Shown one piece after another: positions 1 to 64,000 of a DNA stretch of 64,000 bases. The DNA lies in contig NZ_CM002139.1 of assembly GCF_000454545.1 (NCBI RefSeq), positions 3,348,901-3,412,900 on the forward strand, read 5' to 3'. The notes below the pieces were generated by a model, which saw only the letters and a list, made by a program, of their open reading frames with translations, was not told where the DNA came from and searched no databases. Numbering within the stretch: the stretch's first letter is position 1; each line of letters opens with the position of its first letter. Both the position numbers and the translations under genes were made by a program. This DNA is from Xanthomonas cassavae CFBP 4642 (GTDB taxonomy: Bacteria; Pseudomonadota; Gammaproteobacteria; Xanthomonadales; Xanthomonadaceae).

Positions 1-350
1 ATGCTGCCACGACTTGCCACGGCCATGATGCAATCCACACCATGCCCAGAGCAGGTTTTACGTGCAGCGAGCAATTTTCATGGCTGAGAGTCGGGGCTAA
101 TCAGGTCGATCTTTGGTTCGCCGATCCACATGCGCCCTGGCAGCGCGGCAGCAATGAGAACACCAACGGCCTGCTGCGCCAGTTCATGCCAAAAGGCGCG
201 GACTTGTCCAAGGCGAGCCAGGAGTATCTCAACAACGTCGCCGACCTGATGAACGCCCGGCCACGGCAGACGCTTGGCTGGAAGACGCCGAACCAGGCGC
301 TGGAAGAAGAGATCGCTCAATTCAACTCACGTGTTGCACTTGCAAGTTGA
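1..350 (+). mobile_element. 3' remnant of an IS30-family insertion sequence (transposase C-terminus)
   Basis: The frame ending at 350 carries the typical C-terminal part of an IS30-family DDE transposase: a WFADPHAPWQRGSNENTNG core containing the last catalytic glutamate, followed by LLRQFMPKGADLS and the terminal LNARPRQTLGWKTP-like segment (here MNARPRQTLGWKTPNQAL). The open frame begins near 42, but sequence before about 110 does not read as the expected transposase, so the copy is cut by the window edge or rearranged. The transposase stop at 348-350 is followed by a right-end-like sequence (GTGTTGCACTTGCAAGTTGA at 331-350, running on into GACCGCC). The left end is not in the window. It directly abuts the next gene, which appears truncated by it. 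Confidence 0.8.
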
Positions 351-757
351 GACCGCCGATGCTCGTCGTGCCGGCCATGGCCGAATCGGCACGACATGGG
401 ACCATTGCGGCGCTGGAACCCATCGAAAACAAAGGGGAAAATGTTCCGGAGCGCAACAAGAGGCTCAAGAACGCAGCCTCCAACTTTGGTGGCATTGCGG
501 GCAGCTTTCTAGGCCTCAAGGCCAATAGCGCAGTTGGCGCAGAAGCCGGAGCAGCGGCAGGCACGTACGCCGGCACCCAGGTGGGCGACAGGGCCATCGG
601 CAACGGAGTCGCCTCGCACTACATGCTGAAGATCCGTTTCGACAACAAGTCGCAGGTCGTCGTGACAAAGCCGAGCGCCGAAGTCTCCGGCCTGGCCGTC
701 GGTAGCCGGGTCGCGGTCACCGGCAAGGGCGAAGATATGCGCATCACTGCGGAATAG
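347..757 (+). CDS. Glycine-zipper (17 kDa surface antigen-like) protein, probably 5'-truncated by the IS element
   Basis: The frame encodes about 136 residues, opening with TTG at 347; ATG codons at 359 and 377 are alternatives. The middle (about residues 45-85) is a glycine/alanine-rich zipper (FGGIAGSFLG, GAEAGAAAGTYAGTQVGDRAIG) like the SlyB/17 kDa antigen group. After it comes a small C-terminal beta domain (YMLKIRFDNKSQVVVTKPS). Outer-membrane lipoproteins of this family start with a lipoprotein signal peptide; none is present, and the first codons overlap the end of the IS30 remnant. The most likely reading is a gene whose 5' end was replaced by the insertion, so the product is probably not exported. 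The domain call is fair; expression is uncertain. Confidence 0.6.
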   Translation: MRPPMLVVPAMAESARHGTIAALEPIENKGENVPERNKRLKNAASNFGGIAGSFLGLKANSAVGAEAGAAAGTYAGTQVGDRAIGNGVASHYMLKIRFDNKSQVVVTKPSAEVSGLAVGSRVAVTGKGEDMRITAE

Positions 758-781
758 GCGCCTGCCAGAGATAGTCTTGGG

Positions 782-816
782 AAATAAAAAAGCGCCCGAG
801 GGCGCTTTTTTATTTC
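782..816. terminator. Bidirectional rho-independent terminator between the glycine-zipper gene and gapA
   Basis: A-run, then AGCGCCC-GAG-GGGCGCT-type stem (AAAAAAGCGCCC, loop GAG, GGCGCTTTTTT), flanked by A-rich and T-rich tracts on both sides. It lies 25 bases after the stop at 757 and 16 bases after the convergent gapA stop, so it can serve both transcripts. Confidence 0.85.
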
Positions 817-831
817 ATGCCAAAAAGTCTA

Positions 832-2308
<1,477 letters not shown>

Positions 2309-2821
2309 ATGCGTCGCATCCTGTTCTCTCTGACGTTGGCTCTGGCTGCCACCCCGGCGCTGGCCGGCGGCGTCATGCACTACACCGACAAGGCGTCGCT
2401 GCCGGCCGATGGCGAAGCGCGCGAAGTCGCCGCGCTGTTCGACACCTGGAACGCGGCGCTGGCCACGGGCAACCCGCACAAGGTGGCCGAGCTGTATGCA
2501 CCCGATGGCGTGCTGCTGCCGACGGTGTCCAACGAGGTGCGCGCCTCGCGTTCGCAGATCGAAAACTACTTCGAGATGTTCCTGACCAAGAAGCCCAAGG
2601 GCGTGATCAATTACCGCACCGTGCGCGTGCTCGATGACGACAGCGCAGTGGATGCCGGTGTCTACACCTTCACCCTGACCGACAAGAACGGCAAGCAGAG
2701 CGATGTGCAGGCGCGCTACACCTTCGTGTACGAAAAGCGCGACGGCAAGTGGCTGATCATCAACCACCACAGCTCGGCGATGCCGGAAGTGGACGCGCCG
2801 ACGGTCGCCAAGGCCAAGTAA
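2309..2821 (+). CDS. Secreted SnoaL-like / CaMKII-association-domain protein (DUF4440-type)
   Basis: A 170-residue protein with a clear Sec signal peptide (MRRILFSLTLALAATPALA, cleavage after about residue 19). The mature part is one cone-shaped NTF2-like domain: EVAALFDTWNAALATGNPHKVAELYAPDGVLLPT at the start and YTFVYEKRDGKWLIINHHSS at the end, the usual layout of the SgcJ/EcaC-type family. These domains bind small ligands or act as unassigned enzymes; no catalytic residue can be assigned here. The ribosome-binding site GGAGA lies just upstream of the ATG. It is probably periplasmic. It stands alone, with about 300 bases before the next gene. Confidence 0.85.
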   Translation: MRRILFSLTLALAATPALAGGVMHYTDKASLPADGEAREVAALFDTWNAALATGNPHKVAELYAPDGVLLPTVSNEVRASRSQIENYFEMFLTKKPKGVINYRTVRVLDDDSAVDAGVYTFTLTDKNGKQSDVQARYTFVYEKRDGKWLIINHHSSAMPEVDAPTVAKAK

Positions 2822-3124
2822 GCGCCCTTGCAGCACAGCGCGCTGCTCACGGCCTGCGCGCTTGCCCACCGCACTGCCGGGACACCTCCCCTCCCGCCAG
2901 TGGCGTCGCCGGCAACGCGCCGGACGCCAAAGGCGATACACGCTTGCAATCGGTACGCGCCAGGCGGCGTTGCGGCCACTGCACCACAGCGCTGCCGCTG
3001 CAGCATTAGCCGCATCGTGATGACCCGCAGCACCGGCGCCCTCCCCTGGTTTGATCAGGATCAAGGCAATGCCAGGACAAACCCCCAAGACTTCGCCCAT
3101 CCCCTGCACACAACGAGAGCTTCC
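2822..3124. other. Intergenic region upstream of the first OmpW gene
   Basis: 303 bases without a credible gene; open frames here have no ribosome site or recognisable product. The only clear element is the FNR-type palindrome at 3051-3064, listed separately. Confidence 0.5.
3051..3064. promoter_or_regulatory. FNR/Anr-type binding site upstream of the OmpW gene
   Basis: TTGATCAGGATCAA is an exact match to the FNR consensus TTGAT-N4-ATCAA. It sits 60 bases before the OmpW start codon at 3125, a sensible position for an activator near -40 of a short leader. In Escherichia coli ompW is known to be controlled by FNR, so the pairing is biologically coherent. Whether the host has an FNR-class regulator cannot be seen here. 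Confidence 0.7.
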
Positions 3125-3748
3125 ATGCGCATGCGCTTTACCCTTCTGCTCGCCGGCCTGGCCGCCACCGTTGCCAGCGTCCCCGCACTGGCTCAATCCA
3201 AAGGCGACTGGACCGTTGCCGTCGGTGCCCACCAGGTCGCTCCCAAGTCCGATAATGGCCGCCTGGTCGGCGGTACGCTCGAAGCGGAGGTCGGCAAGGA
3301 CATCAAGCCGACCTTCACCGCCGAATATTTCATTGCCGACAATCTGGGCATCGAGGTTCTGGCTGCGCTGCCGTTCGAGCACGACATCGCGCTGCGCGGA
3401 GTGGGACGCGTCGGCAGCACCAAGCACCTGCCGCCGGTAGTGTCGCTGCAGTACCACTTCAACAGCCAGGGCCGCGTGTCGCCCTTCCTCGGTGCAGGCA
3501 TCAACTACACGCACTTCTTCAGCACCGATACCCGTGGTGCCCTCGCCGGCAGCAAACTGGAACTGGACGACTCCTGGGGTCTTGCCCTGCACGCGGGCCT
3601 GGACTTCAAGCTCAGCGAACGCGGCGCCCTGCGCGTCAACCTGCGCTGGATCGATATCGACACCGATGCCCACTTGAATGACTCCCGCATCGGCACGGTC
3701 AATATCGACCCGCTGGTCTACGGCGCAGCTTACGTGCACAGATTCTGA
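3125..3748 (+). CDS. ompW: OmpW-family outer membrane protein, copy 1
   Basis: A 207-residue protein with a Sec signal peptide (MRMRFTLLLAGLAATVASVPALAQ) followed by an eight-stranded barrel of the OmpW type. Family landmarks are visible: VAPKSDNGRL near the mature start, TAEYFIADNLGIEV, PPVVSLQYHFN, SPFLGAGINYTHFF and the terminal VYGAAYVHRF with a C-terminal aromatic residue used for barrel assembly. The start at 3125 is preferred because it gives a clean signal peptide; the ATG at 3131 would also work. OmpW proteins form narrow hydrophobic channels; the substrate is not known here. A paralogue follows 119 bases downstream, and an FNR-type box lies 60 bases upstream. Confidence 0.92.
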   Translation: MRMRFTLLLAGLAATVASVPALAQSKGDWTVAVGAHQVAPKSDNGRLVGGTLEAEVGKDIKPTFTAEYFIADNLGIEVLAALPFEHDIALRGVGRVGSTKHLPPVVSLQYHFNSQGRVSPFLGAGINYTHFFSTDTRGALAGSKLELDDSWGLALHAGLDFKLSERGALRVNLRWIDIDTDAHLNDSRIGTVNIDPLVYGAAYVHRF

Positions 3749-3867
3749 GCGGCAGCAGCAAGCGCGGTGCATCTCTGGCACACTTGACGCCCAGGGACGT
3801 GCATCCACCGCCGGAGTTGCGGACAGGTCGATCGCGTCGAGCGCCTGTCCGACCTACCGGGGATCCC

Positions 3868-4482
3868 ATGAGCATGTTCATCCGCACCGCCCTCGCCATC
3901 GCTTTGGCCGCTTCGGCCACACCCGCCCTTGCCCAGTCGGCTGGCCATTGGACGACCGGCTACGGTGCAGGCTATGTGTCGCCGAAGTCCGACAGCGGCA
4001 CCCTCGCCGGCACACCCGCCAAGATCAAGGGCGCGCCGACGCTCTCGTTCACCTACGAATACTTCATCCGCAACAACCTGGGCATCGAGGTAAACGCCGC
4101 GGTCGCTGGCAGGCACGACCTTGAACTGGCAGGCGTCGGCAAGGTTGGCAGCTACTGGTCGGTGCCGCCCAGCGTCCTGCTGCAGTACCACATCAATGGC
4201 TACGGCACGGTGTCGCCGTTCGTGGGCGTGGGCATCAACTACAGCATGCTGCTTGGCGAAGACACCGAACCGGCGCTCGGCAACGGCGATCTGCGCGTTG
4301 GGGACTCGGTTGGCGCCACCGCGCACGTCGGTGTGGATTTCATCTTCAACGACCGCAGCGGCTTGCGTGTGGACGCGCGCTGGACCGATTCGCGCAGCAA
4401 CGTCGACTTCAACGGCACGCGGCTGGGCAAGGCGCGGATTGATCCGCTGACCTACGGCATCTCGTACCTGGTCTATTACTGA
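3868..4482 (+). CDS. OmpW-family outer membrane protein, copy 2
   Basis: A 204-residue paralogue of the preceding protein, with its own signal peptide (MSMFIRTALAIALAASATPALAQ). The same landmarks occur in order: VSPKSDSGTLAG, FTYEYFIRNNLGIEV, PPSVLLQYHING, SPFVGVGINYSML and a C-terminal aromatic end (YLVYY). Identity to copy 1 is moderate, so the duplication is not recent. The ATG at 3868 is chosen for the signal peptide. The short gap without an obvious terminator suggests the two may be co-transcribed, though a separate promoter is possible. Confidence 0.92.
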   Translation: MSMFIRTALAIALAASATPALAQSAGHWTTGYGAGYVSPKSDSGTLAGTPAKIKGAPTLSFTYEYFIRNNLGIEVNAAVAGRHDLELAGVGKVGSYWSVPPSVLLQYHINGYGTVSPFVGVGINYSMLLGEDTEPALGNGDLRVGDSVGATAHVGVDFIFNDRSGLRVDARWTDSRSNVDFNGTRLGKARIDPLTYGISYLVYY

Positions 4483-4570
4483 TCGCGCTGCCGCTGCCGT
4501 GCCAGCAGGCGACGGCAAGGTGTCGGCGGCAGCCACATAACCGCCCGCACTGCTTGCGTACAATCCGGGG

Positions 4571-5386
4571 ATGAAAATCCTTTCCCTGTCCCGTTTCGCC
4601 CTTGCCGCGGCGCTGACCGCAGCGATCCAGCCAATCACTGTCTTTGCCTGGGGCGCACAAGGCCACCGCCTGGTGGCGCGCGTTGCAGAAACCGAGCTGA
4701 ACCCGCGCGCGCGCGCGCAGGTGGCGCAGTTGCTGGCCGGCGAGCCGGACCCGACGCTGCATGGCGTCGCCAGCTGGGCCGACGAGTTGCGCGAACACGA
4801 TCCGGATCTGGGCAAGCGCTCCGGGCCGTGGCACTACGTCAACCTGGGCGAACACGACTGCGGCTACGAGCCGCCACGCGACTGTCCGGATGGCAACTGC
4901 GTGATTGCCGCGCTTGATCGGCAGACCGCACTGCTGGCCGACCGCAGCCAGCCGCTGGAGGTGCGCCGCCAGGCATTGAAGTTCGTGGTGCACTTCGTTG
5001 GCGACATCCATCAACCCATGCACACCGGCTATGCGCACGACAAGGGCGGCAACGATTTCCAGCTGCAGGTCGATGGCAGGGGCAGCAACCTGCATGCGCT
5101 GTGGGATAGCGGCATGCTCAACGACCGCCACCTCAGCGACGAGGCCTACCTGCAGCGTCTGCTGGCCTTGCCGGCCGCTGCCGCGGTATCGCCGGTACTG
5201 CCACCGCCGGCAGCGGCGTGGGCACAGGCGTCCTGCAAGATCGCCATCGCCCCGGGCACATACCCGACGTCGCATGTGTTGCCGGAGGGCTACATGGCCA
5301 CCTATCGCCCGATCGCCGAAGCGCAGCTGCGTATCGCCGGCGACCGGCTGGCCGCCGTGCTCAACGCGGCACTGGCCGCGCCCTGA
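4571..5386 (+). CDS. S1/P1-family zinc-dependent nuclease, secreted
   Basis: A 271-residue secreted phosphodiesterase/nuclease. The signal peptide ends before W27, which becomes the N-terminal zinc-ligand tryptophan of the mature enzyme; H32 follows five residues later exactly as in P1 nuclease (W1, H6). Other zinc-site motifs are present: WADELR, WHYVNL, HFVGDIHQPMHTG, GGNDF and NLHALWDSGM. These enzymes cleave single-stranded nucleic acids and 3' nucleotides with three zinc ions. Length is normal. The next gene begins 13 bases after the stop and may be translated from the same message, though no functional link is evident. Confidence 0.93.
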   Translation: MKILSLSRFALAAALTAAIQPITVFAWGAQGHRLVARVAETELNPRARAQVAQLLAGEPDPTLHGVASWADELREHDPDLGKRSGPWHYVNLGEHDCGYEPPRDCPDGNCVIAALDRQTALLADRSQPLEVRRQALKFVVHFVGDIHQPMHTGYAHDKGGNDFQLQVDGRGSNLHALWDSGMLNDRHLSDEAYLQRLLALPAAAAVSPVLPPPAAAWAQASCKIAIAPGTYPTSHVLPEGYMATYRPIAEAQLRIAGDRLAAVLNAALAAP

Positions 5387-5399
5387 CGTGGAGACACCG

Positions 5400-6224
5400 A
5401 TGCAGCCGGAGGTGCTTGCGTTCTTCCATGCCGACAGCAACACCTTCACCTATGTGGTGGCCGATGCGGCGTCCGGCGCGGCGGCGGTGATCGACCCGGC
5501 ACTGGACTATGCAGCGGACAGCGGCGCCATCGGCATGCAGACCGCGCAGACCATCGTCGATGCCATCCGGCAGCGCGGATGGCAGCTGCAGTGGCTGCTG
5601 GAAACCCATGCGCATGCCGACCATCTGTCTGCCGCGCAGTGGCTCAAGCAGCATTGGCCGCAGGCACGCGTCGCCATCGGCGCCGGCATTACCCAGGTGC
5701 AGCAGACGCTCGCACCGCGCTACGCGTTGCCGCAGGACTTTCGCGCCGACGGCTCGCAGTTCGATCATCTGTTCGCCGATGACGAACGCTTCCTGCTCGG
5801 CGGCATCCAGGCGCGGGTCATCGCCGTACCCGGCCACACCAGCGACAGCGTTGCGTACCTGATCGGCGATGCGCTGTTCCCCGGCGACTCGCTGTTCATG
5901 CCCGACGCGGGCACTGCCCGCTGCGACTTCCCTGGCGGCGATGCGCGGCAGCTGTATGCCTCGATCCAGCGCCTGTACGCGCTGCCGGATGCCACCCATG
6001 TGTTCATCTGCCACGACTACGGCCCAGGCGGGCGGCCGGTGGCGCACCAGACCAGCATCGGCGAACAGCGGCGCAGCAATATCCACGTGCGCGACGGGGT
6101 GGACATCGAAGCGTTCGTGGCGCAGCGGCAGGCACGCGACGCCACCCTGCCGGAGCCCAGGCTGATCGGCCCCGCGCTACAGGCCAACCTGCAGGCGGGG
6201 CGTTGCGGGGATGGAATTCCGTAA
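5400..6224 (+). CDS. MBL-fold metallo-hydrolase, persulfide dioxygenase (ETHE1/Blh)-like
   Basis: A 274-residue metallo-beta-lactamase-fold protein. Metal-binding motif H70-A-H72-A-D74-H75 (ETHAHADHLSAA), then VPGHTSDSVAY, GDSLFMPDAGTARCDFPGG and CHDYGPGG. The GDSLF..D.GTARCDFPGG block and the Q-T-S-I-G-E-Q-R-R-S-N segment are typical of the persulfide-dioxygenase-like group that includes Blh of the BigR sulfide-response system. The expected role is oxidation of glutathione persulfide to sulfite with one iron. No BigR regulator or rhodanese gene is beside it, so the sulfide role is inferred from family alone. The ATG at 5400 is used; an in-frame opening further upstream overlaps the nuclease gene and is not credible. 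Confidence 0.85.
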   Translation: MQPEVLAFFHADSNTFTYVVADAASGAAAVIDPALDYAADSGAIGMQTAQTIVDAIRQRGWQLQWLLETHAHADHLSAAQWLKQHWPQARVAIGAGITQVQQTLAPRYALPQDFRADGSQFDHLFADDERFLLGGIQARVIAVPGHTSDSVAYLIGDALFPGDSLFMPDAGTARCDFPGGDARQLYASIQRLYALPDATHVFICHDYGPGGRPVAHQTSIGEQRRSNIHVRDGVDIEAFVAQRQARDATLPEPRLIGPALQANLQAGRCGDGIP

Positions 6225-6299
6225 CCCCCGCTGGCGGTCGCCACGCCGATCACGGCGCAGCCGTTATGATCGGTGCCCGCCACCTGTTTGGAACGTCCC

Positions 6300-7076
6300 A
6301 TGCGCATGATCGGTTTCTGGCAGCGCGCCCTGTGCGTGCTGATGCTTGCCCTGCCCGTGCTGGCCTGCGCGCAAATCGCGCCGGTGACCGTGTTCGCGGC
6401 CGCCAGCCTGAAGGAGTCGATGGACGACGCCGCTGCCGCGTACGAAAAGGCCACCGGCACGCCGGTGCGCGTGTCGTATGCCGCAAGCTCTGCGCTGGCG
6501 CGCCAGATCGAGCAAGGCGCCCCGGCCGATGTGTTCTTTTCGGCCGATCTGGAATGGATGGACTATCTGCAGCAGCGCAACCTGGTGGAGCCGGCACACC
6601 GCCAGCAGCTGCTCGGCAACACCCTGGTGCTGATCGCGCCAGCGGCCAGCAAGGTGCAGGTGGATCCGCGTACACCGGGCAGCATCGCCAAGGTCTTGGG
6701 CGAGAGCGGCCGCCTGGCGGTTGGCCAGACCAATAGCGTGCCGGCCGGCAAATACGCCGCGGCGGCGCTGCGCAAGCTTGGCCAGTGGGACAGCGTGCAG
6801 GCACGCCTGGCCGAGTCGGAGAGCGTGCGTGCAGCGCTGATGCTGGTATCGCGTGGCGAGGCGCCGCTGGGCATCGTGTATGGCTCGGATGCACGCGCCG
6901 ACGCCAAGGTGCGCGTCGTGGCCACCTTCCCCGCCGACAGTCATGCGCCCATCGTCTATCCGGTCGCCGCCTTGAAGAACAGCCGCAACCCCGCCGCCAC
7001 CGCCTTCGTCACATGGCTGCGCAGCGCGCCGGCCAAGGCGATCTTCACCCGTCGTGGCTTCTCGCTGCAGGATTGA
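6300..7076 (+). CDS. modA: Molybdate ABC transporter periplasmic binding protein
   Basis: A 258-residue periplasmic protein with a signal peptide ([25 protein letters not shown]). The mature start [25 protein letters not shown] and the [24 protein letters not shown] block are diagnostic for ModA; the serines of AAASL and SSAL are the usual oxyanion ligands. The C-terminus ends with TFVTWLRS-like and FTRRGF motifs. It is the first gene of modABC. The in-frame ATG at 6273 is rejected because it would bury the signal peptide. Confidence 0.95.
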
Positions 7077-7092
7077 GGCGCAGCGCTTGTCG

Positions 7093-7779
7093 ATGTTCAC
7101 CCCGCAGGAGCTGATCGCCATCGGCCTGAGCCTGAAGGTTGCACTGGTGGCGGCAGTGGCCAGCCTGCCGCTGGGCATCGCCTGCGGCTGGCTGCTGGCG
7201 CGCCGGCGCTTCCCGGGCAAGGCGCTGCTGGATGCGGTGGTGCATCTGCCCCTGGTGATGCCGCCGGTGGTGACCGGCTATGCGTTGCTGGTGACCCTGG
7301 GCACCCAGGGGGTGATCGGCAGCTGGCTGCTGGAGCACCTCGGCGTGCAGTTTGCCTTCCGCTGGACCGGCGCGGCATTGGCCTGTGCGGTAATGGGATT
7401 CCCGCTGATGGTGCGTGCGATCCGGCTGTCGATCGAAGCCACCGACCGCCGCCTGGAAGCGGCGGCCGCCACGCTCGGTGCCGGACCGTGGCGGGGGTTC
7501 TTCAGCATCACCCTGCCCCTGGCCTGGCCTGGCCTGGTGGCCGGCATGGTGCTGGCGTTCGCCAAGGCACTGGGCGAGTTCGGCGCCACCATCACCTTCG
7601 TGTCGAATATCCCGGGCGAAACCCAGACCTTGTCGTCGGCCATTTACGGCCTGATGCAGGTGCCGGGAATGGAATCGGGCGTATGGCGACTGGCGGCGGT
7701 GGCACTGGCAATCTCGCTGGTGGCATTGCTGCTTTCCGAATGGCTGGTGCGCCGGCAACATCCGCGCGAGGACGGCTGA
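7093..7779 (+). CDS. modB: Molybdate ABC transporter permease
   Basis: A 228-residue inner-membrane permease with about five to six hydrophobic segments. The EAA cytoplasmic loop is clear: EAAAATLGAGPWRGFFSITLPLAWPGLVAG, the docking site for ModC. VMPPVVTGYALL and LGEFGATITFVSNIPGETQTLSSAIY are typical of ModB. It begins 16 bases after modA and its stop overlaps the modC start (TGATG at 7777-7781), so the three genes form one operon. An upstream TTG at 7087 would add two residues; the ATG is preferred. Confidence 0.95.
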   Translation: MFTPQELIAIGLSLKVALVAAVASLPLGIACGWLLARRRFPGKALLDAVVHLPLVMPPVVTGYALLVTLGTQGVIGSWLLEHLGVQFAFRWTGAALACAVMGFPLMVRAIRLSIEATDRRLEAAAATLGAGPWRGFFSITLPLAWPGLVAGMVLAFAKALGEFGATITFVSNIPGETQTLSSAIYGLMQVPGMESGVWRLAAVALAISLVALLLSEWLVRRQHPREDG

Positions 7780-8393
7780 TGCTGGATCTGGACCTGCATC
7801 TGCGCCGTGGCAATTTCCAGCGACACCTCTGCATCCAGGACGCGGCACGCGTCGTGGCACTGGTGGGGCCGTCCGGCGCGGGCAAAACCACGGTGCTCAA
7901 TGCCATCGCCGGCCTGGTCCAGCCGGATGCAGGCCATATCCGCATCGATGGGCGCTGCCTGTACGACCACCAGCAGCGTGTGGACCTGCCCACGCACAAG
8001 CGCCGGATCGGCTACGTTTTCCAGGATGCGCGGCTGTTCCCGCATCTGGATGTGCGGCACAACCTGCGCTATGGCCGGCATGCGCGCGGTGCGGCGACAT
8101 TCGGCTTTCACGATGTGGTGGCCTTGCTCGGCATCGCACCGCTGTTGCAGCGCCGGCCGCGCAATCTATCCGGCGGCGAGGCGCAGCGGGTGGCGATCGG
8201 CCGCGCGCTGCTGTCGCAGCCGGCCATCCTGTTGTTCGATGAGCCGCTGTCGGCGCTGGATCAGGCGCGCCGCGAAGAATTGATCCCGTACCTGCAGCGC
8301 GTGCGCGATGAAATCCGTCTGCCGATGCTCTACGTCAGCCATAACCCGGACGAAGTACAGCGCATTGCCGATAGCGTGCATGTGTTGAGCTGA
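7779..8393 (+). CDS. modC: Molybdate ABC transporter ATPase lacking the MOP/TOBE domain
   Basis: A 204-residue ATP-binding subunit overlapping modB by one base. Walker A GPSGAGKTT near residues 30-38, Q-loop YVFQDARLFPHL, signature NLSGGEAQRVAIGRALL, Walker B ILLFDEPLSALD and the H-loop YVSHNPDEV are all intact. Typical ModC proteins are about 350 residues because a C-terminal MOP/TOBE domain binds molybdate and adjusts transport; here the protein ends right after the ATPase domain (SVHVLS, then TGA). No readable MOP domain follows in any frame. The ATPase is expected to work; the substrate feedback domain is missing. Confidence 0.92.
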   Translation: MLDLDLHLRRGNFQRHLCIQDAARVVALVGPSGAGKTTVLNAIAGLVQPDAGHIRIDGRCLYDHQQRVDLPTHKRRIGYVFQDARLFPHLDVRHNLRYGRHARGAATFGFHDVVALLGIAPLLQRRPRNLSGGEAQRVAIGRALLSQPAILLFDEPLSALDQARREELIPYLQRVRDEIRLPMLYVSHNPDEVQRIADSVHVLS

Positions 8394-8641
8394 TGGAAGC
8401 ACCGGCGCAAGCGGCCGCACAGCTGGCATTTGCGGATCGGTCGACGCGAAACGGATCGGTCATTCCACTTTCCCCATGTCTGCCGTCGCGTTCTGCGCTT
8501 GGTGTACGGCGCGCGCTGCACGCTCGTTGCGTCATCCAGGCACACCACCTCGGTGGACGCACCATGCCCGGCACGGCGCGCGATCCCGCCCTAGCCAGAC
8601 ATCGGACCAGGCACGCTGAGACCGGCATCCGCATGCCTCAC

Positions 8642-9229
8642 TCAGCGTGCCGCCTGATCGGAGCGCACACTCGCCTTGCCTTGCCGCACCTCGAAGGTGA
8701 AGGCAAACGGCAAGGTCACCGGCACAGGCTCCACATGCGCGGCGCCGGTGCAGTCGTCCAGGTTTGCCGGAGGTATTGCGCCGGGCGCGTAGGTGCACAT
8801 CGCTGCCGGCACGAACTGCCATTGCATGACCGCGGCGCGCACGGCCTGCAGCAGATCGGCATGCTCGGGCAGCAGCCCGGCGCCGCACTCATCGCGATCG
8901 GACAAGGGGTCCACGCGCTGCACCGCGCCGTCGGCCGTGAGGATCACCTGCACGCAGACCGTGGTCGGCGCCAGGGTCTGCCGCGGCGACTCCGGCGGCA
9001 GTGCCGGTGCATCGCTGCGCACGGCGCGTGGCATGCGAAAGCGTTGTGTGGACGACAGCGTATAGGCCTGTATCGCGGCCGCGCCACCAGCACCCGGCTG
9101 CAGCGGCAACATGCGTTGATCGACCGAACCCTCGCGTCGACTGCGCTCCTGCTCCATCACTGGCCGGGTCGCGCAGCCGCTCAGGACTAGCGCCAGGACA
9201 CCGCCTGCATAGACCAACATGCGCCGCAT
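8642..9229 (-). CDS. Lipoprotein of a BlaI/M56-peptidase unit, TonB-like C-terminal region
   Basis: A 195-residue predicted lipoprotein: signal peptide MRRMLVYAGGVLALVLSGC with the lipobox LSGC, so the mature protein starts at C19. The rest has a C-terminal beta-rich stretch (TTVCVQVILTADGAVQRV, later VPVTLPFAFTFEV) similar in layout to TonB C-terminal-type domains found in the upstream gene. No enzyme motif is seen. The start overlaps the stop of the M56 gene (ATGA at 9231-9226 on the minus strand), indicating translational coupling. Function unknown; it is probably an envelope partner of the peptidase. Confidence 0.75.
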   Translation of the reverse strand: MRRMLVYAGGVLALVLSGCATRPVMEQERSRREGSVDQRMLPLQPGAGGAAAIQAYTLSSTQRFRMPRAVRSDAPALPPESPRQTLAPTTVCVQVILTADGAVQRVDPLSDRDECGAGLLPEHADLLQAVRAAVMQWQFVPAAMCTYAPGAIPPANLDDCTGAAHVEPVPVTLPFAFTFEVRQGKASVRSDQAAR

Positions 9230-10512
9230 CACCGCATCTCCTGCGCAGTGCACCCCGGCGCCGGACATCCGGTCCTGTGCTCAAGCTGCGCAGGATCATT
9301 CGGACCGTCGGTAGCCCGGGCAATGCCGGAAGCGTCTTCCAGCGGATCCGGTTCGAAGCGCACCGGTACGCGTATCGTCGAGGTCACCGCGCTGCCATCG
9401 ACGGAGGCAGGCCTGAAGCGCCAGCCGCGTGCGGCCTCGAGTACGGATTGATCGAATACCCCGGCCGGCTGGCTCTGCACAATGGCGATGCGTTCGGGTG
9501 CCCCACTCGGGCTCACCTGGATCTGCAGCTCCACCAGGCCGGCAAGACGCCCAGCGACTGCCGCAGCCGGATACCTGGGCGGCTGCATCGTGCTGAAATC
9601 CACCGGGTTGCCGGCAACCGGCATGGCGTGCAGACGCGCCGGCCGGATCACCCAACAGGCGAGGCTGGCGATGGCCGCCAGCAGCATGACCACACGCGCG
9701 TTCCTGCGCGCGTGCTGCACGGCGATTGCGGGCATCCGCAACGCGGTGAGCCGCTGGGTCACCGGATGCGTCGCTGCCCAATGGCAGGCCAGTGGCGTCC
9801 AGGCGCTGCCAAGCTGGCATTTGAGCATGGCCGTGGCATAGCTGCGGCGCTTGCCGGGATGCAGTGCCATCACCGCGGCATCGCAGGCCAGTTCCTGATC
9901 CAGACGAAACGCGCGCGTCCCCAGGTACAGCAGCGGATTGAACCACCCGAGGCATAGCAGCGCGATCGCCAAGGCATTGGCCCACAGATCGCCGCGATGC
10001 AGATGCTGCTGTTCGTGCGCCAGGATCAACGTGCGCTCGTCGGCGCCATAGCGGGTGGTGAAGTCCGGTGGCAGCACGATGCGTGGACGCCGAACACCCA
10101 ACGACGCCGGCAGACCCACATCATGCGTTGCGACCCACAGCGTGTTGCCCAGTGCACGCAGCGGCCCGAGGCTGCGCACGAAACGCCGTTGGCTGCGCCA
10201 CACCTGAAGGGCCGTCAGCAATACGCCAGCCGACCACGCAACACCCAATGCTTCATGCCAGTTGCTGCGACTGCTGACGCTGCCCGGTGCAAACGGCAGC
10301 GTCACCAATGCCGATCCGGGCAGCGGCACCATATCGATGGGCGGGCCAGGCAGCAGTGCAGCCAGCAAGGCAAGCGGCACGCTGGCCCAGATCGCATAAG
10401 CAGCCGACGGGCCCAACCAAAGACGCAAGCGTCCCCGCAGCAGCAGGCAGGCCAGCACCGCGGCGCTGGTGTAGAGCGTGGTCCGTAGCACCATGGCATC
10501 AGGGCTCATCAT
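9229..10512 (-). CDS. BlaR1-type M56 metallopeptidase with C-terminal TonB-like domain
   Basis: A 427-residue membrane protein. Three to four N-terminal transmembrane segments surround a cytoplasmic M56 zinc-peptidase domain with the HEQQH motif at residues 166-170 (LAHEQQHLHRGD) and a downstream ELACDAAVM segment. A further membrane helix near residues 275-290 leads to a periplasmic TonB C-terminal-like domain (YPAAAVAGRLAGLVELQIQVSPSGAPERIAIVQSQPAGVFDQSVLEAARGWRF; quoted in part only as key features). BlaR1 homologues sense an envelope signal and cleave the BlaI repressor; here the sensor penicillin-binding domain is replaced by the TonB-like domain, so the signal is unknown. It overlaps the BlaI gene by 14 bases. 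Confidence 0.88.
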   Translation of the reverse strand: MMSPDAMVLRTTLYTSAAVLACLLLRGRLRLWLGPSAAYAIWASVPLALLAALLPGPPIDMVPLPGSALVTLPFAPGSVSSRSNWHEALGVAWSAGVLLTALQVWRSQRRFVRSLGPLRALGNTLWVATHDVGLPASLGVRRPRIVLPPDFTTRYGADERTLILAHEQQHLHRGDLWANALAIALLCLGWFNPLLYLGTRAFRLDQELACDAAVMALHPGKRRSYATAMLKCQLGSAWTPLACHWAATHPVTQRLTALRMPAIAVQHARRNARVVMLLAAIASLACWVIRPARLHAMPVAGNPVDFSTMQPPRYPAAAVAGRLAGLVELQIQVSPSGAPERIAIVQSQPAGVFDQSVLEAARGWRFRPASVDGSAVTSTIRVPVRFEPDPLEDASGIARATDGPNDPAQLEHRTGCPAPGCTAQEMR

Positions 10513-10864
10513 CCAGCTCCTCGAGCAGGCGCTTCAGGTCGGCCACATCCGATGCACTGAGTTGCCCGCGCTCACTGAAGTGGGCCACCAGTGGTGCAAC
10601 CCGGCCACCGAACAGGCGTTGCAGCAGGCCCTCGCTCTGTTGCTGCACCCACTGGTCGCACTGCAGCACCGGCGTGTACAGGTATTTGCGCCCGTCCTCC
10701 CGGGCGGCGATCGCGCCTTTGGTGAGCAGGCGATTGAGCAGGGTCTTGATGGTGGGCTCGGCCCAGTCGGTCTGCGACAGCGCTGCCACCACCTCCTCGG
10801 CCGTGCGCGGCGCGACGTCCCAGAGTACCTGCATCACCACGGCTTCGGCGTCGCTGATCGGCAT
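10499..10864 (-). CDS. BlaI/MecI/CopY-family repressor
   Basis: A 121-residue winged-helix repressor. The N-terminal PISDAEAVVMQVLWDVAPRT and the recognition-helix region EPTIKTLLNRLLTKGAI followed by the wing GRKYLYTPV are typical of the BlaI family; the C-terminal part is the dimerisation domain (LSASDVADLKRLLEELDD). The ATG at 10864 is chosen because homologues start with a P-S/I-E/D-A-E motif; a longer frame to 10918 would run through the probable operator. It is likely to repress its own operon via the two dyads immediately upstream and to be inactivated by the co-encoded M56 protease. Confidence 0.92.
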   Translation of the reverse strand: MPISDAEAVVMQVLWDVAPRTAEEVVAALSQTDWAEPTIKTLLNRLLTKGAIAAREDGRKYLYTPVLQCDQWVQQQSEGLLQRLFGGRVAPLVAHFSERGQLSASDVADLKRLLEELDDEP

Positions 10865-10868
10865 CCGT

Positions 10869-10902
10869 TTACACCCGTAATTTTTCACGATTACGCTCGT
10901 AA
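10869..10902. promoter_or_regulatory. Paired BlaI-type operator (two TTAC-N4-GTAA dyads)
   Basis: Two 12-base dyads, TTACACCCGTAA (10869-10880) and TTACGCTCGTAA (10891-10902), are spaced 22 bases centre to centre, about two helical turns. They lie directly before the BlaI-family start codon and in the region shared with the divergent acetyl-CoA hydrolase gene. The arrangement fits two repressor dimers on one face of the DNA. Confidence 0.7.
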
Positions 10903-11006
10903 ATGCAGTCAGTCTCAAGTCTCCCGGTTGATTCCCGGCTGCTGCGGCGCTGGTGCGAGGCCTTGGGCCTACTCCCTCGCGACCAACGCTCGGCTACCCT
11001 GCACGG

Positions 11007-12965
11007 ATGACCGACCACCTCACCGACCTGGACTCTGCGCTGGACTGGATCGTGCAGCGTGTCGATGGCCCACTGCGCGTTGGCGCGCCACTGGGCATCG
11101 GCAAGCCGCACCGGCTGTTAAACGCGTTGTATGCGCGCATCAAGGACGCACCATCGCGGCCGTTGGCAATCTACACCGCGCTCTCGCTCAATCCACCCGG
11201 CCCGGGCGCGGGACTGCAGGCACGCTTTGCGGCGCCCTTCATCGCGCGCCACTTCGGCGAGGACTTCCCGCGACTTGCGTATGTCGATGCCATGCTACGC
11301 GACGTCCTGCCTGCGCATATCCAGGTGGAAGAGTTCTACATGCAATCCGGCGGCCTGTTGCAGTCGACGCAGGCGCAGGCCGATTACACCAGCCTGAACT
11401 ACACGCACGCGGCGGCGGCAGTGGCGCAGCGGGCGCCGAATCTGATCGTGCAGAAGGTGGCACGCGAACCTGGCGGTACCCGGCTGTCGTTTTCGTGCAA
11501 TAACGACATCACCCAGGACACCCTGGACGCGGTGCAGTCGCTGGGGCTGCCACGCCCGTTGCTGGTGGCCGAGGTCGACCCGCAATTGCCCTGGATCGGC
11601 GGCACCGCTGCGGTAGACGCGGCGTTCTTCGATATGGTCATCGACCTGCCCGGCCCCTCGCCGCGCCTGTTCGGCTTGCCGCGGCAGCCGGTGAGCAGCG
11701 TCGATTACGCCATCGGGCTGTACGCAAGCACCCTGGTGCGCGATGGCGGCACCTTGCAGATCGGCATCGGCACGCTGGCCGACGCCCTCAGCCATGCACT
11801 GGTTCTGCGCCACACCGATAACGCTACCTATCGCCACGTGCTGCAGGCACTGGACCCCGAACTTGCAACGCATCCGGCCGTGCAGGCCAGCGGCGGGCTG
11901 GAGCCCTTCGCGATCGGCCTGTATGGCTGCAGCGAGATGCTCAACGAAGGTTTCAAACAGTTGGTGGACAGTGGCGTGATCCGCCGCAAGGTGCACGACG
12001 ACCTGCCGCTGATGCAACGCATTGCTGATGGCAGTGCCGATACCGACGACCAGGCACGCCTGGCACGCGAAGGCGAATTCCTGCATGGCGCGTTCTATCT
12101 CGGCTCGCCAGACTTCTACCAGTGGTTGCGCACACTCGACCAACAGACCCGCGATGCCATCGGCATGCGCCGCATCAGCGAGATCAATCAGCTCTATGGT
12201 GGCAACGAAGCGCTGGAACGCCTGCAACGGCACGATGCGCGTTTCTTCAACTCCTGCATGATGGCCACCGCGCTGGGTGCGGCGGTCTCCGATGGCCTGG
12301 AGGATGGCCGCGTGGTGTCCGGTGTCGGTGGCCAGTACAACTTCGTTGCGATGGCGCATGCGTTGCCGCAGGCGCGCAGCATGCTGATGCTGCGCGCCAC
12401 CCGCGACGCCGATTCGCGGGCGGCCAGCAATGTGCGTTGGAATTACGGCCACACCACCATCCCGCGCCACCTGCGCGATCTCTATATCACCGAATACGGC
12501 ATCGCCGACCTGCGCCACAAGACCGATCAGGAATGCGTGGCGGAGATGGCCAGCATTTGCGATGCGCGCTTTCAGGACGCGCTGCTGACGCAGGCAGCGC
12601 GCTCACGCAAGCTGCGGGCCACCCCGAAACTGCCTGCACGCGCGCAACGCAACACGCCCGACGTCCTGGAGCAGGCATTGGCTCCGTTTCGCCGCGACGG
12701 CAGCCTGCCCGACTACCCGCTGGGCAGCGATTTCACCGAGGTCGAACAGCATTTACTGCGTGGCTTGACCTGGCTCAAAGCTGCGACGGCCACTCCTGGC
12801 AGCAAGGCTGCAACCGCGGCGCGGGCCGTGCTCGCGCGCGGAGCGTTGCAGGCCGATGAGGCGGCATGTTTGGAGCGCATGGCGCTGGATGCGCCGCGCA
12901 GCCTCGGCGAGCGCCTGCAAAGACGGCTGCTTGTGCATGCCTTGCGCAAAACGTCAAAGCAGTAA
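11007..12965 (+). CDS. Acetyl-CoA hydrolase/transferase family protein
   Basis: A 652-residue protein of the CoA-transferase superfamily that includes acetyl-CoA hydrolases and succinyl-CoA:acetate CoA-transferases. The GTLQIGIGTLADALSHAL segment and the C-terminal domain with VVSGVGGQYNFVAMAHAL, RWNYGHTTIPRHLRDLYITEYGIADLRHKTDQE are characteristic. It is longer than the usual ~500-residue members, with an extended N-terminal part and a C-terminal tail of about 100 residues. The ATG at 11007 follows a weak site; the longer opening at 10953 has no support. Reaction direction and acyl substrate cannot be told from sequence. It is divergent from the BlaI unit. Confidence 0.85.
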   Translation: MTDHLTDLDSALDWIVQRVDGPLRVGAPLGIGKPHRLLNALYARIKDAPSRPLAIYTALSLNPPGPGAGLQARFAAPFIARHFGEDFPRLAYVDAMLRDVLPAHIQVEEFYMQSGGLLQSTQAQADYTSLNYTHAAAAVAQRAPNLIVQKVAREPGGTRLSFSCNNDITQDTLDAVQSLGLPRPLLVAEVDPQLPWIGGTAAVDAAFFDMVIDLPGPSPRLFGLPRQPVSSVDYAIGLYASTLVRDGGTLQIGIGTLADALSHALVLRHTDNATYRHVLQALDPELATHPAVQASGGLEPFAIGLYGCSEMLNEGFKQLVDSGVIRRKVHDDLPLMQRIADGSADTDDQARLAREGEFLHGAFYLGSPDFYQWLRTLDQQTRDAIGMRRISEINQLYGGNEALERLQRHDARFFNSCMMATALGAAVSDGLEDGRVVSGVGGQYNFVAMAHALPQARSMLMLRATRDADSRAASNVRWNYGHTTIPRHLRDLYITEYGIADLRHKTDQECVAEMASICDARFQDALLTQAARSRKLRATPKLPARAQRNTPDVLEQALAPFRRDGSLPDYPLGSDFTEVEQHLLRGLTWLKAATATPGSKAATAARAVLARGALQADEAACLERMALDAPRSLGERLQRRLLVHALRKTSKQ

Positions 12966-13305
12966 CAACCGCTTTAACGGTGCAGCGGAACTGCTGGCAA
13001 TCCGGCCATCAGGGCTGTGGCGGGGCAGCGCTGCTCGCCTATGCGGTGAACCGTCCGCTGCGTGGCTGCGAGCGGTGCGATTGCACGTTCGCCATGATGC
13101 CGAAAGCTGCACGCCGGTTGGTCAGATCGCACATGGCAACACCTGCATCTTCCAGCGGCATGACAGATGAAGGAAGCAGCGAGGCAACGCGAGTCGAGGC
13201 AATGTGATCGCATCCTCGCCATGCCGTCGATGCGCGGTGTCTCCAGTCAGCCCGCGTGCAGTCATTTCACGCAGCAAACGCACGCGGCTGCGGCAAGGTG
13301 CGCCC
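12966..13305. other. Intergenic region, no gene recognised
   Basis: 340 bases between the CoA hydrolase and the L,D-transpeptidase. Frames here lack ribosome sites and recognisable products. No terminator with a T-run, repeat or RNA gene was recognised. Confidence 0.4.
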
Positions 13306-14337
13306 ATGCCTTCTCCGGACCCGCTTATGCCACCACGCTCCTACGCTCGTGTCTGCTTGCTCGCCCTGGCGCTTGGCGCTTGGTTGCCCTTAAGGGCGCA
13401 AGCCTCGCAGGCTACACCTGCACCTGCACCTGCACCTGCACCTGCACCTGCACCTGCAGCTACCGCAACGCCTGCGGCGAAGGATGTCGCAACCGGCCCG
13501 CGTTCGGACCTGCACGCACAGGTGCTGCTCGACCGCGCGCATTTCTCGCCCGGCCAGATCGATGGCGAACTCGGATCCAACCAGAAACGTGCGGTGTCCG
13601 GGTTTCAGGCAGCGCACGACATCAAGGTGACCGGGGAGCTCGATGACGCAACCTGGCAGGCATTGCAGGCAGACACCACGCCGGCGCTGGTGCAATACAC
13701 CCTCACCGAGGCCGACGTGGCAGGACCATTCCAGCCGATTCCCAAAGGTCCGGCCGAGCAGGCCAAGCTGCCCGCGCTGGGCTACGCTTCGGTCGATGAG
13801 GCGCTGGGCGAACGCTTCCACGCCGATCCCGCGTTGCTGCGCCAACTCAATCCCCGTGTGGATCTGGGCAAGGCCGGTGGCGTGATCCAGGTACCCAACA
13901 TCGATGGCGTTGCACCGCTCGCCAAGCCGGCCAAGCTGGTGGTCGATAAATCCGACTCGACGCTGCGCCTGTTCGATGCCGGCGACAAGGTGTATGCGCA
14001 ATTTCCGGTGTCCTCCGGCAGCAAGCACGACCCGCTGCCGATCGGGCGCTGGAAGATCCTCGGCATCTCGCGCGACCCGGTGTTCAAATACAACCCCAAA
14101 TTGTTCTGGGATGCGAAGAAGGGTGATAAGAAAGCCACGCTTCCGTCGGGCCCCAACAATCCGGTAGGCCGCGTGTGGATCGATCTGTCCAAGCCGCATT
14201 ACGGCCTGCACGGCACGCCGGAGCCCGGCCATGTGGGCAAGACCGAATCGCACGGCTGCGTGCGCCTGACCAACTGGGATGTGGTGAACCTGGCCAGCGT
14301 GGTCGGCCCATCGATTCCGGTGGTGATGCAGGAGTAA
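13306..14337 (+). CDS. L,D-transpeptidase with peptidoglycan-binding domain
   Basis: A 343-residue exported enzyme that forms L,D-crosslinks in, or attaches proteins to, peptidoglycan. After a signal region (ARVCLLALALGAWLPLRAQA) comes an Ala-Pro repeat, then a PG-binding-1 domain (LLDRAHFSPGQIDGELGSNQKRAV), a linker with a LysM-like stretch (LRQLNPRVDL), and the YkuD catalytic domain (LVVDKSDSTLRLFDAGDKV to the end). The active-site motif HGTPEPGHVGKTESHGCVRL contains the invariant H and the SHGC cysteine. The ATG at 13306 has AAGG upstream; 13327 is an alternative. An M23 peptidase gene follows with a 2-base gap. Confidence 0.92.
   Translation: MPSPDPLMPPRSYARVCLLALALGAWLPLRAQASQATPAPAPAPAPAPAPAATATPAAKDVATGPRSDLHAQVLLDRAHFSPGQIDGELGSNQKRAVSGFQAAHDIKVTGELDDATWQALQADTTPALVQYTLTEADVAGPFQPIPKGPAEQAKLPALGYASVDEALGERFHADPALLRQLNPRVDLGKAGGVIQVPNIDGVAPLAKPAKLVVDKSDSTLRLFDAGDKVYAQFPVSSGSKHDPLPIGRWKILGISRDPVFKYNPKLFWDAKKGDKKATLPSGPNNPVGRVWIDLSKPHYGLHGTPEPGHVGKTESHGCVRLTNWDVVNLASVVGPSIPVVMQE
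13417..13458 (+). repeat. Seven tandem CCTGCA hexamers encoding an Ala-Pro tract
   Basis: Seven perfect copies of CCTGCA encode alternating Pro-Ala between the signal peptide and the peptidoglycan-binding domain of the L,D-transpeptidase. Loss or gain of a unit keeps the frame and changes linker length by two residues. Such simple repeats are prone to slippage. Confidence 0.95.
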
Positions 14338-14339
14338 GC

Positions 14340-15068
14340 ATGAAACTGCTGATGATCCTGATGGCGGGTATGGCGATCGGTGCAGGCGGCTATTGGTGGC
14401 TGGAACGTCATGCACCGGAGGCAAAGGTGCCGCCTGCCGCAAGTGCATCGCCCGCCGCGGCCTCAGCGTCCACCCGCATGCAAGGTGCGGCGTCCTCTGC
14501 CCCTGTGGTTGCAGCTGCGCGGCCCGCCGATCCCGCCGCTGCGACCACGGCACCGGCGTCCCAAATGTCCAACGCTTCAGCAGTGGCCTCTGCTGCATCA
14601 GCGGGCGCTGAGGGTTCGGACACCAGTGCCGGCCTGCTGATCCCGGTGCAAGGTGTCGCCAAAAACCAACTGCAGGACACCTTCACCGACGCACGCAGCG
14701 AGGGCCGCGTGCACGATGCCATCGATATCCTCGCGCCCGCTGGCACACCTGTGCTCGCCGTCGCCGACGGCACGGTCGAGAAGCTGTTCGACAGCGAACG
14801 TGGCGGCTTGACCGTGTATCAGTTCGAGCCGGGTGGCATGTATTGCTATTACTATGCGCACCTGCAGCGGTACGCCGACGGCCTCGCGGAGAAGCAATGG
14901 ATCAAACGCGGCCAGGTTATCGGCTACGTCGGCAGCACCGGCAATGCGAATCCGGCCGCGCCGCATCTGCATTTCGAAATCCACCGCCTTGGACCGGAGA
15001 AGCAGTGGTGGAAGGGAGACGCCTTCAATCCCTATCCCGTCCTGCATGGCGACCAGCCGCTGCAGTAA
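14340..15068 (+). CDS. M23-family (LytM-type) peptidase
   Basis: A 242-residue membrane-anchored or exported peptidoglycan endopeptidase. An N-terminal hydrophobic segment (LLMILMAGMAIGAGGYWWL) is followed by a long Ala/Ser/Pro-rich linker (about residues 30-95) and a LytM domain. The zinc motifs are HDAID (H first ligand, D second), YYYAHLQ and HLHFEI, so the domain appears catalytically competent. The start is two bases after the L,D-transpeptidase stop, suggesting an operon whose products act together on the cell wall: one crosslinks, one cuts. Low-complexity linker length is likely variable among strains. Confidence 0.9.
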   Translation: MKLLMILMAGMAIGAGGYWWLERHAPEAKVPPAASASPAAASASTRMQGAASSAPVVAAARPADPAAATTAPASQMSNASAVASAASAGAEGSDTSAGLLIPVQGVAKNQLQDTFTDARSEGRVHDAIDILAPAGTPVLAVADGTVEKLFDSERGGLTVYQFEPGGMYCYYYAHLQRYADGLAEKQWIKRGQVIGYVGSTGNANPAAPHLHFEIHRLGPEKQWWKGDAFNPYPVLHGDQPLQ

Positions 15069-15779
15069 GCCGCTGCCTGCACGCCACTGGGGAGTGCGCA
15101 CGCCTGCCGACGAGATCGGTGCCGATGCCGATGCCGAAACGGTGACACTGCTGTGCCATTGCATGGCGATCCAACCACTTCGCGTGGCGTGCACGCAGCC
15201 ACAGCGCTCCTCCATGCGATGCACAGTGGCGCTCATGGACTGGGGTTGCGCAGATGATGGCACCGCATCTGCAGCCTCTGGTTGCTTGAACAGCATGCGT
15301 CTAGGCAGAGCCTGCTGCACCATGGCCGACGGCATCATGCGAGTGAAGGTGGCAGGGCAGTTCTCGCATCGCAGTTGTTGCGTTGTTGACGGCCATGCGT
15401 CCCACACCGCACTGCCGTGTCCCCGACCACGCCGTACGCTTTTCGGTGCGCAACGCCTCTGCATTCGCCGGACGCCGTGCTTGTTGGACGTGCGTCTGGC
15501 AGGCGCGCTGCGCACTGTGCAAGCCGCAAACCCGGGACACCCAAACGGCACAGACATCGTTCGCAGGATGCCTGCGCCCATGGTGGCCGCGCACTGACTG
15601 TCACAGACGCCCAATGCCTGCCCGACCAGAAGTGTGCAACTGCCAGACCCGCACTCGTTGCATGACGTCTGCAAGCCGCGGCAGCCCAGCCCTACATAAA
15701 AGCGCAGGCACCTTTCACAAAGTGCCTGCGCCATGTTTCAACCGGACCGAGCGTCAGCAACGCCCGATGCCGCGCTCGC
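15069..15779. other. Long intergenic region without a recognisable gene
   Basis: 711 bases between two genes that point towards each other. Several open frames exist on both strands but none has a good ribosome site, a recognisable domain or normal Xanthomonas codon pattern. Apart from the terminator near 15696-15731 nothing could be identified; a small RNA cannot be excluded. Confidence 0.4.
15696..15731 (-). terminator. Rho-independent terminator of the siderophore receptor gene
   Basis: A perfect 10-bp stem (GCGCAGGCAC at 15702-15711 with GTGCCTGCGC at 15722-15731) has a 10-base loop and is followed, on the minus strand, by TTTTATG. It lies 48 bases after the receptor stop codon. Confidence 0.85.
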
Positions 15780-17963
15780 TCAGAACGAATAGTTGAAGGT
15801 CAGCATGCCGTTGCGCGACGCGCCCCAGGCACCATAGCCGCCGTTGAACTGCGAGTAGTAGCGCTTGTCGAGCAGGTTGTCGACATTGAGCTGCACCGAG
15901 AACTGCGGCGACAGGCGATAGCGTGCGAATGCGCTGACCAGTGCATAGGCACCCTGCTGGAAGGTGCCGTACACCGGGTCCACGTAGTAGGAGCGGTTCT
16001 GCCAGTTGACGCCGCCACCCACGGTCAGGTCGCTCCACGCACCTTGCGGGGTGTAGCTATTGAACAGCTTTAGGGTGGTGCGCGGCAGATGCGTGTTGAT
16101 CGAGGTGCCGCTGTCGTCGCGCGCGGTGTAGTGCGACGCACCGAAGGTGGCATTCCAGCCCTGGGTCAGGCGCCCGGATACTTCGAAATCGAAGCCTTCG
16201 CTGACCACACCGTTGGCTGCCACGAACGCAGACTCGCTGCTGCCCGGCACAAAGCCGCCAGTGGCCACGCCCAGGTTGTCCTGCTCGATGCGGAACAGAG
16301 CGAGCGAGGCATTGAGCTGATCGTCGAACCACGCGGCCTTGACGCCGGCCTCGTAGCCCTTTCCGCTCAACGGATCCAGGTAGCCGCCGTTGGCATCGCG
16401 CAAGGTCTGCGGATTGAAGATTTCGGTGTAGCTGACGTAGGTCGACCACACGTCGTTGATGGCGTAGACCAGACCGGCGTACGGGGTCACTTCGGTCTGG
16501 CTGTCGGAGAACGGCGCTAGCCCCTGCGCCGCATCGAAGTTGCCGCCATCGATCTGCCAATCGGTATAGCGCGCGCCCACCAGCAACTTCAGCGGATCGG
16601 CCAGCGAGAAGCGTGCAGCAACGTAGGCGGCCTTCTGCTTGATGGTGCCGGTGCTCTGCACCGTGCGCGGGCTCCAGTTGGGCTCCGGGTAGGCACCGGT
16701 CCAGCCGAGGTAGCTGTCCAGCGGCGCCGGGAAATCGAAGGTGCCGTTATTGACGTACTCGCGGCGGTTGTAGCTGGCGCCGGCCACCACCTGATGCTCG
16801 CGGCCGAACAGCTGGAACGGACCTTCCGCATAGACATCGGCACCATCGGCCTTGCGCTCGGTCTGGTAGTTGCCCGAATACGGCACCACGCCGCCGCCGG
16901 TGGCGCGGTCGAAGCCGAAGATCGTGTAGTACGGATAGAACAGGTGATTGGCCGCTTCGGTCTTCTCGTGGCTCACGTTGGCCTTGAGGGTCCAACCGCT
17001 GTCGAAGCTCTGTTGCAGGCTGGCGAAGGTGCGCTGCAGACGCGTATCCCAGAACGTCCAATCGGCGGCCGGGTTGAACGAACGATCGTAGTTGGTGCGG
17101 GTGCCATCGCTATAGAACAGCGGGAAGCCACCCCAGGTGACATCATCCGATTCCTTCTTCTGGTATTCGTAACCCACGCTCAGCAAGGTGCTGTCGGTGA
17201 GGTCGGCATCGATGATTGCCGAGCCGATCTTCTTGCGCAGGTTGTAGCGATCCATCTCCGATTCGCCGTCCTGATACACACCGACCACACGTGCGCGCAC
17301 GGTGCCTTCAGGGCTCAGCGGCACGGTGACATCGGCCACGCTGCGGGTCTTGTTGAAGTCGCCACCACCCACCGACACGGTGCCGATGAAGTCGCGGCTC
17401 ACCGCATGCTTGCGCACCAGATTGATCGAGGCCGACGGGTTGCCCGAACCGGTCAACAGACCGGTCGCGCCACGCACCACTTCCACGCGGTCGTACAACG
17501 CCACGTCCAGCGCCGAATCGCCGTAGCTCCAGGCCTGCTCCATGTACGCCGGAATGCCGTCGAACTGGTAGTTGTCGATGTAGAAACCACGCGCATAGAA
17601 CTCCAGCCGCTCGCTGTCGCTCTGCGCGACCGAAATACCGGAGACGTTGTTGAGCACGTCGGTGATGCTCTGCAGGTTCTGGTCGTCCATGCGCTCGCGC
17701 GTGACCACCGTGACCGACTGCGGAATCTCGCGCAGCGACAGGTTCATGCGCGTGCCGGCGGTGGTCTTTTCCACCGTGTAACCCTTGACCTGCTCGCCCT
17801 GCACATTCAGCCGATCCAGGGTGGTGACCTCCGCGTCGCCGGCCGGCGTTTCGGCCAGCGCCTGTCCTGCTGTCAAGGTGCACAGCGCGGCGAACACCGC
17901 ATGCGACAGCGCGCGCGGGCGCAGCGTAGTGGGAAGGAGACGCATTACGGTAGGACGATTCAT
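15780..17963 (-). CDS. TonB-dependent ferric-siderophore receptor (FhuE/FpvA-like)
   Basis: A 727-residue outer-membrane receptor. Signal peptide ends near ALCTLTAGQALAE; a TonB-box-like TTLDRLNV follows at the mature N-terminus. The plug domain contains IPQSVTVVTRERMDDQNLQSI, DVLNNVSGISV and VEVVRGATGLLTGSGNPSASINLVRK, all typical of hydroxamate/pyoverdine-type siderophore receptors. The barrel ends with the canonical LTFNYSF and aromatic last residue. The ATG at 17963 has GGAG upstream; an opening at 17993 would extend before the signal peptide. A Fur box lies about 100 bases upstream and a terminator follows, so it is a single iron-regulated gene. The exact siderophore is not predictable. 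Confidence 0.93.
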   Translation of the reverse strand: MNRPTVMRLLPTTLRPRALSHAVFAALCTLTAGQALAETPAGDAEVTTLDRLNVQGEQVKGYTVEKTTAGTRMNLSLREIPQSVTVVTRERMDDQNLQSITDVLNNVSGISVAQSDSERLEFYARGFYIDNYQFDGIPAYMEQAWSYGDSALDVALYDRVEVVRGATGLLTGSGNPSASINLVRKHAVSRDFIGTVSVGGGDFNKTRSVADVTVPLSPEGTVRARVVGVYQDGESEMDRYNLRKKIGSAIIDADLTDSTLLSVGYEYQKKESDDVTWGGFPLFYSDGTRTNYDRSFNPAADWTFWDTRLQRTFASLQQSFDSGWTLKANVSHEKTEAANHLFYPYYTIFGFDRATGGGVVPYSGNYQTERKADGADVYAEGPFQLFGREHQVVAGASYNRREYVNNGTFDFPAPLDSYLGWTGAYPEPNWSPRTVQSTGTIKQKAAYVAARFSLADPLKLLVGARYTDWQIDGGNFDAAQGLAPFSDSQTEVTPYAGLVYAINDVWSTYVSYTEIFNPQTLRDANGGYLDPLSGKGYEAGVKAAWFDDQLNASLALFRIEQDNLGVATGGFVPGSSESAFVAANGVVSEGFDFEVSGRLTQGWNATFGASHYTARDDSGTSINTHLPRTTLKLFNSYTPQGAWSDLTVGGGVNWQNRSYYVDPVYGTFQQGAYALVSAFARYRLSPQFSVQLNVDNLLDKRYYSQFNGGYGAWGASRNGMLTFNYSF

Positions 17964-18064
17964 CACAGCTCCGGCACGGACAGTCGAGGGCATCCATCAC
18001 GGCAGCGCCGGACGGCGAATAAAGAGGGAGGACGCGCCACGCAACCGTGGCAGCGCACCATTTT

Positions 18065-18083
18065 AATGGGAATGATTCACATT
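18065..18083. promoter_or_regulatory. Fur box upstream of the siderophore receptor
   Basis: AATGGGAATGATTCACATT matches 16 of 19 positions of the inverted-repeat form AATGAGAATCATTCTCATT. It sits 101 bases upstream of the receptor start in an AT-rich pocket, consistent with Fur repression when iron is plentiful. Confidence 0.75.
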
Positions 18084-18542
18084 TTAAACAGGCGGCATAG
18101 GGTCAGGCCGTAACGAGATCCAACTAAGCGGACGCGACCGAGGTGTTGATCGCCGCCAGCGGCCCAGGTTGGGCAATCGCCTGGGGTGCGCTGGCGCATG
18201 TGGCAAGACACACGAGTGCATTCCGGGCTTGAAGACTCTCCTGAAAGCAACGGCGACATCACCGGCAAGTTACGACGACCCGCAAAAGGCCAGGCCCCCA
18301 CTCCGGTCAAGATGAACTTTGCCGCCAGCACCTGCCTCCATGCCCTCCGCGCCGCCAGGCATGATCTACATTGCGGCGCCGCCCGTGCACCAGCACCACT
18401 TCAACGCGCCGCAGTACTGCGCGGGGCAGTGAAAGAATTGCTGCCGCTACCGCGCACCGGGATCATCGCCAGGACCACACCTCGCACCCGGTCCGTGACA
18501 TCGCGCATGCCAAACGCACGATGCGGCATGCAACCACCATAA

Positions 18543-18572
18543 AAAAAACGCCAGCTTTCGCCAGCGTTTTTT
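18543..18572. terminator. Rho-independent terminator downstream of tkt
   Basis: AAAAAACGC (18543-18551) pairs with GCGTTTTTT (18564-18572); the loop can form an inner GC-GAAA-GC on the minus strand. It is 21 bases beyond the tkt stop and symmetrical enough to act in both directions. Confidence 0.85.
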
Positions 18573-18593
18573 GTCCAAAGCAACGCACCGCCG

Positions 18594-20594
18594 TTACAGC
18601 GCCTTTGCTGCTTCCACCACGTGTTCTGCAGTGATCTTGAAGTAGGCATACAGTTGATCGGCCGGTGCCGAGGCGCCGAAGGTGTCGATGCCGACCACAT
18701 CGCCATCCAGGCCCACGTACTTGCGCCAGAAGCCGGTCACGCCCGCTTCCACCGCCACGCGCTTGCGCACGGCGTTCGGCAGCACCGACTCACGGTACGC
18801 GGCGTCCTGGCGATCGAACACATCGGTCGACGGCATCGAAACAACGCGAGTCTTCAGCCCAGCCGCATCCAGGGTCGGCTTGGCTTCCACTGCCAGCCCG
18901 ACTTCCGAGCCGGTGGCGATCAGGATCACGTCCGGCGTACCGCCTTCGGCATCGGCCAACACGTAGCCACCGCGTTCGATCAACTTGATCTGCTCGACGC
19001 TGCGCGGCTGATGCTGCAGGTTCTGGCGGCTGAAGATCAGGCAGCTCGGGCCGTCCTTGCGGGTAATGGCCGCCTTCCAGCTCACTGCCGATTCCACCGC
19101 ATCGCCCGGGCGCCACACATCGTTGTTGGGGATGTAGCGCAGCGAGGCCAGGTGTTCCACCGGCTGATGGGTCGGGCCGTCTTCGCCCAGGCCGATCGAG
19201 TCATGCGTGTACACGTGGATGGCATGCGCCGGGTTCAGCGCGCTCATGCGCACGCCATTGCGTGCGTAGTCGCTGAACACCAGGAAGGTGGCGTCGAACG
19301 GAATGAAGCCGCCATGCAGCGCGAGACCATTGGCAATGGCGGTCATGCCGAACTCGCGCACGCCGTAATACACGTAGTTGGCGTCCGGGTCGTCGGTGGC
19401 CACCGACTTGCTGGCCTTCCACAAGGTCAGGTTGGAATGCGCCAGATCCGCCGAGCCGCCGATCAGTTCCGGCAGCAGCGGCGCGAACGCTTCGATCGCC
19501 AGCTGCGAAGCCTTGCGCGAGGCGATGGTCTGGCCATCTTCCTGCGCCTTGGCGATGTAGGCATCGGCCTGGGCGATGAAGTCGGCCGGCAGCTCGCCGT
19601 GCGAGCGGCGGGTCAGCTCATCGGCCTCGCTGGCGTACTGCCTGGCGTACTTGTCGAACAGCTGTTCCCACTCGGCCTGGCGCAGCGTGCCGGTGCCGCC
19701 TGCGCGCCAGCCGGCGTAGATCTCTTCGGGAATCTCGAACGGGCCGTACGGCCATTCCAGTGCCTTGCGCGCGCCTTCCAGCTCGTTCTTGCCCAGCGGT
19801 GCGCCGTGCGAGGATTCCTTGCCGGCCTTGGTCGGCGCACCGAAACCGATCTTGGTGCGGCAGCAGATCAGGGTGGGCTTGTCGCTGTTGTCCAGCGCCG
19901 CCTCGATGGCGGCCTTGATCTTCTCGGCGTTGTGCCCATCCACGTCACGGACCACGTGCCAACCATAGGCTTCGAAACGCGCCGGGGTGTCGTCGCTGAA
20001 CCAGCCGGCCGTATTGCCGTCGATGGAGATCTGGTTGTTGTCCCAGAACGCGACCAGCTTGCCCAGGCCCCAGGTGCCGGCCAGCGATGCGGCTTCGTGC
20101 GAGATGCCTTCCATCAGGCAGCCGTCGCCCATGAACACCCAGGTGCGGTGATCGACGATTTCCAGCTCCGGGCGGTTGTAGCGCTGCGCCAGCAACTTCT
20201 CTGCCAGCGCGAAACCGACGGCGTTGGCGAAACCCTGGCCGAGCGGGCCGGTGGTGGTCTCCACGCCGGGGGTCTCACTGCGCTCCGGGTGGCCGGCGGT
20301 CTTGCTGTGCAGCTGGCGGAACTGCTTGAGCTGTTCGATCGGCAGGTCGTAGCCGGACAGGTGCAGCAACGCGTACTGCAGCATCGACCCATGCCCGTTG
20401 GACAGCACGAAACGGTCGCGGTTGAACCACTGCGGGTTATTCGGGTTGTGCCGGTAGAAGTCGTTCCACAGCACTTCGGCGATATCGGCCATGCCCATGG
20501 GCATGCCGGGGTGGCCGGACTTGGCGGCTTCGACCGCATCTGCGGCAAGAAAACGGATGGCGTTGGCCAGCTGGCGGCGGGTGGGCTGGGTCAT
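18594..20594 (-). CDS. tkt: Transketolase
   Basis: A 666-residue thiamine-diphosphate enzyme of the pentose phosphate pathway, transferring two-carbon ketol units between sugar phosphates in the cytosol. The N-terminus [21 protein letters not shown] and [13 protein letters not shown] are diagnostic. The TPP motif runs from [16 protein letters not shown] to [10 protein letters not shown]. The pyrimidine-binding domain has [16 protein letters not shown] and the phosphate-site histidines ([12 protein letters not shown]) are intact. C-terminal domain complete, ending VVEAAKAL. Length is normal for bacterial transketolase. It is monocistronic, with its own terminator. Confidence 0.97.
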
Positions 20595-20661
20595 GGGCGT
20601 CTATGGAAGCGGAGGGGAACACCGCTGGAAGCGGAGGCCCCTATTCTCCCACACAGCGCGT

Positions 20662-20820
20662 TAGGGGAATCGGGCATGGAGAGTCGGATGCAGTATTGCC
20701 AATTGGTCATGCAATCACACGCGCGCCTAATCACCTTAGCCATACGTGAAGCTCACCGTCACACCCCGGGCCCGCACCAGCCCGCTTTACCCATTCCCCA
20801 CTCCCGATTCCCTATTCCTC
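20662..20820. repeat. GGGAATCGGG-type dispersed repeat pieces beside the symporter stop
   Basis: Two short pieces occur: GGGGAATCGGGCATGGAGAG near 20664-20685 and, in the opposite orientation, CCATTCCCCACTCCCGATTC with CCTATTCCTC (about 20790-20820). The second piece reaches into the stop codon of the symporter gene. The same motif family recurs near 48982-49038 and 52719-52852. Confidence 0.6.
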
Positions 20821-22092
20821 GCCCTTGGCCACCAAGGTCGTCAGCGCCAGATCCCCGGTCACGTTCAACGCCGTGCGGCACATGTCCAGGAAGTGGTTGA
20901 CGCCCAGGATCATGCCGATGCCGACCGGGTTGACCCCCACCATCGCGCAGATCAGCGCCACCACCGGCAGCGAGCCGGACGGCACGCCGGCGGTGCCGAT
21001 CCCACCCAGGATGCAGACCAGCATCACCATGAATTGCTGGCCGAGGCTCAAGTCCACGTTGAAGAACTGCGCCAGGAAGATCACCGTCACGCCTTCGAAC
21101 AGTGCGGTGCCGTTCTGGTTGGCGGTGGCGCCCACCGTCAGCACGAAGCGCGACACCCGCGGCGGCAGGCCCATCTCGTCGGCCACGCGCAGGGCGGTGG
21201 GCAGGGTCGCGTTGCTGGACGCAGTGGAGAACGCCATCAACGTGGCTTCCTGCGTCTGCTTGAAGAACCCCAGCGGCGAGCGCCCGGCGAACTTCACCGC
21301 CAGCCCGTAGCTCACCACCATGTGCAGCCCCAACGCCAGCACGACCACGCCCACGTAGGCGCCCAGGCGGATCACCAGATCGAAGCCGAACAACGCGGCC
21401 AGGTTGAACATGAAGCAGGCCACCGCATACGGCGCTAATCGGATCACCAGGCCGATCAGGGTCATCGAGATTTCGAAGATGCCCTCGATGGCGCGCTTGA
21501 GCGTGGCCACCTTTTCCTCGGCGGTCAGCACCATGCCCACGCCGAACATCACCGCAAAGAACATCAGCGACAGGATCGCGCCATTGCTGGACGCGGCGGC
21601 AATCACGTTGCTGGGCACGATCGACAGCAGCATGTCCATGCCCTGCGGCTGGGTGCCGGAGCTGGAGATGATCTCGCGGGTGCGTTCGGCGTTTTCCTGG
21701 ATCAGCTGATTGGCCAGCTGCGGGTCCACGCCCGCACCGGGCTTGAGCACATTGACCAGCACCAGACCGAGCAGCACTGCAATGCCGGACAGCACGACGG
21801 TGTAGCCCAGGGTGCGCCAGCCCACGCGGCCCAGCGCGCGGATGTCGCCCATGTCGGAGATGCCCATCACCAGTGCCGAAAACAGCAGCGGCACGATCAG
21901 CATGAAGATCAGATTGAGGAAGATCTGCGAGAACGGCGTAGTCACGTATTTGGTCGCCAGGCGCACCCCGTCGGCATCGCTGCCGGCCAGATAGTAGACG
22001 GCCAGACCCAGTACCAGGCCCACGGCAAAGCCAATACCCATCTTCCAATGCAGGGGCAGGCCCGGGCGGCGTGCGGCTGGGGATGCAGTCAT
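20812..22092 (-). CDS. Dicarboxylate/amino acid:cation symporter (DAACS family)
   Basis: A 426-residue inner-membrane carrier with about eight transmembrane segments plus two hairpin loops. The family signatures are present: serine-rich hairpin STASSNATLPTALRVADEMG and NQNGTALFEGVTVIFLAQ (the NxxGT motif of transmembrane segment 7), followed by LGGIGTAGVPSG. Members take up C4-dicarboxylates, glutamate or aspartate with H+ or Na+; substrate cannot be decided. The ATG at 22092 begins MTASPAARRPG; a longer opening (22134) lacks support. Its 3' end overlaps a dispersed GGGAATCGGG-type repeat. Confidence 0.92.
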   Translation of the reverse strand: MTASPAARRPGLPLHWKMGIGFAVGLVLGLAVYYLAGSDADGVRLATKYVTTPFSQIFLNLIFMLIVPLLFSALVMGISDMGDIRALGRVGWRTLGYTVVLSGIAVLLGLVLVNVLKPGAGVDPQLANQLIQENAERTREIISSSGTQPQGMDMLLSIVPSNVIAAASSNGAILSLMFFAVMFGVGMVLTAEEKVATLKRAIEGIFEISMTLIGLVIRLAPYAVACFMFNLAALFGFDLVIRLGAYVGVVVLALGLHMVVSYGLAVKFAGRSPLGFFKQTQEATLMAFSTASSNATLPTALRVADEMGLPPRVSRFVLTVGATANQNGTALFEGVTVIFLAQFFNVDLSLGQQFMVMLVCILGGIGTAGVPSGSLPVVALICAMVGVNPVGIGMILGVNHFLDMCRTALNVTGDLALTTLVAKGEE

Positions 22093-22370
22093 CTGGTCGG
22101 CCTTAGGGTGAACACAAAGACCGGAGCTTAACAAATGCCATCGGTGCGACCACGCGTGGGCCTGGATGACGACACAGACCAGCAGCTACCGTGCTGCCTG
22201 GTTGGTTCGACCTGGCGTAGACCGCCACGCGAGCCATAGCGTCGGCCTCTGATCGCAGGCAGTCATCTGCTAGCCTGGATGGCGCGCAGGATTGCAGCAG
22301 ACCAATGGTCGATGCCGATTCCGGACACCGGCCACGCCTGCCTGGCGGCGCGGCAGGGGTGTTGGCCGTT

Positions 22371-23633
22371 CTAGAAGTGATAGCCAATGACCGAGAAAAT
22401 GGATGTCTTGATCTGTCCGTCGCCGCCTTGCGCTGCACCGCCGAGGTATTGGCCGGCACCGACGAAGGGATCGTTGCGCCCAATCAGCAGCTCGGTGGAA
22501 ATCTGCAACGCAGCGCGCTTCCAGGCGACTCCCAGCGTCAAGCGCTCGCTGTCCTGGAATGCGGCCCGGTCTTTGAAGAAGCGTGAATAGCTGGCGTACG
22601 TGTTGAATGATTCGCTCCCCAGGGTGACCGGCATGCCAACTTCCGCAAACACCACGGTACCGCGGGTTGCGATGTTGTACGACGCATCGAAGCCACCGAC
22701 GGTGACAACGTCAGGGTTCCGCACTCCCGCCAGATTGATTTGCTGGCGTGCCGCAAGCAACTTCGCTGTCCAGGAAGCGGCCACCAGCTTGAGACTGGCC
22801 GCATACGCCAAACGCTCACCATCGCGATGACCGACGAGTCCGCTTTCGTCCACCAGCCGGGAGTGCAGGCCGGACACTGAGGCAGTGAGTTTCGCATCGC
22901 GATAGCTGGCTACATCCCAATCGTAGGTGGCGGCCAGCAGATCGCGTTCGGAGGTACTCGTCCCATCGGGTACGTAACCGTCGGCCTGCACGAACGTGGT
23001 GGAGTAGCGGGCACCATCGCGGCTGAGACCCTTGCCGTCCGGCGTTGAGATCGGGTAGTAGCCGGTGGACAGGCGATATCCTGGCCCGTCGTGCTTGTAG
23101 GTGATGCCCGGGGCATACACTTCTTCAAGACCGATCACGAATCCAATGCTACCCAACACCTGCGCACCCCAGTACTGATCGTCCAGTACCACCGGCTGCA
23201 GGCCTACCGCGATGCGATCGCCATTGGCAAGCCGGCGCCCGGCATACGCCTGCAGTGGGAAACCCACCTCGCCTGGATAGTTGCGATATCCGGAGGCGGT
23301 TGGATACAGAAAGCTTCCGCCATAGAAGCGGTACTGCGCTGACGCAAAATAATCGCGGCCGTCGAAGTCGGCTTTCAGGATGAAGGTGTCGAACGAAAGA
23401 TGATCGGAGGTCCGCCGTTGGCCGCCACCGCCGACATCGTTGAAACGCACGTCCCAACGTGCGCGCAACACCGCACCGGCCGTCCAGCCGGCCGGCGCCA
23501 CGGTCGCTGGAGTCGCATGTTCCACTGTCTGCGCTTGCACGCGGGCAGAACACACCAAAGCCAGTGCCAAGGCATTCGCGTACAGGCGTAATGGCAGGCG
23601 GGAGGGCAAAGCAAAACGATGAGCAATGGCCAT
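22371..23633 (-). CDS. Outer-membrane beta-barrel protein of the catabolic island
   Basis: A 420-residue exported protein: signal peptide with a hydrophobic core LYANALALALVCSARVQAQ, then alternating beta-strand segments rich in aromatic residues (FASAQYRFYGGSFLYP, ATYDWDVASY) and a C-terminal phenylalanine (FSVIGYHF) typical of BAM-assembled barrels. No specific porin family was recognised with certainty. The ATG at 23633 has GGGGATC upstream. It is the last gene of the leftward catabolic island, 93 bases after the decarboxylase-like gene, so it probably lets the substrate across the outer membrane. Confidence 0.75.
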   Translation of the reverse strand: MAIAHRFALPSRLPLRLYANALALALVCSARVQAQTVEHATPATVAPAGWTAGAVLRARWDVRFNDVGGGGQRRTSDHLSFDTFILKADFDGRDYFASAQYRFYGGSFLYPTASGYRNYPGEVGFPLQAYAGRRLANGDRIAVGLQPVVLDDQYWGAQVLGSIGFVIGLEEVYAPGITYKHDGPGYRLSTGYYPISTPDGKGLSRDGARYSTTFVQADGYVPDGTSTSERDLLAATYDWDVASYRDAKLTASVSGLHSRLVDESGLVGHRDGERLAYAASLKLVAASWTAKLLAARQQINLAGVRNPDVVTVGGFDASYNIATRGTVVFAEVGMPVTLGSESFNTYASYSRFFKDRAAFQDSERLTLGVAWKRAALQISTELLIGRNDPFVGAGQYLGGAAQGGDGQIKTSIFSVIGYHF

Positions 23634-23726
23634 GTTGAGATCCCCGGACATGTGCGCAGACGGAAGGCAACCGCAGCCCTTCCGCCCTTCACGGCGGCAA
23701 GGCCACTGCATGACGGAATGCCGCGT

Positions 23727-24116
23727 TTACGCCGGGTCAGCCGTATCGAACTCGGCGATCGCTTCCCGGGCGATGCGGAAGCTATCCACGGCCGCCGGCA
23801 CGCCGCAGTAGACCGCCACCTGCAGCAGCGCTTCACGGATTTTTTCGCGGGGGACACCATTGCGCAGCGCGCCTTGCACGTGGATCTTCAGCTCGTGCGG
23901 CCGGTTCAAGGCGGAAATCATCGCCAGGTTGATCAGACTCCGCTCGGAGCGGGCCAGATCGCTGCGCGCCCACACCGTGCCCCAGCAATATTCCGTGACC
24001 AATTCCTGCAGCGGCTGGCTGAAGGCATCGGCCTGTGCCAACGCGCGATCCACATAAGCATCGCCAAGCACTTCACGTCGAATCTGCAGGCCTTTCTCAA
24101 ATCGTGCGTCGCTCAT
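23727..24116 (-). CDS. Carboxymuconolactone decarboxylase-family protein
   Basis: A 129-residue, all-helical protein similar in layout to 4-carboxymuconolactone decarboxylase (PcaC): GLQIRREVLGDAYVDRAL at the N-terminus, YCWGTVWARSDLARSERSLINLAMISALNRPHELKIHV in the middle (key residues E, H), and the C-terminal REALLQVAVYCGVPAAVDSFR. There is no CxxC, so it is not an AhpD-type peroxidase. Its start overlaps the stop of the aldehyde dehydrogenase gene (ATGA). In this setting it is more likely to act on a ring-cleavage product than on protocatechuate; no other pca gene is nearby. Confidence 0.85.
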   Translation of the reverse strand: MSDARFEKGLQIRREVLGDAYVDRALAQADAFSQPLQELVTEYCWGTVWARSDLARSERSLINLAMISALNRPHELKIHVQGALRNGVPREKIREALLQVAVYCGVPAAVDSFRIAREAIAEFDTADPA

Positions 24117-25570
24117 GGTGTCATGCCTCCGAAGATGGTGTACTTGATGTCCAGGAAGTCTTCGATACCGTACTTTGATCCTTCGCGGCCCAGGCCGGAC
24201 TGCTTGATGCCGCCGAACGGCGCGACCTCGTTGGAGATGGCGGCACGGTTGATGCCAACCATGCCGTAGTCCAGTTGCTCACTCATGCGCCAGGCCCGGG
24301 CCAGATCGCGGGTATAGCAGTAGGCGGCCAAACCTGAATCGGTATCGTTGGCCAGTGCCACGGCCTCGCTTTCAGTGTGGAAGCGGAAGACCGCCGCCAG
24401 CGGCCCGAAGGTTTCATCACGGGCTACCTGCATGTCCGAGACCGCGTCGGCAATCAGGGTCGGCGCGTAGAAACATTCACCGGCCGGCAAGATGTGCCCG
24501 CCCGCAAGTAGCCGCCCGCCCTTGGCCAGCGCGTCATCCACATGCGACTGCACCTTGGCCACTGCTGCCGGATTGATCAGTGGGCCCACGTCGGTGTCGG
24601 CATCCTCACCGGAGCCAACCTTGAGCATGGTGATGCGCGCCTTGAGCGCGCTTAAAAAGACGTCGTAGACGGCATCCTGCACCAGGAAGCGATTCACGCA
24701 GACGCAGGTCTGGCCAGCATTGCGAAACTTGGCCAGCATGGCGCCATCTACGGCAGCCGGGATGTCCGCATCGTCGAACACGATGAAGGGCGCATTGCCA
24801 CCCAACTCCAGCGAAACCTTCTTGATGGTCTTCGCGGCCTTGCCATACAACAGACGCCCAATGGGAGTGGAGCCGGTGAAGGTGAACTTGCGCACCTCGG
24901 TGCTTTCAAAGAACGCTTCGCCGATGGCTTGCGCGTTGCCGGTCACCACGCTGAGCATCGCCGGCGGCACTCCCGCCTGCAGGGCCAGGTCGGCCAGCGC
25001 CAGCGCGGTGTACGGTGTTTCAGCCGCAGGCTTGACGATGCAGGGGCACCCAGCCGCGAGTGCCGGAGCCAGCTTGCGGGTAATCATCGCGGCGGGGAAA
25101 TTCCACGGCGTGACCGCTGCGACTACGCCGATGGGCTGCTTGGTCACCATGATGCGTGCGTCGCCATGCGGACTGGGAATGATGTCGCCGTAGACGCGTT
25201 TGGCTTCTTCGGCAAACCATTCCACGAAACTGGCCGCATACACGACCTCGGCACGCGCCTCGGCACGCGGCTTGCCCTGTTCCAGTGTGAGAATAGCCGC
25301 TAGTTCGTCGGCATGATCGATCATCAGCTGTAACCAACGCTTGAGGATGTCCGAACGCTCCTGCGCCGTGCGGCTGCGCCATTGCGGCCACTGCGCTTGC
25401 GCCAGTGCAATGGCACGCCGGGTCTCCTCACCAGCCATGCGCGGTACCGTGCCGATGACGCATTGGGTGGCGGGGTTGAAAATGTCGTCGGTCTGGCCAT
25501 CGTCGGCGGCGCACCATGTACCGGCGATCAGGGCCTTCTGGTGGAACAGGGCGAACGATTGAACGTCCAT
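24113..25570 (-). CDS. NAD(P)-dependent aldehyde dehydrogenase, succinate-semialdehyde dehydrogenase-like
   Basis: A 485-residue aldehyde dehydrogenase of the GabD type. Catalytic cysteine in NAGQTCVCVNRF, general-base glutamate in SLELGGNAPF, cofactor motif FTGSTPIGRLL and the ending EVAPFGGIKQSGLGREGSKYGIEDFLDIKY are all as in succinate-semialdehyde dehydrogenases; two adjacent cysteines (C-V-C) are typical of GabD. The ATG at 25570 starts MDVQSFALFHQ; the longer opening is not credible. Within the island it would perform the last step, yielding succinate for the TCA cycle. Substrate is inferred from family resemblance only. Confidence 0.9.
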   Translation of the reverse strand: MDVQSFALFHQKALIAGTWCAADDGQTDDIFNPATQCVIGTVPRMAGEETRRAIALAQAQWPQWRSRTAQERSDILKRWLQLMIDHADELAAILTLEQGKPRAEARAEVVYAASFVEWFAEEAKRVYGDIIPSPHGDARIMVTKQPIGVVAAVTPWNFPAAMITRKLAPALAAGCPCIVKPAAETPYTALALADLALQAGVPPAMLSVVTGNAQAIGEAFFESTEVRKFTFTGSTPIGRLLYGKAAKTIKKVSLELGGNAPFIVFDDADIPAAVDGAMLAKFRNAGQTCVCVNRFLVQDAVYDVFLSALKARITMLKVGSGEDADTDVGPLINPAAVAKVQSHVDDALAKGGRLLAGGHILPAGECFYAPTLIADAVSDMQVARDETFGPLAAVFRFHTESEAVALANDTDSGLAAYCYTRDLARAWRMSEQLDYGMVGINRAAISNEVAPFGGIKQSGLGREGSKYGIEDFLDIKYTIFGGMTP

Positions 25571-25626
25571 TGCGACCTCGTAGAATGGGCAAAGCCACAG
25601 CGTGCGTGACAGTGCGCGTGCAGCGC

Positions 25627-27018
25627 TCAGTTGACAGGAATGTTGGCGTGGCGTGGACTGCGCACCACGAGCAGCGCATAGCAGATCGCGCTGACGATCA
25701 GGCCGACGATCCAGGAAACGTCCACCCCACCGAACAGGCTGGCCCACGGTCCCTGGAAGAAGGTGTTGCTGATGAAAGGAACCTGCACCAGCGTACCGAT
25801 GACATAGGCCGTCATCGCCTTGCCGTTGAACAGGCCGTAACGACCGCCGTCACGCGCAAAGATCGAGGCGATGTCGTACTGGCCACGGTTGACCACGTAG
25901 AAGTCCAGCAAGTTGATCGACACCCACGGGGCGAGGATGAACAGCAGCGCGAACACGGCGTTGATGAAGATCTCGATGAAGTTGGACGATGCCCACAACG
26001 CACCCATCGTGGACACGGCCAGCAGCACGCACGACAGCGTGATCCGCGCCAGACTCCCCGGCGTCCACATGGGCGAGAAGGTCTGCAGTGAAGTCACGCA
26101 GGACAGCACCGCGCCATACAGGTTCATTGCGTTGTGGCCGATGATGTTGACCAGGAACAGGATCATCAGCGCGTAGCCGAACCCGCCGGTATGGATGCGC
26201 ACGGCCTCCATGGCGTCGGTCTGACCACCGCCGCTGACCGCCAACATGCCGAAGGCGAAGGCCAGGATGGGGCCAAGCGATGCGCCAAGATAGGTGTAGA
26301 TGAAGGGCTTGAACACGCCCACACTGCGCGGCAATGCGCGCGAATAATCCGAGGTGTAGGGAGAGAAACTGATCTGCCACACGCAGCCGATGCCGAACAT
26401 GGAAAACCAGCCGGCTGGCGTGAAGCCGCCTTGACTCAGCGTATCGGCACTGAGGTTGGGCACCATGATGGCCAGGCCGATGAGCAGCGCCCCGCCCATG
26501 AACCAGATGCCGATCCGGTTGAAGCTGTGAATGAAGGTGTAGCCAATGATACCGATGACGGTCGCCAGGGCCGCTCCTAGCACGGTCGCCAACGGCACGG
26601 GTATGGCGGGGATCACCGTGTGCAGCGTCTTGCCGGACAGGATGATGTTGGAGATGAAGTAGCCCAGGTAGATGAGCGTGGTGAAGCCCACCACCAGCAA
26701 CGAACCGAAGCGACCGAACTGTGCGCGGCTCTGGATCATCTGCGGAATGCCAGCCAGCGGCCCTTGTGCCGATGCCAGCGCCAGGACGATGGCACCGAAC
26801 AGGTGCCCGGCCACGATGGCGGTGATCGCGCTGACCACGTCCAACTTGAAGGTCAGGATGGACATCGCTCCGGTGATTACCGCCAACGGCGCGATGCTGG
26901 TACAGAACCAGAGGGTGAACAGGTCACGTGGATTCCCGTGGCGCTGCTGGTCCGGGATATAGCCGATGGAGTGACCCTCGATGGCGAAAACGCCGTCTTG
27001 CTTGTCTGCGATGCTCAT
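25627..27018 (-). CDS. NCS1-family permease (purine/cytosine/hydantoin/thiamine-type)
   Basis: A 463-residue inner-membrane transporter with about twelve hydrophobic segments. The N-terminal PDQQRHGNPRDLFTLWFCTSIAP and GHLFGAIVLALASAQGPLAGIPQMIQSRAQFGRFGS are clear landmarks of the nucleobase:cation symporter-1 family, of which CodB, Mhp1 and thiamine/pyridoxine carriers are members. Substrates of the family are almost all nitrogen heterocycles. The ATG at 27018 has AAGGATC upstream. It lies inside the catabolic island, separated from the upstream aldehyde dehydrogenase by 169 bases, and is probably the uptake system for the compound degraded. Confidence 0.9.
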   Translation of the reverse strand: MSIADKQDGVFAIEGHSIGYIPDQQRHGNPRDLFTLWFCTSIAPLAVITGAMSILTFKLDVVSAITAIVAGHLFGAIVLALASAQGPLAGIPQMIQSRAQFGRFGSLLVVGFTTLIYLGYFISNIILSGKTLHTVIPAIPVPLATVLGAALATVIGIIGYTFIHSFNRIGIWFMGGALLIGLAIMVPNLSADTLSQGGFTPAGWFSMFGIGCVWQISFSPYTSDYSRALPRSVGVFKPFIYTYLGASLGPILAFAFGMLAVSGGGQTDAMEAVRIHTGGFGYALMILFLVNIIGHNAMNLYGAVLSCVTSLQTFSPMWTPGSLARITLSCVLLAVSTMGALWASSNFIEIFINAVFALLFILAPWVSINLLDFYVVNRGQYDIASIFARDGGRYGLFNGKAMTAYVIGTLVQVPFISNTFFQGPWASLFGGVDVSWIVGLIVSAICYALLVVRSPRHANIPVN

Positions 27019-27187
27019 GTTCGTTGATCCTTGGGCAGGATCGACCACGCCACCCGCAGGCACTCTGCGCGGATGTGGACCGATTCAGTCATCAGTTTGG
27101 GAGCACTGCAACGCCCATCGAGGGGGAGGCGGGCAGTGCCGGCGGGTAACGCGTTGGAATGTCGCCAATGCGGAAGAGCACAGCGCC

Positions 27188-28657
27188 CTAGCGCATCACG
27201 AAGGGGTCATCCATGGGCGTCTCGGAAGTGCGTAGCCACACCGTCTTGGTGGTGGTGTATTCCAGGGCTGCCGCCGCGCCCCCCTCCCGGCCGTGACCGG
27301 AGAGCCCGAAGCCGCCGAATGGGGCCAGCGGAGAGATCGCGCGGTACGTATTGATCCAGACCACGCCGGCTTGGATCGAACGGCTCAGGCGGTGGGCGCG
27401 GCTCAGCTCGCGGGTGAAGATGCCAGCGGCCAATCCGAACGAGGTGCCGTTGGCCTTGGACACTGCTTCCTCCTCGCTGCTGAAGACATCGATCGACAGC
27501 ACGGGGCCGAACAGCTCGGTGGTGATGCTGTCTGCCTGTGGGGTGTGGCTACAATCAACAATGGTGGGCGGGAAGTAATGGCCCGGACGTTCGAGGCGGG
27601 TGCCACCGCATAGCAGCCTGGCCCCCTGCTGCAGGGAGGAGGCAAGCACCTGTTCGATGTGCTGCAACTGGCGCGCAGTGCATAGCGGGCCGAACTCGGT
27701 GTCGGCGTCGCTGGGGGCGCCGATGGTGATCGCCGCCACTTTCTCCAGCAGTTTGGCCAGGAAGGCGTTCTTGATGTCGGCATGGACGAGCAGCCGGGAA
27801 CCGGCCACGCAGCTCTGCCCGCTGGCCGCGAAAATCGCCGCCAACTGCGCGTTCACCGCACTTTCCAGATCGGCATCCTCGAACACCACGAACGGCGACT
27901 TGCCACCCAGCTCCAGCGAAACACGGGCCAGGTTGTTCTGGCTGTTGCCCACGACATGCCGTGCCGTTGCCGGGCCGCCGGTAAAAGCGATCTGGGCCAC
28001 CTTGGGATGCGCGCTGAGTACCGCGCCGCATTCCGGACCGAAGCCGGTGATCACATTCACCACGCCCGGTGGAAAACCGGCGGCATGCAGCAACCGCGCG
28101 AAGGCCAGTAGCGGGGCCGGCGCGTCTTCCGAGGCTTTCAGCACCACCGTGCAGCCGGCGGCCAGTGCCGGACCCAGCTTCACTGCCGAAAGGAACAGCT
28201 GGCTGTTCCATGGCACGATGGCAGCCACCACGCCGATCGGCACGCGATTCAGCCAGACCTGCATGTCCGGCTTGTCCACTGGCACGACGCTGCCTTCGAT
28301 CTTGTCGGCGATGCCGGCGTAGTAGCGGTAGTACTCGGCGATGTAGGCAATCTGGCCGCGGGTTTCGCGGATGATTTTGCCGGTGTCGCGAGTTTCGATC
28401 GCGGCCAGCTCCGATGCCTCCTTCTCCAGCAGGTCTGCCAGCCGGTACAGCAGCTTGCCGCGCTGGGAGGCGGTCAGGCCGGCCCAGGCTGGCGCATGCA
28501 GGGCGCGGTCGGCGGCCTCGACGGCACGCTCCACCTGCTCCCGACGCGCCTCGGGCATACTGGCCCAAGGTTCGCCCGTGGCCGGGTCCACACTGTCGAA
28601 CGTGGCCGCCCCGGCCTCGAAGCGACCATCGATGTAGAGTTCGAATGGACGGGTCAT
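27188..28657 (-). CDS. Aldehyde dehydrogenase, second of the island
   Basis: A 489-residue aldehyde dehydrogenase. Catalytic cysteine in ASGQSCVAGSRL, glutamate in SLELGGKSPFVVF, cofactor segment FTGGPATARHVV and C-terminal INTYRAISPLAPFGGFGLSGHGREGG are intact. It is distinct from the GabD-like enzyme and closer in feel to betaine/4-hydroxymuconic-semialdehyde-type dehydrogenases. The ATG at 28657 is preferred over an upstream in-frame TTG at 28663. It starts two bases after the luciferase-like monooxygenase gene, so it probably oxidises the aldehyde that enzyme produces. Confidence 0.9.
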   Translation of the reverse strand: MTRPFELYIDGRFEAGAATFDSVDPATGEPWASMPEARREQVERAVEAADRALHAPAWAGLTASQRGKLLYRLADLLEKEASELAAIETRDTGKIIRETRGQIAYIAEYYRYYAGIADKIEGSVVPVDKPDMQVWLNRVPIGVVAAIVPWNSQLFLSAVKLGPALAAGCTVVLKASEDAPAPLLAFARLLHAAGFPPGVVNVITGFGPECGAVLSAHPKVAQIAFTGGPATARHVVGNSQNNLARVSLELGGKSPFVVFEDADLESAVNAQLAAIFAASGQSCVAGSRLLVHADIKNAFLAKLLEKVAAITIGAPSDADTEFGPLCTARQLQHIEQVLASSLQQGARLLCGGTRLERPGHYFPPTIVDCSHTPQADSITTELFGPVLSIDVFSSEEEAVSKANGTSFGLAAGIFTRELSRAHRLSRSIQAGVVWINTYRAISPLAPFGGFGLSGHGREGGAAAALEYTTTKTVWLRTSETPMDDPFVMR

Positions 28658-28659
28658 GG

Positions 28660-29700
28660 TCAATCCTGGAAGGCAGGCATCACGTCATGGATCATTCGCA
28701 ACAGCGAGGCTTTCTTGCGTTCAAAGCTCATGCCGGTGTCGATCCAGAACGCGTATTCGTCAAAGCCCATCGCCTCATACGCCTTGAGGCGAGCAATCAC
28801 CTCGGCAGGCTCGCCGATGACGTTGTTGCGACGCATGGCCTGGGCCGAGTACATCGGATGGGCGGCGATCTCTTCCTCGCTCAGCGGAGCGATCAAGCCC
28901 TGGCTGATCTCGCGCTTGTTCATGAACCACGCGCCGAAGTAGTTGTAGAACACGTTGATCTCATCGGCGGCCAGTTGTGCATCGGCCTCTGAGTCCGCCA
29001 CGTAAGTGTGGCGCAGCAGCATGATCTTCGGGCGCGGCACCTCAGCGAATTTGGCACAGGCCGCATTGAAGTGGCCGATCAGCTTTTCCACTTCCTCGTC
29101 ACCGAAGTGGAGCGGAGTGACCTGCACATTACAGCCGTTTTGAACGGCGAATTCATGACTGTTGGGGTCGCGCGCGGCTACCCAGATCGGCGGATGTGGC
29201 TGTTGCACGGGTAACGGAGCCGAGGTCGTCCTGGGAAACTGCCAGAACTCGCCGTCGTGGGTGTAATCGCCCTTCCACAGCCCCTTGATGGCGGGAATCA
29301 GCTCGCGCAAGCGCTGGCCGGCAGCCCAGGCGTCCATTCCCGGCATCAGACGCTCGTACTCGAACGAGTACGCGCCGCGCGCAATGCCCAGATCCAGCCG
29401 GCCATTGGAAATGATGTCGGTCATGGCCGCTTCGCCGGCCAGTTTGATCGGATGCCAGAACGGGGCCACCACAGTGCCTGTGCCCAGACGTACGTTCTTG
29501 GTCTTGTTGGAAAGATCGGCGAGGTTGAGCAGTGGGTTCGGGGCGATGGTGAAGTTCATGCCGTGGTGCTCGCCGGTCCAGATGGCATGCATGCCACCCT
29601 CGTCAGCGATCGTGCACAACGTAATCATCTCGTCGTACAGCTGCTGCTGGGCTTGCTGGTCCGAAACCCGCTCCATATGGATGAACAAGGAAAACCGCAT
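28660..29700 (-). CDS. Luciferase-like (LLM class) flavin-dependent monooxygenase
   Basis: A 346-residue TIM-barrel monooxygenase of the bacterial luciferase class, which needs reduced flavin supplied by a partner reductase. Seen features: MRFSLFIHMERVSDQ, the WTGEHHGM motif, LGTGTVVAPFWHPIKLAGEAAMTDIISNGRLDLGIARGAY (substrate/flavin pocket region), PPIWVAARDPNSHEFA. The ATG at 29700 has AGGAG seven bases upstream. The flavin reductase gene ends one base before it, so the pair forms a two-component monooxygenase. Such enzymes hydroxylate or open rings; the substrate here is unknown. Confidence 0.92.
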   Translation of the reverse strand: MRFSLFIHMERVSDQQAQQQLYDEMITLCTIADEGGMHAIWTGEHHGMNFTIAPNPLLNLADLSNKTKNVRLGTGTVVAPFWHPIKLAGEAAMTDIISNGRLDLGIARGAYSFEYERLMPGMDAWAAGQRLRELIPAIKGLWKGDYTHDGEFWQFPRTTSAPLPVQQPHPPIWVAARDPNSHEFAVQNGCNVQVTPLHFGDEEVEKLIGHFNAACAKFAEVPRPKIMLLRHTYVADSEADAQLAADEINVFYNYFGAWFMNKREISQGLIAPLSEEEIAAHPMYSAQAMRRNNVIGEPAEVIARLKAYEAMGFDEYAFWIDTGMSFERKKASLLRMIHDVMPAFQD

Positions 29701-29701
29701 C

Positions 29702-30619
29702 TCAACTCTCCTTTCCAATCAGTTCTTTGACCACCCCGTGGGTATGGTCGCCGTAGTAGGTGCCGCAGGTTTTCAGCTCGCGTTCCCGGCAATAGCGTTG
29801 CAGCATGCTTTTGATCGCTGCATCTGGAATGTCCAGCCCCGGAACGTCCTTGAGTTCGACGTAGATGCCGTCGGTGGCGCTTGCGTGAGGGGTACTGCAC
29901 AAGAACGCCACGAACTGTTGCTGCGTCCGGGTATCGGTGTAGACCGAGTAGACGAAGTTGGCCGAGGCCCCGCGCTGGTAGCGGGCAAAGATGCGCTCCA
30001 GCGCCGCATCGGCTCCTTCGTTGCCGGTTGCGACGGTCGGCAACGTGTAGCCCCCCGACGGCGCGGCCACCAGCAACACGCGATTTTCGTGCGCGACGAT
30101 TGCGCTGATCAGCATCTTGGCGTCGGCGATGACTTCGCTGGCGATCTTGGCCGGGGTGAAATAGCCGCCGCGGTAGTAACCCAGCCCTGGCAGGCCAGCG
30201 GCATGGAAATCTTCCACCAGACCAATCAGGATGGCGTGGTCGCCAGCCTCCACCACCTTGTGCATGGTGCAATCGAACCAGGCGCTGACATCCTTGAGCA
30301 CTGGGTTGCCGCGGGCGCTGCTGGACCAGGCAACCGAAGCGAAGCGGTCCGGGTGACGGCGCGCAAACGTGTTTGACGCCTCGGTCTGCGCCTCGGCCAG
30401 GATGTTCACCGCAAAGCGCTGCGCGCCGTTGAAGTTGTCGAAGTTGCCTGACGTGCGGGCGATGCTGACCAGCAACAGTGGCGGATCCAACGAGACCGAA
30501 CTGAACGAATTGGCGGTAAAGCCGATCGGCTCCCCGTCGGCGGTCACTGTCGTCACGATGGTGACGCCAGTCATGAACGAACCGAAGGCATCCCTCAGTT
30601 CTTTTGGATTGATGACCAT
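29702..30619 (-). CDS. Flavin reductase fused to a Nudix-like C-terminal domain
   Basis: A 305-residue protein. Residues 1 to about 165 are a standard flavin reductase domain (MVINPKELRDAFGSFMTGVTIVTT, IGFTANSFSSVSLDPPLLLVSI, FAVNILAE, ILIGLVEDFHAAG) that reduces FMN or FAD with NAD(P)H for the adjacent monooxygenase. Residues about 170-305 form an additional alpha/beta domain (NRVLLVAAPSGGYTLPTVATG...DAALERIFARY) that resembles a Nudix fold without a complete Nudix box. Stand-alone flavin reductases are usually about 170-190 residues, so the extra domain is notable. RBS GGAGGG precedes the ATG. Confidence 0.88.
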   Translation of the reverse strand: MVINPKELRDAFGSFMTGVTIVTTVTADGEPIGFTANSFSSVSLDPPLLLVSIARTSGNFDNFNGAQRFAVNILAEAQTEASNTFARRHPDRFASVAWSSSARGNPVLKDVSAWFDCTMHKVVEAGDHAILIGLVEDFHAAGLPGLGYYRGGYFTPAKIASEVIADAKMLISAIVAHENRVLLVAAPSGGYTLPTVATGNEGADAALERIFARYQRGASANFVYSVYTDTRTQQQFVAFLCSTPHASATDGIYVELKDVPGLDIPDAAIKSMLQRYCRERELKTCGTYYGDHTHGVVKELIGKES

Positions 30620-30660
30620 ATGTTCCCTCCAACCGATGGCTCAAGTGGTGTATCCGGTGG

Positions 30661-31455
30661 TCAGCGCGTCGTGGTCTCCAGCCATTCGGCCATTGCAGCG
30701 TTGACTTTGGTCGGTGCGGTCAGATTGACCATGTGGCGTTCTTCGGGAATGACCACGGCCTTGGCATTGCGCGCCAGCCGGGCCATCGTTTCGGCCATGG
30801 CGGGTGTGGAATTGCCATCGTCGGCGCCGGTCAGCACCAAGGCAGGGCAGGTCACTTCATTCCAGCGGTTTGCGTAGCTGGCATCGCCACGCGCGAATGC
30901 CCGGTAAGCGGCGGCATACCCTTGCATGTCCACGTTTTCCAGCCAGCTGCGCACATCCTCGACCAGCGAAGCGTCGGTGGATTCTTCGCAGAACCAGCGT
31001 TGCAACGGGGTATCGACGTCCAGGCGGCCACTGACAAGCTCGTTGGAGCGAGCGATCACCGCCGCACGGGCCGCCTCGGTCCGTAGGTGGACACCGTTGA
31101 TGACTGCCAGGCGCTTGACCAGATCTGGTCGCTCGATCGCCACGCCTGCGGCGATCAGCGCACCCATCGAATGTCCGGCCAGATTCACCGGGCCCAGGTC
31201 CAGTGCGCTGATGAACGCCGACATCCAGGACACGTAGTCGGTCAGTGCCGGTTCGCCAGGCATCAGGCTGCTTTGGCCATGGCCGGGCATGTCCACCGCG
31301 ACGACCCGGAACGTGCCGGCAAAGCGGGCGATCTGCGGCCCCCATGCGGCGGCCTGCATGCCCACGCCGTGGATCAGGACCAGGGGCTCCCCTCTCCCCT
31401 GCTCCAGATAATGGACCTGCCGGCCGTCAGACAGCGGCAGGATTCGAGAGGTCAT
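30661..31455 (-). CDS. Alpha/beta-fold hydrolase
   Basis: A 264-residue hydrolase. The oxyanion motif LVLIHGVGMQAAAW, nucleophile elbow GHSMG with serine at residue 96, the acid in VLTGADDGNS and histidine in EERHMVN make a complete catalytic triad. General similarity is to enol-lactonases (PcaD-like), RutD-like and carbon-carbon bond hydrolases. The ATG at 31455 overlaps the end of the DUF1185 gene by 29 bases, so translation is coupled. In the island it likely hydrolyses the ring-opened amide, ester or lactone. Confidence 0.88.
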   Translation of the reverse strand: MTSRILPLSDGRQVHYLEQGRGEPLVLIHGVGMQAAAWGPQIARFAGTFRVVAVDMPGHGQSSLMPGEPALTDYVSWMSAFISALDLGPVNLAGHSMGALIAAGVAIERPDLVKRLAVINGVHLRTEAARAAVIARSNELVSGRLDVDTPLQRWFCEESTDASLVEDVRSWLENVDMQGYAAAYRAFARGDASYANRWNEVTCPALVLTGADDGNSTPAMAETMARLARNAKAVVIPEERHMVNLTAPTKVNAAMAEWLETTTR

Positions 31456-32026
31456 GGCCAAGCTCTTTGAGATCCTGATAACGGTCGCCGATGCGATGGT
31501 GCGGACGGCCGGTGGTTGCTGCACCCAGCACGATCACCAGTTCGTCGGCGGCCGGCGCATCGGAAATCGCAAACTGCACCGTGAGGTAGTGCGAACGGCG
31601 ACCTTCATCGTTCTTGTCCATCATCGGCAACACGATCGGGCTGTTGGCCGGGCCGCGCGTGTTGGTGAAGGCCAGGTAGGACTTTGCCTTGACCGCGTTG
31701 CGATAGATGTTGCCGAAATGCAGCGTGTGGATGAGCGCCGAGGCATGTTCCAGTTCACCGCTCAAGCCGACCACCGCGCTCTTGCCGAAGGCCTCCACCG
31801 CATCGCCGGAGCCGAGCTCGCCCAGGATCAGGTCCGTGAGGTGGTGACTCAGCTGCGGCCCCAGCGCCCTGATCTCCGGCGAAAGATCTTCCACGTAGCC
31901 GCGGCCCGCCCACGGATTCTGGATCACCGCTGCGGCGGCAATCAGCGTGAGCGGCTTGGCTGCCACGCGACCACCGTCGACGTGGACGGTTTCGATATGG
32001 AGAACGGTTTTTCGTATCAGGCTCAT
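31427..32026 (-). CDS. DUF1185 ('amino acid synthesis') family protein
   Basis: A 199-residue protein of the DUF1185/AA_synth family: IRKTVLHIETVHVDGGR at the start, AAAAVIQNPWAGRGYVEDLSP, GKSAVVGLSGELEHASALIHTLHFGN and VVLG-type C-terminal strand (DELVIVLGAATTGRPHHRIGDRYQDL). Biochemical function is not established; such genes occur beside flavin monooxygenases, NCS1 carriers and aldehyde dehydrogenases. It is the first gene of the leftward operon, 49 bases from the palindrome at 32076-32089. Confidence 0.85.
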   Translation of the reverse strand: MSLIRKTVLHIETVHVDGGRVAAKPLTLIAAAAVIQNPWAGRGYVEDLSPEIRALGPQLSHHLTDLILGELGSGDAVEAFGKSAVVGLSGELEHASALIHTLHFGNIYRNAVKAKSYLAFTNTRGPANSPIVLPMMDKNDEGRRSHYLTVQFAISDAPAADELVIVLGAATTGRPHHRIGDRYQDLKELGHDLSNPAAV

Positions 32027-32075
32027 AGAGGACTTCCCGGTGTACAGAGCAGCGACATCTTTTGGAGTACCGTAT

Positions 32076-32089
32076 GTTGGTATACCAAC
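32076..32089. promoter_or_regulatory. Perfect 14-bp palindrome, candidate GntR operator
   Basis: GTTGGTATACCAAC is a perfect dyad at the divergent promoter between the catabolic operon (start at 32026) and its GntR/FCD regulator (start at 32286). The TGGTATACCA core fits operators of FadR-subfamily regulators. It is the natural site for the co-located regulator. Confidence 0.75.
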
Positions 32090-32285
32090 GGCAAGGACGG
32101 TAGCATGCCCGGAAAACGGCTTGCAAGACCATTATTCGTATTCATTTTCGATCTGCTGCGTACGGAATAGACAGGGTCTTCCAGGCCTGCTATTCAGCAT
32201 TCGTGTTTGAATAGCGAAGACGCTGGAATGCGACGAGATCGGCCCGACATGCGCGACGGCCAGCTGAGGGGAAGCGCCAACCATC

Positions 32286-32957
32286 ATGAATCTGAGAATC
32301 GACCACACCCCGGTGACACTTCGGGAGAAATGCCAGGAGAAATTGCGCAACGCGATCATCACGGGCTATTTCCCGTCGGGTGCACGGCTGGTTGAACGCA
32401 CCTTGTGCGAACAGCTGGGTGTCAGCCGTTCCGTGGTGCGGGAGGTGATCCGCTACCTGCAGGCCGAAGGGCTGGTCGAGGTACGTCCTCAAAAAGGCCC
32501 GATCGTCGCAGTGCTCAACTGGAATGTGGCCAACCAGGTCTACCGGATTCGCATGGTGATGGAGCAGGCGGCCGTAGCCGACTGCGTGCGAAACCTCACC
32601 GATGAATCGGCCAGTGAGATCATGCAGGCGTGTGAACGGCTCCGGCTGTCGTACGATTCACCCAAAATCGCAAACGTGCTCGAAGCGTCGTCTGCCTTGT
32701 ACGAAACCATCTTTCGGGTAGGCAACAACCCTATCGCATGGGAGATTGTCCAGCGCCTCAATGGCCGTATCAGTCGCCTGCGTGCGATGACGATGACCCA
32801 CAAGGCACGAGAGAAAACCGGATTCGAGCGAATTCGCGCGATCTGCGAGGCAATTTGTGTACAGCGCGATGACGCCGCTGCGCGCGACCGGGTGGCCGAA
32901 CACATCAGGGAAGCCCAAGCCATCGCATACACCCTTCTTGAGGGAGAACCACGCTGA
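32286..32957 (+). CDS. GntR-family regulator with FCD domain
   Basis: A 223-residue FadR-subfamily regulator. Winged helix at residues about 10-75 with LREKCQEKLRNAIITGYFPSGARL and ERTLCEQLGVSRSVVREVIRYLQAEGLVEVRPQKG; the rest is an all-helical FCD ligand-binding domain (RIRMVMEQAAVADCVRNL, HKAREKTGFERIRAICEAI). It is divergent from the catabolic operon and is probably its substrate-responsive regulator acting at the 14-bp palindrome. The stop overlaps the start of the DUF1330 gene (TGATG), coupling the two. Confidence 0.93.
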   Translation: MNLRIDHTPVTLREKCQEKLRNAIITGYFPSGARLVERTLCEQLGVSRSVVREVIRYLQAEGLVEVRPQKGPIVAVLNWNVANQVYRIRMVMEQAAVADCVRNLTDESASEIMQACERLRLSYDSPKIANVLEASSALYETIFRVGNNPIAWEIVQRLNGRISRLRAMTMTHKAREKTGFERIRAICEAICVQRDDAAARDRVAEHIREAQAIAYTLLEGEPR

Positions 32958-33271
32958 TGGCCGCCTACTGGATTGCCCACGTCACCATTCTGGATCCGCA
33001 CAACTACCAGAACTACATGAGTTTGGCGCCGGCCGCCTTTGCCCAGTACGGAGCCAAATTCCTGGCGCGCGGCGGACCATCGGTCACGCTGGAGGGTCAG
33101 GAGTCACAGCGGCACGTCGTCATCGAGTTCGAAGATTTCACCACGGCGCAAGCGTGTTACCACTCCGAGGCGTATCAACAAGCAAAAGCGCGACGAGACG
33201 GATGTTGTATTGCACACATCGTCATCGTCGATGGTGTCGCGTCACTCGAAACGCCTATTCCCCCTCAATAA
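32957..33271 (+). CDS. DUF1330 family protein
   Basis: A 104-residue ferredoxin-like-fold protein of the DUF1330 family: MAAYWIAHVTILDPHNYQNYM, then FLARGG and the central VVIEFEDFTTAQACYHSEAYQQAKARRD. Function is undefined in the family, though members are frequent in catabolic clusters. Its start overlaps the GntR gene stop by one base. It ends the island on the right; the bat operon converges from the other side. Confidence 0.9.
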   Translation: MAAYWIAHVTILDPHNYQNYMSLAPAAFAQYGAKFLARGGPSVTLEGQESQRHVVIEFEDFTTAQACYHSEAYQQAKARRDGCCIAHIVIVDGVASLETPIPPQ

Positions 33272-33372
33272 CTGCCAGGATCGGCACCCCGTCATTGCGC
33301 GCGTCCCTCAAGACCTCGTGCCTGCGCAAGATCCAGAAAGCTGGACGGCGATGGCAATCGTCCAGCCGCCGA

Positions 33373-35118
33373 TCAGGGCGCTGGCGGATACAACGGCGCC
33401 AACACGTCCGGCTCTGCCGCGCTGGCATTGCGCCAACGCGGCCCCTTGGAGAACGCCTCGCGCAACGCAGCGCGGGCGCCGGCCACATCGCCGTCGCCGC
33501 CCCAGCGCGCACGTTGCATCCGCGCTACGGCTGCGCGCTGGGCGGGATCGGCCAGGGCGGCCAGCACGCTGTCGATATCAGCCACACCGGCCATGCCGCA
33601 GAGCACGGTTGCCACCTCGTCCATCCCGTCGGCATCCAGCGCGCGGCGTAACTCGGCTACGCCGTGCGTGGCGCGCCGGCCCGGCATGACGATCTCTGCG
33701 CCGTGGGTGCCGGACGCCGTGCGCGATGCGCCACGTCGGCGCAGCAGCACCCATGCCAGCGTGAGCACCCACAGCAGCGCGAAGCCTGCCGCTGCGGCGA
33801 TCCACCCCCAGGGCCGCCCCTGCGGCGGCGGCTGCACCGTCAGTGCGCCGGTGGCCGCTGCAGGTGCAGGGCCAGCGGCGGCCGGACCCGTAGCCGGCTC
33901 AGGTGCAGGCGCCGGCACCGCGAACGCACCGCTGCCCGCCGCGACGTCCAGCGTCAGGTCCGGCACGGTTGCCGTCTTTGCAGCAGCCGCACCCACATCC
34001 CACCACGCCACCTGCAGGCCGGGCACGACCAGCGGGCCGGCGCGGTTGGGCACGATCGAATAGCGCCGGGTCAGTCGCAACTGCGGCGAGCCGTCCACAA
34101 ACCGTTCTTCGTATTGCGGCGGTTCGGCGAACACCTGCGCATCCGGCACGCTCGGCGTGGGCAGCTCGGGGAACTGCGCCTGAGTGGCGCCACGTGCACT
34201 GGCTTCCACCACAAACTGCGCGGCCTCGCCGGCAGTGGCGCGCTGCGGGGTGGCTGTATACCGCAACTGCAGGCTGCGCAGCGGCAACCACGGTTGCGGT
34301 GCGTTGGCCGGCTGCGCCCGCACCTGCAACGGAATGCTGGCGCTGCGCGCGCTCAGCTCGCCAGTGCCGCGGCCGAAGTAATCGTCGAAGAAACCGCCCA
34401 CGGAGCGGCCGGTGAAGCGCGCCGACGGCAGCAGCAGACGCCCGCTGCGCTCGGGCACCAGCAGATAGCGCCGCTCCACCACGTTGTAGTGACGCCCGTT
34501 GACCAGCTTGACCGAACTGACGTCATCGCCAACGCGTTGCAACGACGCACCATCGGGCGCTTCCAGATCCAGCTCGCCGGAGGCCAGCTGGTTGGCGAAA
34601 TACAGGCGCACCACCACGCCCACGCTTTGCTGCACGAAGGGCTGCGGGTCGTCTACCTGGGTCTGGACGAAGGCCTCTTCGTTGCCCTGCGCCGCACTGG
34701 GCCCGTTCGCGGCACCGGCGCCGCTGTCTGCGGCATCGTTTGCCGAGCCCACCACCTGCAGCCGCAGCGGCTCGGTGCGCTCACCGCCGACGCGAATCGC
34801 CGGCACGATCACCTCACCGCTCTTGCGCGGCGTCAGCACCACGCCGAACAACGCGCGGACCGTCACCCCGCCGTTGGCCACCTGCATCTGCTGGTTGGCG
34901 CTCTTGGCACCCAGTGCGAAGTCGTTGCGCAACGGCGAGTAGTCCGGATCGACACCGCGCTGATCGGTTTCGATGTTCAACGTCACCGCATCACCGCTAT
35001 TGACGCTGTCGCGGTCCAGCCAGGCGCGCGTCACCGCACCCGCCGGTGCGCAGAACACCAGCGCGGCGCTGCTCAGCATGCCGATCGCCACGCGGCGCAA
35101 GTGGTATGTGCCGATCAT
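33373..35118 (-). CDS. batD: BatD-family membrane protein
   Basis: A 581-residue protein: signal peptide (GMLSSAALVFCAPAGA), periplasmic Ig-like beta domains (VTRAWLDRDSVNSGDAVTLNIETDQ, later FVQQSVGVVVRLYFANQLASGEL), a Pro/Ala linker near residue 400-440, then one transmembrane helix (WGWIAAAAGFALLWVLTLAWVLL) and a cytoplasmic helical tail. This matches BatD of the Bacteroides aerotolerance (Bat) group. The start at 35118 overlaps the BatB/C stop. It is the last gene of the operon moxR-DUF58-DUF4381-batA-batB/C-batD; role in envelope stress response is inferred from the family. Confidence 0.9.
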   Translation of the reverse strand: MIGTYHLRRVAIGMLSSAALVFCAPAGAVTRAWLDRDSVNSGDAVTLNIETDQRGVDPDYSPLRNDFALGAKSANQQMQVANGGVTVRALFGVVLTPRKSGEVIVPAIRVGGERTEPLRLQVVGSANDAADSGAGAANGPSAAQGNEEAFVQTQVDDPQPFVQQSVGVVVRLYFANQLASGELDLEAPDGASLQRVGDDVSSVKLVNGRHYNVVERRYLLVPERSGRLLLPSARFTGRSVGGFFDDYFGRGTGELSARSASIPLQVRAQPANAPQPWLPLRSLQLRYTATPQRATAGEAAQFVVEASARGATQAQFPELPTPSVPDAQVFAEPPQYEERFVDGSPQLRLTRRYSIVPNRAGPLVVPGLQVAWWDVGAAAAKTATVPDLTLDVAAGSGAFAVPAPAPEPATGPAAAGPAPAAATGALTVQPPPQGRPWGWIAAAAGFALLWVLTLAWVLLRRRGASRTASGTHGAEIVMPGRRATHGVAELRRALDADGMDEVATVLCGMAGVADIDSVLAALADPAQRAAVARMQRARWGGDGDVAGARAALREAFSKGPRWRNASAAEPDVLAPLYPPAP

Positions 35119-36932
35119 CGTCCGTCCCGTTGCCTGCGTTCGTATTCCAGCCTGAATTTGGTCCGCAGCAGGCTGCCCGGATCGTCCGGTACCCGCCGCA
35201 ACCATGCATCCACCGCCTGGCGCTGTTCGCGTTGTTCCGGCGTTTCGTCCGCCACTGCCGCTTCCGCCTTGCCCTTGGCATCGGCGCCCTTGTCGCCGGC
35301 CTGCGCCATGGCCTGCTGCATCTTGCGGCGCTGCGCTTCGTCGGCCTGTTGTTGCGCCTTGGCGTCGGCCGACTGCGGTGGTGCGTCCTGCTTGTTCGGC
35401 TCGCCCTTGCCATCGCTGGACTGCGGGGCCTGCGTCTTTCCATCCTGCGACTCAGGCGTGGCAGATGATGGATCCTTGCCCTCCTGCTTGCCTTGCCCGT
35501 CCTGCGGCTGCTGTCCGTTCTGGCCCGCGCCCTGAGTGTTCTGCTGGTTCCGGCCAGCCTTGTCCTGCCCGGAGCGATTCTGATCCTTGGACTTGCCCTG
35601 CCCGTCCTTGTTGCCCTGCTGCCGCTTGCGCGCCGCATCGACCGCAGCGCGATTGGCGATGGCATCGGCCTGGTTCGGATGCTGCTTGAGCGCGCGATCG
35701 TAGGCTGCAATCGCCTCGTCGTAGCGGCCCTGCCGCGCCAGTGCATTACCGAGATTGTAGAAACCTTCGTCGGTCGGCACGCGTTCGAAGGCTTTTTGCG
35801 CAGCGGCGAAATCACCGCGCCGGTAGGCCTGCACGCCAGCATCCAGGCGTTGCTGCTGTACCTGGTCGGCGCGTTGCCACAGCGTGCCATCGGCTGCCCG
35901 TGCGGGCTGGGCCAGCGGCAGGACGCACACCAGCGCCAGCAATGCCACCACCGCACGCCGACGGAATGCCAGCAATGCCAGCACCATCACCGGCAGTACC
36001 AGCCAATAGCCTTCGTCCAGCCAGGTCTTGCCGCCGTTGGCGTCGGCGGCCTCTTCGGCCAACGACTGTTGCGCGGGATCAAGCACGCCCAGCGCCTGCA
36101 GATCCGCGTCATCGGGCGTGATACGCGCATAGCGCCCGCCCCCCTGACCGGCCAGATCGCGCAGGGCGGGTTCGTCCAGCCGTGCCTGCGCGATCTCGCC
36201 ACTTGCAGTGCGATAGGCAGCGCCGCGCGTACTGCCCACGCCCAGGGCCGACACGCGGAAGCCTCGCGCACGCGCCGTGCGCGCCGCACTTTCTGCCGAG
36301 CCGTCCGCGCTATCGCTCAGCAGCAGGATCTCGCCCTGCTTGAAACCAGCCTGTTGCAGCAGGCGAGTCGCCGCATCGATGGCGCGGTCGGCGCGTTTGC
36401 CATCCACCGGCATCACCGATGGCGAGAGCGCGTCCAGAAACAGGGCCACATTGCTGGCGTCTTCGGTCAACGGGGCGACGGTAAAGCTTTCGCCGGCATA
36501 CACCAGCAGCGCAACGTCGCCGCCGACGCGCTTGCGCAGCAGCGTGGCCAGCTTCGCGCGCGCCTGCAGCAGGCGCGATGGCGGCAGATCGGTTGCATTG
36601 CTGCTGGAGGACAGATCCAGCACCACCACCAGGGGCATGCTCGAGTGAAAGGTCGGGCGCTCGGTCTGCCGCCAGCTGGGCCCGCCCATCGCCACCACCG
36701 CAAGCGTGTAGGTCACGGCGGCCAGCACGAAGCCCAGCCACCCGCGTCGGCCACCGGCGACCAGCAAACCCGGCAATAGATGCGCGTCCACGCTCTGCCG
36801 CCAGGCGTTGGCGCTGCGGCGGCGCAGTTGCCACAGCACCGCCGCCGGCACGATCGCCAGCAGCGCCCACAGCCAGTCCGGACGCAAGAGATGCAACGCG
36901 GCGAGCAGCCCGGTCAGCCCAGTCACTGCCAT
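35115..36932 (-). CDS. batB: BatB-BatC fusion: von Willebrand A protein with TPR domain
   Basis: A 605-residue inner-membrane protein. Two N-terminal hydrophobic segments, then a VWA domain (about residues 95-285) with MIDAS DLSSS in VVVLDLSSSSNATDLPPSRL; a membrane helix (LVLPVMVLALLAF ... VVALLALVCVLPLAQPARA); then a TPR domain (about 350-420: GVQAYRRGDFAAAQKAFERVPTDEGFYNLGNALARQGRYDEAIAAYDRALKQHP in part) and a long Gln/Gly/Lys-rich tail before a short conserved C-terminus. In Bacteroides BatB and BatC are separate proteins; here they are one. It overlaps batA by 10 bases. Confidence 0.92.
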   Translation of the reverse strand: MAVTGLTGLLAALHLLRPDWLWALLAIVPAAVLWQLRRRSANAWRQSVDAHLLPGLLVAGGRRGWLGFVLAAVTYTLAVVAMGGPSWRQTERPTFHSSMPLVVVLDLSSSSNATDLPPSRLLQARAKLATLLRKRVGGDVALLVYAGESFTVAPLTEDASNVALFLDALSPSVMPVDGKRADRAIDAATRLLQQAGFKQGEILLLSDSADGSAESAARTARARGFRVSALGVGSTRGAAYRTASGEIAQARLDEPALRDLAGQGGGRYARITPDDADLQALGVLDPAQQSLAEEAADANGGKTWLDEGYWLVLPVMVLALLAFRRRAVVALLALVCVLPLAQPARAADGTLWQRADQVQQQRLDAGVQAYRRGDFAAAQKAFERVPTDEGFYNLGNALARQGRYDEAIAAYDRALKQHPNQADAIANRAAVDAARKRQQGNKDGQGKSKDQNRSGQDKAGRNQQNTQGAGQNGQQPQDGQGKQEGKDPSSATPESQDGKTQAPQSSDGKGEPNKQDAPPQSADAKAQQQADEAQRRKMQQAMAQAGDKGADAKGKAEAAVADETPEQREQRQAVDAWLRRVPDDPGSLLRTKFRLEYERRQRDGR

Positions 36933-37930
36933 CTCCGCGGCAACACGAACGCCAGCAACGCCACCATCAAGGCCGCACCCAGTGGCCAGTAGTACCGCTC
37001 CACGCGCGGTTGCACCGACGGGCCCAGCGCCTTCACCGGCTCCAGGCGATCGAGCTCGGCGTAGATGCCGGCCAGCTCTGCGGTATCGCGTGCGCGGAAG
37101 AAGCGCCCGCCAGTCTGCTCGGCGATCTTGCGCAGCCCCTCCTCATCGATATCGTCGTTGCCGCTGGCCGGGATCGGCACCCCGAACAACGAATAGCCGC
37201 CGCTGCCGCCAAAGGCGATCGTGTGCACGCGCACCCCTTCGGCCTTGGCGAGTTCGGCTGCCTTCAGGGGATTCAATACGCCGGCAGTGTTGACACCATC
37301 GGTAAGCAGCACCACCACGCGCTGGCCCCGATCCTGTTCGCGCAGCCGCTTGACCGACAGTGCAATGGCATCGCCGATGGCGGTCTCGCGCCCGGCCAGC
37401 CCCACCACGCTGTCGGCCAGTTGATCGCGCACGGACGTCAGGTCCGCGGTCAGCGGGGTGAGCGCATAGGCGCGCTGTCCGAACACCAGCAGGCCGACCC
37501 GATCACCGTCGCGGCGATCCAGGAAATCCGACAACACCGCCTTGGCCGCGGTCAGGCGGTCCACCACATTGCCGCCCAGCACCATGTCCGGTTCGCTCAT
37601 GCTGCCGGACAGGTCCACCGCCAGCATCATCTGGCGCGCCTCACGCGGCGGCTGGATGACCTCGCCCAATTGCTGCGGGCGCGCCAGTGCCGCGCATAGC
37701 AGGAACCAGCCCAGCCAGGCCAGCCAGCGCGGCATCCGTAGCGCGGGCACACGCTGCGCCTGCGCGACCGCGTGCAGTTGATCGGCATACGGCACGCGCA
37801 ATGCCGCCGCATCGGCGGCGCGGCGCGGCCAGAACCACATCAGCAGCGGCAGCGGCATCAGCCACCACGCCCATGGCCATGCGCAATGCGCCAACGCGTC
37901 CTGCCATTGCGACCATTGCAACCAGCTCAT
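36923..37930 (-). CDS. batA: BatA: von Willebrand A domain membrane protein
   Basis: A 335-residue inner-membrane protein with an N-terminal hydrophobic pair (WWLMPLPLLMWFW; WLAWLGWFLLCAAL), a periplasmic or cytoplasmic VWA domain with intact MIDAS (MMLAVDLSGSMSEPDM, TPLTADL, VVVLLTDGVNTAG) and a C-terminal transmembrane helix (YWPLGAALMVALLAFVLPRR). The ATG at 37930 overlaps the DUF4381 stop. VWA proteins of this operon are thought to act with the MoxR chaperone in complex assembly; no partner is defined here. Confidence 0.93.
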   Translation of the reverse strand: MSWLQWSQWQDALAHCAWPWAWWLMPLPLLMWFWPRRAADAAALRVPYADQLHAVAQAQRVPALRMPRWLAWLGWFLLCAALARPQQLGEVIQPPREARQMMLAVDLSGSMSEPDMVLGGNVVDRLTAAKAVLSDFLDRRDGDRVGLLVFGQRAYALTPLTADLTSVRDQLADSVVGLAGRETAIGDAIALSVKRLREQDRGQRVVVLLTDGVNTAGVLNPLKAAELAKAEGVRVHTIAFGGSGGYSLFGVPIPASGNDDIDEEGLRKIAEQTGGRFFRARDTAELAGIYAELDRLEPVKALGPSVQPRVERYYWPLGAALMVALLAFVLPRRWQ

Positions 37931-38394
37931 CGCCGGCCCCGCATCAGCGCCAGGAACCGCTGCCGCGCCAGCGCCTGTACGGCATCGATATCCGCCACTG
38001 CCGGGGTGCGCTGAAATCCACCTTCGAGCACCGCGCGCCCTGGCCCCTGCGAGAACGCTTGCGCCTTGCTCTTGCGGCCGTCCAGGAACTGCAGCCATGC
38101 CTCGCCCTGCAGGCGGTCGGCGGTCGCATCCACCGTGCGTGCCGCACGTCGCAACAACGCCGACAGCGTTGCCAGGCGCTGCGCCGGCGTCGCCGCGCGT
38201 TGCAGCTCGGTATCGAACGCCGCCAACCAGCGGCGTTGCTGGCGGCGACGGCGCCACCACCAGAACCATGCACCGGCCACCACCAGCGCGACACCCGCGA
38301 CGACCAACCACCAGCCCGGCGCCAGCGGCCACCAGCCCGGCGACGGCGGCAGGTGCACATCGCGCAACGGGAGCGCTTGCGGTGCCATCGTCAT
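37927..38394 (-). CDS. DUF4381 membrane protein of the bat operon
   Basis: A 155-residue protein with one membrane helix (GWWLVVAGVALVVAGAWFWWW) after the LRDVHLPPSPGWWPLAPGWW motif typical of DUF4381, then a cytoplasmic helical domain with LQRAATPAQRLATLSALLRRAA. It lies between DUF58 and batA with overlapping ends (ATGA-type), as in many proteobacterial bat operons. Function unknown; it probably belongs to the same membrane complex. Confidence 0.88.
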   Translation of the reverse strand: MTMAPQALPLRDVHLPPSPGWWPLAPGWWLVVAGVALVVAGAWFWWWRRRRQQRRWLAAFDTELQRAATPAQRLATLSALLRRAARTVDATADRLQGEAWLQFLDGRKSKAQAFSQGPGRAVLEGGFQRTPAVADIDAVQALARQRFLALMRGRR

Positions 38395-39353
38395 GCGTCC
38401 CGCACGGGTGCGCCGCCACCGAGCCAGGCATCGCTGGCATCGTCGGTGGACAGGCGATGCAGGCGCACGCCGCGTGCCTGCAGCATCGCGGCCAGGTGTT
38501 CCAGTGGCGCCACGAATTCGGCCTGCCAGCGCGCGCGCGCGGACTGGCTGGCCAGGTCCACCGCAACGCGTTCGCCGCGCACATCGAAACTCAGCGCGCG
38601 CGCCGGTGGCGACAGCTCCAGCGGATCGACCGGCACGATCACCACCACCTCGTGATGCAGCGCCAGGCCGGACCACCGGGTCGCGGAAATCGCGCTGGCA
38701 CTGCGCGCATCGGCCAGTACGGTCAGCCGTGCACCGGGACGCAGCAGGCGAGCGGCATGGTCCAGCGCGACCTCCAGCCCGGCATCGCCGGACGGTGGCT
38801 GGGCGTACCAGCGCGCCAGGGCATCCAGCACCGGCAACACGCCACGCTGCCCCGACCGCGGCGCGATCAGCGCTTCGCTGGAGGTACCGCGCAAGGCGGC
38901 GATGCGGTCGCCCTGTCGCTGTGCCAGCCACGCCGCCACTGCTCCGGCGCGCGCTGCCTGTACCGACTTGTAGCGCACCCGCGTACCGAAGAAGAGCGCA
39001 GGCGAGGTGTCGGCCACGATCAGGCTCAAGCGCTCGCGCTCGGCCTGGAACAACTTGGTATGCGCGCGCCCGGTGCGGGCGGTGACACGCCAGTCGATAT
39101 GCCGTGCGTCATCGCCGGCCACATAGTCACGCGACTCGGCGTACTCCATTCCGCGCCCACGGGTGGCGGCCGGCACCGGACCCACCAGGCCATGCCGGCC
39201 GCGTCCGGGTTGCCCGCGATGCAGCGCGGTGCCCCGCAATGCGATCAGCTCCGCAAGACTCGGGCGCAGGCCGTCGCCGGCAACGGACGAGGCGGGATGT
39301 ACGGGGGGCGGAGACGGCATCGAAGACATCGGAGTCGGGCGGGAGGACGGCAT
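38391..39353 (-). CDS. DUF58 domain protein of the bat operon
   Basis: A 320-residue cytoplasmic protein. The DUF58 signature is clear: EYAESRDYVAGDDARHIDWRVTARTGRAHTKLFQAERE in the centre, followed by a VWA-like fold (LSLIVADTSPALFFG). Start choice is uncertain: ATG codons at 39353, 39329 and 39320 are all in frame before the conserved GLRPSLAELIAL; 39353 is given because it is first after the moxR stop. It overlaps the DUF4381 start by four bases. Confidence 0.9.
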   Translation of the reverse strand: MPSSRPTPMSSMPSPPPVHPASSVAGDGLRPSLAELIALRGTALHRGQPGRGRHGLVGPVPAATRGRGMEYAESRDYVAGDDARHIDWRVTARTGRAHTKLFQAERERLSLIVADTSPALFFGTRVRYKSVQAARAGAVAAWLAQRQGDRIAALRGTSSEALIAPRSGQRGVLPVLDALARWYAQPPSGDAGLEVALDHAARLLRPGARLTVLADARSASAISATRWSGLALHHEVVVIVPVDPLELSPPARALSFDVRGERVAVDLASQSARARWQAEFVAPLEHLAAMLQARGVRLHRLSTDDASDAWLGGGAPVRDA

Positions 39354-39375
39354 ACCTCGGCAACGCGCTAGCCGA

Positions 39376-40395
39376 TCAGGGCAGCGGGATCTTTTCCAGC
39401 AAGGCGGCCACCAGACGCTCGCCATCCCAGCCTTCGGCAGTCGCCTCGTAACTGGGCAACACGCGATGGCGCAGCACATCCGGAGCGATGGCGCGGATAT
39501 CGTCAGGCGTGACGTAGTCGCGCCCGGCCAGCCATGCGCGCGCGCGCGCGCAGCGCTCCAGCGCGATCGAGCCACGCGGACTGGCGCCCCACGCGATCCG
39601 CCGCCCCAATGCAGGGTCGTAGCGCTGCGCATCGCGCGAGGCGAGCACGATCTCGATCAGATACCGTTCCAGTTGCGGCGCCAGATGCACATCCAGCACC
39701 ACACGGCGCGCGGCGAAGACATCCTCCAACGGAATCTTGTCGGGCACGGTCTCGTGCTTTTCTAGCGTATCGCGGGCCGCCTCACGGGCCAGGCGCAGGA
39801 TCTCCGCTTCGGCATCGGCCTGCGGATAACCAATGCGCACATGCATCAGGAAGCGATCCAGTTGCGCCTCGGGCAACGGGAACGTACCTTCCTGCTCGAT
39901 CGGGTTCTGCGTCGCCATCACCAGGAACAGCTGCGGCAACGCATAGGTGTGCCGGCCGACCGTGACTTGGCGCTCACCCATGGCCTCCAGCAACGCAGAC
40001 TGCACCTTGGCGGGGGCGCGGTTGATTTCGTCGGCCAGCAGAATCGGGTGGAAGATCGGCCCGGGCATGAACTCGAAGCGGCTATCCTGCGGCCGCCAGA
40101 TCTCGGTGCCGGTCAGATCGGCCGGCAGCAGATCCGGGGTGAACTGCACCCGCGCGAAGTCCGCTTCCAGCCGCGAGGCCAGCGCACGAATCGCCGTGGT
40201 CTTGGCCAACCCGGGCGCGCCCTCGACCAGCAGATGGCCGTCAGCCAGCAAGGCGATCAGCAATCGCTCGACCAGCGCCGACTGGCCGACGATACGCTGC
40301 GCCAGCGACTCGCGCAGGGAGGTGAATTGACGATGCAGCCGGTCCTCGGCGGGCGCGGCAACGGCTTCGGTGGGGAGCAGTGGCGGTGCGTTCAT
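39376..40395 (-). CDS. moxR: MoxR-family AAA+ ATPase
   Basis: A 339-residue AAA+ ATPase. Walker A GAPGLAKTT at residues 59-67, Walker B LLADEINRAP, sensor 1 MATQNPIEQEGTFPLPEAQLDRF and the C-terminal lid (GASPRGSIALERCARARAWL, YVTPDDIRAIAPDVLRHR). MoxR proteins work with VWA-domain partners as chaperones; two such partners are encoded downstream. First gene of the operon. The ATG at 40395 gives a typical N-terminus. Confidence 0.95.
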   Translation of the reverse strand: MNAPPLLPTEAVAAPAEDRLHRQFTSLRESLAQRIVGQSALVERLLIALLADGHLLVEGAPGLAKTTAIRALASRLEADFARVQFTPDLLPADLTGTEIWRPQDSRFEFMPGPIFHPILLADEINRAPAKVQSALLEAMGERQVTVGRHTYALPQLFLVMATQNPIEQEGTFPLPEAQLDRFLMHVRIGYPQADAEAEILRLAREAARDTLEKHETVPDKIPLEDVFAARRVVLDVHLAPQLERYLIEIVLASRDAQRYDPALGRRIAWGASPRGSIALERCARARAWLAGRDYVTPDDIRAIAPDVLRHRVLPSYEATAEGWDGERLVAALLEKIPLP

Positions 40396-40511
40396 AGGTC
40401 CAGTGTGACCGTTCCGAACGTGTTTGGTTCATTCGCCGGCGGCTGGCGTTCAGTCCGAGATGCAAAATCTCAAATGCAATACGTCTGAGATGAATTTCAT
40501 GCTTCACGTAC

Positions 40512-40541
40512 AAAAGACCGAGGCCAACATAGGCCTCGGTC
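40512..40541 (-). terminator. Rho-independent terminator of the cysteine-repeat protein gene
   Basis: Perfect 10-bp stem GACCGAGGCC (40516-40525) / GGCCTCGGTC (40532-40541) with a 6-base loop; on the minus strand it is followed by TTTTGT. It lies nine bases after the stop codon. Confidence 0.9.
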
Positions 40542-40549
40542 GCAAAAAG

Positions 40550-41326
40550 TTAGTTGCGAGTAAGGATCAATGCCTGTGGAAAATTGCTTCCGCAAGAATT
40601 CGTGCTTACCGAACCACTACTACGCCATCCTGCTGGAATTGGAGAAATTGGGCAAACAGCGATTCCCTGAGTGGGGAGTTGAATGTAACGCTGACCAAAA
40701 GTACACGTCTGCCCATTGTTATCATAGGCTTGCGTTACTACATATCCGTCAGGAATAGATGAATCGGCACAAACTAACATACCATTGCGAGCGATTTCGA
40801 AACGGCGTTGCCCATAAGTATTTCCGCACACGGAAGATTGGCCGTTCCATGTAAAGACATAACCCGGGGGCACAGGGCTATTACCGCACGCCAATATGCC
40901 GTTAGTTGCTTGCCTTATGTAGTACTGCCCAGCCAGGCACCCCCGGGGAGTTGAATCTATATTAGTAATGACATAGCCGCTGGGGATAGGCGATCCAGCA
41001 CATATTTGAAGATTTTCGCGAGCTTTGCCGATCCGCAACCTTACCTCGCCACAGGCGGTTGTGTTGTTATCACCAAAAGGGACCACGACATACGGAGATG
41101 GCACGGGAGAGCTTCTACATACAAGTTGGCTTTCATACGGCAACTCAATCTGCCAACCTTGCCCGCTATTACAAGCAGGCCGATTAGTCAAAGCCGTCTT
41201 TACGTATCCGGCAGGTATAGCGTCATTACTGCAAACAACAGTTTGTGCAAAAACGCCAAATGTAGAAAATGCACTTAAAACTATTACTGCAACTAAATAA
41301 TTTTTTACACTAAAGAATGTTTTCAC
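40550..41326 (-). CDS. Secreted protein of six cysteine-pair repeats, unknown function
   Basis: A 258-residue protein with a signal peptide (VAVIVLSAFSTFGVFAQ). The mature part is six tandem repeats of 38-39 residues. Their first cysteines are C32, C70, C109, C147, C186 and C225; the second cysteines are C52, C92, C130, C167, C208 and C245. Each repeat opens with C-x4-[SA]-[IV]-P-x-G-Y or a close variant (CAGSPIPSGYV, CADSSIPDGYV). Regular spacing suggests one disulphide per repeat. No family was recognised. The start is GTG with AGAGGTG upstream. The gene is much AT-richer than its surroundings and lies 60 bases after pilQ in the same direction, with its own terminator; it could be co-transcribed with pilQ. 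Confidence 0.75.
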   Translation of the reverse strand: MKTFFSVKNYLVAVIVLSAFSTFGVFAQTVVCSNDAIPAGYVKTALTNRPACNSGQGWQIELPYESQLVCRSSPVPSPYVVVPFGDNNTTACGEVRLRIGKARENLQICAGSPIPSGYVITNIDSTPRGCLAGQYYIRQATNGILACGNSPVPPGYVFTWNGQSSVCGNTYGQRRFEIARNGMLVCADSSIPDGYVVTQAYDNNGQTCTFGQRYIQLPTQGIAVCPISPIPAGWRSSGSVSTNSCGSNFPQALILTRN

Positions 41327-41386
41327 AAAAAAACACCTCTTTTATGAAATATGAATCAAATTACTGCCCATAACATTCAGGACTAT

Positions 41387-43342
41387 TTATTTAGCAGCAC
41401 CAGCAACACGCAACACCTTCGGCGTCACGAAGACCAGCAATTCAGCCTTCTCCTTGCTGCGCCCACGCTTTTTGAACAGATTGCCGAGGAAGGGAATGTC
41501 GCCCAAGAACGGAACCTTGGCCACGCTTTCGCGATCATTGAATTCGTAGACACCGCCGATCACCACCGTCTCGCCATCACCGACAAGCACAGCGGTATTG
41601 ACTTCGCGGCGATTAATTTCAGGCACAGTTCCATACAGTGGCAAATTAATAAATCGTGCAACCTCGTCCTTCTTTACATTCATGTTCAAGAAAACACGAC
41701 TGTCATTTGTAATAGTGGGCGTGACCTTCAATTCAAGCAGAACTTCCTTGAACTGCACATTCGCCTGCGCGGCGGAACCTGCCGCACCACCACCACTGAT
41801 TGTCACATACCCAATCTCCCGACCTTGCTTGATGACACCCTCACGCTGATTGGCCGTCACGATCCGCGGATTTGAGACGACCTCACCTCGCCCCTCCTCT
41901 TGCATTGCCGATAGCTCAATGTCGAGGTTGAAATTGGATCCAAGCAAGGTATACGCCAAGCCGGCCGCTCTGCTATTGGTAAAGCCACTAGCCCCCAAAT
42001 CGACATTCAACCCCGAAGGGAACAAATGCGAAGCCAGCGTTGTACTGGTACCGGTATTAGCGATTTCGTTAGCTCGTTGCGCTGAAGTGTTCTGGAAGTT
42101 GACGTTACTCTCCAGCGCCCCGCTCAAAATCCCACGTCCGGTTGCGCCAGTGATGCCGAAACGCGCACCCAAATCACGCGCAAATGTATCGGTCGCAATG
42201 ACAATTCGGCTTTCGATCAACACCTGGTCCACCGGACGGTCGATGTGCGAGATCAGCTCGCGCATCTGCGCGACCTTCTTCGGGATATCACTGATCATCA
42301 GGGTGTTAGTGCGCTCGTCGGCCACCAGACGGCCACGCGGAGACAGGAAACCATTGTCCTGCTGGCCCGCACCGCCGCCACCGCCACCGCCACCGCCTTG
42401 CCCGCCGCCACCACCGCCACCAATCCCCTTGGCCTCGGTCAGCGCTTTGAAGATCACCGCCGCATTGTGGTAATTGATCTGCACGTAATCGGTGATCAGG
42501 TCCTCGCGATTCTCGATCGCGATACGGGCGTCTTCTTTATCCTGTTCGAACTTGGCCAGCTCCGGCTGCGGAGCGACCCACACCACGCCGCCGTCGCGAC
42601 GCTTGTCCAGGCCCTTGGCACGCAGCACGATGTCCAGCGCCTGATCCCACGGCACGTTCATCAGGCGCAGCGTGACATTGCCCTGCACGGTGTCGGAGGC
42701 GACGATGTTGAGGTTGGACTCTTCGGCGATCAGCTGCAGCACGGTGCGCACCGGCACGTCCTGGAAGTTGAACGTCACCGGGCGGCCGCTGTAGCCACGC
42801 GCCGCGATCTGCGCGGCGGCCTGGGTCACCGCCGCCGGGCTCACACCGCCCACGGCCGGCTGGCCCTTGCGCGGGGTGATCTCGACCACGTATTCGTTGC
42901 CGGTCTGGTAGGCCAGCGAGTCGAAGGCCCCCTTGGTCGACAGCACCAGCTGCGAGCCGGAGCCGGACGGTTTGACCTCCACACGCTGCACCGGCGTGGC
43001 GAAGTCGGTGACGTTGAGCGGGCGCTGCAACTCCGGCGGCAACTTGGCGTTGCTGATGTCCACCAGCACGTTGTCGCCCTGGGTCCGCAGGTCGGGGCTG
43101 GCGCCCTGGCCGTCGAACTTCAGGATCAACCGGCCTGCGCCGTCGTCGCCGCGTTTGAAATCGATCTTGGACACCGCCAGGCTCGCCGGAGCGGTCTTGG
43201 CCGGATCCTGCGCAGGCGAAGTCAGCGCGGCAGCCGCGAACGAGCTGCCACTGGCCAGCGCCAGCGCGAACCCCAACGCGCAGGCCTGGAGCATCGCGTG
43301 GCGTCGAACCGGACGCAGACGCTGGGCATTGGAAAACGTCAT
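41387..43342 (-). CDS. pilQ: Type IV pilus secretin PilQ
   Basis: A 651-residue outer-membrane secretin through which the type IV pilus exits. Signal peptide region QACALGFALALASGSSFAA; AMIN domain (VSKIDFKRGDDGAGRLILKF, about residues 55-150); STN/N0 domain (VTFNFQDVPVRTVLQLIAEESNLNIVASD in part); N1 with a poly-glycine linker (about residues 310-330); C-terminal secretin domain with VSNPRIVTANQ, TPTI and VPFLGDIPFLGNLFK. Start 43342 has GGGG upstream; 43372 is possible. Last gene of pilMNOPQ. The secretin-coding part (about 41600-42200) is visibly AT-richer than the rest. Confidence 0.96.
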   Translation of the reverse strand: MTFSNAQRLRPVRRHAMLQACALGFALALASGSSFAAAALTSPAQDPAKTAPASLAVSKIDFKRGDDGAGRLILKFDGQGASPDLRTQGDNVLVDISNAKLPPELQRPLNVTDFATPVQRVEVKPSGSGSQLVLSTKGAFDSLAYQTGNEYVVEITPRKGQPAVGGVSPAAVTQAAAQIAARGYSGRPVTFNFQDVPVRTVLQLIAEESNLNIVASDTVQGNVTLRLMNVPWDQALDIVLRAKGLDKRRDGGVVWVAPQPELAKFEQDKEDARIAIENREDLITDYVQINYHNAAVIFKALTEAKGIGGGGGGGQGGGGGGGGGAGQQDNGFLSPRGRLVADERTNTLMISDIPKKVAQMRELISHIDRPVDQVLIESRIVIATDTFARDLGARFGITGATGRGILSGALESNVNFQNTSAQRANEIANTGTSTTLASHLFPSGLNVDLGASGFTNSRAAGLAYTLLGSNFNLDIELSAMQEEGRGEVVSNPRIVTANQREGVIKQGREIGYVTISGGGAAGSAAQANVQFKEVLLELKVTPTITNDSRVFLNMNVKKDEVARFINLPLYGTVPEINRREVNTAVLVGDGETVVIGGVYEFNDRESVAKVPFLGDIPFLGNLFKKRGRSKEKAELLVFVTPKVLRVAGAAK

Positions 43343-43361
43343 CGTGCTATCCCCTATCACT

Positions 43362-43895
43362 TTATTGATCATCCAATGCGAGTGCGGCCGGCCGTTCAAG
43401 CCATCCACCCGCACCGTCCGGCACAAGTTCAATCAGCTCGATGCGGTCTTCGTAGACCCCGGTCACCCGGCCATCGCTCTGTCCCAGATACACACCCGCT
43501 CGCACCCGGTAGGTCACCTTGTCGGGCGCCATGACCAGTGCGATCAGACCCGACCCACCCCCGATGGTCCCCACCATGTCGAGGGCGTCGAGCGGGAAGG
43601 CCTCCAACGGCTCCTTGCGCCGGTTCGGATCCGGTCGGGTGCCATTGCCGCCTTCCGCGCTGACCCAGGCATCGCTGAACGGGTCGCGCATCGTCTGCGC
43701 TGCGTATTCGAACGTCTCGAACTGCTGCATCACCGGCAACGGCTCCAGCGGCGGCGCAGGACGCGCACGCACTTCGGCCACCCAGGCTTCCAGATTCGGT
43801 GCGTCGCCCGGGGTACTGGTAATGCCGCGGCTACAGGCCGGCAATACAGCAATTAGCGCCACGCAGGACAGGATCTTGAGCAATTTCATGGTCAT
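43362..43895 (-). CDS. pilP: Type IV pilus lipoprotein PilP
   Basis: A 177-residue inner-membrane lipoprotein: signal LLKILSCVALIAVLPAC with lipobox LPAC. The C-terminal beta domain (MVGTIGGGSGLIALVMAPDKVTYRVRAGVYLGQSDGRVTGV in part) is the HR domain that contacts PilQ. Start at 43895 overlaps the PilO stop (ATGA); the next ATG at 43889 is an alternative. It links the PilMNO inner-membrane complex to the secretin. Confidence 0.95.
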   Translation of the reverse strand: MTMKLLKILSCVALIAVLPACSRGITSTPGDAPNLEAWVAEVRARPAPPLEPLPVMQQFETFEYAAQTMRDPFSDAWVSAEGGNGTRPDPNRRKEPLEAFPLDALDMVGTIGGGSGLIALVMAPDKVTYRVRAGVYLGQSDGRVTGVYEDRIELIELVPDGAGGWLERPAALALDDQ

Positions 43896-44557
43896 TGGCC
43901 GCCCTTCTTCGCAGCGTCGGCGGCCGCCTTCTCCTGCTCGGCCATTTCCTCATCGTCCAGATAACGATAGGTCTTGACCGTGCCGGACAGTTCCAGCGCG
44001 CCGCGTGGCGTGATGCCGGCCTTGGCGTCCTTGGGCTTGAGGTTGATGTCGTGCATGGTCAGGATCACCACGCGCGGCAGCGAGGCCACACCGCTGACGA
44101 AGGCGCCGAACTGGTGATAACTACCCACCATGCGCAGGGCGATCGGCTTCTCGGCGTAGAACTCCTTCGGCGATTCCGGACCCGGCTGGAACAACTCGTT
44201 GGACAGGCCGCTGGACAACGCGGTCTGCGAGATGTCGATGATCAGGTCGGGCATTTCGGTCTTGCTGGGCAGCTGGCGCAGCATCTGCTGCAACACCTGC
44301 TCCATCTGCGCGAGCTGCTGCTTGAGCGGCTCCAGATTGACCGCACGGCCCTGCTGGGTCTCGAACTCGGTACGCAGCTGGGATTCGGTGCCTTCCAGCC
44401 CTTCCAGTTCGTCGCGCTTGCCGCTGATCAGCAGGAACCAGGCCAGCACCATGATGAACAGGCCCACGACCACGCAGAACACGATGCGTGCCTGCTGCGG
44501 CCAGCCGCCGATGTTGTTGAAATCCAGATCGCTGAGCTTGAATGATTTCTTACTCAT
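43892..44557 (-). CDS. pilO: Type IV pilus assembly protein PilO
   Basis: A 221-residue inner-membrane protein: cytoplasmic N-terminus, one transmembrane helix (IVFCVVVGLFIMVLAWFLLI), a coiled-coil stretch (DELEGLEGTESQLRTEFETQQGRAVNL in part; then QLAQMEQVLQQMLRQLP) and a ferredoxin-like periplasmic domain (KPIALRMVGSYHQFGAFVSGVASLPRVVILTMHDI in part). It pairs with PilN. Starts overlap the PilN stop. Confidence 0.95.
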   Translation of the reverse strand: MSKKSFKLSDLDFNNIGGWPQQARIVFCVVVGLFIMVLAWFLLISGKRDELEGLEGTESQLRTEFETQQGRAVNLEPLKQQLAQMEQVLQQMLRQLPSKTEMPDLIIDISQTALSSGLSNELFQPGPESPKEFYAEKPIALRMVGSYHQFGAFVSGVASLPRVVILTMHDINLKPKDAKAGITPRGALELSGTVKTYRYLDDEEMAEQEKAAADAAKKGGQ

Positions 44558-45278
44558 GACGCCGCCCCCTCCTGCGGCCGAGTCGCTTGCGCGGGTGCCG
44601 GCGTGGCCGGTGCCGGTGCGCCAGCCGGCGCCGTGCCCGCCGGCGTCGCACCCGGTGCCTGGCCGTCGACCGGAGCCGTCCCGTTCTTATCGGTTTCGTT
44701 CGGGTTGGCGAGTTTGACCTTCAACGTGAAGACATACGGCAGCGTCTTGGTATCCATCGACGAGGCGACGGGCTGACCCGCGGCCTTGTCCTGGCTCTTG
44801 GCCTCGATGATCGACAGGTCCGGATTGGTCATCCAGCCCGAGCTTTCCAGGTTGCGCATGTACGCACTGACGCGCGCATTGGATTGCGAACGGCCTTCCA
44901 GGGTCAGGATGTCGCCGTCCTGCTTGATGTTGGTCAGCGCCACGCCATCGGGAATGGTGCGCACCAACGAATCGAACAGGTGCACCATCTGCGAGCGATT
45001 GGCCTGCAGTTCTTCGATGACCTTCTTGCGGGCTAGCAGGCGGTCCTTCTTCTTGTCGAGTTCCTTGATCTCTTCGTTCTGCGCCTTGACCTTTTCGATC
45101 TCGGTGGTCAGGAACGCATTGCGCTCGGTCTGGCCGCTGATCTGCGCGTCGTAGTAGAACCAGATCAAGGCCGACAACAGCACGCCGCCCAACGCGGCGA
45201 AGCCCAGCATCGAATAGAACTCACGCTCGCGCGCCTTCCGGCGCTCGGCGCGCCAGGGCAGTAGGTTGATTCTTGCCA

Positions 45279-45279
<1 letters not shown>
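44554..45279 (-). CDS. pilN: Type IV pilus assembly protein PilN
   Basis: A 241-residue inner-membrane protein. The conserved N-terminus INLLPWR binds PilM in the cytoplasm; a transmembrane helix (MLGFAALGGVLLSALIWFYY) and a coiled coil (KVKAQNEEIKELDKKKDRLL) follow, then the periplasmic domain (IPDGVALTNIKQDGDILTLEGRS in part). A Pro/Ala-rich C-terminal tail of about 40 residues is longer than in Pseudomonas PilN. Start and stop both overlap neighbours by ATGA. Confidence 0.95.
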
Positions 45280-46385
<1,106 letters not shown>

Positions 46386-46413
46386 TTAATAATCAAATTT
46401 TAACAGTTGACAA
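46386..46413 (-). promoter_or_regulatory. Candidate sigma-70 promoter of pilMNOPQ
   Basis: On the minus strand TTGTCA (46413-46408) and TATTAA (46391-46386) are separated by 16 bases, in an AT-rich stretch, about 49 bases before the pilM GTG. Both boxes are close to consensus. Confidence 0.55.
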
Positions 46414-46551
46414 GCCCTTCACGCGCAAGGCAATGACCCCGCGACCGTGACCCCAGTGCTGTCTTCTGCGATCCCCAGAGTTCGGCCCCAGCCAAACTCG
46501 GCGTCATCTATACTCTGTGACCAAGAAATCTGCAATCGGAATCTCTCTTAC

Positions 46552-48978
46552 ATGCCCCGTATTCGCCGTTGGCTGGGCTGGATCCTGGCCACGCTCGTTG
46601 TGCTCGCACTGCTCGGCGCCATTGCCGCTGGCGGCCTGTATTACGCCATTTCCTCGAAGTTGCCGGACGTACAGTCGCTCAAGCAGGTCGAACTTCAGGA
46701 GCCGATGTACATCTATTCCAGCGAGGGCCGCCTGATGGCCGTCTATGGCGAGACCCGGCGCTACCCGATCCAGATGAAGGAGGTGCCGCTGCGCCTGAAG
46801 CAGGCCTTCCTGGCGACCGAGGACGCGCGTTTCTATGAGCATGGGGGCGTGGACTACAAGGGCATCGGCCGCGCGGTGTGGCTGCTGGCCACCACCGATG
46901 CCAAGCGGGTGCCCGGCGGCTCCACTATCACCCAACAGGTAGCGCGGCAATTCTTCCTGAGCTCCGAGTACAGCTACACCCGCAAGCTGGCCGAGATCCT
47001 GCTGGCGCGCAAGATCGAAAGCGAGCTGAGCAAGGACGAGATCTTCGAGCTGTATCTCAACAAGAGCTTCTTCGGCAATCGCGCCTATGGCGTCGGTGCC
47101 GCAGCCGAGTACTACTACGGCAAGAAGCTGGGGGAGCTGAGCCTGGACGAGATGGCCTCGCTGGCCGGCATCCCCAAGTTCCCGTCCAGCGGCAACCCGA
47201 TCAGCAACCCCGAACGCGCGCGCGAACGCCGCGACTATTATGTGCTGCAGCGCATGGCCGACCTGGGCTTCGTCAGCCAGGCCGAAGCCGATGCCGCCAA
47301 GGCGGTGCCGATGCATGCCAAGCCGCATGAGCCGCCGGTGGAGGTCTACGCCCCGTACGTGGCCGAGCTGGTGCGGCAGGAGATGATCGCCAAGTACGGC
47401 GGCGACGTGCTCAACAAGGGCTACCACGTCACCACCACCATCGATTCCACCCTGCAGACCGGCGCCGATGCGGCGGTTGCCGAAGGCCTGCGGCTGTACG
47501 ACCACCGCCATGGCTGGCACGGCGTGGAGCAGCATTTCGATGTCGCAGCCGATGCGGATGCCGCTGCGCTGGCCAAGCACCTGTCCGGGGTGTTCACCCA
47601 GGGCGGGCTACGCCCGGTGATCGTGGCGCGCACCAATCCCGATGGCGGCATCACCGTCGTGCAGCACGACAAGACCGAACTCACCCTGCCCGCCTCGGCC
47701 AGCCGCTGGACCGGCAAGACCGCGGCCAAGCTGCTGACCCGCGGCGACCTGACCCGCATCCGCGCCGGTGAAAAGGACGGCGAGTGGATCGTCGACCAGC
47801 TGCCGCGTGGCCAGGCGGCACTGGTGTCGCTGGATGCCAACAGCGGCGCACTGCGCGCGCTGGTCGGCGGTTTCAGCTTTGCCGGCAACAAGTTCAACCG
47901 CGCCACCCAGGCACGCCGCCAGCCGGGCTCCAGCTTCAAGCCGTTCGTGTATGCCGCCGCCTTCGAGAAAGGCTTCAACCCGGCCTCGATCGTGCTGGAT
48001 GCGCCAGTGGTGTTCCGCGACCGCCGCGGCAAGACCTGGTCGCCGCAGAACGACGGGGGCGGCTTCCGTGGTCCGATGCGGCTGCGCGAGGCGCTGGTGC
48101 AGTCGCGCAATCTGGTGTCGGTGCGCCTGCTGGATGCCATCGGCGTGGATTTTGCACGCAAGTACATCAGCCAGTTCGGGTTCCAGGAGGCCGAGCTGCC
48201 GCCCAACCTGTCGATGTCGCTGGGCACCGCGTCGCTGACGCCGCTGTCGGTGGCGCGTGGCTATGCGGTATTCGCCAATGGCGGCTCGCGCGTGGACACC
48301 TGGATCGTGGATGAGGTCAAGGACCGCGACGGCACGGTCATCTTCAAGGAAGTGCCGGCCGTCGCCTGCCGCACCTGCGCCACACAGGGCGGCACCGCGG
48401 CACCGGTGAGCCAGGTGGTGGATGGCTTCAACTTCGGTGCACAGGCGCCGGCCACGCCGCCCGCCCCGGCCGCCAACGCTGCACCGGCAGCGGCGGAAAC
48501 TGCGCCGGTGGCGACGGCGGAGACCAGGATCGCCCCGCGCGCCATCGACGAGCGCACCGCCTACCAGTTGGTCTCGATGATGCGTGACGTGGTCCAGCGC
48601 GGCACCGGTACCGCGGCCAAGGTGCTGGGCCGCGAGGACGTGGGCGGCAAGACCGGCTCCACCAACGATCACCGCGACGCCTGGTTCTCCGGCTTCGGCG
48701 GCCCCTATGCCACCACCGTGTGGGTCGGCCGCGACGACTTCCGTTCGCTCGGTTATCGCGAGTACGGCGGCAAGGCGGCGTTGCCGATCTGGATCGACTA
48801 CATGCGCGTGGCGCTCAAGGACAAGCCGATCGCCGCCAACGACCCGCCCGATGGCATGACCCAGGCCACCATCAATGGCGCGGTCGAGTGGGTCAAGAAC
48901 GAGGATCTGGACCGTCTGCAGGATTACGACTACGGCCTGCAGGAACAGCAGGACGAGAAGGCGTTCGATATCTTTTGA
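46552..48978 (+). CDS. ponA: Penicillin-binding protein 1A (glycosyltransferase/transpeptidase)
   Basis: An 808-residue bifunctional peptidoglycan synthase. N-terminal membrane helix ([24 protein letters not shown]), glycosyltransferase family 51 domain with [35 protein letters not shown] and [19 protein letters not shown]; an OB-like insert; transpeptidase domain with the active serine in QPGSSFKPF, the SRN motif ([11 protein letters not shown]) and [13 protein letters not shown] proline/alanine stretch (about residues 625-660) interrupts the C-terminal part. ATG at 46552 chosen; 46447 would include non-homologous residues. The divergent pilM neighbour is the usual gammaproteobacterial arrangement. 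A TATACT at 46509-46514 may be its -10. Confidence 0.96.
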
Positions 48979-48981
48979 GGG

Positions 48982-49038
48982 CGGGGATTGGGAAATCGGG
49001 ATTGGGGAATCGGAACGGCTTCGCCCGCTCGATTCCCC
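48982..49038. repeat. GGGAATCGGG-type dispersed repeat with a hairpin
   Basis: Directly after the ponA stop, GGGATTGGGAAATCGGGATT is followed by GGGGAATCG (49004-49012), which pairs perfectly with CGATTCCCC (49030-49038). Related pieces lie at 20662-20820 and 52719-52852. Confidence 0.75.
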
Positions 49039-49192
49039 GATCGGGTTCGTGGCAGCGACTGTCTCTGGCTGCAGCAGAAGGGACCGGGCAATCACCATTG
49101 CGTGATTGCCCTTGCAGGGAGACACGGGGCATTCGCCACCTCTTCATGCCGCTGTTGTAGAGTCGAACCAGGGTCATTAGGGGAGCCCGGTC

Positions 49193-49843
49193 ATGCATCA
49201 CGCGCGCGAACACGCCGACACGCGAACCCGAGAACGTCGCCATCGCCTGGCGCACGAAGCGGCCCGGCTGATGGCCGAGGGCGGCATCCGCGATTTTCAT
49301 CAGGCCAAGCTTAAGGCGGCCAGCCGGCTGGGCATCCACGACGACGCGTCGCTGCCGCGCAACCGCGAGATCGAAGATGCGTTGCGCGAGCACCAGCGCC
49401 TGTTCGCCGGGCCTGCGCACGGGCTGCGGCTGCGCCAACGCCGCGAGGCCGCATTGCGCGCGCTGGAGTTTCTCGGCCCGTTCCAGCCGCGCCTGGCCGG
49501 TCCGGTGCTCGATGGCACGGCCGACGCCAACGCGCCGGTGCAGCTGCAGCTGCACAGCGACGATGCCGACGCCGTGCAGCGCTTCCTGGAAGAACACCGC
49601 ATTCCGGCCGAATCGCGTACGCGCCGGCTACGTCTGGACCGCGAGCGCACGGCCGAGTTTCCGGTGTGGCTGTTCCGTGCCGAGGAACTGAGCTTCGACC
49701 TGACCGTGCTGCCGTACGATGCCTTGCGCCAGGCACCGCTGTCGCAGCTGGATGAAAAACCGATGCAGCGCGCCTCGGCCGCCCAATTGCGTCAGTTGTT
49801 GGCAGAAGAGGATGGTGGCGACGCCCTGCCGCGCACGCGCTGA
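49193..49843 (+). CDS. Conserved hypothetical protein, nucleotidyltransferase-like fold suspected
   Basis: A 216-residue soluble protein. The N-terminal half is helical and Arg/His-rich (RHRLAHEAARLMAEGGIRDFHQAKLKAASRLGI in part). The C-terminal half has the layout of a nucleotidyltransferase domain: RLAGPVLDGTADANAPVQLQLHSDD where active enzymes have G-S-x(n)-D-x-D, and FDLTVLPYD near the third acidic strand. The catalytic Asp pair of strand 2 is not seen (V-Q-L instead of D-x-D), so it may be inactive. Start at the ATG preceded by GGGGAG. Function unknown; a terminator follows. Confidence 0.7.
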   Translation: MHHAREHADTRTRERRHRLAHEAARLMAEGGIRDFHQAKLKAASRLGIHDDASLPRNREIEDALREHQRLFAGPAHGLRLRQRREAALRALEFLGPFQPRLAGPVLDGTADANAPVQLQLHSDDADAVQRFLEEHRIPAESRTRRLRLDRERTAEFPVWLFRAEELSFDLTVLPYDALRQAPLSQLDEKPMQRASAAQLRQLLAEEDGGDALPRTR

Positions 49844-49892
49844 GCACAGCGCGCCATGACGCGCGACCACTGACCACAACGCCAACCCGCAA

Positions 49893-49923
49893 AACGAACG
49901 CCCCGCGATGCGGGGCGTTCGTT
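49893..49923. terminator. Bidirectional terminator between the hypothetical gene and gltA
   Basis: AACGAACGCCCCGC (49893-49906) pairs perfectly with GCGGGGCGTTCGTT (49910-49923) around a 3-base loop. Located 49 bases from one stop and 21 from the other, between convergent genes. Confidence 0.85.
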
Positions 49924-49944
49924 CACGCAGACAATCGCAGGCGC

Positions 49945-51234
49945 TTAGCGCCTGGCGCTGTCGGTGTAGTCGCGCTTGTCGTAGCCGGTGTAAATCTGGC
50001 GCGGACGGCCGATCTTCATTTCCGGGTCGACCTGCTGCTCCAGCCAATGCGACACCCAGCCGGCGGTGCGTGCGATGGCGAACATCACGGTGAACATTTC
50101 CACCGGGATGTTCAGCGCCTTGTAGATCAGGCCGGAGTAGAAGTCGACGTTCGGGTACAGCTTGCGCTGCACGAAGTAGTCGTCCTTCAGCGCGGCCTCT
50201 TCCAGCTTCAGCGCCACTTCCAGCAGCGGGTCGTTGACACCCAGCTCGCCCAGCACCTTGTGAGTCATCTCGCGGATGATCTTGGCGCGCGGGTCGAAGT
50301 TCTTGTAGACGCGGTGACCGAAGCCCATCAGGCGGAACGAGGAGTTCTTGTCCTTGGCCTTGGCCACGGCCGACTCGACGTTGTCGGCGGTACCGATCTC
50401 TTCGAGCATCTTCAGCACCGCTTCGTTGGCGCCACCGTGTGCCGGGCCCCACAGCGCGGTGATGCCCGCTGCGACCGAGGCGTACGGGTTGGCACCGGTC
50501 GAACCGACCAGACGCACGGTCGAGGTCGAGGCGTTCTGCTCGTGATCGGCATGCAGGATGAACAGCAGATCCAGCGCCTTGGCCACCACCGGATTGATCT
50601 CCAGCGGCTCGCTCGGCACTTCGAACATCATGTGCAGGAAGCGGTCGACGTAGTTGAGGTTGTTGCGCGGGTAGCGGATCGGCCAGCCGATCGAATAGCG
50701 GTACGCAGCCGCAGCCAGGGTCGGCACCTTGGCGATCAGACGGATGGCGGCCTGGCGGCGCTGCTCCGGATCGTTGAGGTCCAGGGTGTCGTGGTAGAAC
50801 GCCGACAGCGAGGCGACCGAACCGGCCAGCATGGCCATCGGGTGCGCATCGTGACGGAAACCGCCGAGGAAGTTCTTCAGCGACTCGTGCATCATCGTGT
50901 GATGCGTCACTTCATGGTCGAACTTCTTGAATTCGTCCGCGGTCGGCAGTTCGCCGTTCATCAGCAGGTACGACACTTCCAGGAAGCTGGACTTCTCGGC
51001 CAGCTGCTCGATCGGGTAACCGCGGTACAACAACACGCCATTGTCGCCATCGATATAGGTGATGGCCGACTTGCAGCTGGCGGTGGCAGTGAAGCCCGAG
51101 TCGTAGGTGAACAGACCGGTTTCTTTGGTCAGCTTGGAAATATCGACGCAGTCATTGCCCAGCGTGGGCTTGAGAACCGGCAGAACGACCGACGTGTCGC
51201 CGGCGTTGAGCGTGACCTGATCAAGATCGGACAC
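49945..51234 (-). CDS. gltA: Citrate synthase
   Basis: A 429-residue type II (hexameric-type) citrate synthase, first step of the TCA cycle. Active-site histidines are in [16 protein letters not shown] and [26 protein letters not shown], with the aspartate in the C-terminal [10 protein letters not shown]. The start is the GTG at 51234: AAGGAG lies eight bases upstream and the product then begins [13 protein letters not shown], the normal N-terminus; a longer frame from 51273 would include the ribosome site. Monocistronic, with a terminator beyond the stop. Confidence 0.97.
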
Positions 51235-51410
51235 TGTGTACGCTCCTTCAGTGGAAGGCACCTGATCCCACATGGGCAGGCACGTGATGGAAGTCCAAGG
51301 CGTCGCCTCGGATCACATCATTATCGCACAGCAGCATTTTGGCCGTCGCTTGGACAGAAGTCGTAGATGCCCAGCGCAGGGGCGTGCAGGCGAAGCGCCC
51401 GGCGACCCAA

Positions 51411-51437
51411 AAGAAACGGCCGCGCAATGCGCGGCCG
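51411..51437 (-). terminator. Terminator of rpmE2
   Basis: CGGCCGCGC (51417-51425) pairs with GCGCGGCCG (51429-51437); on the minus strand TTTCTTTT follows. It is 27 bases beyond the rpmE2 stop. Confidence 0.85.
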
Positions 51438-51463
51438 CTGCCGGTACAGCCCGTCCTGCAAGT

Positions 51464-51706
51464 TCAGCGCGCGTAGCGCTTCTGGAACTTGTCGATACGG
51501 CCGCCGGTGTCGATCACCTTGTGCTTGCCGGTATAGAACGGGTGCGATGCGGAGGAGATTTCCACCTTGATCAGCGGATATTCCTGGCCATCTTCCCACT
51601 TCACGGTCTCTTTCGAGCTCATGGTGGAACGGGTCAGGATCTTGAAATCGGAGGTCACGTCGTGAAAGACGACGTCTTTGTAGTTGGGATGCACGTTATC
51701 TTTCAT
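51464..51706 (-). CDS. rpmE2: 50S ribosomal protein L31, type B
   Basis: An 80-residue ribosomal protein. [44 protein letters not shown] are typical of bL31. It has no cysteines, so it is the zinc-independent (type B) form. The ATG at 51706 has GGCG..AAGTCC before it; the spacer is not diagnostic. In bacteria with both forms the type B gene is often zinc-regulated; no Zur box was recognised here. Confidence 0.96.
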
Positions 51707-51777
51707 GGACTTGGCGCCGGGCTGCCTGGATAAGCCGGGCATTATAGCGGCCTGCAGGCAGCCGGCGCAAGGTCGCC

Positions 51778-52716
51778 CTAGCCCGCCGCCAGGGCCGCCC
51801 CGACCAGCCCGTAGAACCGCTGGCGGTCGTACTCCAGCAACAGGTTGCAATTGTCGGGCACCCCGCCCTGCCGGTTCCAGTCCACCAGGGTCATGCCGCG
51901 GGTGTGGGTGCCGGACAGCTCGATATGCACCGGGCGCTGCTCCAGGCGCTGGGCGCCCTCCGGCTGCAGGGCAAATGCCATCGCCAGCGCGTCGGCCGCA
52001 TACCAGTATTCGCCGCGGCTGTCCTCGGACCACAGGCGGGTCTTGCGCGAGATTTCCTCGTAGAAGCGGGCGCGGGCCGAATCGGCGGCCAGCCATTGCT
52101 CCACGTCCCGGTGCAACAGGCCGTGCGCGATGGTGGCTTCCCAGTCGGCCAGGTCGAAGTGCGGGAAGCTGCGAAACACGATATGCGCGGCCTCCGGATC
52201 GAAGCCGATGTTGAATTCAGCCGCCGGGGTGATGTTGCCGTGCCCGGTCAGCGCCCCGCCCATCACCACCAGCCGCGCCACGCGCTGCGGCAGGGTCGGG
52301 TCCAGGGTCAACGCCAGGGCGAGATTGGTCAGCGGGCCCAGTGCCACCAGCAATAGCTCGCCGGCGTACGCGTGCGACAGGCGCAGGATGGCCAATGCGG
52401 CGTGCTCGCTTTCGGCAGTGCACTTGGCCGGCGCCAGACCGACGTCGCCAAAGCCATCCATGCCATGCACATGCGCCGCGTCCACCGAGGGGTGCAGCAG
52501 CGGCTGCGGGCAGCCGGCGTACACCGGCACATCGGCGCCACCGGCGATCTCGCAGACCTTCAAGGCGTTGCGCACGGTGTGCTCCAGACCGACGTTGCCG
52601 GCCGCAATGGTCAGCCCGACCACCTCATGGCGGGTGTCGTTGAAGGCCATCAGCAACGCCAGCGCGTCATCCACGCCCGGGTCGGTATCGATCAGCAGCG
52701 GTATTTTTTTTGTCAT
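51778..52716 (-). CDS. Inosine-uridine-preferring nucleoside hydrolase family protein
   Basis: A 312-residue ribonucleoside hydrolase: the calcium motif [12 protein letters not shown] at the N-terminus, [37 protein letters not shown] and D-x-L-A-M-A near the C-terminus. It hydrolyses nucleosides to base and ribose; specificity not resolved. The ATG at 52716 is the only start that gives a proper N-terminus ([14 protein letters not shown]) but no ribosome site is visible, because a GGGATTGGAGAG-type repeat occupies the 5' leader. It may be leaderless-like or poorly translated. Confidence 0.9.
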
Positions 52717-52718
52717 GG

Positions 52719-52852
52719 GATTGGAGAGTGGGCATTCGGGATTCGTTGCCCCATCTTCGCAAGGATCGGCGACCCGCGCGAATTCCGGGGACGTCCAGGT
52801 CGCAGCAACCCCGCTTTGACGAATCCCCAATCCCGACTCCCGACTCCCCGCC
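52719..52852. repeat. Inverted pair of dispersed GGGATTCGGG-type repeats between recG and the nucleoside hydrolase
   Basis: GGATTGGAGAGTGGGCATTC followed by GGGATTCGT (52738-52746) is mirrored by ACGAATCCC (52819-52827) then CAATCCCGACTCCCGACTCC. The two arms enclose about 72 bases and fill almost the whole intergenic region, covering the ribosome site of the nucleoside hydrolase gene. Confidence 0.75.
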
Positions 52853-52854
52853 AC

Positions 52855-54996
52855 TCAAGCGGCCGCATACCGCACCGCGCCACCGATCCAGCGCGCCACC
52901 ACGCGGTCGGCGATCTCCGGCGCTTCGGCCAGCAACCGCTCGGCCAGCACCTGCACGCGCGGCAGCAGGCCGGCGTCACGGGCCAGGTCGGCGATACGGA
53001 AACTGGCCAGGCCCGTCTGGCGGGTCCCCAGCAGTTCGCCGGGACCGCGCAGCTCCAGGTCCTTTTCGGCGATCACGAAACCATCGTTGGTCTGGCGCAT
53101 GGTTTCCAGGCGCTGGCGCGCCATCAGCGACAGCGGCCCCTGGTACAGCAGTACGCAACTGGACGCCGCGGCGCCGCGGCCGACCCGGCCGCGCAGCTGG
53201 TGCAACTGGGCCAGGCCCAGGCGCTCGGCGTTCTCGATGATCATCAACGACGCATTGGGCACGTCCACGCCGACTTCGATCACGGTGGTGGCCACCAGCA
53301 GGTCGGTGCGGCCTTGCTTGAAGTCGAGCATGGCCTGCTGTTTTTCGGCCGGCTTCATGCGCCCGTGCACCAGAGCGACGCGCACGCCGGGCAGCTGCGC
53401 CGACAAGGCCTCATAGGTGACTTGCGCGGCCTGCGCCTCGATGCGTGGCGGCCCGCTCGGCGCGCCCTTCTCCGGCTCTTCGCTTTCTTCGATCAGCGTG
53501 CACACCCAGTACGCCTGGCGGCCTTCGGCACAGGCAGCGCGGATGCGTTCGACCAACTCCGGGCGCCGCTCGGCGCTCAGGACGATGGTCTGCACCGGAG
53601 TGCGGCCAGGCGGCAGCTCGTCGATGGCCGAGACGTCCAGATCCGCATACGTGGACATCGCCAGCGTGCGCGGGATCGGGGTGGCGGTCATCACCAGCTG
53701 ATGCGGCACGCTGCCGGCGGCCGCACCCTTGTCGCGCAGCGCCAGGCGCTGGTGCACGCCGAAGCGGTGCTGCTCATCGATGATGGCCAGCGCCAAGTCG
53801 TGGAAGACCACCGCGTCCTGCATCAAGGCGTGCGTGCCGACCACCACCTGCGCCTGGCCCGAGGCGACCTCGGCCATGGCCGCGGCGCGCGCCTTGCCGG
53901 TGACCTTGCCGGCCAACCAGACGATACGAGTGCCCAACGGCTCCAGCCAACCGCGCAGGTTGCTCAGGTGTTGCTCGGCCAGTAGTTCGGTGGGCGCTGC
54001 CAGGGCCACCTGCTTGCCCTGCTCCACCGCCAGCATCGCCGCCAGCGCGGCGACGACGGTTTTACCGCTGCCGACGTCGCCTTGCACCAGCCGCAGCATC
54101 GGCGAGGCTTGCGCGAGGTCGTGCGCGATCTGCTCGAACACGCGCTGCTGCGCGCCGGTGAGCTGGAACGGCAATGCGTTGCGCAATTGCTGCACCAGGC
54201 GGCCGCCGCGCAATTGCGGGGCACGGAAGCGCTGCAGGGCGATGCGCTGGCGGCGCAGGCTGAGTTGATGCGCCAAGAGTTCTTCCAGTGCCAGACGCTG
54301 CTGGGCCGGATGCCCGCCGGCGAGCAGCTGCTGGGGATCGGTGCCGACCGGCGGGCGATGCATGGTCAGCAAGGCCGCACGCAGCGAGGGCAGCTGTTGG
54401 TCCTGCAGCCAATGCGGCGGCAGCAATTCCAGTGCGGCCTCCGGTGGCAGCCGCTCCAGCGCCTGGCCGATGAGCTTGCGTAACGTGGCCGGGCCAACGC
54501 CTTCGAGCACCGGATAGACCGGGTCCAGGCTGTCGCCCAAGCCGGCATCCTCGCCCGGCGCGAGCACCCGGTAGCTGGGATGCACGATCTCCCAGCCGTG
54601 CTGGCCGGGCTTGGGCGTGCCGAACACCCGCACGCGCGTGCCGACGGCCAACTGCGCCACCTGGGCAGCGCGGAACTGGAAGAAGCGCAGCACCACGCTG
54701 CCGTGCGACTCGTCCGAGACCGCCACGCGCAACACCGGGCGGAAGCGGAAGCCGCGTTCCACCGCGTCCACCCGGCCTTCGATCTGTGCCGGTACGCCGC
54801 CCTGCAACTGGGCAATGGTGGTCAGGCGGGTGCGGTCTTCATACCGCAGCGGCAGGTGCAGCCACAGATCCTGCACGCTCACGATGCCGCGCGCGGCAAA
54901 CTTCTCGGCCACCTTGGGGCCGACGCCGGGCAGGCTGGACAGCGCGACCTGGCCGGCGACGGCCAGGCTGGGCGTTGCGATGGGTGCGCGCGGCAC
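52855..54996 (-). CDS. recG: ATP-dependent DNA helicase RecG
   Basis: A 713-residue helicase that remodels stalled forks. N-terminal wedge/OB domain (LPGVGPKVAEKFAARGI, LHLPLRYEDRTR); helicase motif I GDVGSGKTVVAALAA, motif II IIDEQHRFGV (DEQH box), motif III TATPIPRTLAMS, and motifs IV-VI in the second RecA domain (VALVHGRMKPAEKQQAM, TTVIEVGVDVPNAS, QLRGRVGRG). Complete C-terminal TRG region (GPGELLGTRQTGL). Start at 54996 lies 30 bases after the ridA stop, so both are likely one transcript. Confidence 0.96.
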   Translation of the reverse strand: MPRAPIATPSLAVAGQVALSSLPGVGPKVAEKFAARGIVSVQDLWLHLPLRYEDRTRLTTIAQLQGGVPAQIEGRVDAVERGFRFRPVLRVAVSDESHGSVVLRFFQFRAAQVAQLAVGTRVRVFGTPKPGQHGWEIVHPSYRVLAPGEDAGLGDSLDPVYPVLEGVGPATLRKLIGQALERLPPEAALELLPPHWLQDQQLPSLRAALLTMHRPPVGTDPQQLLAGGHPAQQRLALEELLAHQLSLRRQRIALQRFRAPQLRGGRLVQQLRNALPFQLTGAQQRVFEQIAHDLAQASPMLRLVQGDVGSGKTVVAALAAMLAVEQGKQVALAAPTELLAEQHLSNLRGWLEPLGTRIVWLAGKVTGKARAAAMAEVASGQAQVVVGTHALMQDAVVFHDLALAIIDEQHRFGVHQRLALRDKGAAAGSVPHQLVMTATPIPRTLAMSTYADLDVSAIDELPPGRTPVQTIVLSAERRPELVERIRAACAEGRQAYWVCTLIEESEEPEKGAPSGPPRIEAQAAQVTYEALSAQLPGVRVALVHGRMKPAEKQQAMLDFKQGRTDLLVATTVIEVGVDVPNASLMIIENAERLGLAQLHQLRGRVGRGAAASSCVLLYQGPLSLMARQRLETMRQTNDGFVIAEKDLELRGPGELLGTRQTGLASFRIADLARDAGLLPRVQVLAERLLAEAPEIADRVVARWIGGAVRYAAA

Positions 54997-55026
54997 GACG
55001 GATCAGGACCGATCAGCCGGACGGGA

Positions 55027-55407
55027 TCAGTCGAGCACCATCACCGCATCGACCTCGAAGCCGGCGCCCTTGGGCAGGCCGGAGACTTCGATGGTGGAGC
55101 GGGCCGGGAACGGGGCCTGGAAATACTCCTGCATCACCGCGTTGACGGCGGCGAACTGGCCCAGGTCGGTCAGGTACAGGCCCAGCCGCACGATCTTGTC
55201 GAGCGAGCCGCCGGCCGCTTCGGCCACCGCCTTGAGGTTGTCGAACGCGCGACGCGCCTGCGCACCGATGTCGCCGGGCACGATCTCGCCGGTGGCCGGG
55301 TCCAGCGGAATCTGGCCGGAGAAATACACGGTGTTGCCGGCGCGCACGGCCTGCGAATACGGACCAATGGCGGCAGGCGCCTGATCGGTATGGATGATCT
55401 GGGACAT
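55027..55407 (-). CDS. ridA: RidA-family enamine/imine deaminase
   Basis: A 126-residue YjgF/YER057c/UK114 protein. AIGPYSQAVRAGNTVYFSGQIPLDP, FDNLKAVAEAAGGSLDKIVR and the catalytic arginine in PARSTIEVSGLPKGA (R near residue 105) are complete. It destroys reactive enamines formed by PLP enzymes. It precedes recG by 30 bases and is likely co-transcribed. Confidence 0.95.
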   Translation of the reverse strand: MSQIIHTDQAPAAIGPYSQAVRAGNTVYFSGQIPLDPATGEIVPGDIGAQARRAFDNLKAVAEAAGGSLDKIVRLGLYLTDLGQFAAVNAVMQEYFQAPFPARSTIEVSGLPKGAGFEVDAVMVLD

Positions 55408-55497
55408 GGGAACTCCGTCAACACTGAAAACGAGGGCGCATTGTATCGGCGCATGCGACGGCTGAGCGAATGCAGTGAAGGCGCAGCGTCTGGCAAG

Positions 55498-57039
55498 TCA
55501 GGTAATCGGCGCCGGATTGAACAACGCCAGATCGTTGTGCAGGCGATGCTGCTCGGTCCAGGTACGTTGGCCGCTGGCCACGTCCAGATAGCGCTGGAAC
55601 AGCTCCCAGCCCAGTTGCTCCAGCGTCTTGGCACCGGTCGCCACGCCACCGGCGTCGATGTCCATCAGGTCGGACCAGCGCTGCGCCAACTCGCTGCGGG
55701 TGGCCACCTTGATCACCGGCACCATGCCCAGGCCGTACGGGGTGCCGCGCCCGGTGGTGAACACGTGCAGGTTCATGCCCGCCGCAACCTGCAACGTGCC
55801 GCAGACGAAATCGCTGGCCGGGGTGGCGCAGTACTGCAGGCCGCGTCCCTTGACGCGCTCGCCCGGCGGCACCACGCCGTTGATCGCCGAGGAGCCGGAC
55901 TTGGCGATCGAGCCCATCGCCTTCTCCACGATGTTGGCCAGCCCGCCCTTCTTGTTGCCGGGGGTGGTGTTGGCACTGCGATCGGCCTGCCCACGCGCCA
56001 GATAGGCGTCGTACCAGGCCATCTCGCGTACCAGCGCCCTGGCCACGTCGGCATTGGCCGCGCGTGGGACCAGCAGATGGATACCGTCGCGCACTTCGGT
56101 GTTTTCCGAGAACATCACCGTGGCGCCGGCACGCACCAGCAGGTCGGCGGCCACGCCCAGGCCCGGGTTGGCGGTGACGCCAGAGAATGCATCGCTGCCG
56201 CCGCATTGCATGCCCACCACCAGTTCGCTGGCAGGCACGGTCTCGCGGCGGCGCAGGTCCAGATGGCGCAGGCGTTCTTCGGCCATGGCCATGATCGAGC
56301 CCACCATGTCGGCAAAACCCAGGCTGGCTTCCTGCAGGCGATACACGCCGCTGTCGTCGTCGCTGGCGCCGTCGGGCAACAGACGCTCCGGCGCAAGCTT
56401 CTCGCAGCCCAGGCCCACGATCAGCGCCTGCCCGCCGAAGTTGGGGCTGCGCGCGATGTTGCGCAGCGTGCGGATGGGAATGATGGCCTCAGGCGCAGTG
56501 ATCGCCACGCCGCAGCCGTAGACGTGATTGACCGCCACCACATCGTCGACATGCGGATACTTGGGCAGCAACTCGGCGCGGATGCGGTCCACCGCGTGCC
56601 CGAGCACGCCGACCACGCACTGCACGCTGGTCATGATGCCCAGGATATTGCGTGTCCCCACGCTGCCATCGCGGTTGCGGTACCCCTGGAAGGTGTGGCC
56701 CTCCAGCGGCTCGGGCGCTGGCGCCGGGTGCAGCGCCAGATCCAGCGTGGCCAGTTCGGGGGCCTCGGGCATCGCCAGCAGCTGCTCGCTGACCCAGGCG
56801 CCGCGTGCGATCGCGGCATTGGCGGTGCCGATCACCGCGCCCAGGCGGATCACCGGCGCGCCGGCCGGCAACTCCACCAGCGCCATCTTGTGGCCCTGCG
56901 GAATGTGCTCGGTGGCGCTTACCCCATCCGGAAAACCGGCGCCGGCGGGCGCACCGCCATCGTTGACGACGATGGCGACGTTGTCGCGCGCATGGGCGCG
57001 GATGCTGAGCCAGGGCATGGCGTGCTGGGTTGCGGACAT
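55498..57039 (-). CDS. garD: Galactarate dehydratase
   Basis: A 513-residue enzyme of the UxaA/GarD family that converts D-galactarate (mucate) to 5-dehydro-4-deoxy-D-glucarate. N-terminal SAF domain ([34 protein letters not shown]), then the catalytic domain: [78 protein letters not shown] and [12 protein letters not shown]. Length and these motifs fit GarD better than altronate dehydratase (UxaA, about 495 residues). Last gene of the sugar-diacid operon, 37 bases after the porin gene. Confidence 0.9.
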
Positions 57040-57076
57040 CGGGGGGCTACCTTGCAGAACATGGGGGTGGAATGCG

Positions 57077-58342
57077 TTAGCGATCGGGGCTGTCGAACTG
57101 GCGCCGGTACTGCAGGATCAAGCGGTTTTCATCGACATTGCGCTGGTAGTTGGAGCGAAAGGTGCCGTTGAACCAGATCAGGCTCAGATGCTTGAAGCGC
57201 TCGCTCTGGAACTGATAGGTGGTCAGCACGTCGCGCGCCCATTCGCGGCCTTCGCCGGCATAGGTGGCCGGCCGCGCATTGTCGCCGCTGATGTAGCGCG
57301 CCATGACGCTGAGGCCGGGAATGCCGATGCTTTCGCCATCGATGCTGTAACGCAGTTGCCAGCTGCGTTCGCCGCGCTCGAGGAAGTCGTTGATGAAGGT
57401 CCAGTTGAAGACATTGCCATCGGTGCCGCCCGGCCATGGCATGGCGCTGGGCCCGGACAGCTTCTGATAGCCGGCACCGAATTCATGGCCACCGGTGCGC
57501 CAGGACACCATGCTGCTGAACATGCGGTTGTCGATCAAGCCGGCGCGCGACTGACCAGTCTCGTCGGTACGGAAGTAGCGCAGATCCACGCGCAGGCGAT
57601 CCTTGCCGAACATCTGGGTCTGGATCAGGTTGTAGAGCTGCTGGCGATAGATGTCTTCCATCACCGCGCCCTGATAACGCAGCTGGGTGCTCGGGGCCAG
57701 CGTATAGGTCGCCGACACCAGATCGAGCGCGTCCGAATCCGGGGTACCGAGAAAGCGGCGGTTCTTGTCGGTCAGGGTGATCGGCACGCGCGAATCGCCG
57801 TCGCGATACCAGGCGCTGGTAAAGCGGGCCAGCAGCAGATCGAGCTTGGGCACATCCTTGGACTCCAGGGTCACGCCCTGGAACGTCTCCGGCATGATGC
57901 GGGTGATGCTGGCGCGCACCAGCGGCTCGTTGGGAATGAAGCTGCCCCATTTCAACTCGGTCTGCGAGGCGCGGAGCTTGAGCGTCGGCGCCACCCGCAC
58001 CAGTGCATGCTGCGCGGTGCCATCGTCGTTGTTGGGCAGCAGGCCGGTGCCGCCTTCGGCACGCACGCCATCGAGCTTGAAGTCGCCGATGCCGAGCAGG
58101 TCCACCCCCGCGCCGACCGGGCCGCGGGTGTAGCCGCTCCTGGCATCGACCACGAAGCCTTGCGCCCATTCGGCCCGCTTGCCCTGCCCGTCACCACTGC
58201 GGAAATCGCGGTTGTAATAGAAATTGAGCGCGGTGACCTCGGCCGTGGTGCCATTCCAGAATCCCTCGTCCGGTTGCTGCGCACGCCCGGCCGCACCGAC
58301 CGCCAGCAGCGCGGCGCCACTGATTGCCATCATGCTTTTCAT
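57077..58342 (-). CDS. OprD-family outer-membrane porin of the sugar-diacid operon
   Basis: A 421-residue porin: signal peptide [22 protein letters not shown], then repeated amphipathic strands with the OprD-type features [29 protein letters not shown] in part, [20 protein letters not shown] in part, and [17 protein letters not shown] at the end. OprD porins pass amino acids or small organic acids; here the operon implies galactarate/glucarate. The ATG at 58342 has GGAG upstream. Confidence 0.88.
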
Positions 58343-58417
58343 TGTTCGGTTCTCCACCTGCGGTGAACTGGCGGCCATGCGCTGCGGCCGGTGCTCCGGC
58401 AGCAGGCATCGGGACGC

Positions 58418-59773
58418 CTAGCGCACCAGGCAGGGCCGCTTGTTGTCGAAGGTCCAGTTGGGGATCAGCGCCTGCATGGCGGCCGCATCGTCGCGCGCGC
58501 CCAGGCTCATCTGTTGGTAGGTGCGATGCGCCGCTTCCAGCGCATCCAGGTCCAGCTCCACGCCCAGGCCGGGCTTGGTTGGCACCTGGATCTGGCCACC
58601 TTCGATCTGCAGCGGAGTGCGGGTCAGGCGTTGGCCGTCCTGCCAGATCCAGTGCGTGTCGATGGCGGTGACACGCCCCGGCGCGGCCGCGGCCACATGG
58701 GTGAACATCGCCAGCGAAATATCGAAGTGGTTGTTGGAATGCGAGCCCCAGGTCAGGCCCCAGTCGCGGCACAGTTGCGCCACCCGCACCGAGCCCTGCA
58801 GCGTCCAGAAATGCGGGTCGGCCAGCGGAATATCCACCGACTGCAGCTGGATGGCGTGACCCATCTGGCGCCAGTCGGTGGCGATCATGTTGGTGGCCGT
58901 CGGCAGGCCGGTGGCGCGACGGAATTCAGTCATGACCTCGCGGCCGGAATAGCCCTGCTCGGCACCGCACGGGTCTTCGGCATAGGCCATCACGCCGTGC
59001 ATGTCGCGGCACAGGGCGATGGCCTGATCCAGCGACCACGCGCCATTGGGATCGAGGGTGATGCGCGCCTGCGGAAACCGCGCGTGCAACGCGTGGATCG
59101 CCTCGATCTCCTCCTCGCCACGCAGCACGCCGCCCTTGAGCTTGAAATCGCGGAAGCCGTATTTCTCGTAGGCCGCTTCGGCCAGCCGCACCACCGCGGA
59201 CGGCGTCAGTGCCTTCTGGTCGCGCACGGCATCCCAGGCATCGGTGGCAGCGCTGCCGTCGCGGTATTCCAGGCCGGTCTTGCGGCGATCGCCGATGAAG
59301 AACAGGTAACCCAACACGTCTACCGCATCGCGTTGCTGGCCTTCGCCGAGCAGCGCGGCCACCGGTTGATCCAGGAACTGCCCGAGCAGGTCCAGCAATG
59401 CCGCTTCGATGGCGGTCACCGCATGGATGGTGATGCGCAGATCGAAGGTCTGCAGGCCGCGTCCGGCGCTGTCGCGGTCGGCGAAGGCGGTGCGCACCTG
59501 ATTGAGGATGCGCTGGTAGTCGGCGATGGAACGGTCGCGAATCAGCGTGGCCGCCTCGTTCAACAGGCCGGCGATGGCATCACCGCCCGGCACCTCGCCC
59601 ACGCCGGTGCGCCCGGACGAATCGCGCAGCACCAAGACATTGCGGGTGAAGTGCGGCGCGTGCGCGCCACTGAGGTTGAGCAGCATGCTGTCCTGGCCGG
59701 CCACCGGCACGACGCGGATGTCGGTGATGCGCGGGGTGGTGCCGATGCCTGCAGCTGAGGGATGGATATTCAT
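58418..59773 (-). CDS. gudD: Glucarate dehydratase (enolase superfamily)
   Basis: A 451-residue enzyme converting D-glucarate to 5-dehydro-4-deoxy-D-glucarate. Catalytic K-x-K at K211/K213 (FRDFKLKGG), metal ligands D241 (TLDPNGAW), E266 (YAEDPCG) and the downstream N295 region ([10 protein letters not shown]), and the base H345 in [16 protein letters not shown]. All family residues are present. Starts 19 bases after the transporter gene. Confidence 0.95.
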
Positions 59774-59792
59774 CTGAAGTCTCCGAAGACGA

Positions 59793-61187
59793 TCAACGCG
59801 ATGCCGGCACAGGCGCGGCCGGGCCGCCCGGGGGGGCCTTCAGTTCCACGCGCTTGATCTGCCCGACCACGACCAGGTAGGACACCACCGCCAGCAGGGC
59901 ATTGAGCCCGACGAAGACCAGCGCCCACTCGAAGGTGCCGGTGGTGGAGACGATGTAGCCAATGACAATTGGCGTGGTGATGCCGGCGATGTTGCCGAAG
60001 GTGTTGAACAGGCCACCGGACAGGCCGGGGATCTCCTTGGGCGAGGTGTCGGCCACCACCGCCCAGCCCAGCGCGCCGATGCCCTTGCCGAAGAAGGCCA
60101 GCGCCATCAGCCCGACCACCATCCATTCGGCCTGCACGTAGTTGCAGCCGATCATCGTCACCGACATCAGCATGCCCACCACGATCGGCGTCTTGCGCGC
60201 GGCAGTGAGCGAATAGCCGCGCCGGACCATGCGGTCGGACACATAGCCGCCCAGCACGCCGCCGACAAAGCCGCACACCGCCGGCAACGAGGCCACAAAG
60301 CCCGCCTCCAGGATCGACATGCCACGCTCCTTGACCAGGTACACCGGGAACCAGGTCAGGAAGAAATAGGTCAGCGTGGTGATGCAGTACTGGCCGATAT
60401 ACACGCCCAGCAGCATGCGATTGCACAGCAACTGCTTGGCGTAATGCCATTGCGTCCCCTTGGGCTGGCCACCGGGCGTGTTGCCCTGTTCCATGTCCAC
60501 CAGTGCGCCATTGCGCTGGATGTAGTCCAGCTCCTGCGCAGACAGGCGCGGATGGTCGCGCGGTGCGTAGATGGTCTTGCGCCACACCAACGCCAGCAGC
60601 ACGCCCACCCCGCCCATTACCAGGAACACATGCTCCCAGCCCCAGGCATGCACCAACCAACCCATCAGCGGCGCAAACGCCACGGTGGCGAAGTACTGCG
60701 CGGAATTGAAGATGGATGCGGCCAGGCCGCGCTCGGCGGTGGGAAACCAGGCTGCCACGATGCGGCTATTGCCGGGGAACGACGGCGCTTCGGCAATGCC
60801 CACCAGAAAGCGCAGCACGAACAGCGTGGTCACCGCCCAGGTCACCGGCACCCAGCCGATGAAGCCCTGCAAGGCGGTGAACAACGACCAGATCAGCAGC
60901 GACAGGCCGTACACCCGGCGCGAGCCGAAGCGGTCGAGCAACCAGCCGCCGGGAATCTGCCCGGCCACATAGGCCCAACCGAACGCGGAAAAAATGAAGC
61001 CCATCTGCAGCGCGTCGATGCCCAGCGCATCCTGGACCGCGGAACCGGCGATGGACAAGGTGGCGCGATCGGCATAGTTAATCGTGGTCACCACGAACAA
61101 CATCAACAGGATCAGATACCGCCTGCGCGGAACCGTCGGTGCGCCAACTGTCGTTGAACCGACCGTTTTTGAATCGATAGCCATCAT
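59793..61187 (-). CDS. MFS transporter, glucarate/galactarate permease family
   Basis: A 464-residue twelve-helix carrier of the anion:cation symporter group (GudP/GarP/ExuT-like). [35 protein letters not shown] and the cytoplasmic [25 protein letters not shown] (both quoted in part) are typical; the central [14 protein letters not shown] loop ([21 protein letters not shown]) also occurs in GudP relatives. Its neighbours define D-glucarate/D-galactarate as the likely substrates. ATG at 61187 or 61184. Confidence 0.9.
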
Positions 61188-61249
61188 CGTTCCTCACCTA
61201 TGACGATGGAAGCGCACTGCGCTTCGGTATTCCAAGTGGGCCTGCGGTT

Positions 61250-61277
61250 GGCGTGCCGGACCCTCCTCCGGCACGCC
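61250..61277. other. Strong hairpin between the dehydrogenase and transporter genes
   Basis: GGCGTGCCGGA (61250-61260) pairs perfectly with TCCGGCACGCC (61267-61277), loop of six. No T-run follows on the minus strand, so it is more likely an mRNA-stability or processing element inside the operon than a terminator. Confidence 0.6.
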
Positions 61278-61302
61278 TCAGGCAAGGTTGCGAACGGGTC
61301 GG

Positions 61303-62883
61303 TCAGTCGTGGCCCAACGCGCCATCCACGCGGCGCCACAGGCCCAGCGGATTGCCGTGCGCCACGGCCGCCGGCAGCAGCGCCGCCGGCAGGTCCTGGT
61401 AGCAGACCGGGCGCAGGAAACGATCGATCGCCAGCGTGCCCACCGAGGTGCTGCGGCTGTCGGAGGTGGCCGGAAACGGACCGCCATGCACCATGGCGTG
61501 GCAGACCTCCACGCCAGTGGGCCAATCGTTGACCAGGATGCGCCCTGCCTTGCGCTCGAGCACCGGCAGCAATGCCCCCGCCAACTCGGTATCGCCGTCG
61601 TCCATGTGCAGGGTGGTGGTGAGCTGGCCTTCCAGCGCCTCGCTCAATGCACGCAATTGGGCAATGTCCTTGCAACGCACCAGCAGCGAGGAGGCGCCGA
61701 ATACCTCGGCCTGCAGCGCTTCGTCAGCCAGGAAGGCATCGGCATCGGTACCGAACAACGCCGCCGGGCAACGCCCGGTGCCAGCGGCCGCGCCACGGGC
61801 CAGGGTGGCGACCTGCGGATGCGCATCCAGGCGCTGCACGCCTTGCGCATACGCATGACCGATGCCGGCGGTCAGCATCGCCGCCGGCGATACGTCCTGC
61901 AGCGCGTGCGTTGCCGAGGCAATGAAGCCATCCAGTGCCGGCGAATCGATCGCCAGCAGCAGGCCGGGGTTGGTACAGAACTGCCCTGCGCCCAGGGTGA
62001 GCGAAGCCACGAACGCCTTGCCCAGTGCCGGCGCGCGCGCTGCAAGCGCATGCGGCAACAGATAGACCGGGTTGATGGCGCTCATTTCCGCATACACCGG
62101 AATCGGCTCGCGGCGTGCAGAAGCAATCCTGACCAACGCCATGCCGCCGGCGCGCGAGCCGGTGAAACCCACTGCCTTGATGCGTGCATCGGCCACCAGC
62201 TGCGCGCCGATCTCGATGCCGGCATCGAACAGCAGCGAGAACACGCCTTCGGGTAAACCGCACTGCGCCACCGCCGCCTGGATTGCGCGGCCCACCAGTT
62301 CGGACGTGCCCGGATGGGCGCCATGCGCTTTCACCACGACCGGGCAGCCGGCCGCCAGGGCGGAGGCGGTATCGCCACCGGCCACCGAAAACGCCAGCGG
62401 GAAGTTGCTGGCACCGAGCACCGCCACCGGCCCCAGTGCGATATGGCGCTGGCGCAGATCCGCACGCGGCAGCGGCGTGCGCTGCGGCATGGCGGGGTCG
62501 ATGCGCGCCTGCAGCCAGCTGCCTTCGCGCACCACGTTGGCGAACAGCCGCAGCTGGCCCACGGTGCGTCCGCGCTCGCCTTCCAGCCGTGCACGCGGCA
62601 GAGCGCTTTCGCGCATGGCGCGTTCGATCAGCGCATCGCCCAGTGCCAGGATCTGCTCGGCGATGGTCTCCAGAAAGCCGGCGCGCACTTCCAGCGAGGT
62701 GTCGCGATAGGAATCGAACGCGGCGTGCGCCAGCGCGCACGCCTGTTCCAGATCCTGTGCGCTGGCCGAGGCGAACACCGGCTGCAGCGCTTGGCCACTG
62801 GCGGCATCCAGCCCCTGAAACACCGCACCGACGCCGGGCACGCTGCGCTGGCCGATCAACGATTCACCCTGGATGGCATGCAT
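61303..62883 (-). CDS. 2-oxoglutarate semialdehyde dehydrogenase
   Basis: A 526-residue aldehyde dehydrogenase of the NADP-type 2,5-dioxovalerate (alpha-ketoglutarate semialdehyde) group, longer than ordinary aldehyde dehydrogenases. Catalytic cysteine in [16 protein letters not shown], glutamate in [12 protein letters not shown], cofactor motif [14 protein letters not shown]. Product is 2-oxoglutarate. The ATG at 62883 overlaps the stop of the KDG dehydratase gene by one base (ATGA), coupling the last two steps of the pathway. Confidence 0.93.
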
Positions 62884-63800
62884 CAGCGGCGTCCTCCGAT
62901 CAATTGCCTGAGCTGGGCGAATTCGTCCTCGTTGAGGTCGGCCAACGGCGTACGCACCGGGCCGGCCGGGCGGCCCACCGCGCGCATGCCGGCCTTGACG
63001 ATGGACACCGCATAGCCAGCGCGGCGATTGCGCAGCACCGTGTACGGCAGCACGAAATCGTTGAGCTCGCGGTAGATGGTGACGTGGTCGCGCGCGCGCA
63101 CCGCCGCATAGAACGCCAGCGCCCACTCGGGAAGGAAATTGAAGATGGCCGACGAATAGGTGGTAACGCCCATTTCCAGATACGGCAGCGCGAAGGTTTC
63201 GGCCGTGGGCAAGCCGCCCACGTACAGCAACCGGTCGCCCAGCCGCGCATAGATGCGGGTCATGCGATCCACATCGCCGATGCCATCCTTGTAGCCCACC
63301 AGGTTGGGGCAGCGTTCGGCCACGCGCGCCAGGGTCACATCGTCGAGCTTGGCATTGGCGCGGCCGTAGACGATCACGCCGAGCTTAGTTGCCTTGCAGA
63401 CGCGTTCGACATGGTCTGCCACGCCCTCGGCATCGCACTCGGTCAGGTACGGCGGAAACAGCAGGATGCCGTCGGCGTCGTTGCGTTCGGCGGCCTGCGC
63501 CATCTCGATGGCGATCGCGGTGCCGTAGCCGGCCGGCGCAATCACCGGCATGCGCCCGGCGGTCTGGGTCACCGCGGCACGCACGGCGCGGTTGACCTCG
63601 TCCAGGCTCAGCGAAAACAGCTCGCCGGTGCCGCCGGCAGCAAACAGCCCGGCTGCCGGATGCGAGGACAACCAGTCCAGGTTGGTGCGATAGGCCGGTT
63701 CGTCGAACGCCAGTTCGGCATCGAAATGGGTGACCGGAAACGACAGCAACCCGGCGCCAAGCGCCTGGGCCATTTCGGACGGGGTGTAGCTGCTGCTCAT
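62883..63800 (-). CDS. 5-dehydro-4-deoxyglucarate dehydratase (KDG dehydratase)
   Basis: A 305-residue member of the DapA/NAL aldolase superfamily: [27 protein letters not shown] with the tyrosine Y145 and the Schiff-base lysine K181 in [15 protein letters not shown]. It dehydrates and decarboxylates 5-dehydro-4-deoxy-D-glucarate to 2-oxoglutarate semialdehyde. The ATG at 63800 has AGGAG upstream; 63863 would add non-homologous residues. First gene of the sugar-diacid operon. Confidence 0.95.
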
Positions 63801-63873
63801 CGGACAAACGCTCCTAGGCGGGGGATGGGCTGATCCTAGGAACGCAGATCGTTGCTGGTCCAAACCAAATTAC

Positions 63874-63889
63874 GTATTGTCTGATACAC
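63874..63889. promoter_or_regulatory. Candidate GntR-type operator upstream of the sugar-diacid operon
   Basis: GTATTGTCTGATACAC lies 74 bases upstream of the KDG dehydratase start. The core TTGTCTGAT resembles operators of FadR-subfamily GntR regulators (TNGTNNNACNA-like, one mismatch). No regulator gene is complete in the window. Confidence 0.45.
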
Positions 63890-63908
63890 GAGTTGAATCA
63901 ATCGCGTT

Positions 63909-64000
63909 ATGGATGACGCCAAACCTGTGCAAATGGCTGCTTTGCAACAGTTTTCTGCGGCTTGCGTAATTATGGATGCGCGTGCTCGTTGTCGGTGCCT
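63909..64000 (+). other. Possible start of a rightward gene running off the window
   Basis: An ATG at 63909 opens a frame (MDDAKPVQMAALQQFSAACV) that stays open to the end of the window. There is no clear ribosome site and no recognisable domain in 30 codons, so it is only a possibility, perhaps a divergent regulator of the sugar-diacid operon. Confidence 0.2.

What the first reader, a model, noticed from the sequence alone, without database searches (positions are those of the whole stretch)
22371..33271. Uncharacterised catabolic island that may open a nitrogen heterocycle
A regulated set comprises an outer-membrane barrel, NCS1 carrier, two-component flavin monooxygenase, alpha/beta hydrolase, two aldehyde dehydrogenases (one of succinate-semialdehyde type), a carboxymuconolactone-decarboxylase-like protein, DUF1185 and DUF1330. 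NCS1 carriers move nitrogen heterocycles. The known pyridine pathway of Arthrobacter uses a flavin monooxygenase with reductase, an aldehyde dehydrogenase, an amidohydrolase and succinate-semialdehyde dehydrogenase; the Rut pyrimidine pathway also uses a luciferase-like enzyme, a flavin reductase and an alpha/beta hydrolase. A similar ring-opening logic leading to succinate is plausible here, with an unknown, perhaps plant-derived substrate.
Basis: inference. Interest (0 to 1): 0.75.

Follow-up and report, generated by a model that had tools for sequence, protein, structure and literature searches.

The report
Trigonelline-degrading gene cluster in Xanthomonas
This stretch carries a known set of genes with which bacteria open and eat trigonelline, a small nitrogen-ring compound of plants, here in a Xanthomonas; it is a sound but ordinary find, with one helper protein whose job is still open.

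Summary
But the cluster is not uncharacterised: it matches the trigonelline (N-methylnicotinate) tgn cluster of Acinetobacter. The monooxygenase is 84% identical to its A. baylyi counterpart, and relatives are named 'flavin-dependent trigonelline monooxygenase oxygenase component'. All 11 genes have counterparts in the A. baylyi locus; an annotated Acinetobacter plasmid shows the same set with tgnA, tgnB and tgnC named. It is an optional island: present in 2 of 35 Xanthomonas species genomes, with the site empty in 26 of 30 fetched loci. A palindrome, TTGGTATACCAA, found once in the 5.27 Mb genome, stands before the operon; its core is kept with at most one mismatch in all 78 of 80 loci where tgnF was found. 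It is the likely operator. Still open: the DUF1185 protein (TgnF), present in 67 of 67 well-flanked loci although only 28 show a succinate-semialdehyde dehydrogenase nearby; it may be an enzyme in its own right. New member of a known kind; interest low to moderate.

The parts
32957..33271 (+). DUF1330 protein (104 aa), beside the regulator; role unknown
   Evidence: PF07045; 64% identical to the A. baylyi counterpart; a match of 40% or more in 58 of 67 well-flanked loci
32286..32957 (+). GntR-FCD regulator, presumed repressor of the cluster
   Evidence: PF00392 + PF07729; 53% identical to A. baylyi counterpart, same divergent position
32077..32088 (.). Presumed operator, palindrome TTGGTATACCAA, in the divergent intergenic region
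   Evidence: Only copy in the 5.27 Mb genome; core TGGTATACCA exact in 61 and with one mismatch in 17 of the 78 loci with tgnF, within 300 bp upstream of it
31427..32026 (-). tgnF-like: DUF1185 / AA_synth protein (199 aa)
   Evidence: PF06684; 78% identical to A. baylyi; solved relatives 2qtp and 3byq; PMC7913881 calls TgnF homologous to its DUF1185 protein
30661..31524 (-). tgnD-like: alpha/beta hydrolase (ORF; likely start 31455, overlapping the end of tgnF)
   Evidence: PF12697; 58% identical to A. baylyi; fourth-best solved relative is 3kxp, alpha-(N-acetylaminomethylene)succinic acid hydrolase; GHSMG motif
29702..30619 (-). tgnA: flavin reductase component (305 aa)
   Evidence: PF01613; 56% identical to A. 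baylyi, 59% to annotated TgnA of Acinetobacter sp. PK01
28660..29718 (-). tgnB: luciferase-like oxygenase component (ORF; likely start 29700, 346 aa)
   Evidence: PF00296; 84% identical to A. baylyi; relatives named flavin-dependent trigonelline monooxygenase oxygenase component
27188..28663 (-). tgnC: aldehyde dehydrogenase for the butyrolactone intermediate (ORF; likely start 28657)
   Evidence: 70% identical to A. baylyi, 72% to annotated TgnC of PK01; ELGG and GQSC motifs
25627..27063 (-). NCS1-type permease, presumed trigonelline uptake (ORF; likely start 27018)
   Evidence: PF02133; 64% identical to A. baylyi counterpart; only PF02133 match found in the genome
24113..25747 (-). tgnE-like: succinate-semialdehyde dehydrogenase (ORF; likely start 25570)
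   Evidence: TIGR01780 647.1 bits, cut-off 646.35; 70% identical to A. baylyi
23727..24116 (-). CMD-family protein (129 aa), accessory, role unknown
   Evidence: PF02627; TIGR02425 158.6 bits, cut-off 155.7, but a better-scoring PcaC lies elsewhere in the genome (196.9 bits); 72% identical to A. baylyi
22371..23711 (-). outer-membrane barrel, presumed porin for the substrate (ORF; likely start 23633)
   Evidence: no Pfam hit; 27% identical over 322 residues to a product of the A. baylyi locus; the PK01 counterpart matches Porin_O_P

Best explanation
This is an orthologue of the tgn cluster for growth on trigonelline (N-methylnicotinate). The porin and the NCS1 permease bring trigonelline in (inferred). 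TgnA supplies reduced flavin to TgnB, which cleaves the C5-C6 bond of the ring and gives an N-methylformamido-methylene hydroxybutyrolactone. TgnC oxidises that to N-methylformamido-methylene succinate. TgnD hydrolyses it to formate, methylamine, CO2 and succinate semialdehyde. TgnE makes succinate. These steps are known for A. baylyi (chemistry recalled from Perchat et al. 2018) and are carried over here by orthology; none was measured in this organism. TgnF (DUF1185) assists the end of the route. The GntR protein represses the operon by binding the TGGTATACCA palindrome until the substrate or an intermediate is present (inferred). The cluster is an optional island in Xanthomonas.
For: Monooxygenase 82-84% identical to proteins named flavin-dependent trigonelline monooxygenase oxygenase component in Acinetobacter. 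All 11 genes have counterparts in the A. baylyi DSM 14961 locus on matching strands: TgnB 84, TgnF 78, CMD 72, TgnC 70, SSADH 70, NCS1 64, DUF1330 64, hydrolase 58, TgnA 56, GntR 53, porin 27% identity. The annotated PK01 plasmid has the same set, tgnA, tgnB and tgnC named, with tgnC called (Z)-2-((N-methylformamido)methylene)-5-hydroxybutyrolactone dehydrogenase. Sarcosine-oxidase-like genes lie beside the PK01 cluster; I read them as methylamine use, but they could be true sarcosine oxidase. Hydrolase relative 3kxp is named for an acylaminomethylene succinate. Papers: TgnA/TgnB open the ring of trigonelline (PMC8269262, passage); TgnF stimulates TgnE-dependent succinate semialdehyde oxidation in ADP1 (PMC7913881, passage). 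Operator.
Against: No growth, enzyme or expression data for this organism. Perchat et al. 2018 itself was not held, so the chemistry is recalled plus two citing passages. The porin is only 27% identical and stands at a different place in the operon. The own genome showed no relative of the PK01 sarcosine-oxidase-like alpha subunit beyond 32% identity over its last third; the methylamine dehydrogenase search was uninformative because its control rang nowhere. The fate of the methylamine nitrogen is therefore unexplained. The palindrome is also kept in loci where no GntR gene stands directly divergent (one search found that layout in 49 of the 80 loci), so the link of palindrome to this regulator is not proved.
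Confidence: 0.9

Rival explanations
1. The same enzymes, but the physiological substrate is a different N-substituted pyridine (for example homarine, N-methylnicotinamide or another N-alkyl nicotinate).
For: Orthology does not fix the substrate exactly; the reductase, hydrolase, regulator and permease are only 53-64% identical to A. baylyi.
Against: TgnB is 84% and TgnC 70% identical to the A. baylyi proteins. PMC8269262 argues that TgnA/TgnB are unlikely to act on homarine for steric reasons (passage).
Confidence: 0.07
2. A pyridine pathway of the Arthrobacter type.
For: Same kinds of enzymes: flavin monooxygenase, reductase, aldehyde dehydrogenase, SSADH.
Against: Direct comparison with the Arthrobacter proteins was not made.
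Confidence: 0.02
3. A Rut-type pyrimidine pathway.
For: Luciferase-like enzyme, flavin reductase, alpha/beta hydrolase and NCS1 carrier are shared kinds.
Against: RutF and RutD models far below cut-off, and no RutA model among the 25 of 29 rows shown for the monooxygenase; no RutB- or RutC-type Pfam hit in the cluster's genes.
Confidence: 0.005
4. A decayed or silent passenger island without use to its host.
For: Optional: 2 of 35 Xanthomonas species genomes.
Against: All 11 reading frames translate without internal stops and are 90-98% identical to those of X. cucurbitae, and the palindrome is kept.
Confidence: 0.03

Closest known systems
tgn trigonelline catabolic cluster of Acinetobacter: A. 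baylyi DSM 14961 (L022) and Acinetobacter sp. PK01 plasmid NZ_CP094644.1 (L085)
   Same: Same 11 genes, same divergent GntR-DUF1330 pair, same order tgnF-tgnD-tgnA-tgnB-tgnC-permease and SSADH-CMD
   Different: Porin gene is last here but stands between permease and SSADH in Acinetobacter; porin only 26-27% identical; PK01 has sarcosine-oxidase-like genes next to it, the window has none there
Burkholderia multivorans plasmid locus NZ_CP020399.1 (L087)
   Same: Core tgnF-D-A-B-C, NCS1 permease, CMD, DUF1330
   Different: No SSADH counterpart in the cluster, CMD only 46% identical, no porin match, best GntR match 41% and further away, an ABC transporter upstream
7-hydroxycoumarin hcd cluster of Pseudomonas mandelii 7HK4 (HcdD)
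   Same: Contains a DUF1185 protein described as homologous to TgnF (PMC7913881, passage)
   Different: Different ring and enzymes; the authors could not observe a stimulating effect of HcdD
alpha-(N-acetylaminomethylene)succinic acid hydrolase (PDB 3kxp; vitamin B6 degradation, recalled)
   Same: Alpha/beta hydrolase for an acylaminomethylene succinate (name; reaction recalled)
   Different: N-acetyl instead of N-methyl-N-formyl substrate; distant (63.7 bits, fourth row, below two esterases and an enol-lactonase)

Membership tests
tgn trigonelline cluster | TgnB-type oxygenase orthologue | tested here: met
   84% identity to A. baylyi, named relatives at 82-84%
tgn trigonelline cluster | TgnA reductase, TgnC dehydrogenase and TgnD hydrolase next to it | tested here: met
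   56, 70 and 58% to A. baylyi, contiguous
tgn trigonelline cluster | TgnE SSADH and TgnF DUF1185 | tested here: met
   70 and 78% to the A. baylyi counterparts; SSADH subfamily cut-off just passed
tgn trigonelline cluster | Growth on, or turnover of, trigonelline | not testable with these tools
   needs cultures or purified enzymes
Rut pyrimidine pathway | RutF and RutD equivalogs | tested here: not met
   90.0 against cut-off 254.75 and 68.6 against 238.5
Arthrobacter pyridine pathway | Sequence kinship of the monooxygenase with the pyridine enzyme | not tested
   no reference sequence was fetched
Protocatechuate PcaC (for the CMD protein) | TIGR02425 equivalog score | tested here: inconclusive
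   158.6 against 155.7, but the genome has another copy at 196.9, and a CMD gene is found in 30 of 67 well-flanked tgn loci
Rid/YjgF enamine hydrolases (for TgnF) | Shared fold with clear structural match | tested here: inconclusive

The most novel reading that the evidence does not exclude
TgnF, the DUF1185 protein, is not a helper of the succinate-semialdehyde dehydrogenase but a core enzyme of the route: it hydrolyses the methylamino-enamine, or decarboxylates the formylsuccinate, left after the formyl group is removed, and so supplies free succinate semialdehyde. That would give the PF06684 family a catalytic role and explain the reported stimulation of TgnE.
Probability: 0.2. Interest if true: 0.5.

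Novelty: new member of a known kind. Interest (0 to 1): 0.27.

Why it matters
It gives a substrate and a pathway to a gene island in a Xanthomonas, where automatic names would read as generic oxidoreductases, cytosine permease or protocatechuate enzyme. Trigonelline is a widespread plant solute (recalled), so the island is a candidate nutritional trait that differs between Xanthomonas species. The conserved palindrome gives a simple marker for the regulon, and the tight conservation of TgnF makes the unsolved role of the DUF1185 family directly testable.

Tried and rejected
Pyridine and Rut readings: see rivals (scores). Homarine: considered; set aside on the passage in PMC8269262; a paper search for homarine catabolic genes (11 papers, 10 listed) showed no dedicated gene paper by title, and none of those papers was opened.

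Recent transfer from the X. cucurbitae lineage: considered because the Bat protein looked only 85% identical against 97% for TgnB. Rejected as unproved: the low value goes with one divergent patch at 33500-34000 (65%), while the other 500-base bins of flanks and island are alike at 90-98%, and the transketolase gene is 94-95% to G012, G013 and G017 alike. One gain with losses, or a transfer, remain open.

Methylamine use: see evidence against. Sigma-70 promoter scan of 31950-32400 found nothing. NCBIfam has no model over cut-off for the monooxygenase among the 25 of 29 rows shown. Structure comparison of TgnF outside DUF1185: the threonyl-tRNA synthetase rows of Foldseek have TM about 0.2-0.26 and rmsd about 8-11, taken as noise. 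In a family-wide sample 1 of 297 genomes (the own one) had TgnB at E <= 1e-100, although named Stenotrophomonas proteins are 91-92% identical to TgnF; that sample was drawn from a larger group, one genome per species. Species of the window: not determined.

Print: searches 'Xanthomonas, trigonelline, degradation' (21 papers, 15 listed) and searches showed no paper on tgn genes in Xanthomonas by title or abstract start; the library holds only open-licence papers, and the palindrome was not searched for in print.
Full report
What is there. Nine run on the minus strand as an apparent operon; the GntR-FCD regulator and the DUF1330 gene run the other way. The left neighbours are a sodium:dicarboxylate symporter and a transketolase, the right neighbours a Bat/MoxR operon. 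The window lies in a 5.27 Mb genome in 7 contigs. It belongs to the genus Xanthomonas: the same-genus genome G013 carries the 97% identical TgnB at the contig number and position that the named record of X. cucurbitae CFBP2542 (L002) gives. The species was not determined.

What it is. The luciferase-like monooxygenase has relatives named 'flavin-dependent trigonelline monooxygenase oxygenase component' in Acinetobacter at 82-84% identity over 98% of its length. The own genome has no second copy; the two other matches are 31% and 22% identical. The A. baylyi DSM 14961 locus (L022) has counterparts of all 11 genes: TgnB 84, DUF1185 78, CMD 72, TgnC 70, SSADH 70, NCS1 64, DUF1330 64, hydrolase 58, TgnA 56, GntR 53 and porin 27% identical. 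The annotated plasmid of Acinetobacter sp. PK01 (L085) shows DUF1330-GntR facing DUF1185, alpha/beta hydrolase, tgnA, tgnB, tgnC, cytosine permease, a hypothetical protein (Porin_O_P match), SSADH and CMD. The window has the same set, with the porin moved to the end. So this is a tgn cluster.

How it works. The chemistry is recalled from Perchat et al. 2018 (PNAS), which was not held. I saw only its citation and two passages of other papers: TgnA/TgnB open the aromatic ring of trigonelline and are unlikely to act on homarine (PMC8269262), and TgnF, called homologous to the DUF1185 protein HcdD, stimulates TgnE-dependent succinate semialdehyde oxidation in A. baylyi ADP1, an effect not observed for HcdD (PMC7913881). 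The steps are: cleavage of the C5-C6 bond by TgnAB to a hydroxybutyrolactone, oxidation by TgnC, hydrolysis by TgnD to formate, methylamine, CO2 and succinate semialdehyde, and oxidation by TgnE to succinate. Supporting signs here: the name of tgnC in PK01 is (Z)-2-((N-methylformamido)methylene)-5-hydroxybutyrolactone dehydrogenase; the hydrolase has alpha-(N-acetylaminomethylene)succinic acid hydrolase as fourth-best solved relative; the dehydrogenases keep ELGG and GQ.C motifs and the hydrolase GHSMG; sarcosine-oxidase-like genes, which I read as methylamine use, lie next to the PK01 cluster. Uptake by porin and permease and repression by GntR are inferred.

Conservation. Counting any match at E <= 1e-5 in the fetched stretch (both dehydrogenases only at 50% identity or more), the 80 loci hold TgnC 80, hydrolase 79, TgnF 78, TgnA 78, GntR 75 (often another GntR gene further away), DUF1330 65, NCS1 40, SSADH 40, CMD 32, porin 15. 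Among the 67 loci with enough flank (13 dropped) and with stricter limits: TgnF 67, hydrolase 67, TgnA 63, DUF1330 58, NCS1 33, CMD 30, SSADH 28. The core is thus tgnF-D-A-B-C; transport, SSADH and CMD are modules that vary. TgnF stays where no SSADH of 50% identity or more lies within 10 kb (39 of 67), which sits poorly with a mere SSADH helper, though an SSADH may lie elsewhere in those genomes or be less alike.

Operator. In the 259-base divergent spacer stands TTGGTATACCAA at 32077-32088, about 50 bases before tgnF. It occurs once in the whole genome. Its core TGGTATACCA lies within 300 bases upstream of tgnF exactly in 61 and with one mismatch in 17 of the 78 loci with tgnF (of 80), and 61 of the 69 exact copies in 1.55 Mb of those loci lie in that place. 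X. cucurbitae and A. baylyi are among the 17. In the window alone the match is not far from chance (0.34 expected with up to one mismatch); the weight comes from conservation. The loci are related, so they are not 78 independent cases. One search found a GntR gene directly divergent in 49 of the 80 loci (and in the window and PK01); the palindrome is also kept in the rest. I take it as the binding site of the GntR protein; binding is untested.

Island. TgnB at E <= 1e-60 is found in 2 of 35 Xanthomonas species genomes, the own one and X. cucurbitae. The neighbouring Bat gene is in 35 of 35, of which 30 loci were fetched: 26 show the symporter and Bat flanks with a spacer of about 0.2-1.0 kb and no island, 2 end too early, 1 is the own locus and 1 is X. 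cucurbitae, where the stretch continues into the island. In L089, the closest relative at the Bat gene (96% identical), the spacer is 1010 bases. Island and flanks are equally similar to X. cucurbitae, so timing and direction of gain are open. G+C of the island is 0.57-0.65 per kilobase, of the right flank 0.67-0.73, but the left flank, 0.63-0.66, is like the island, so composition does not prove foreign origin.

Verdict.

Noticed in passing
window 40550-41326 (-): A 258-aa protein with a signal-like start and repeated cysteine units of the kind C..S.IP.GYV, no Pfam match at E <= 0.1, in a dip of G+C (0.48 at 41000-42000) between the MoxR/Bat operon and a secretin gene.
   Followed up: partly
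window 33500-34000: A 500-base patch of the Bat gene is only 65% identical to X. cucurbitae while the bins around it are 91-97%, and the whole Bat stretch of G017 is 96% identical: looks like a local allele exchange.
   Followed up: no
G000:C6:733388-733750 and window 23727-24116: Two CMD proteins over the PcaC cut-off in one genome; the one in the tgn cluster passes it by about 3 bits and could be misnamed by automatic annotation.
   Followed up: partly
L085:1453-8407 and 19528-23265: In Acinetobacter sp. PK01 the tgn cluster is framed by sarcosine-oxidase-like genes, folD, purU, an ammonium transporter and a DUF1989-GcvT fusion: an apparent one-carbon and nitrogen harvesting add-on not seen beside the window's cluster.
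   Followed up: partly
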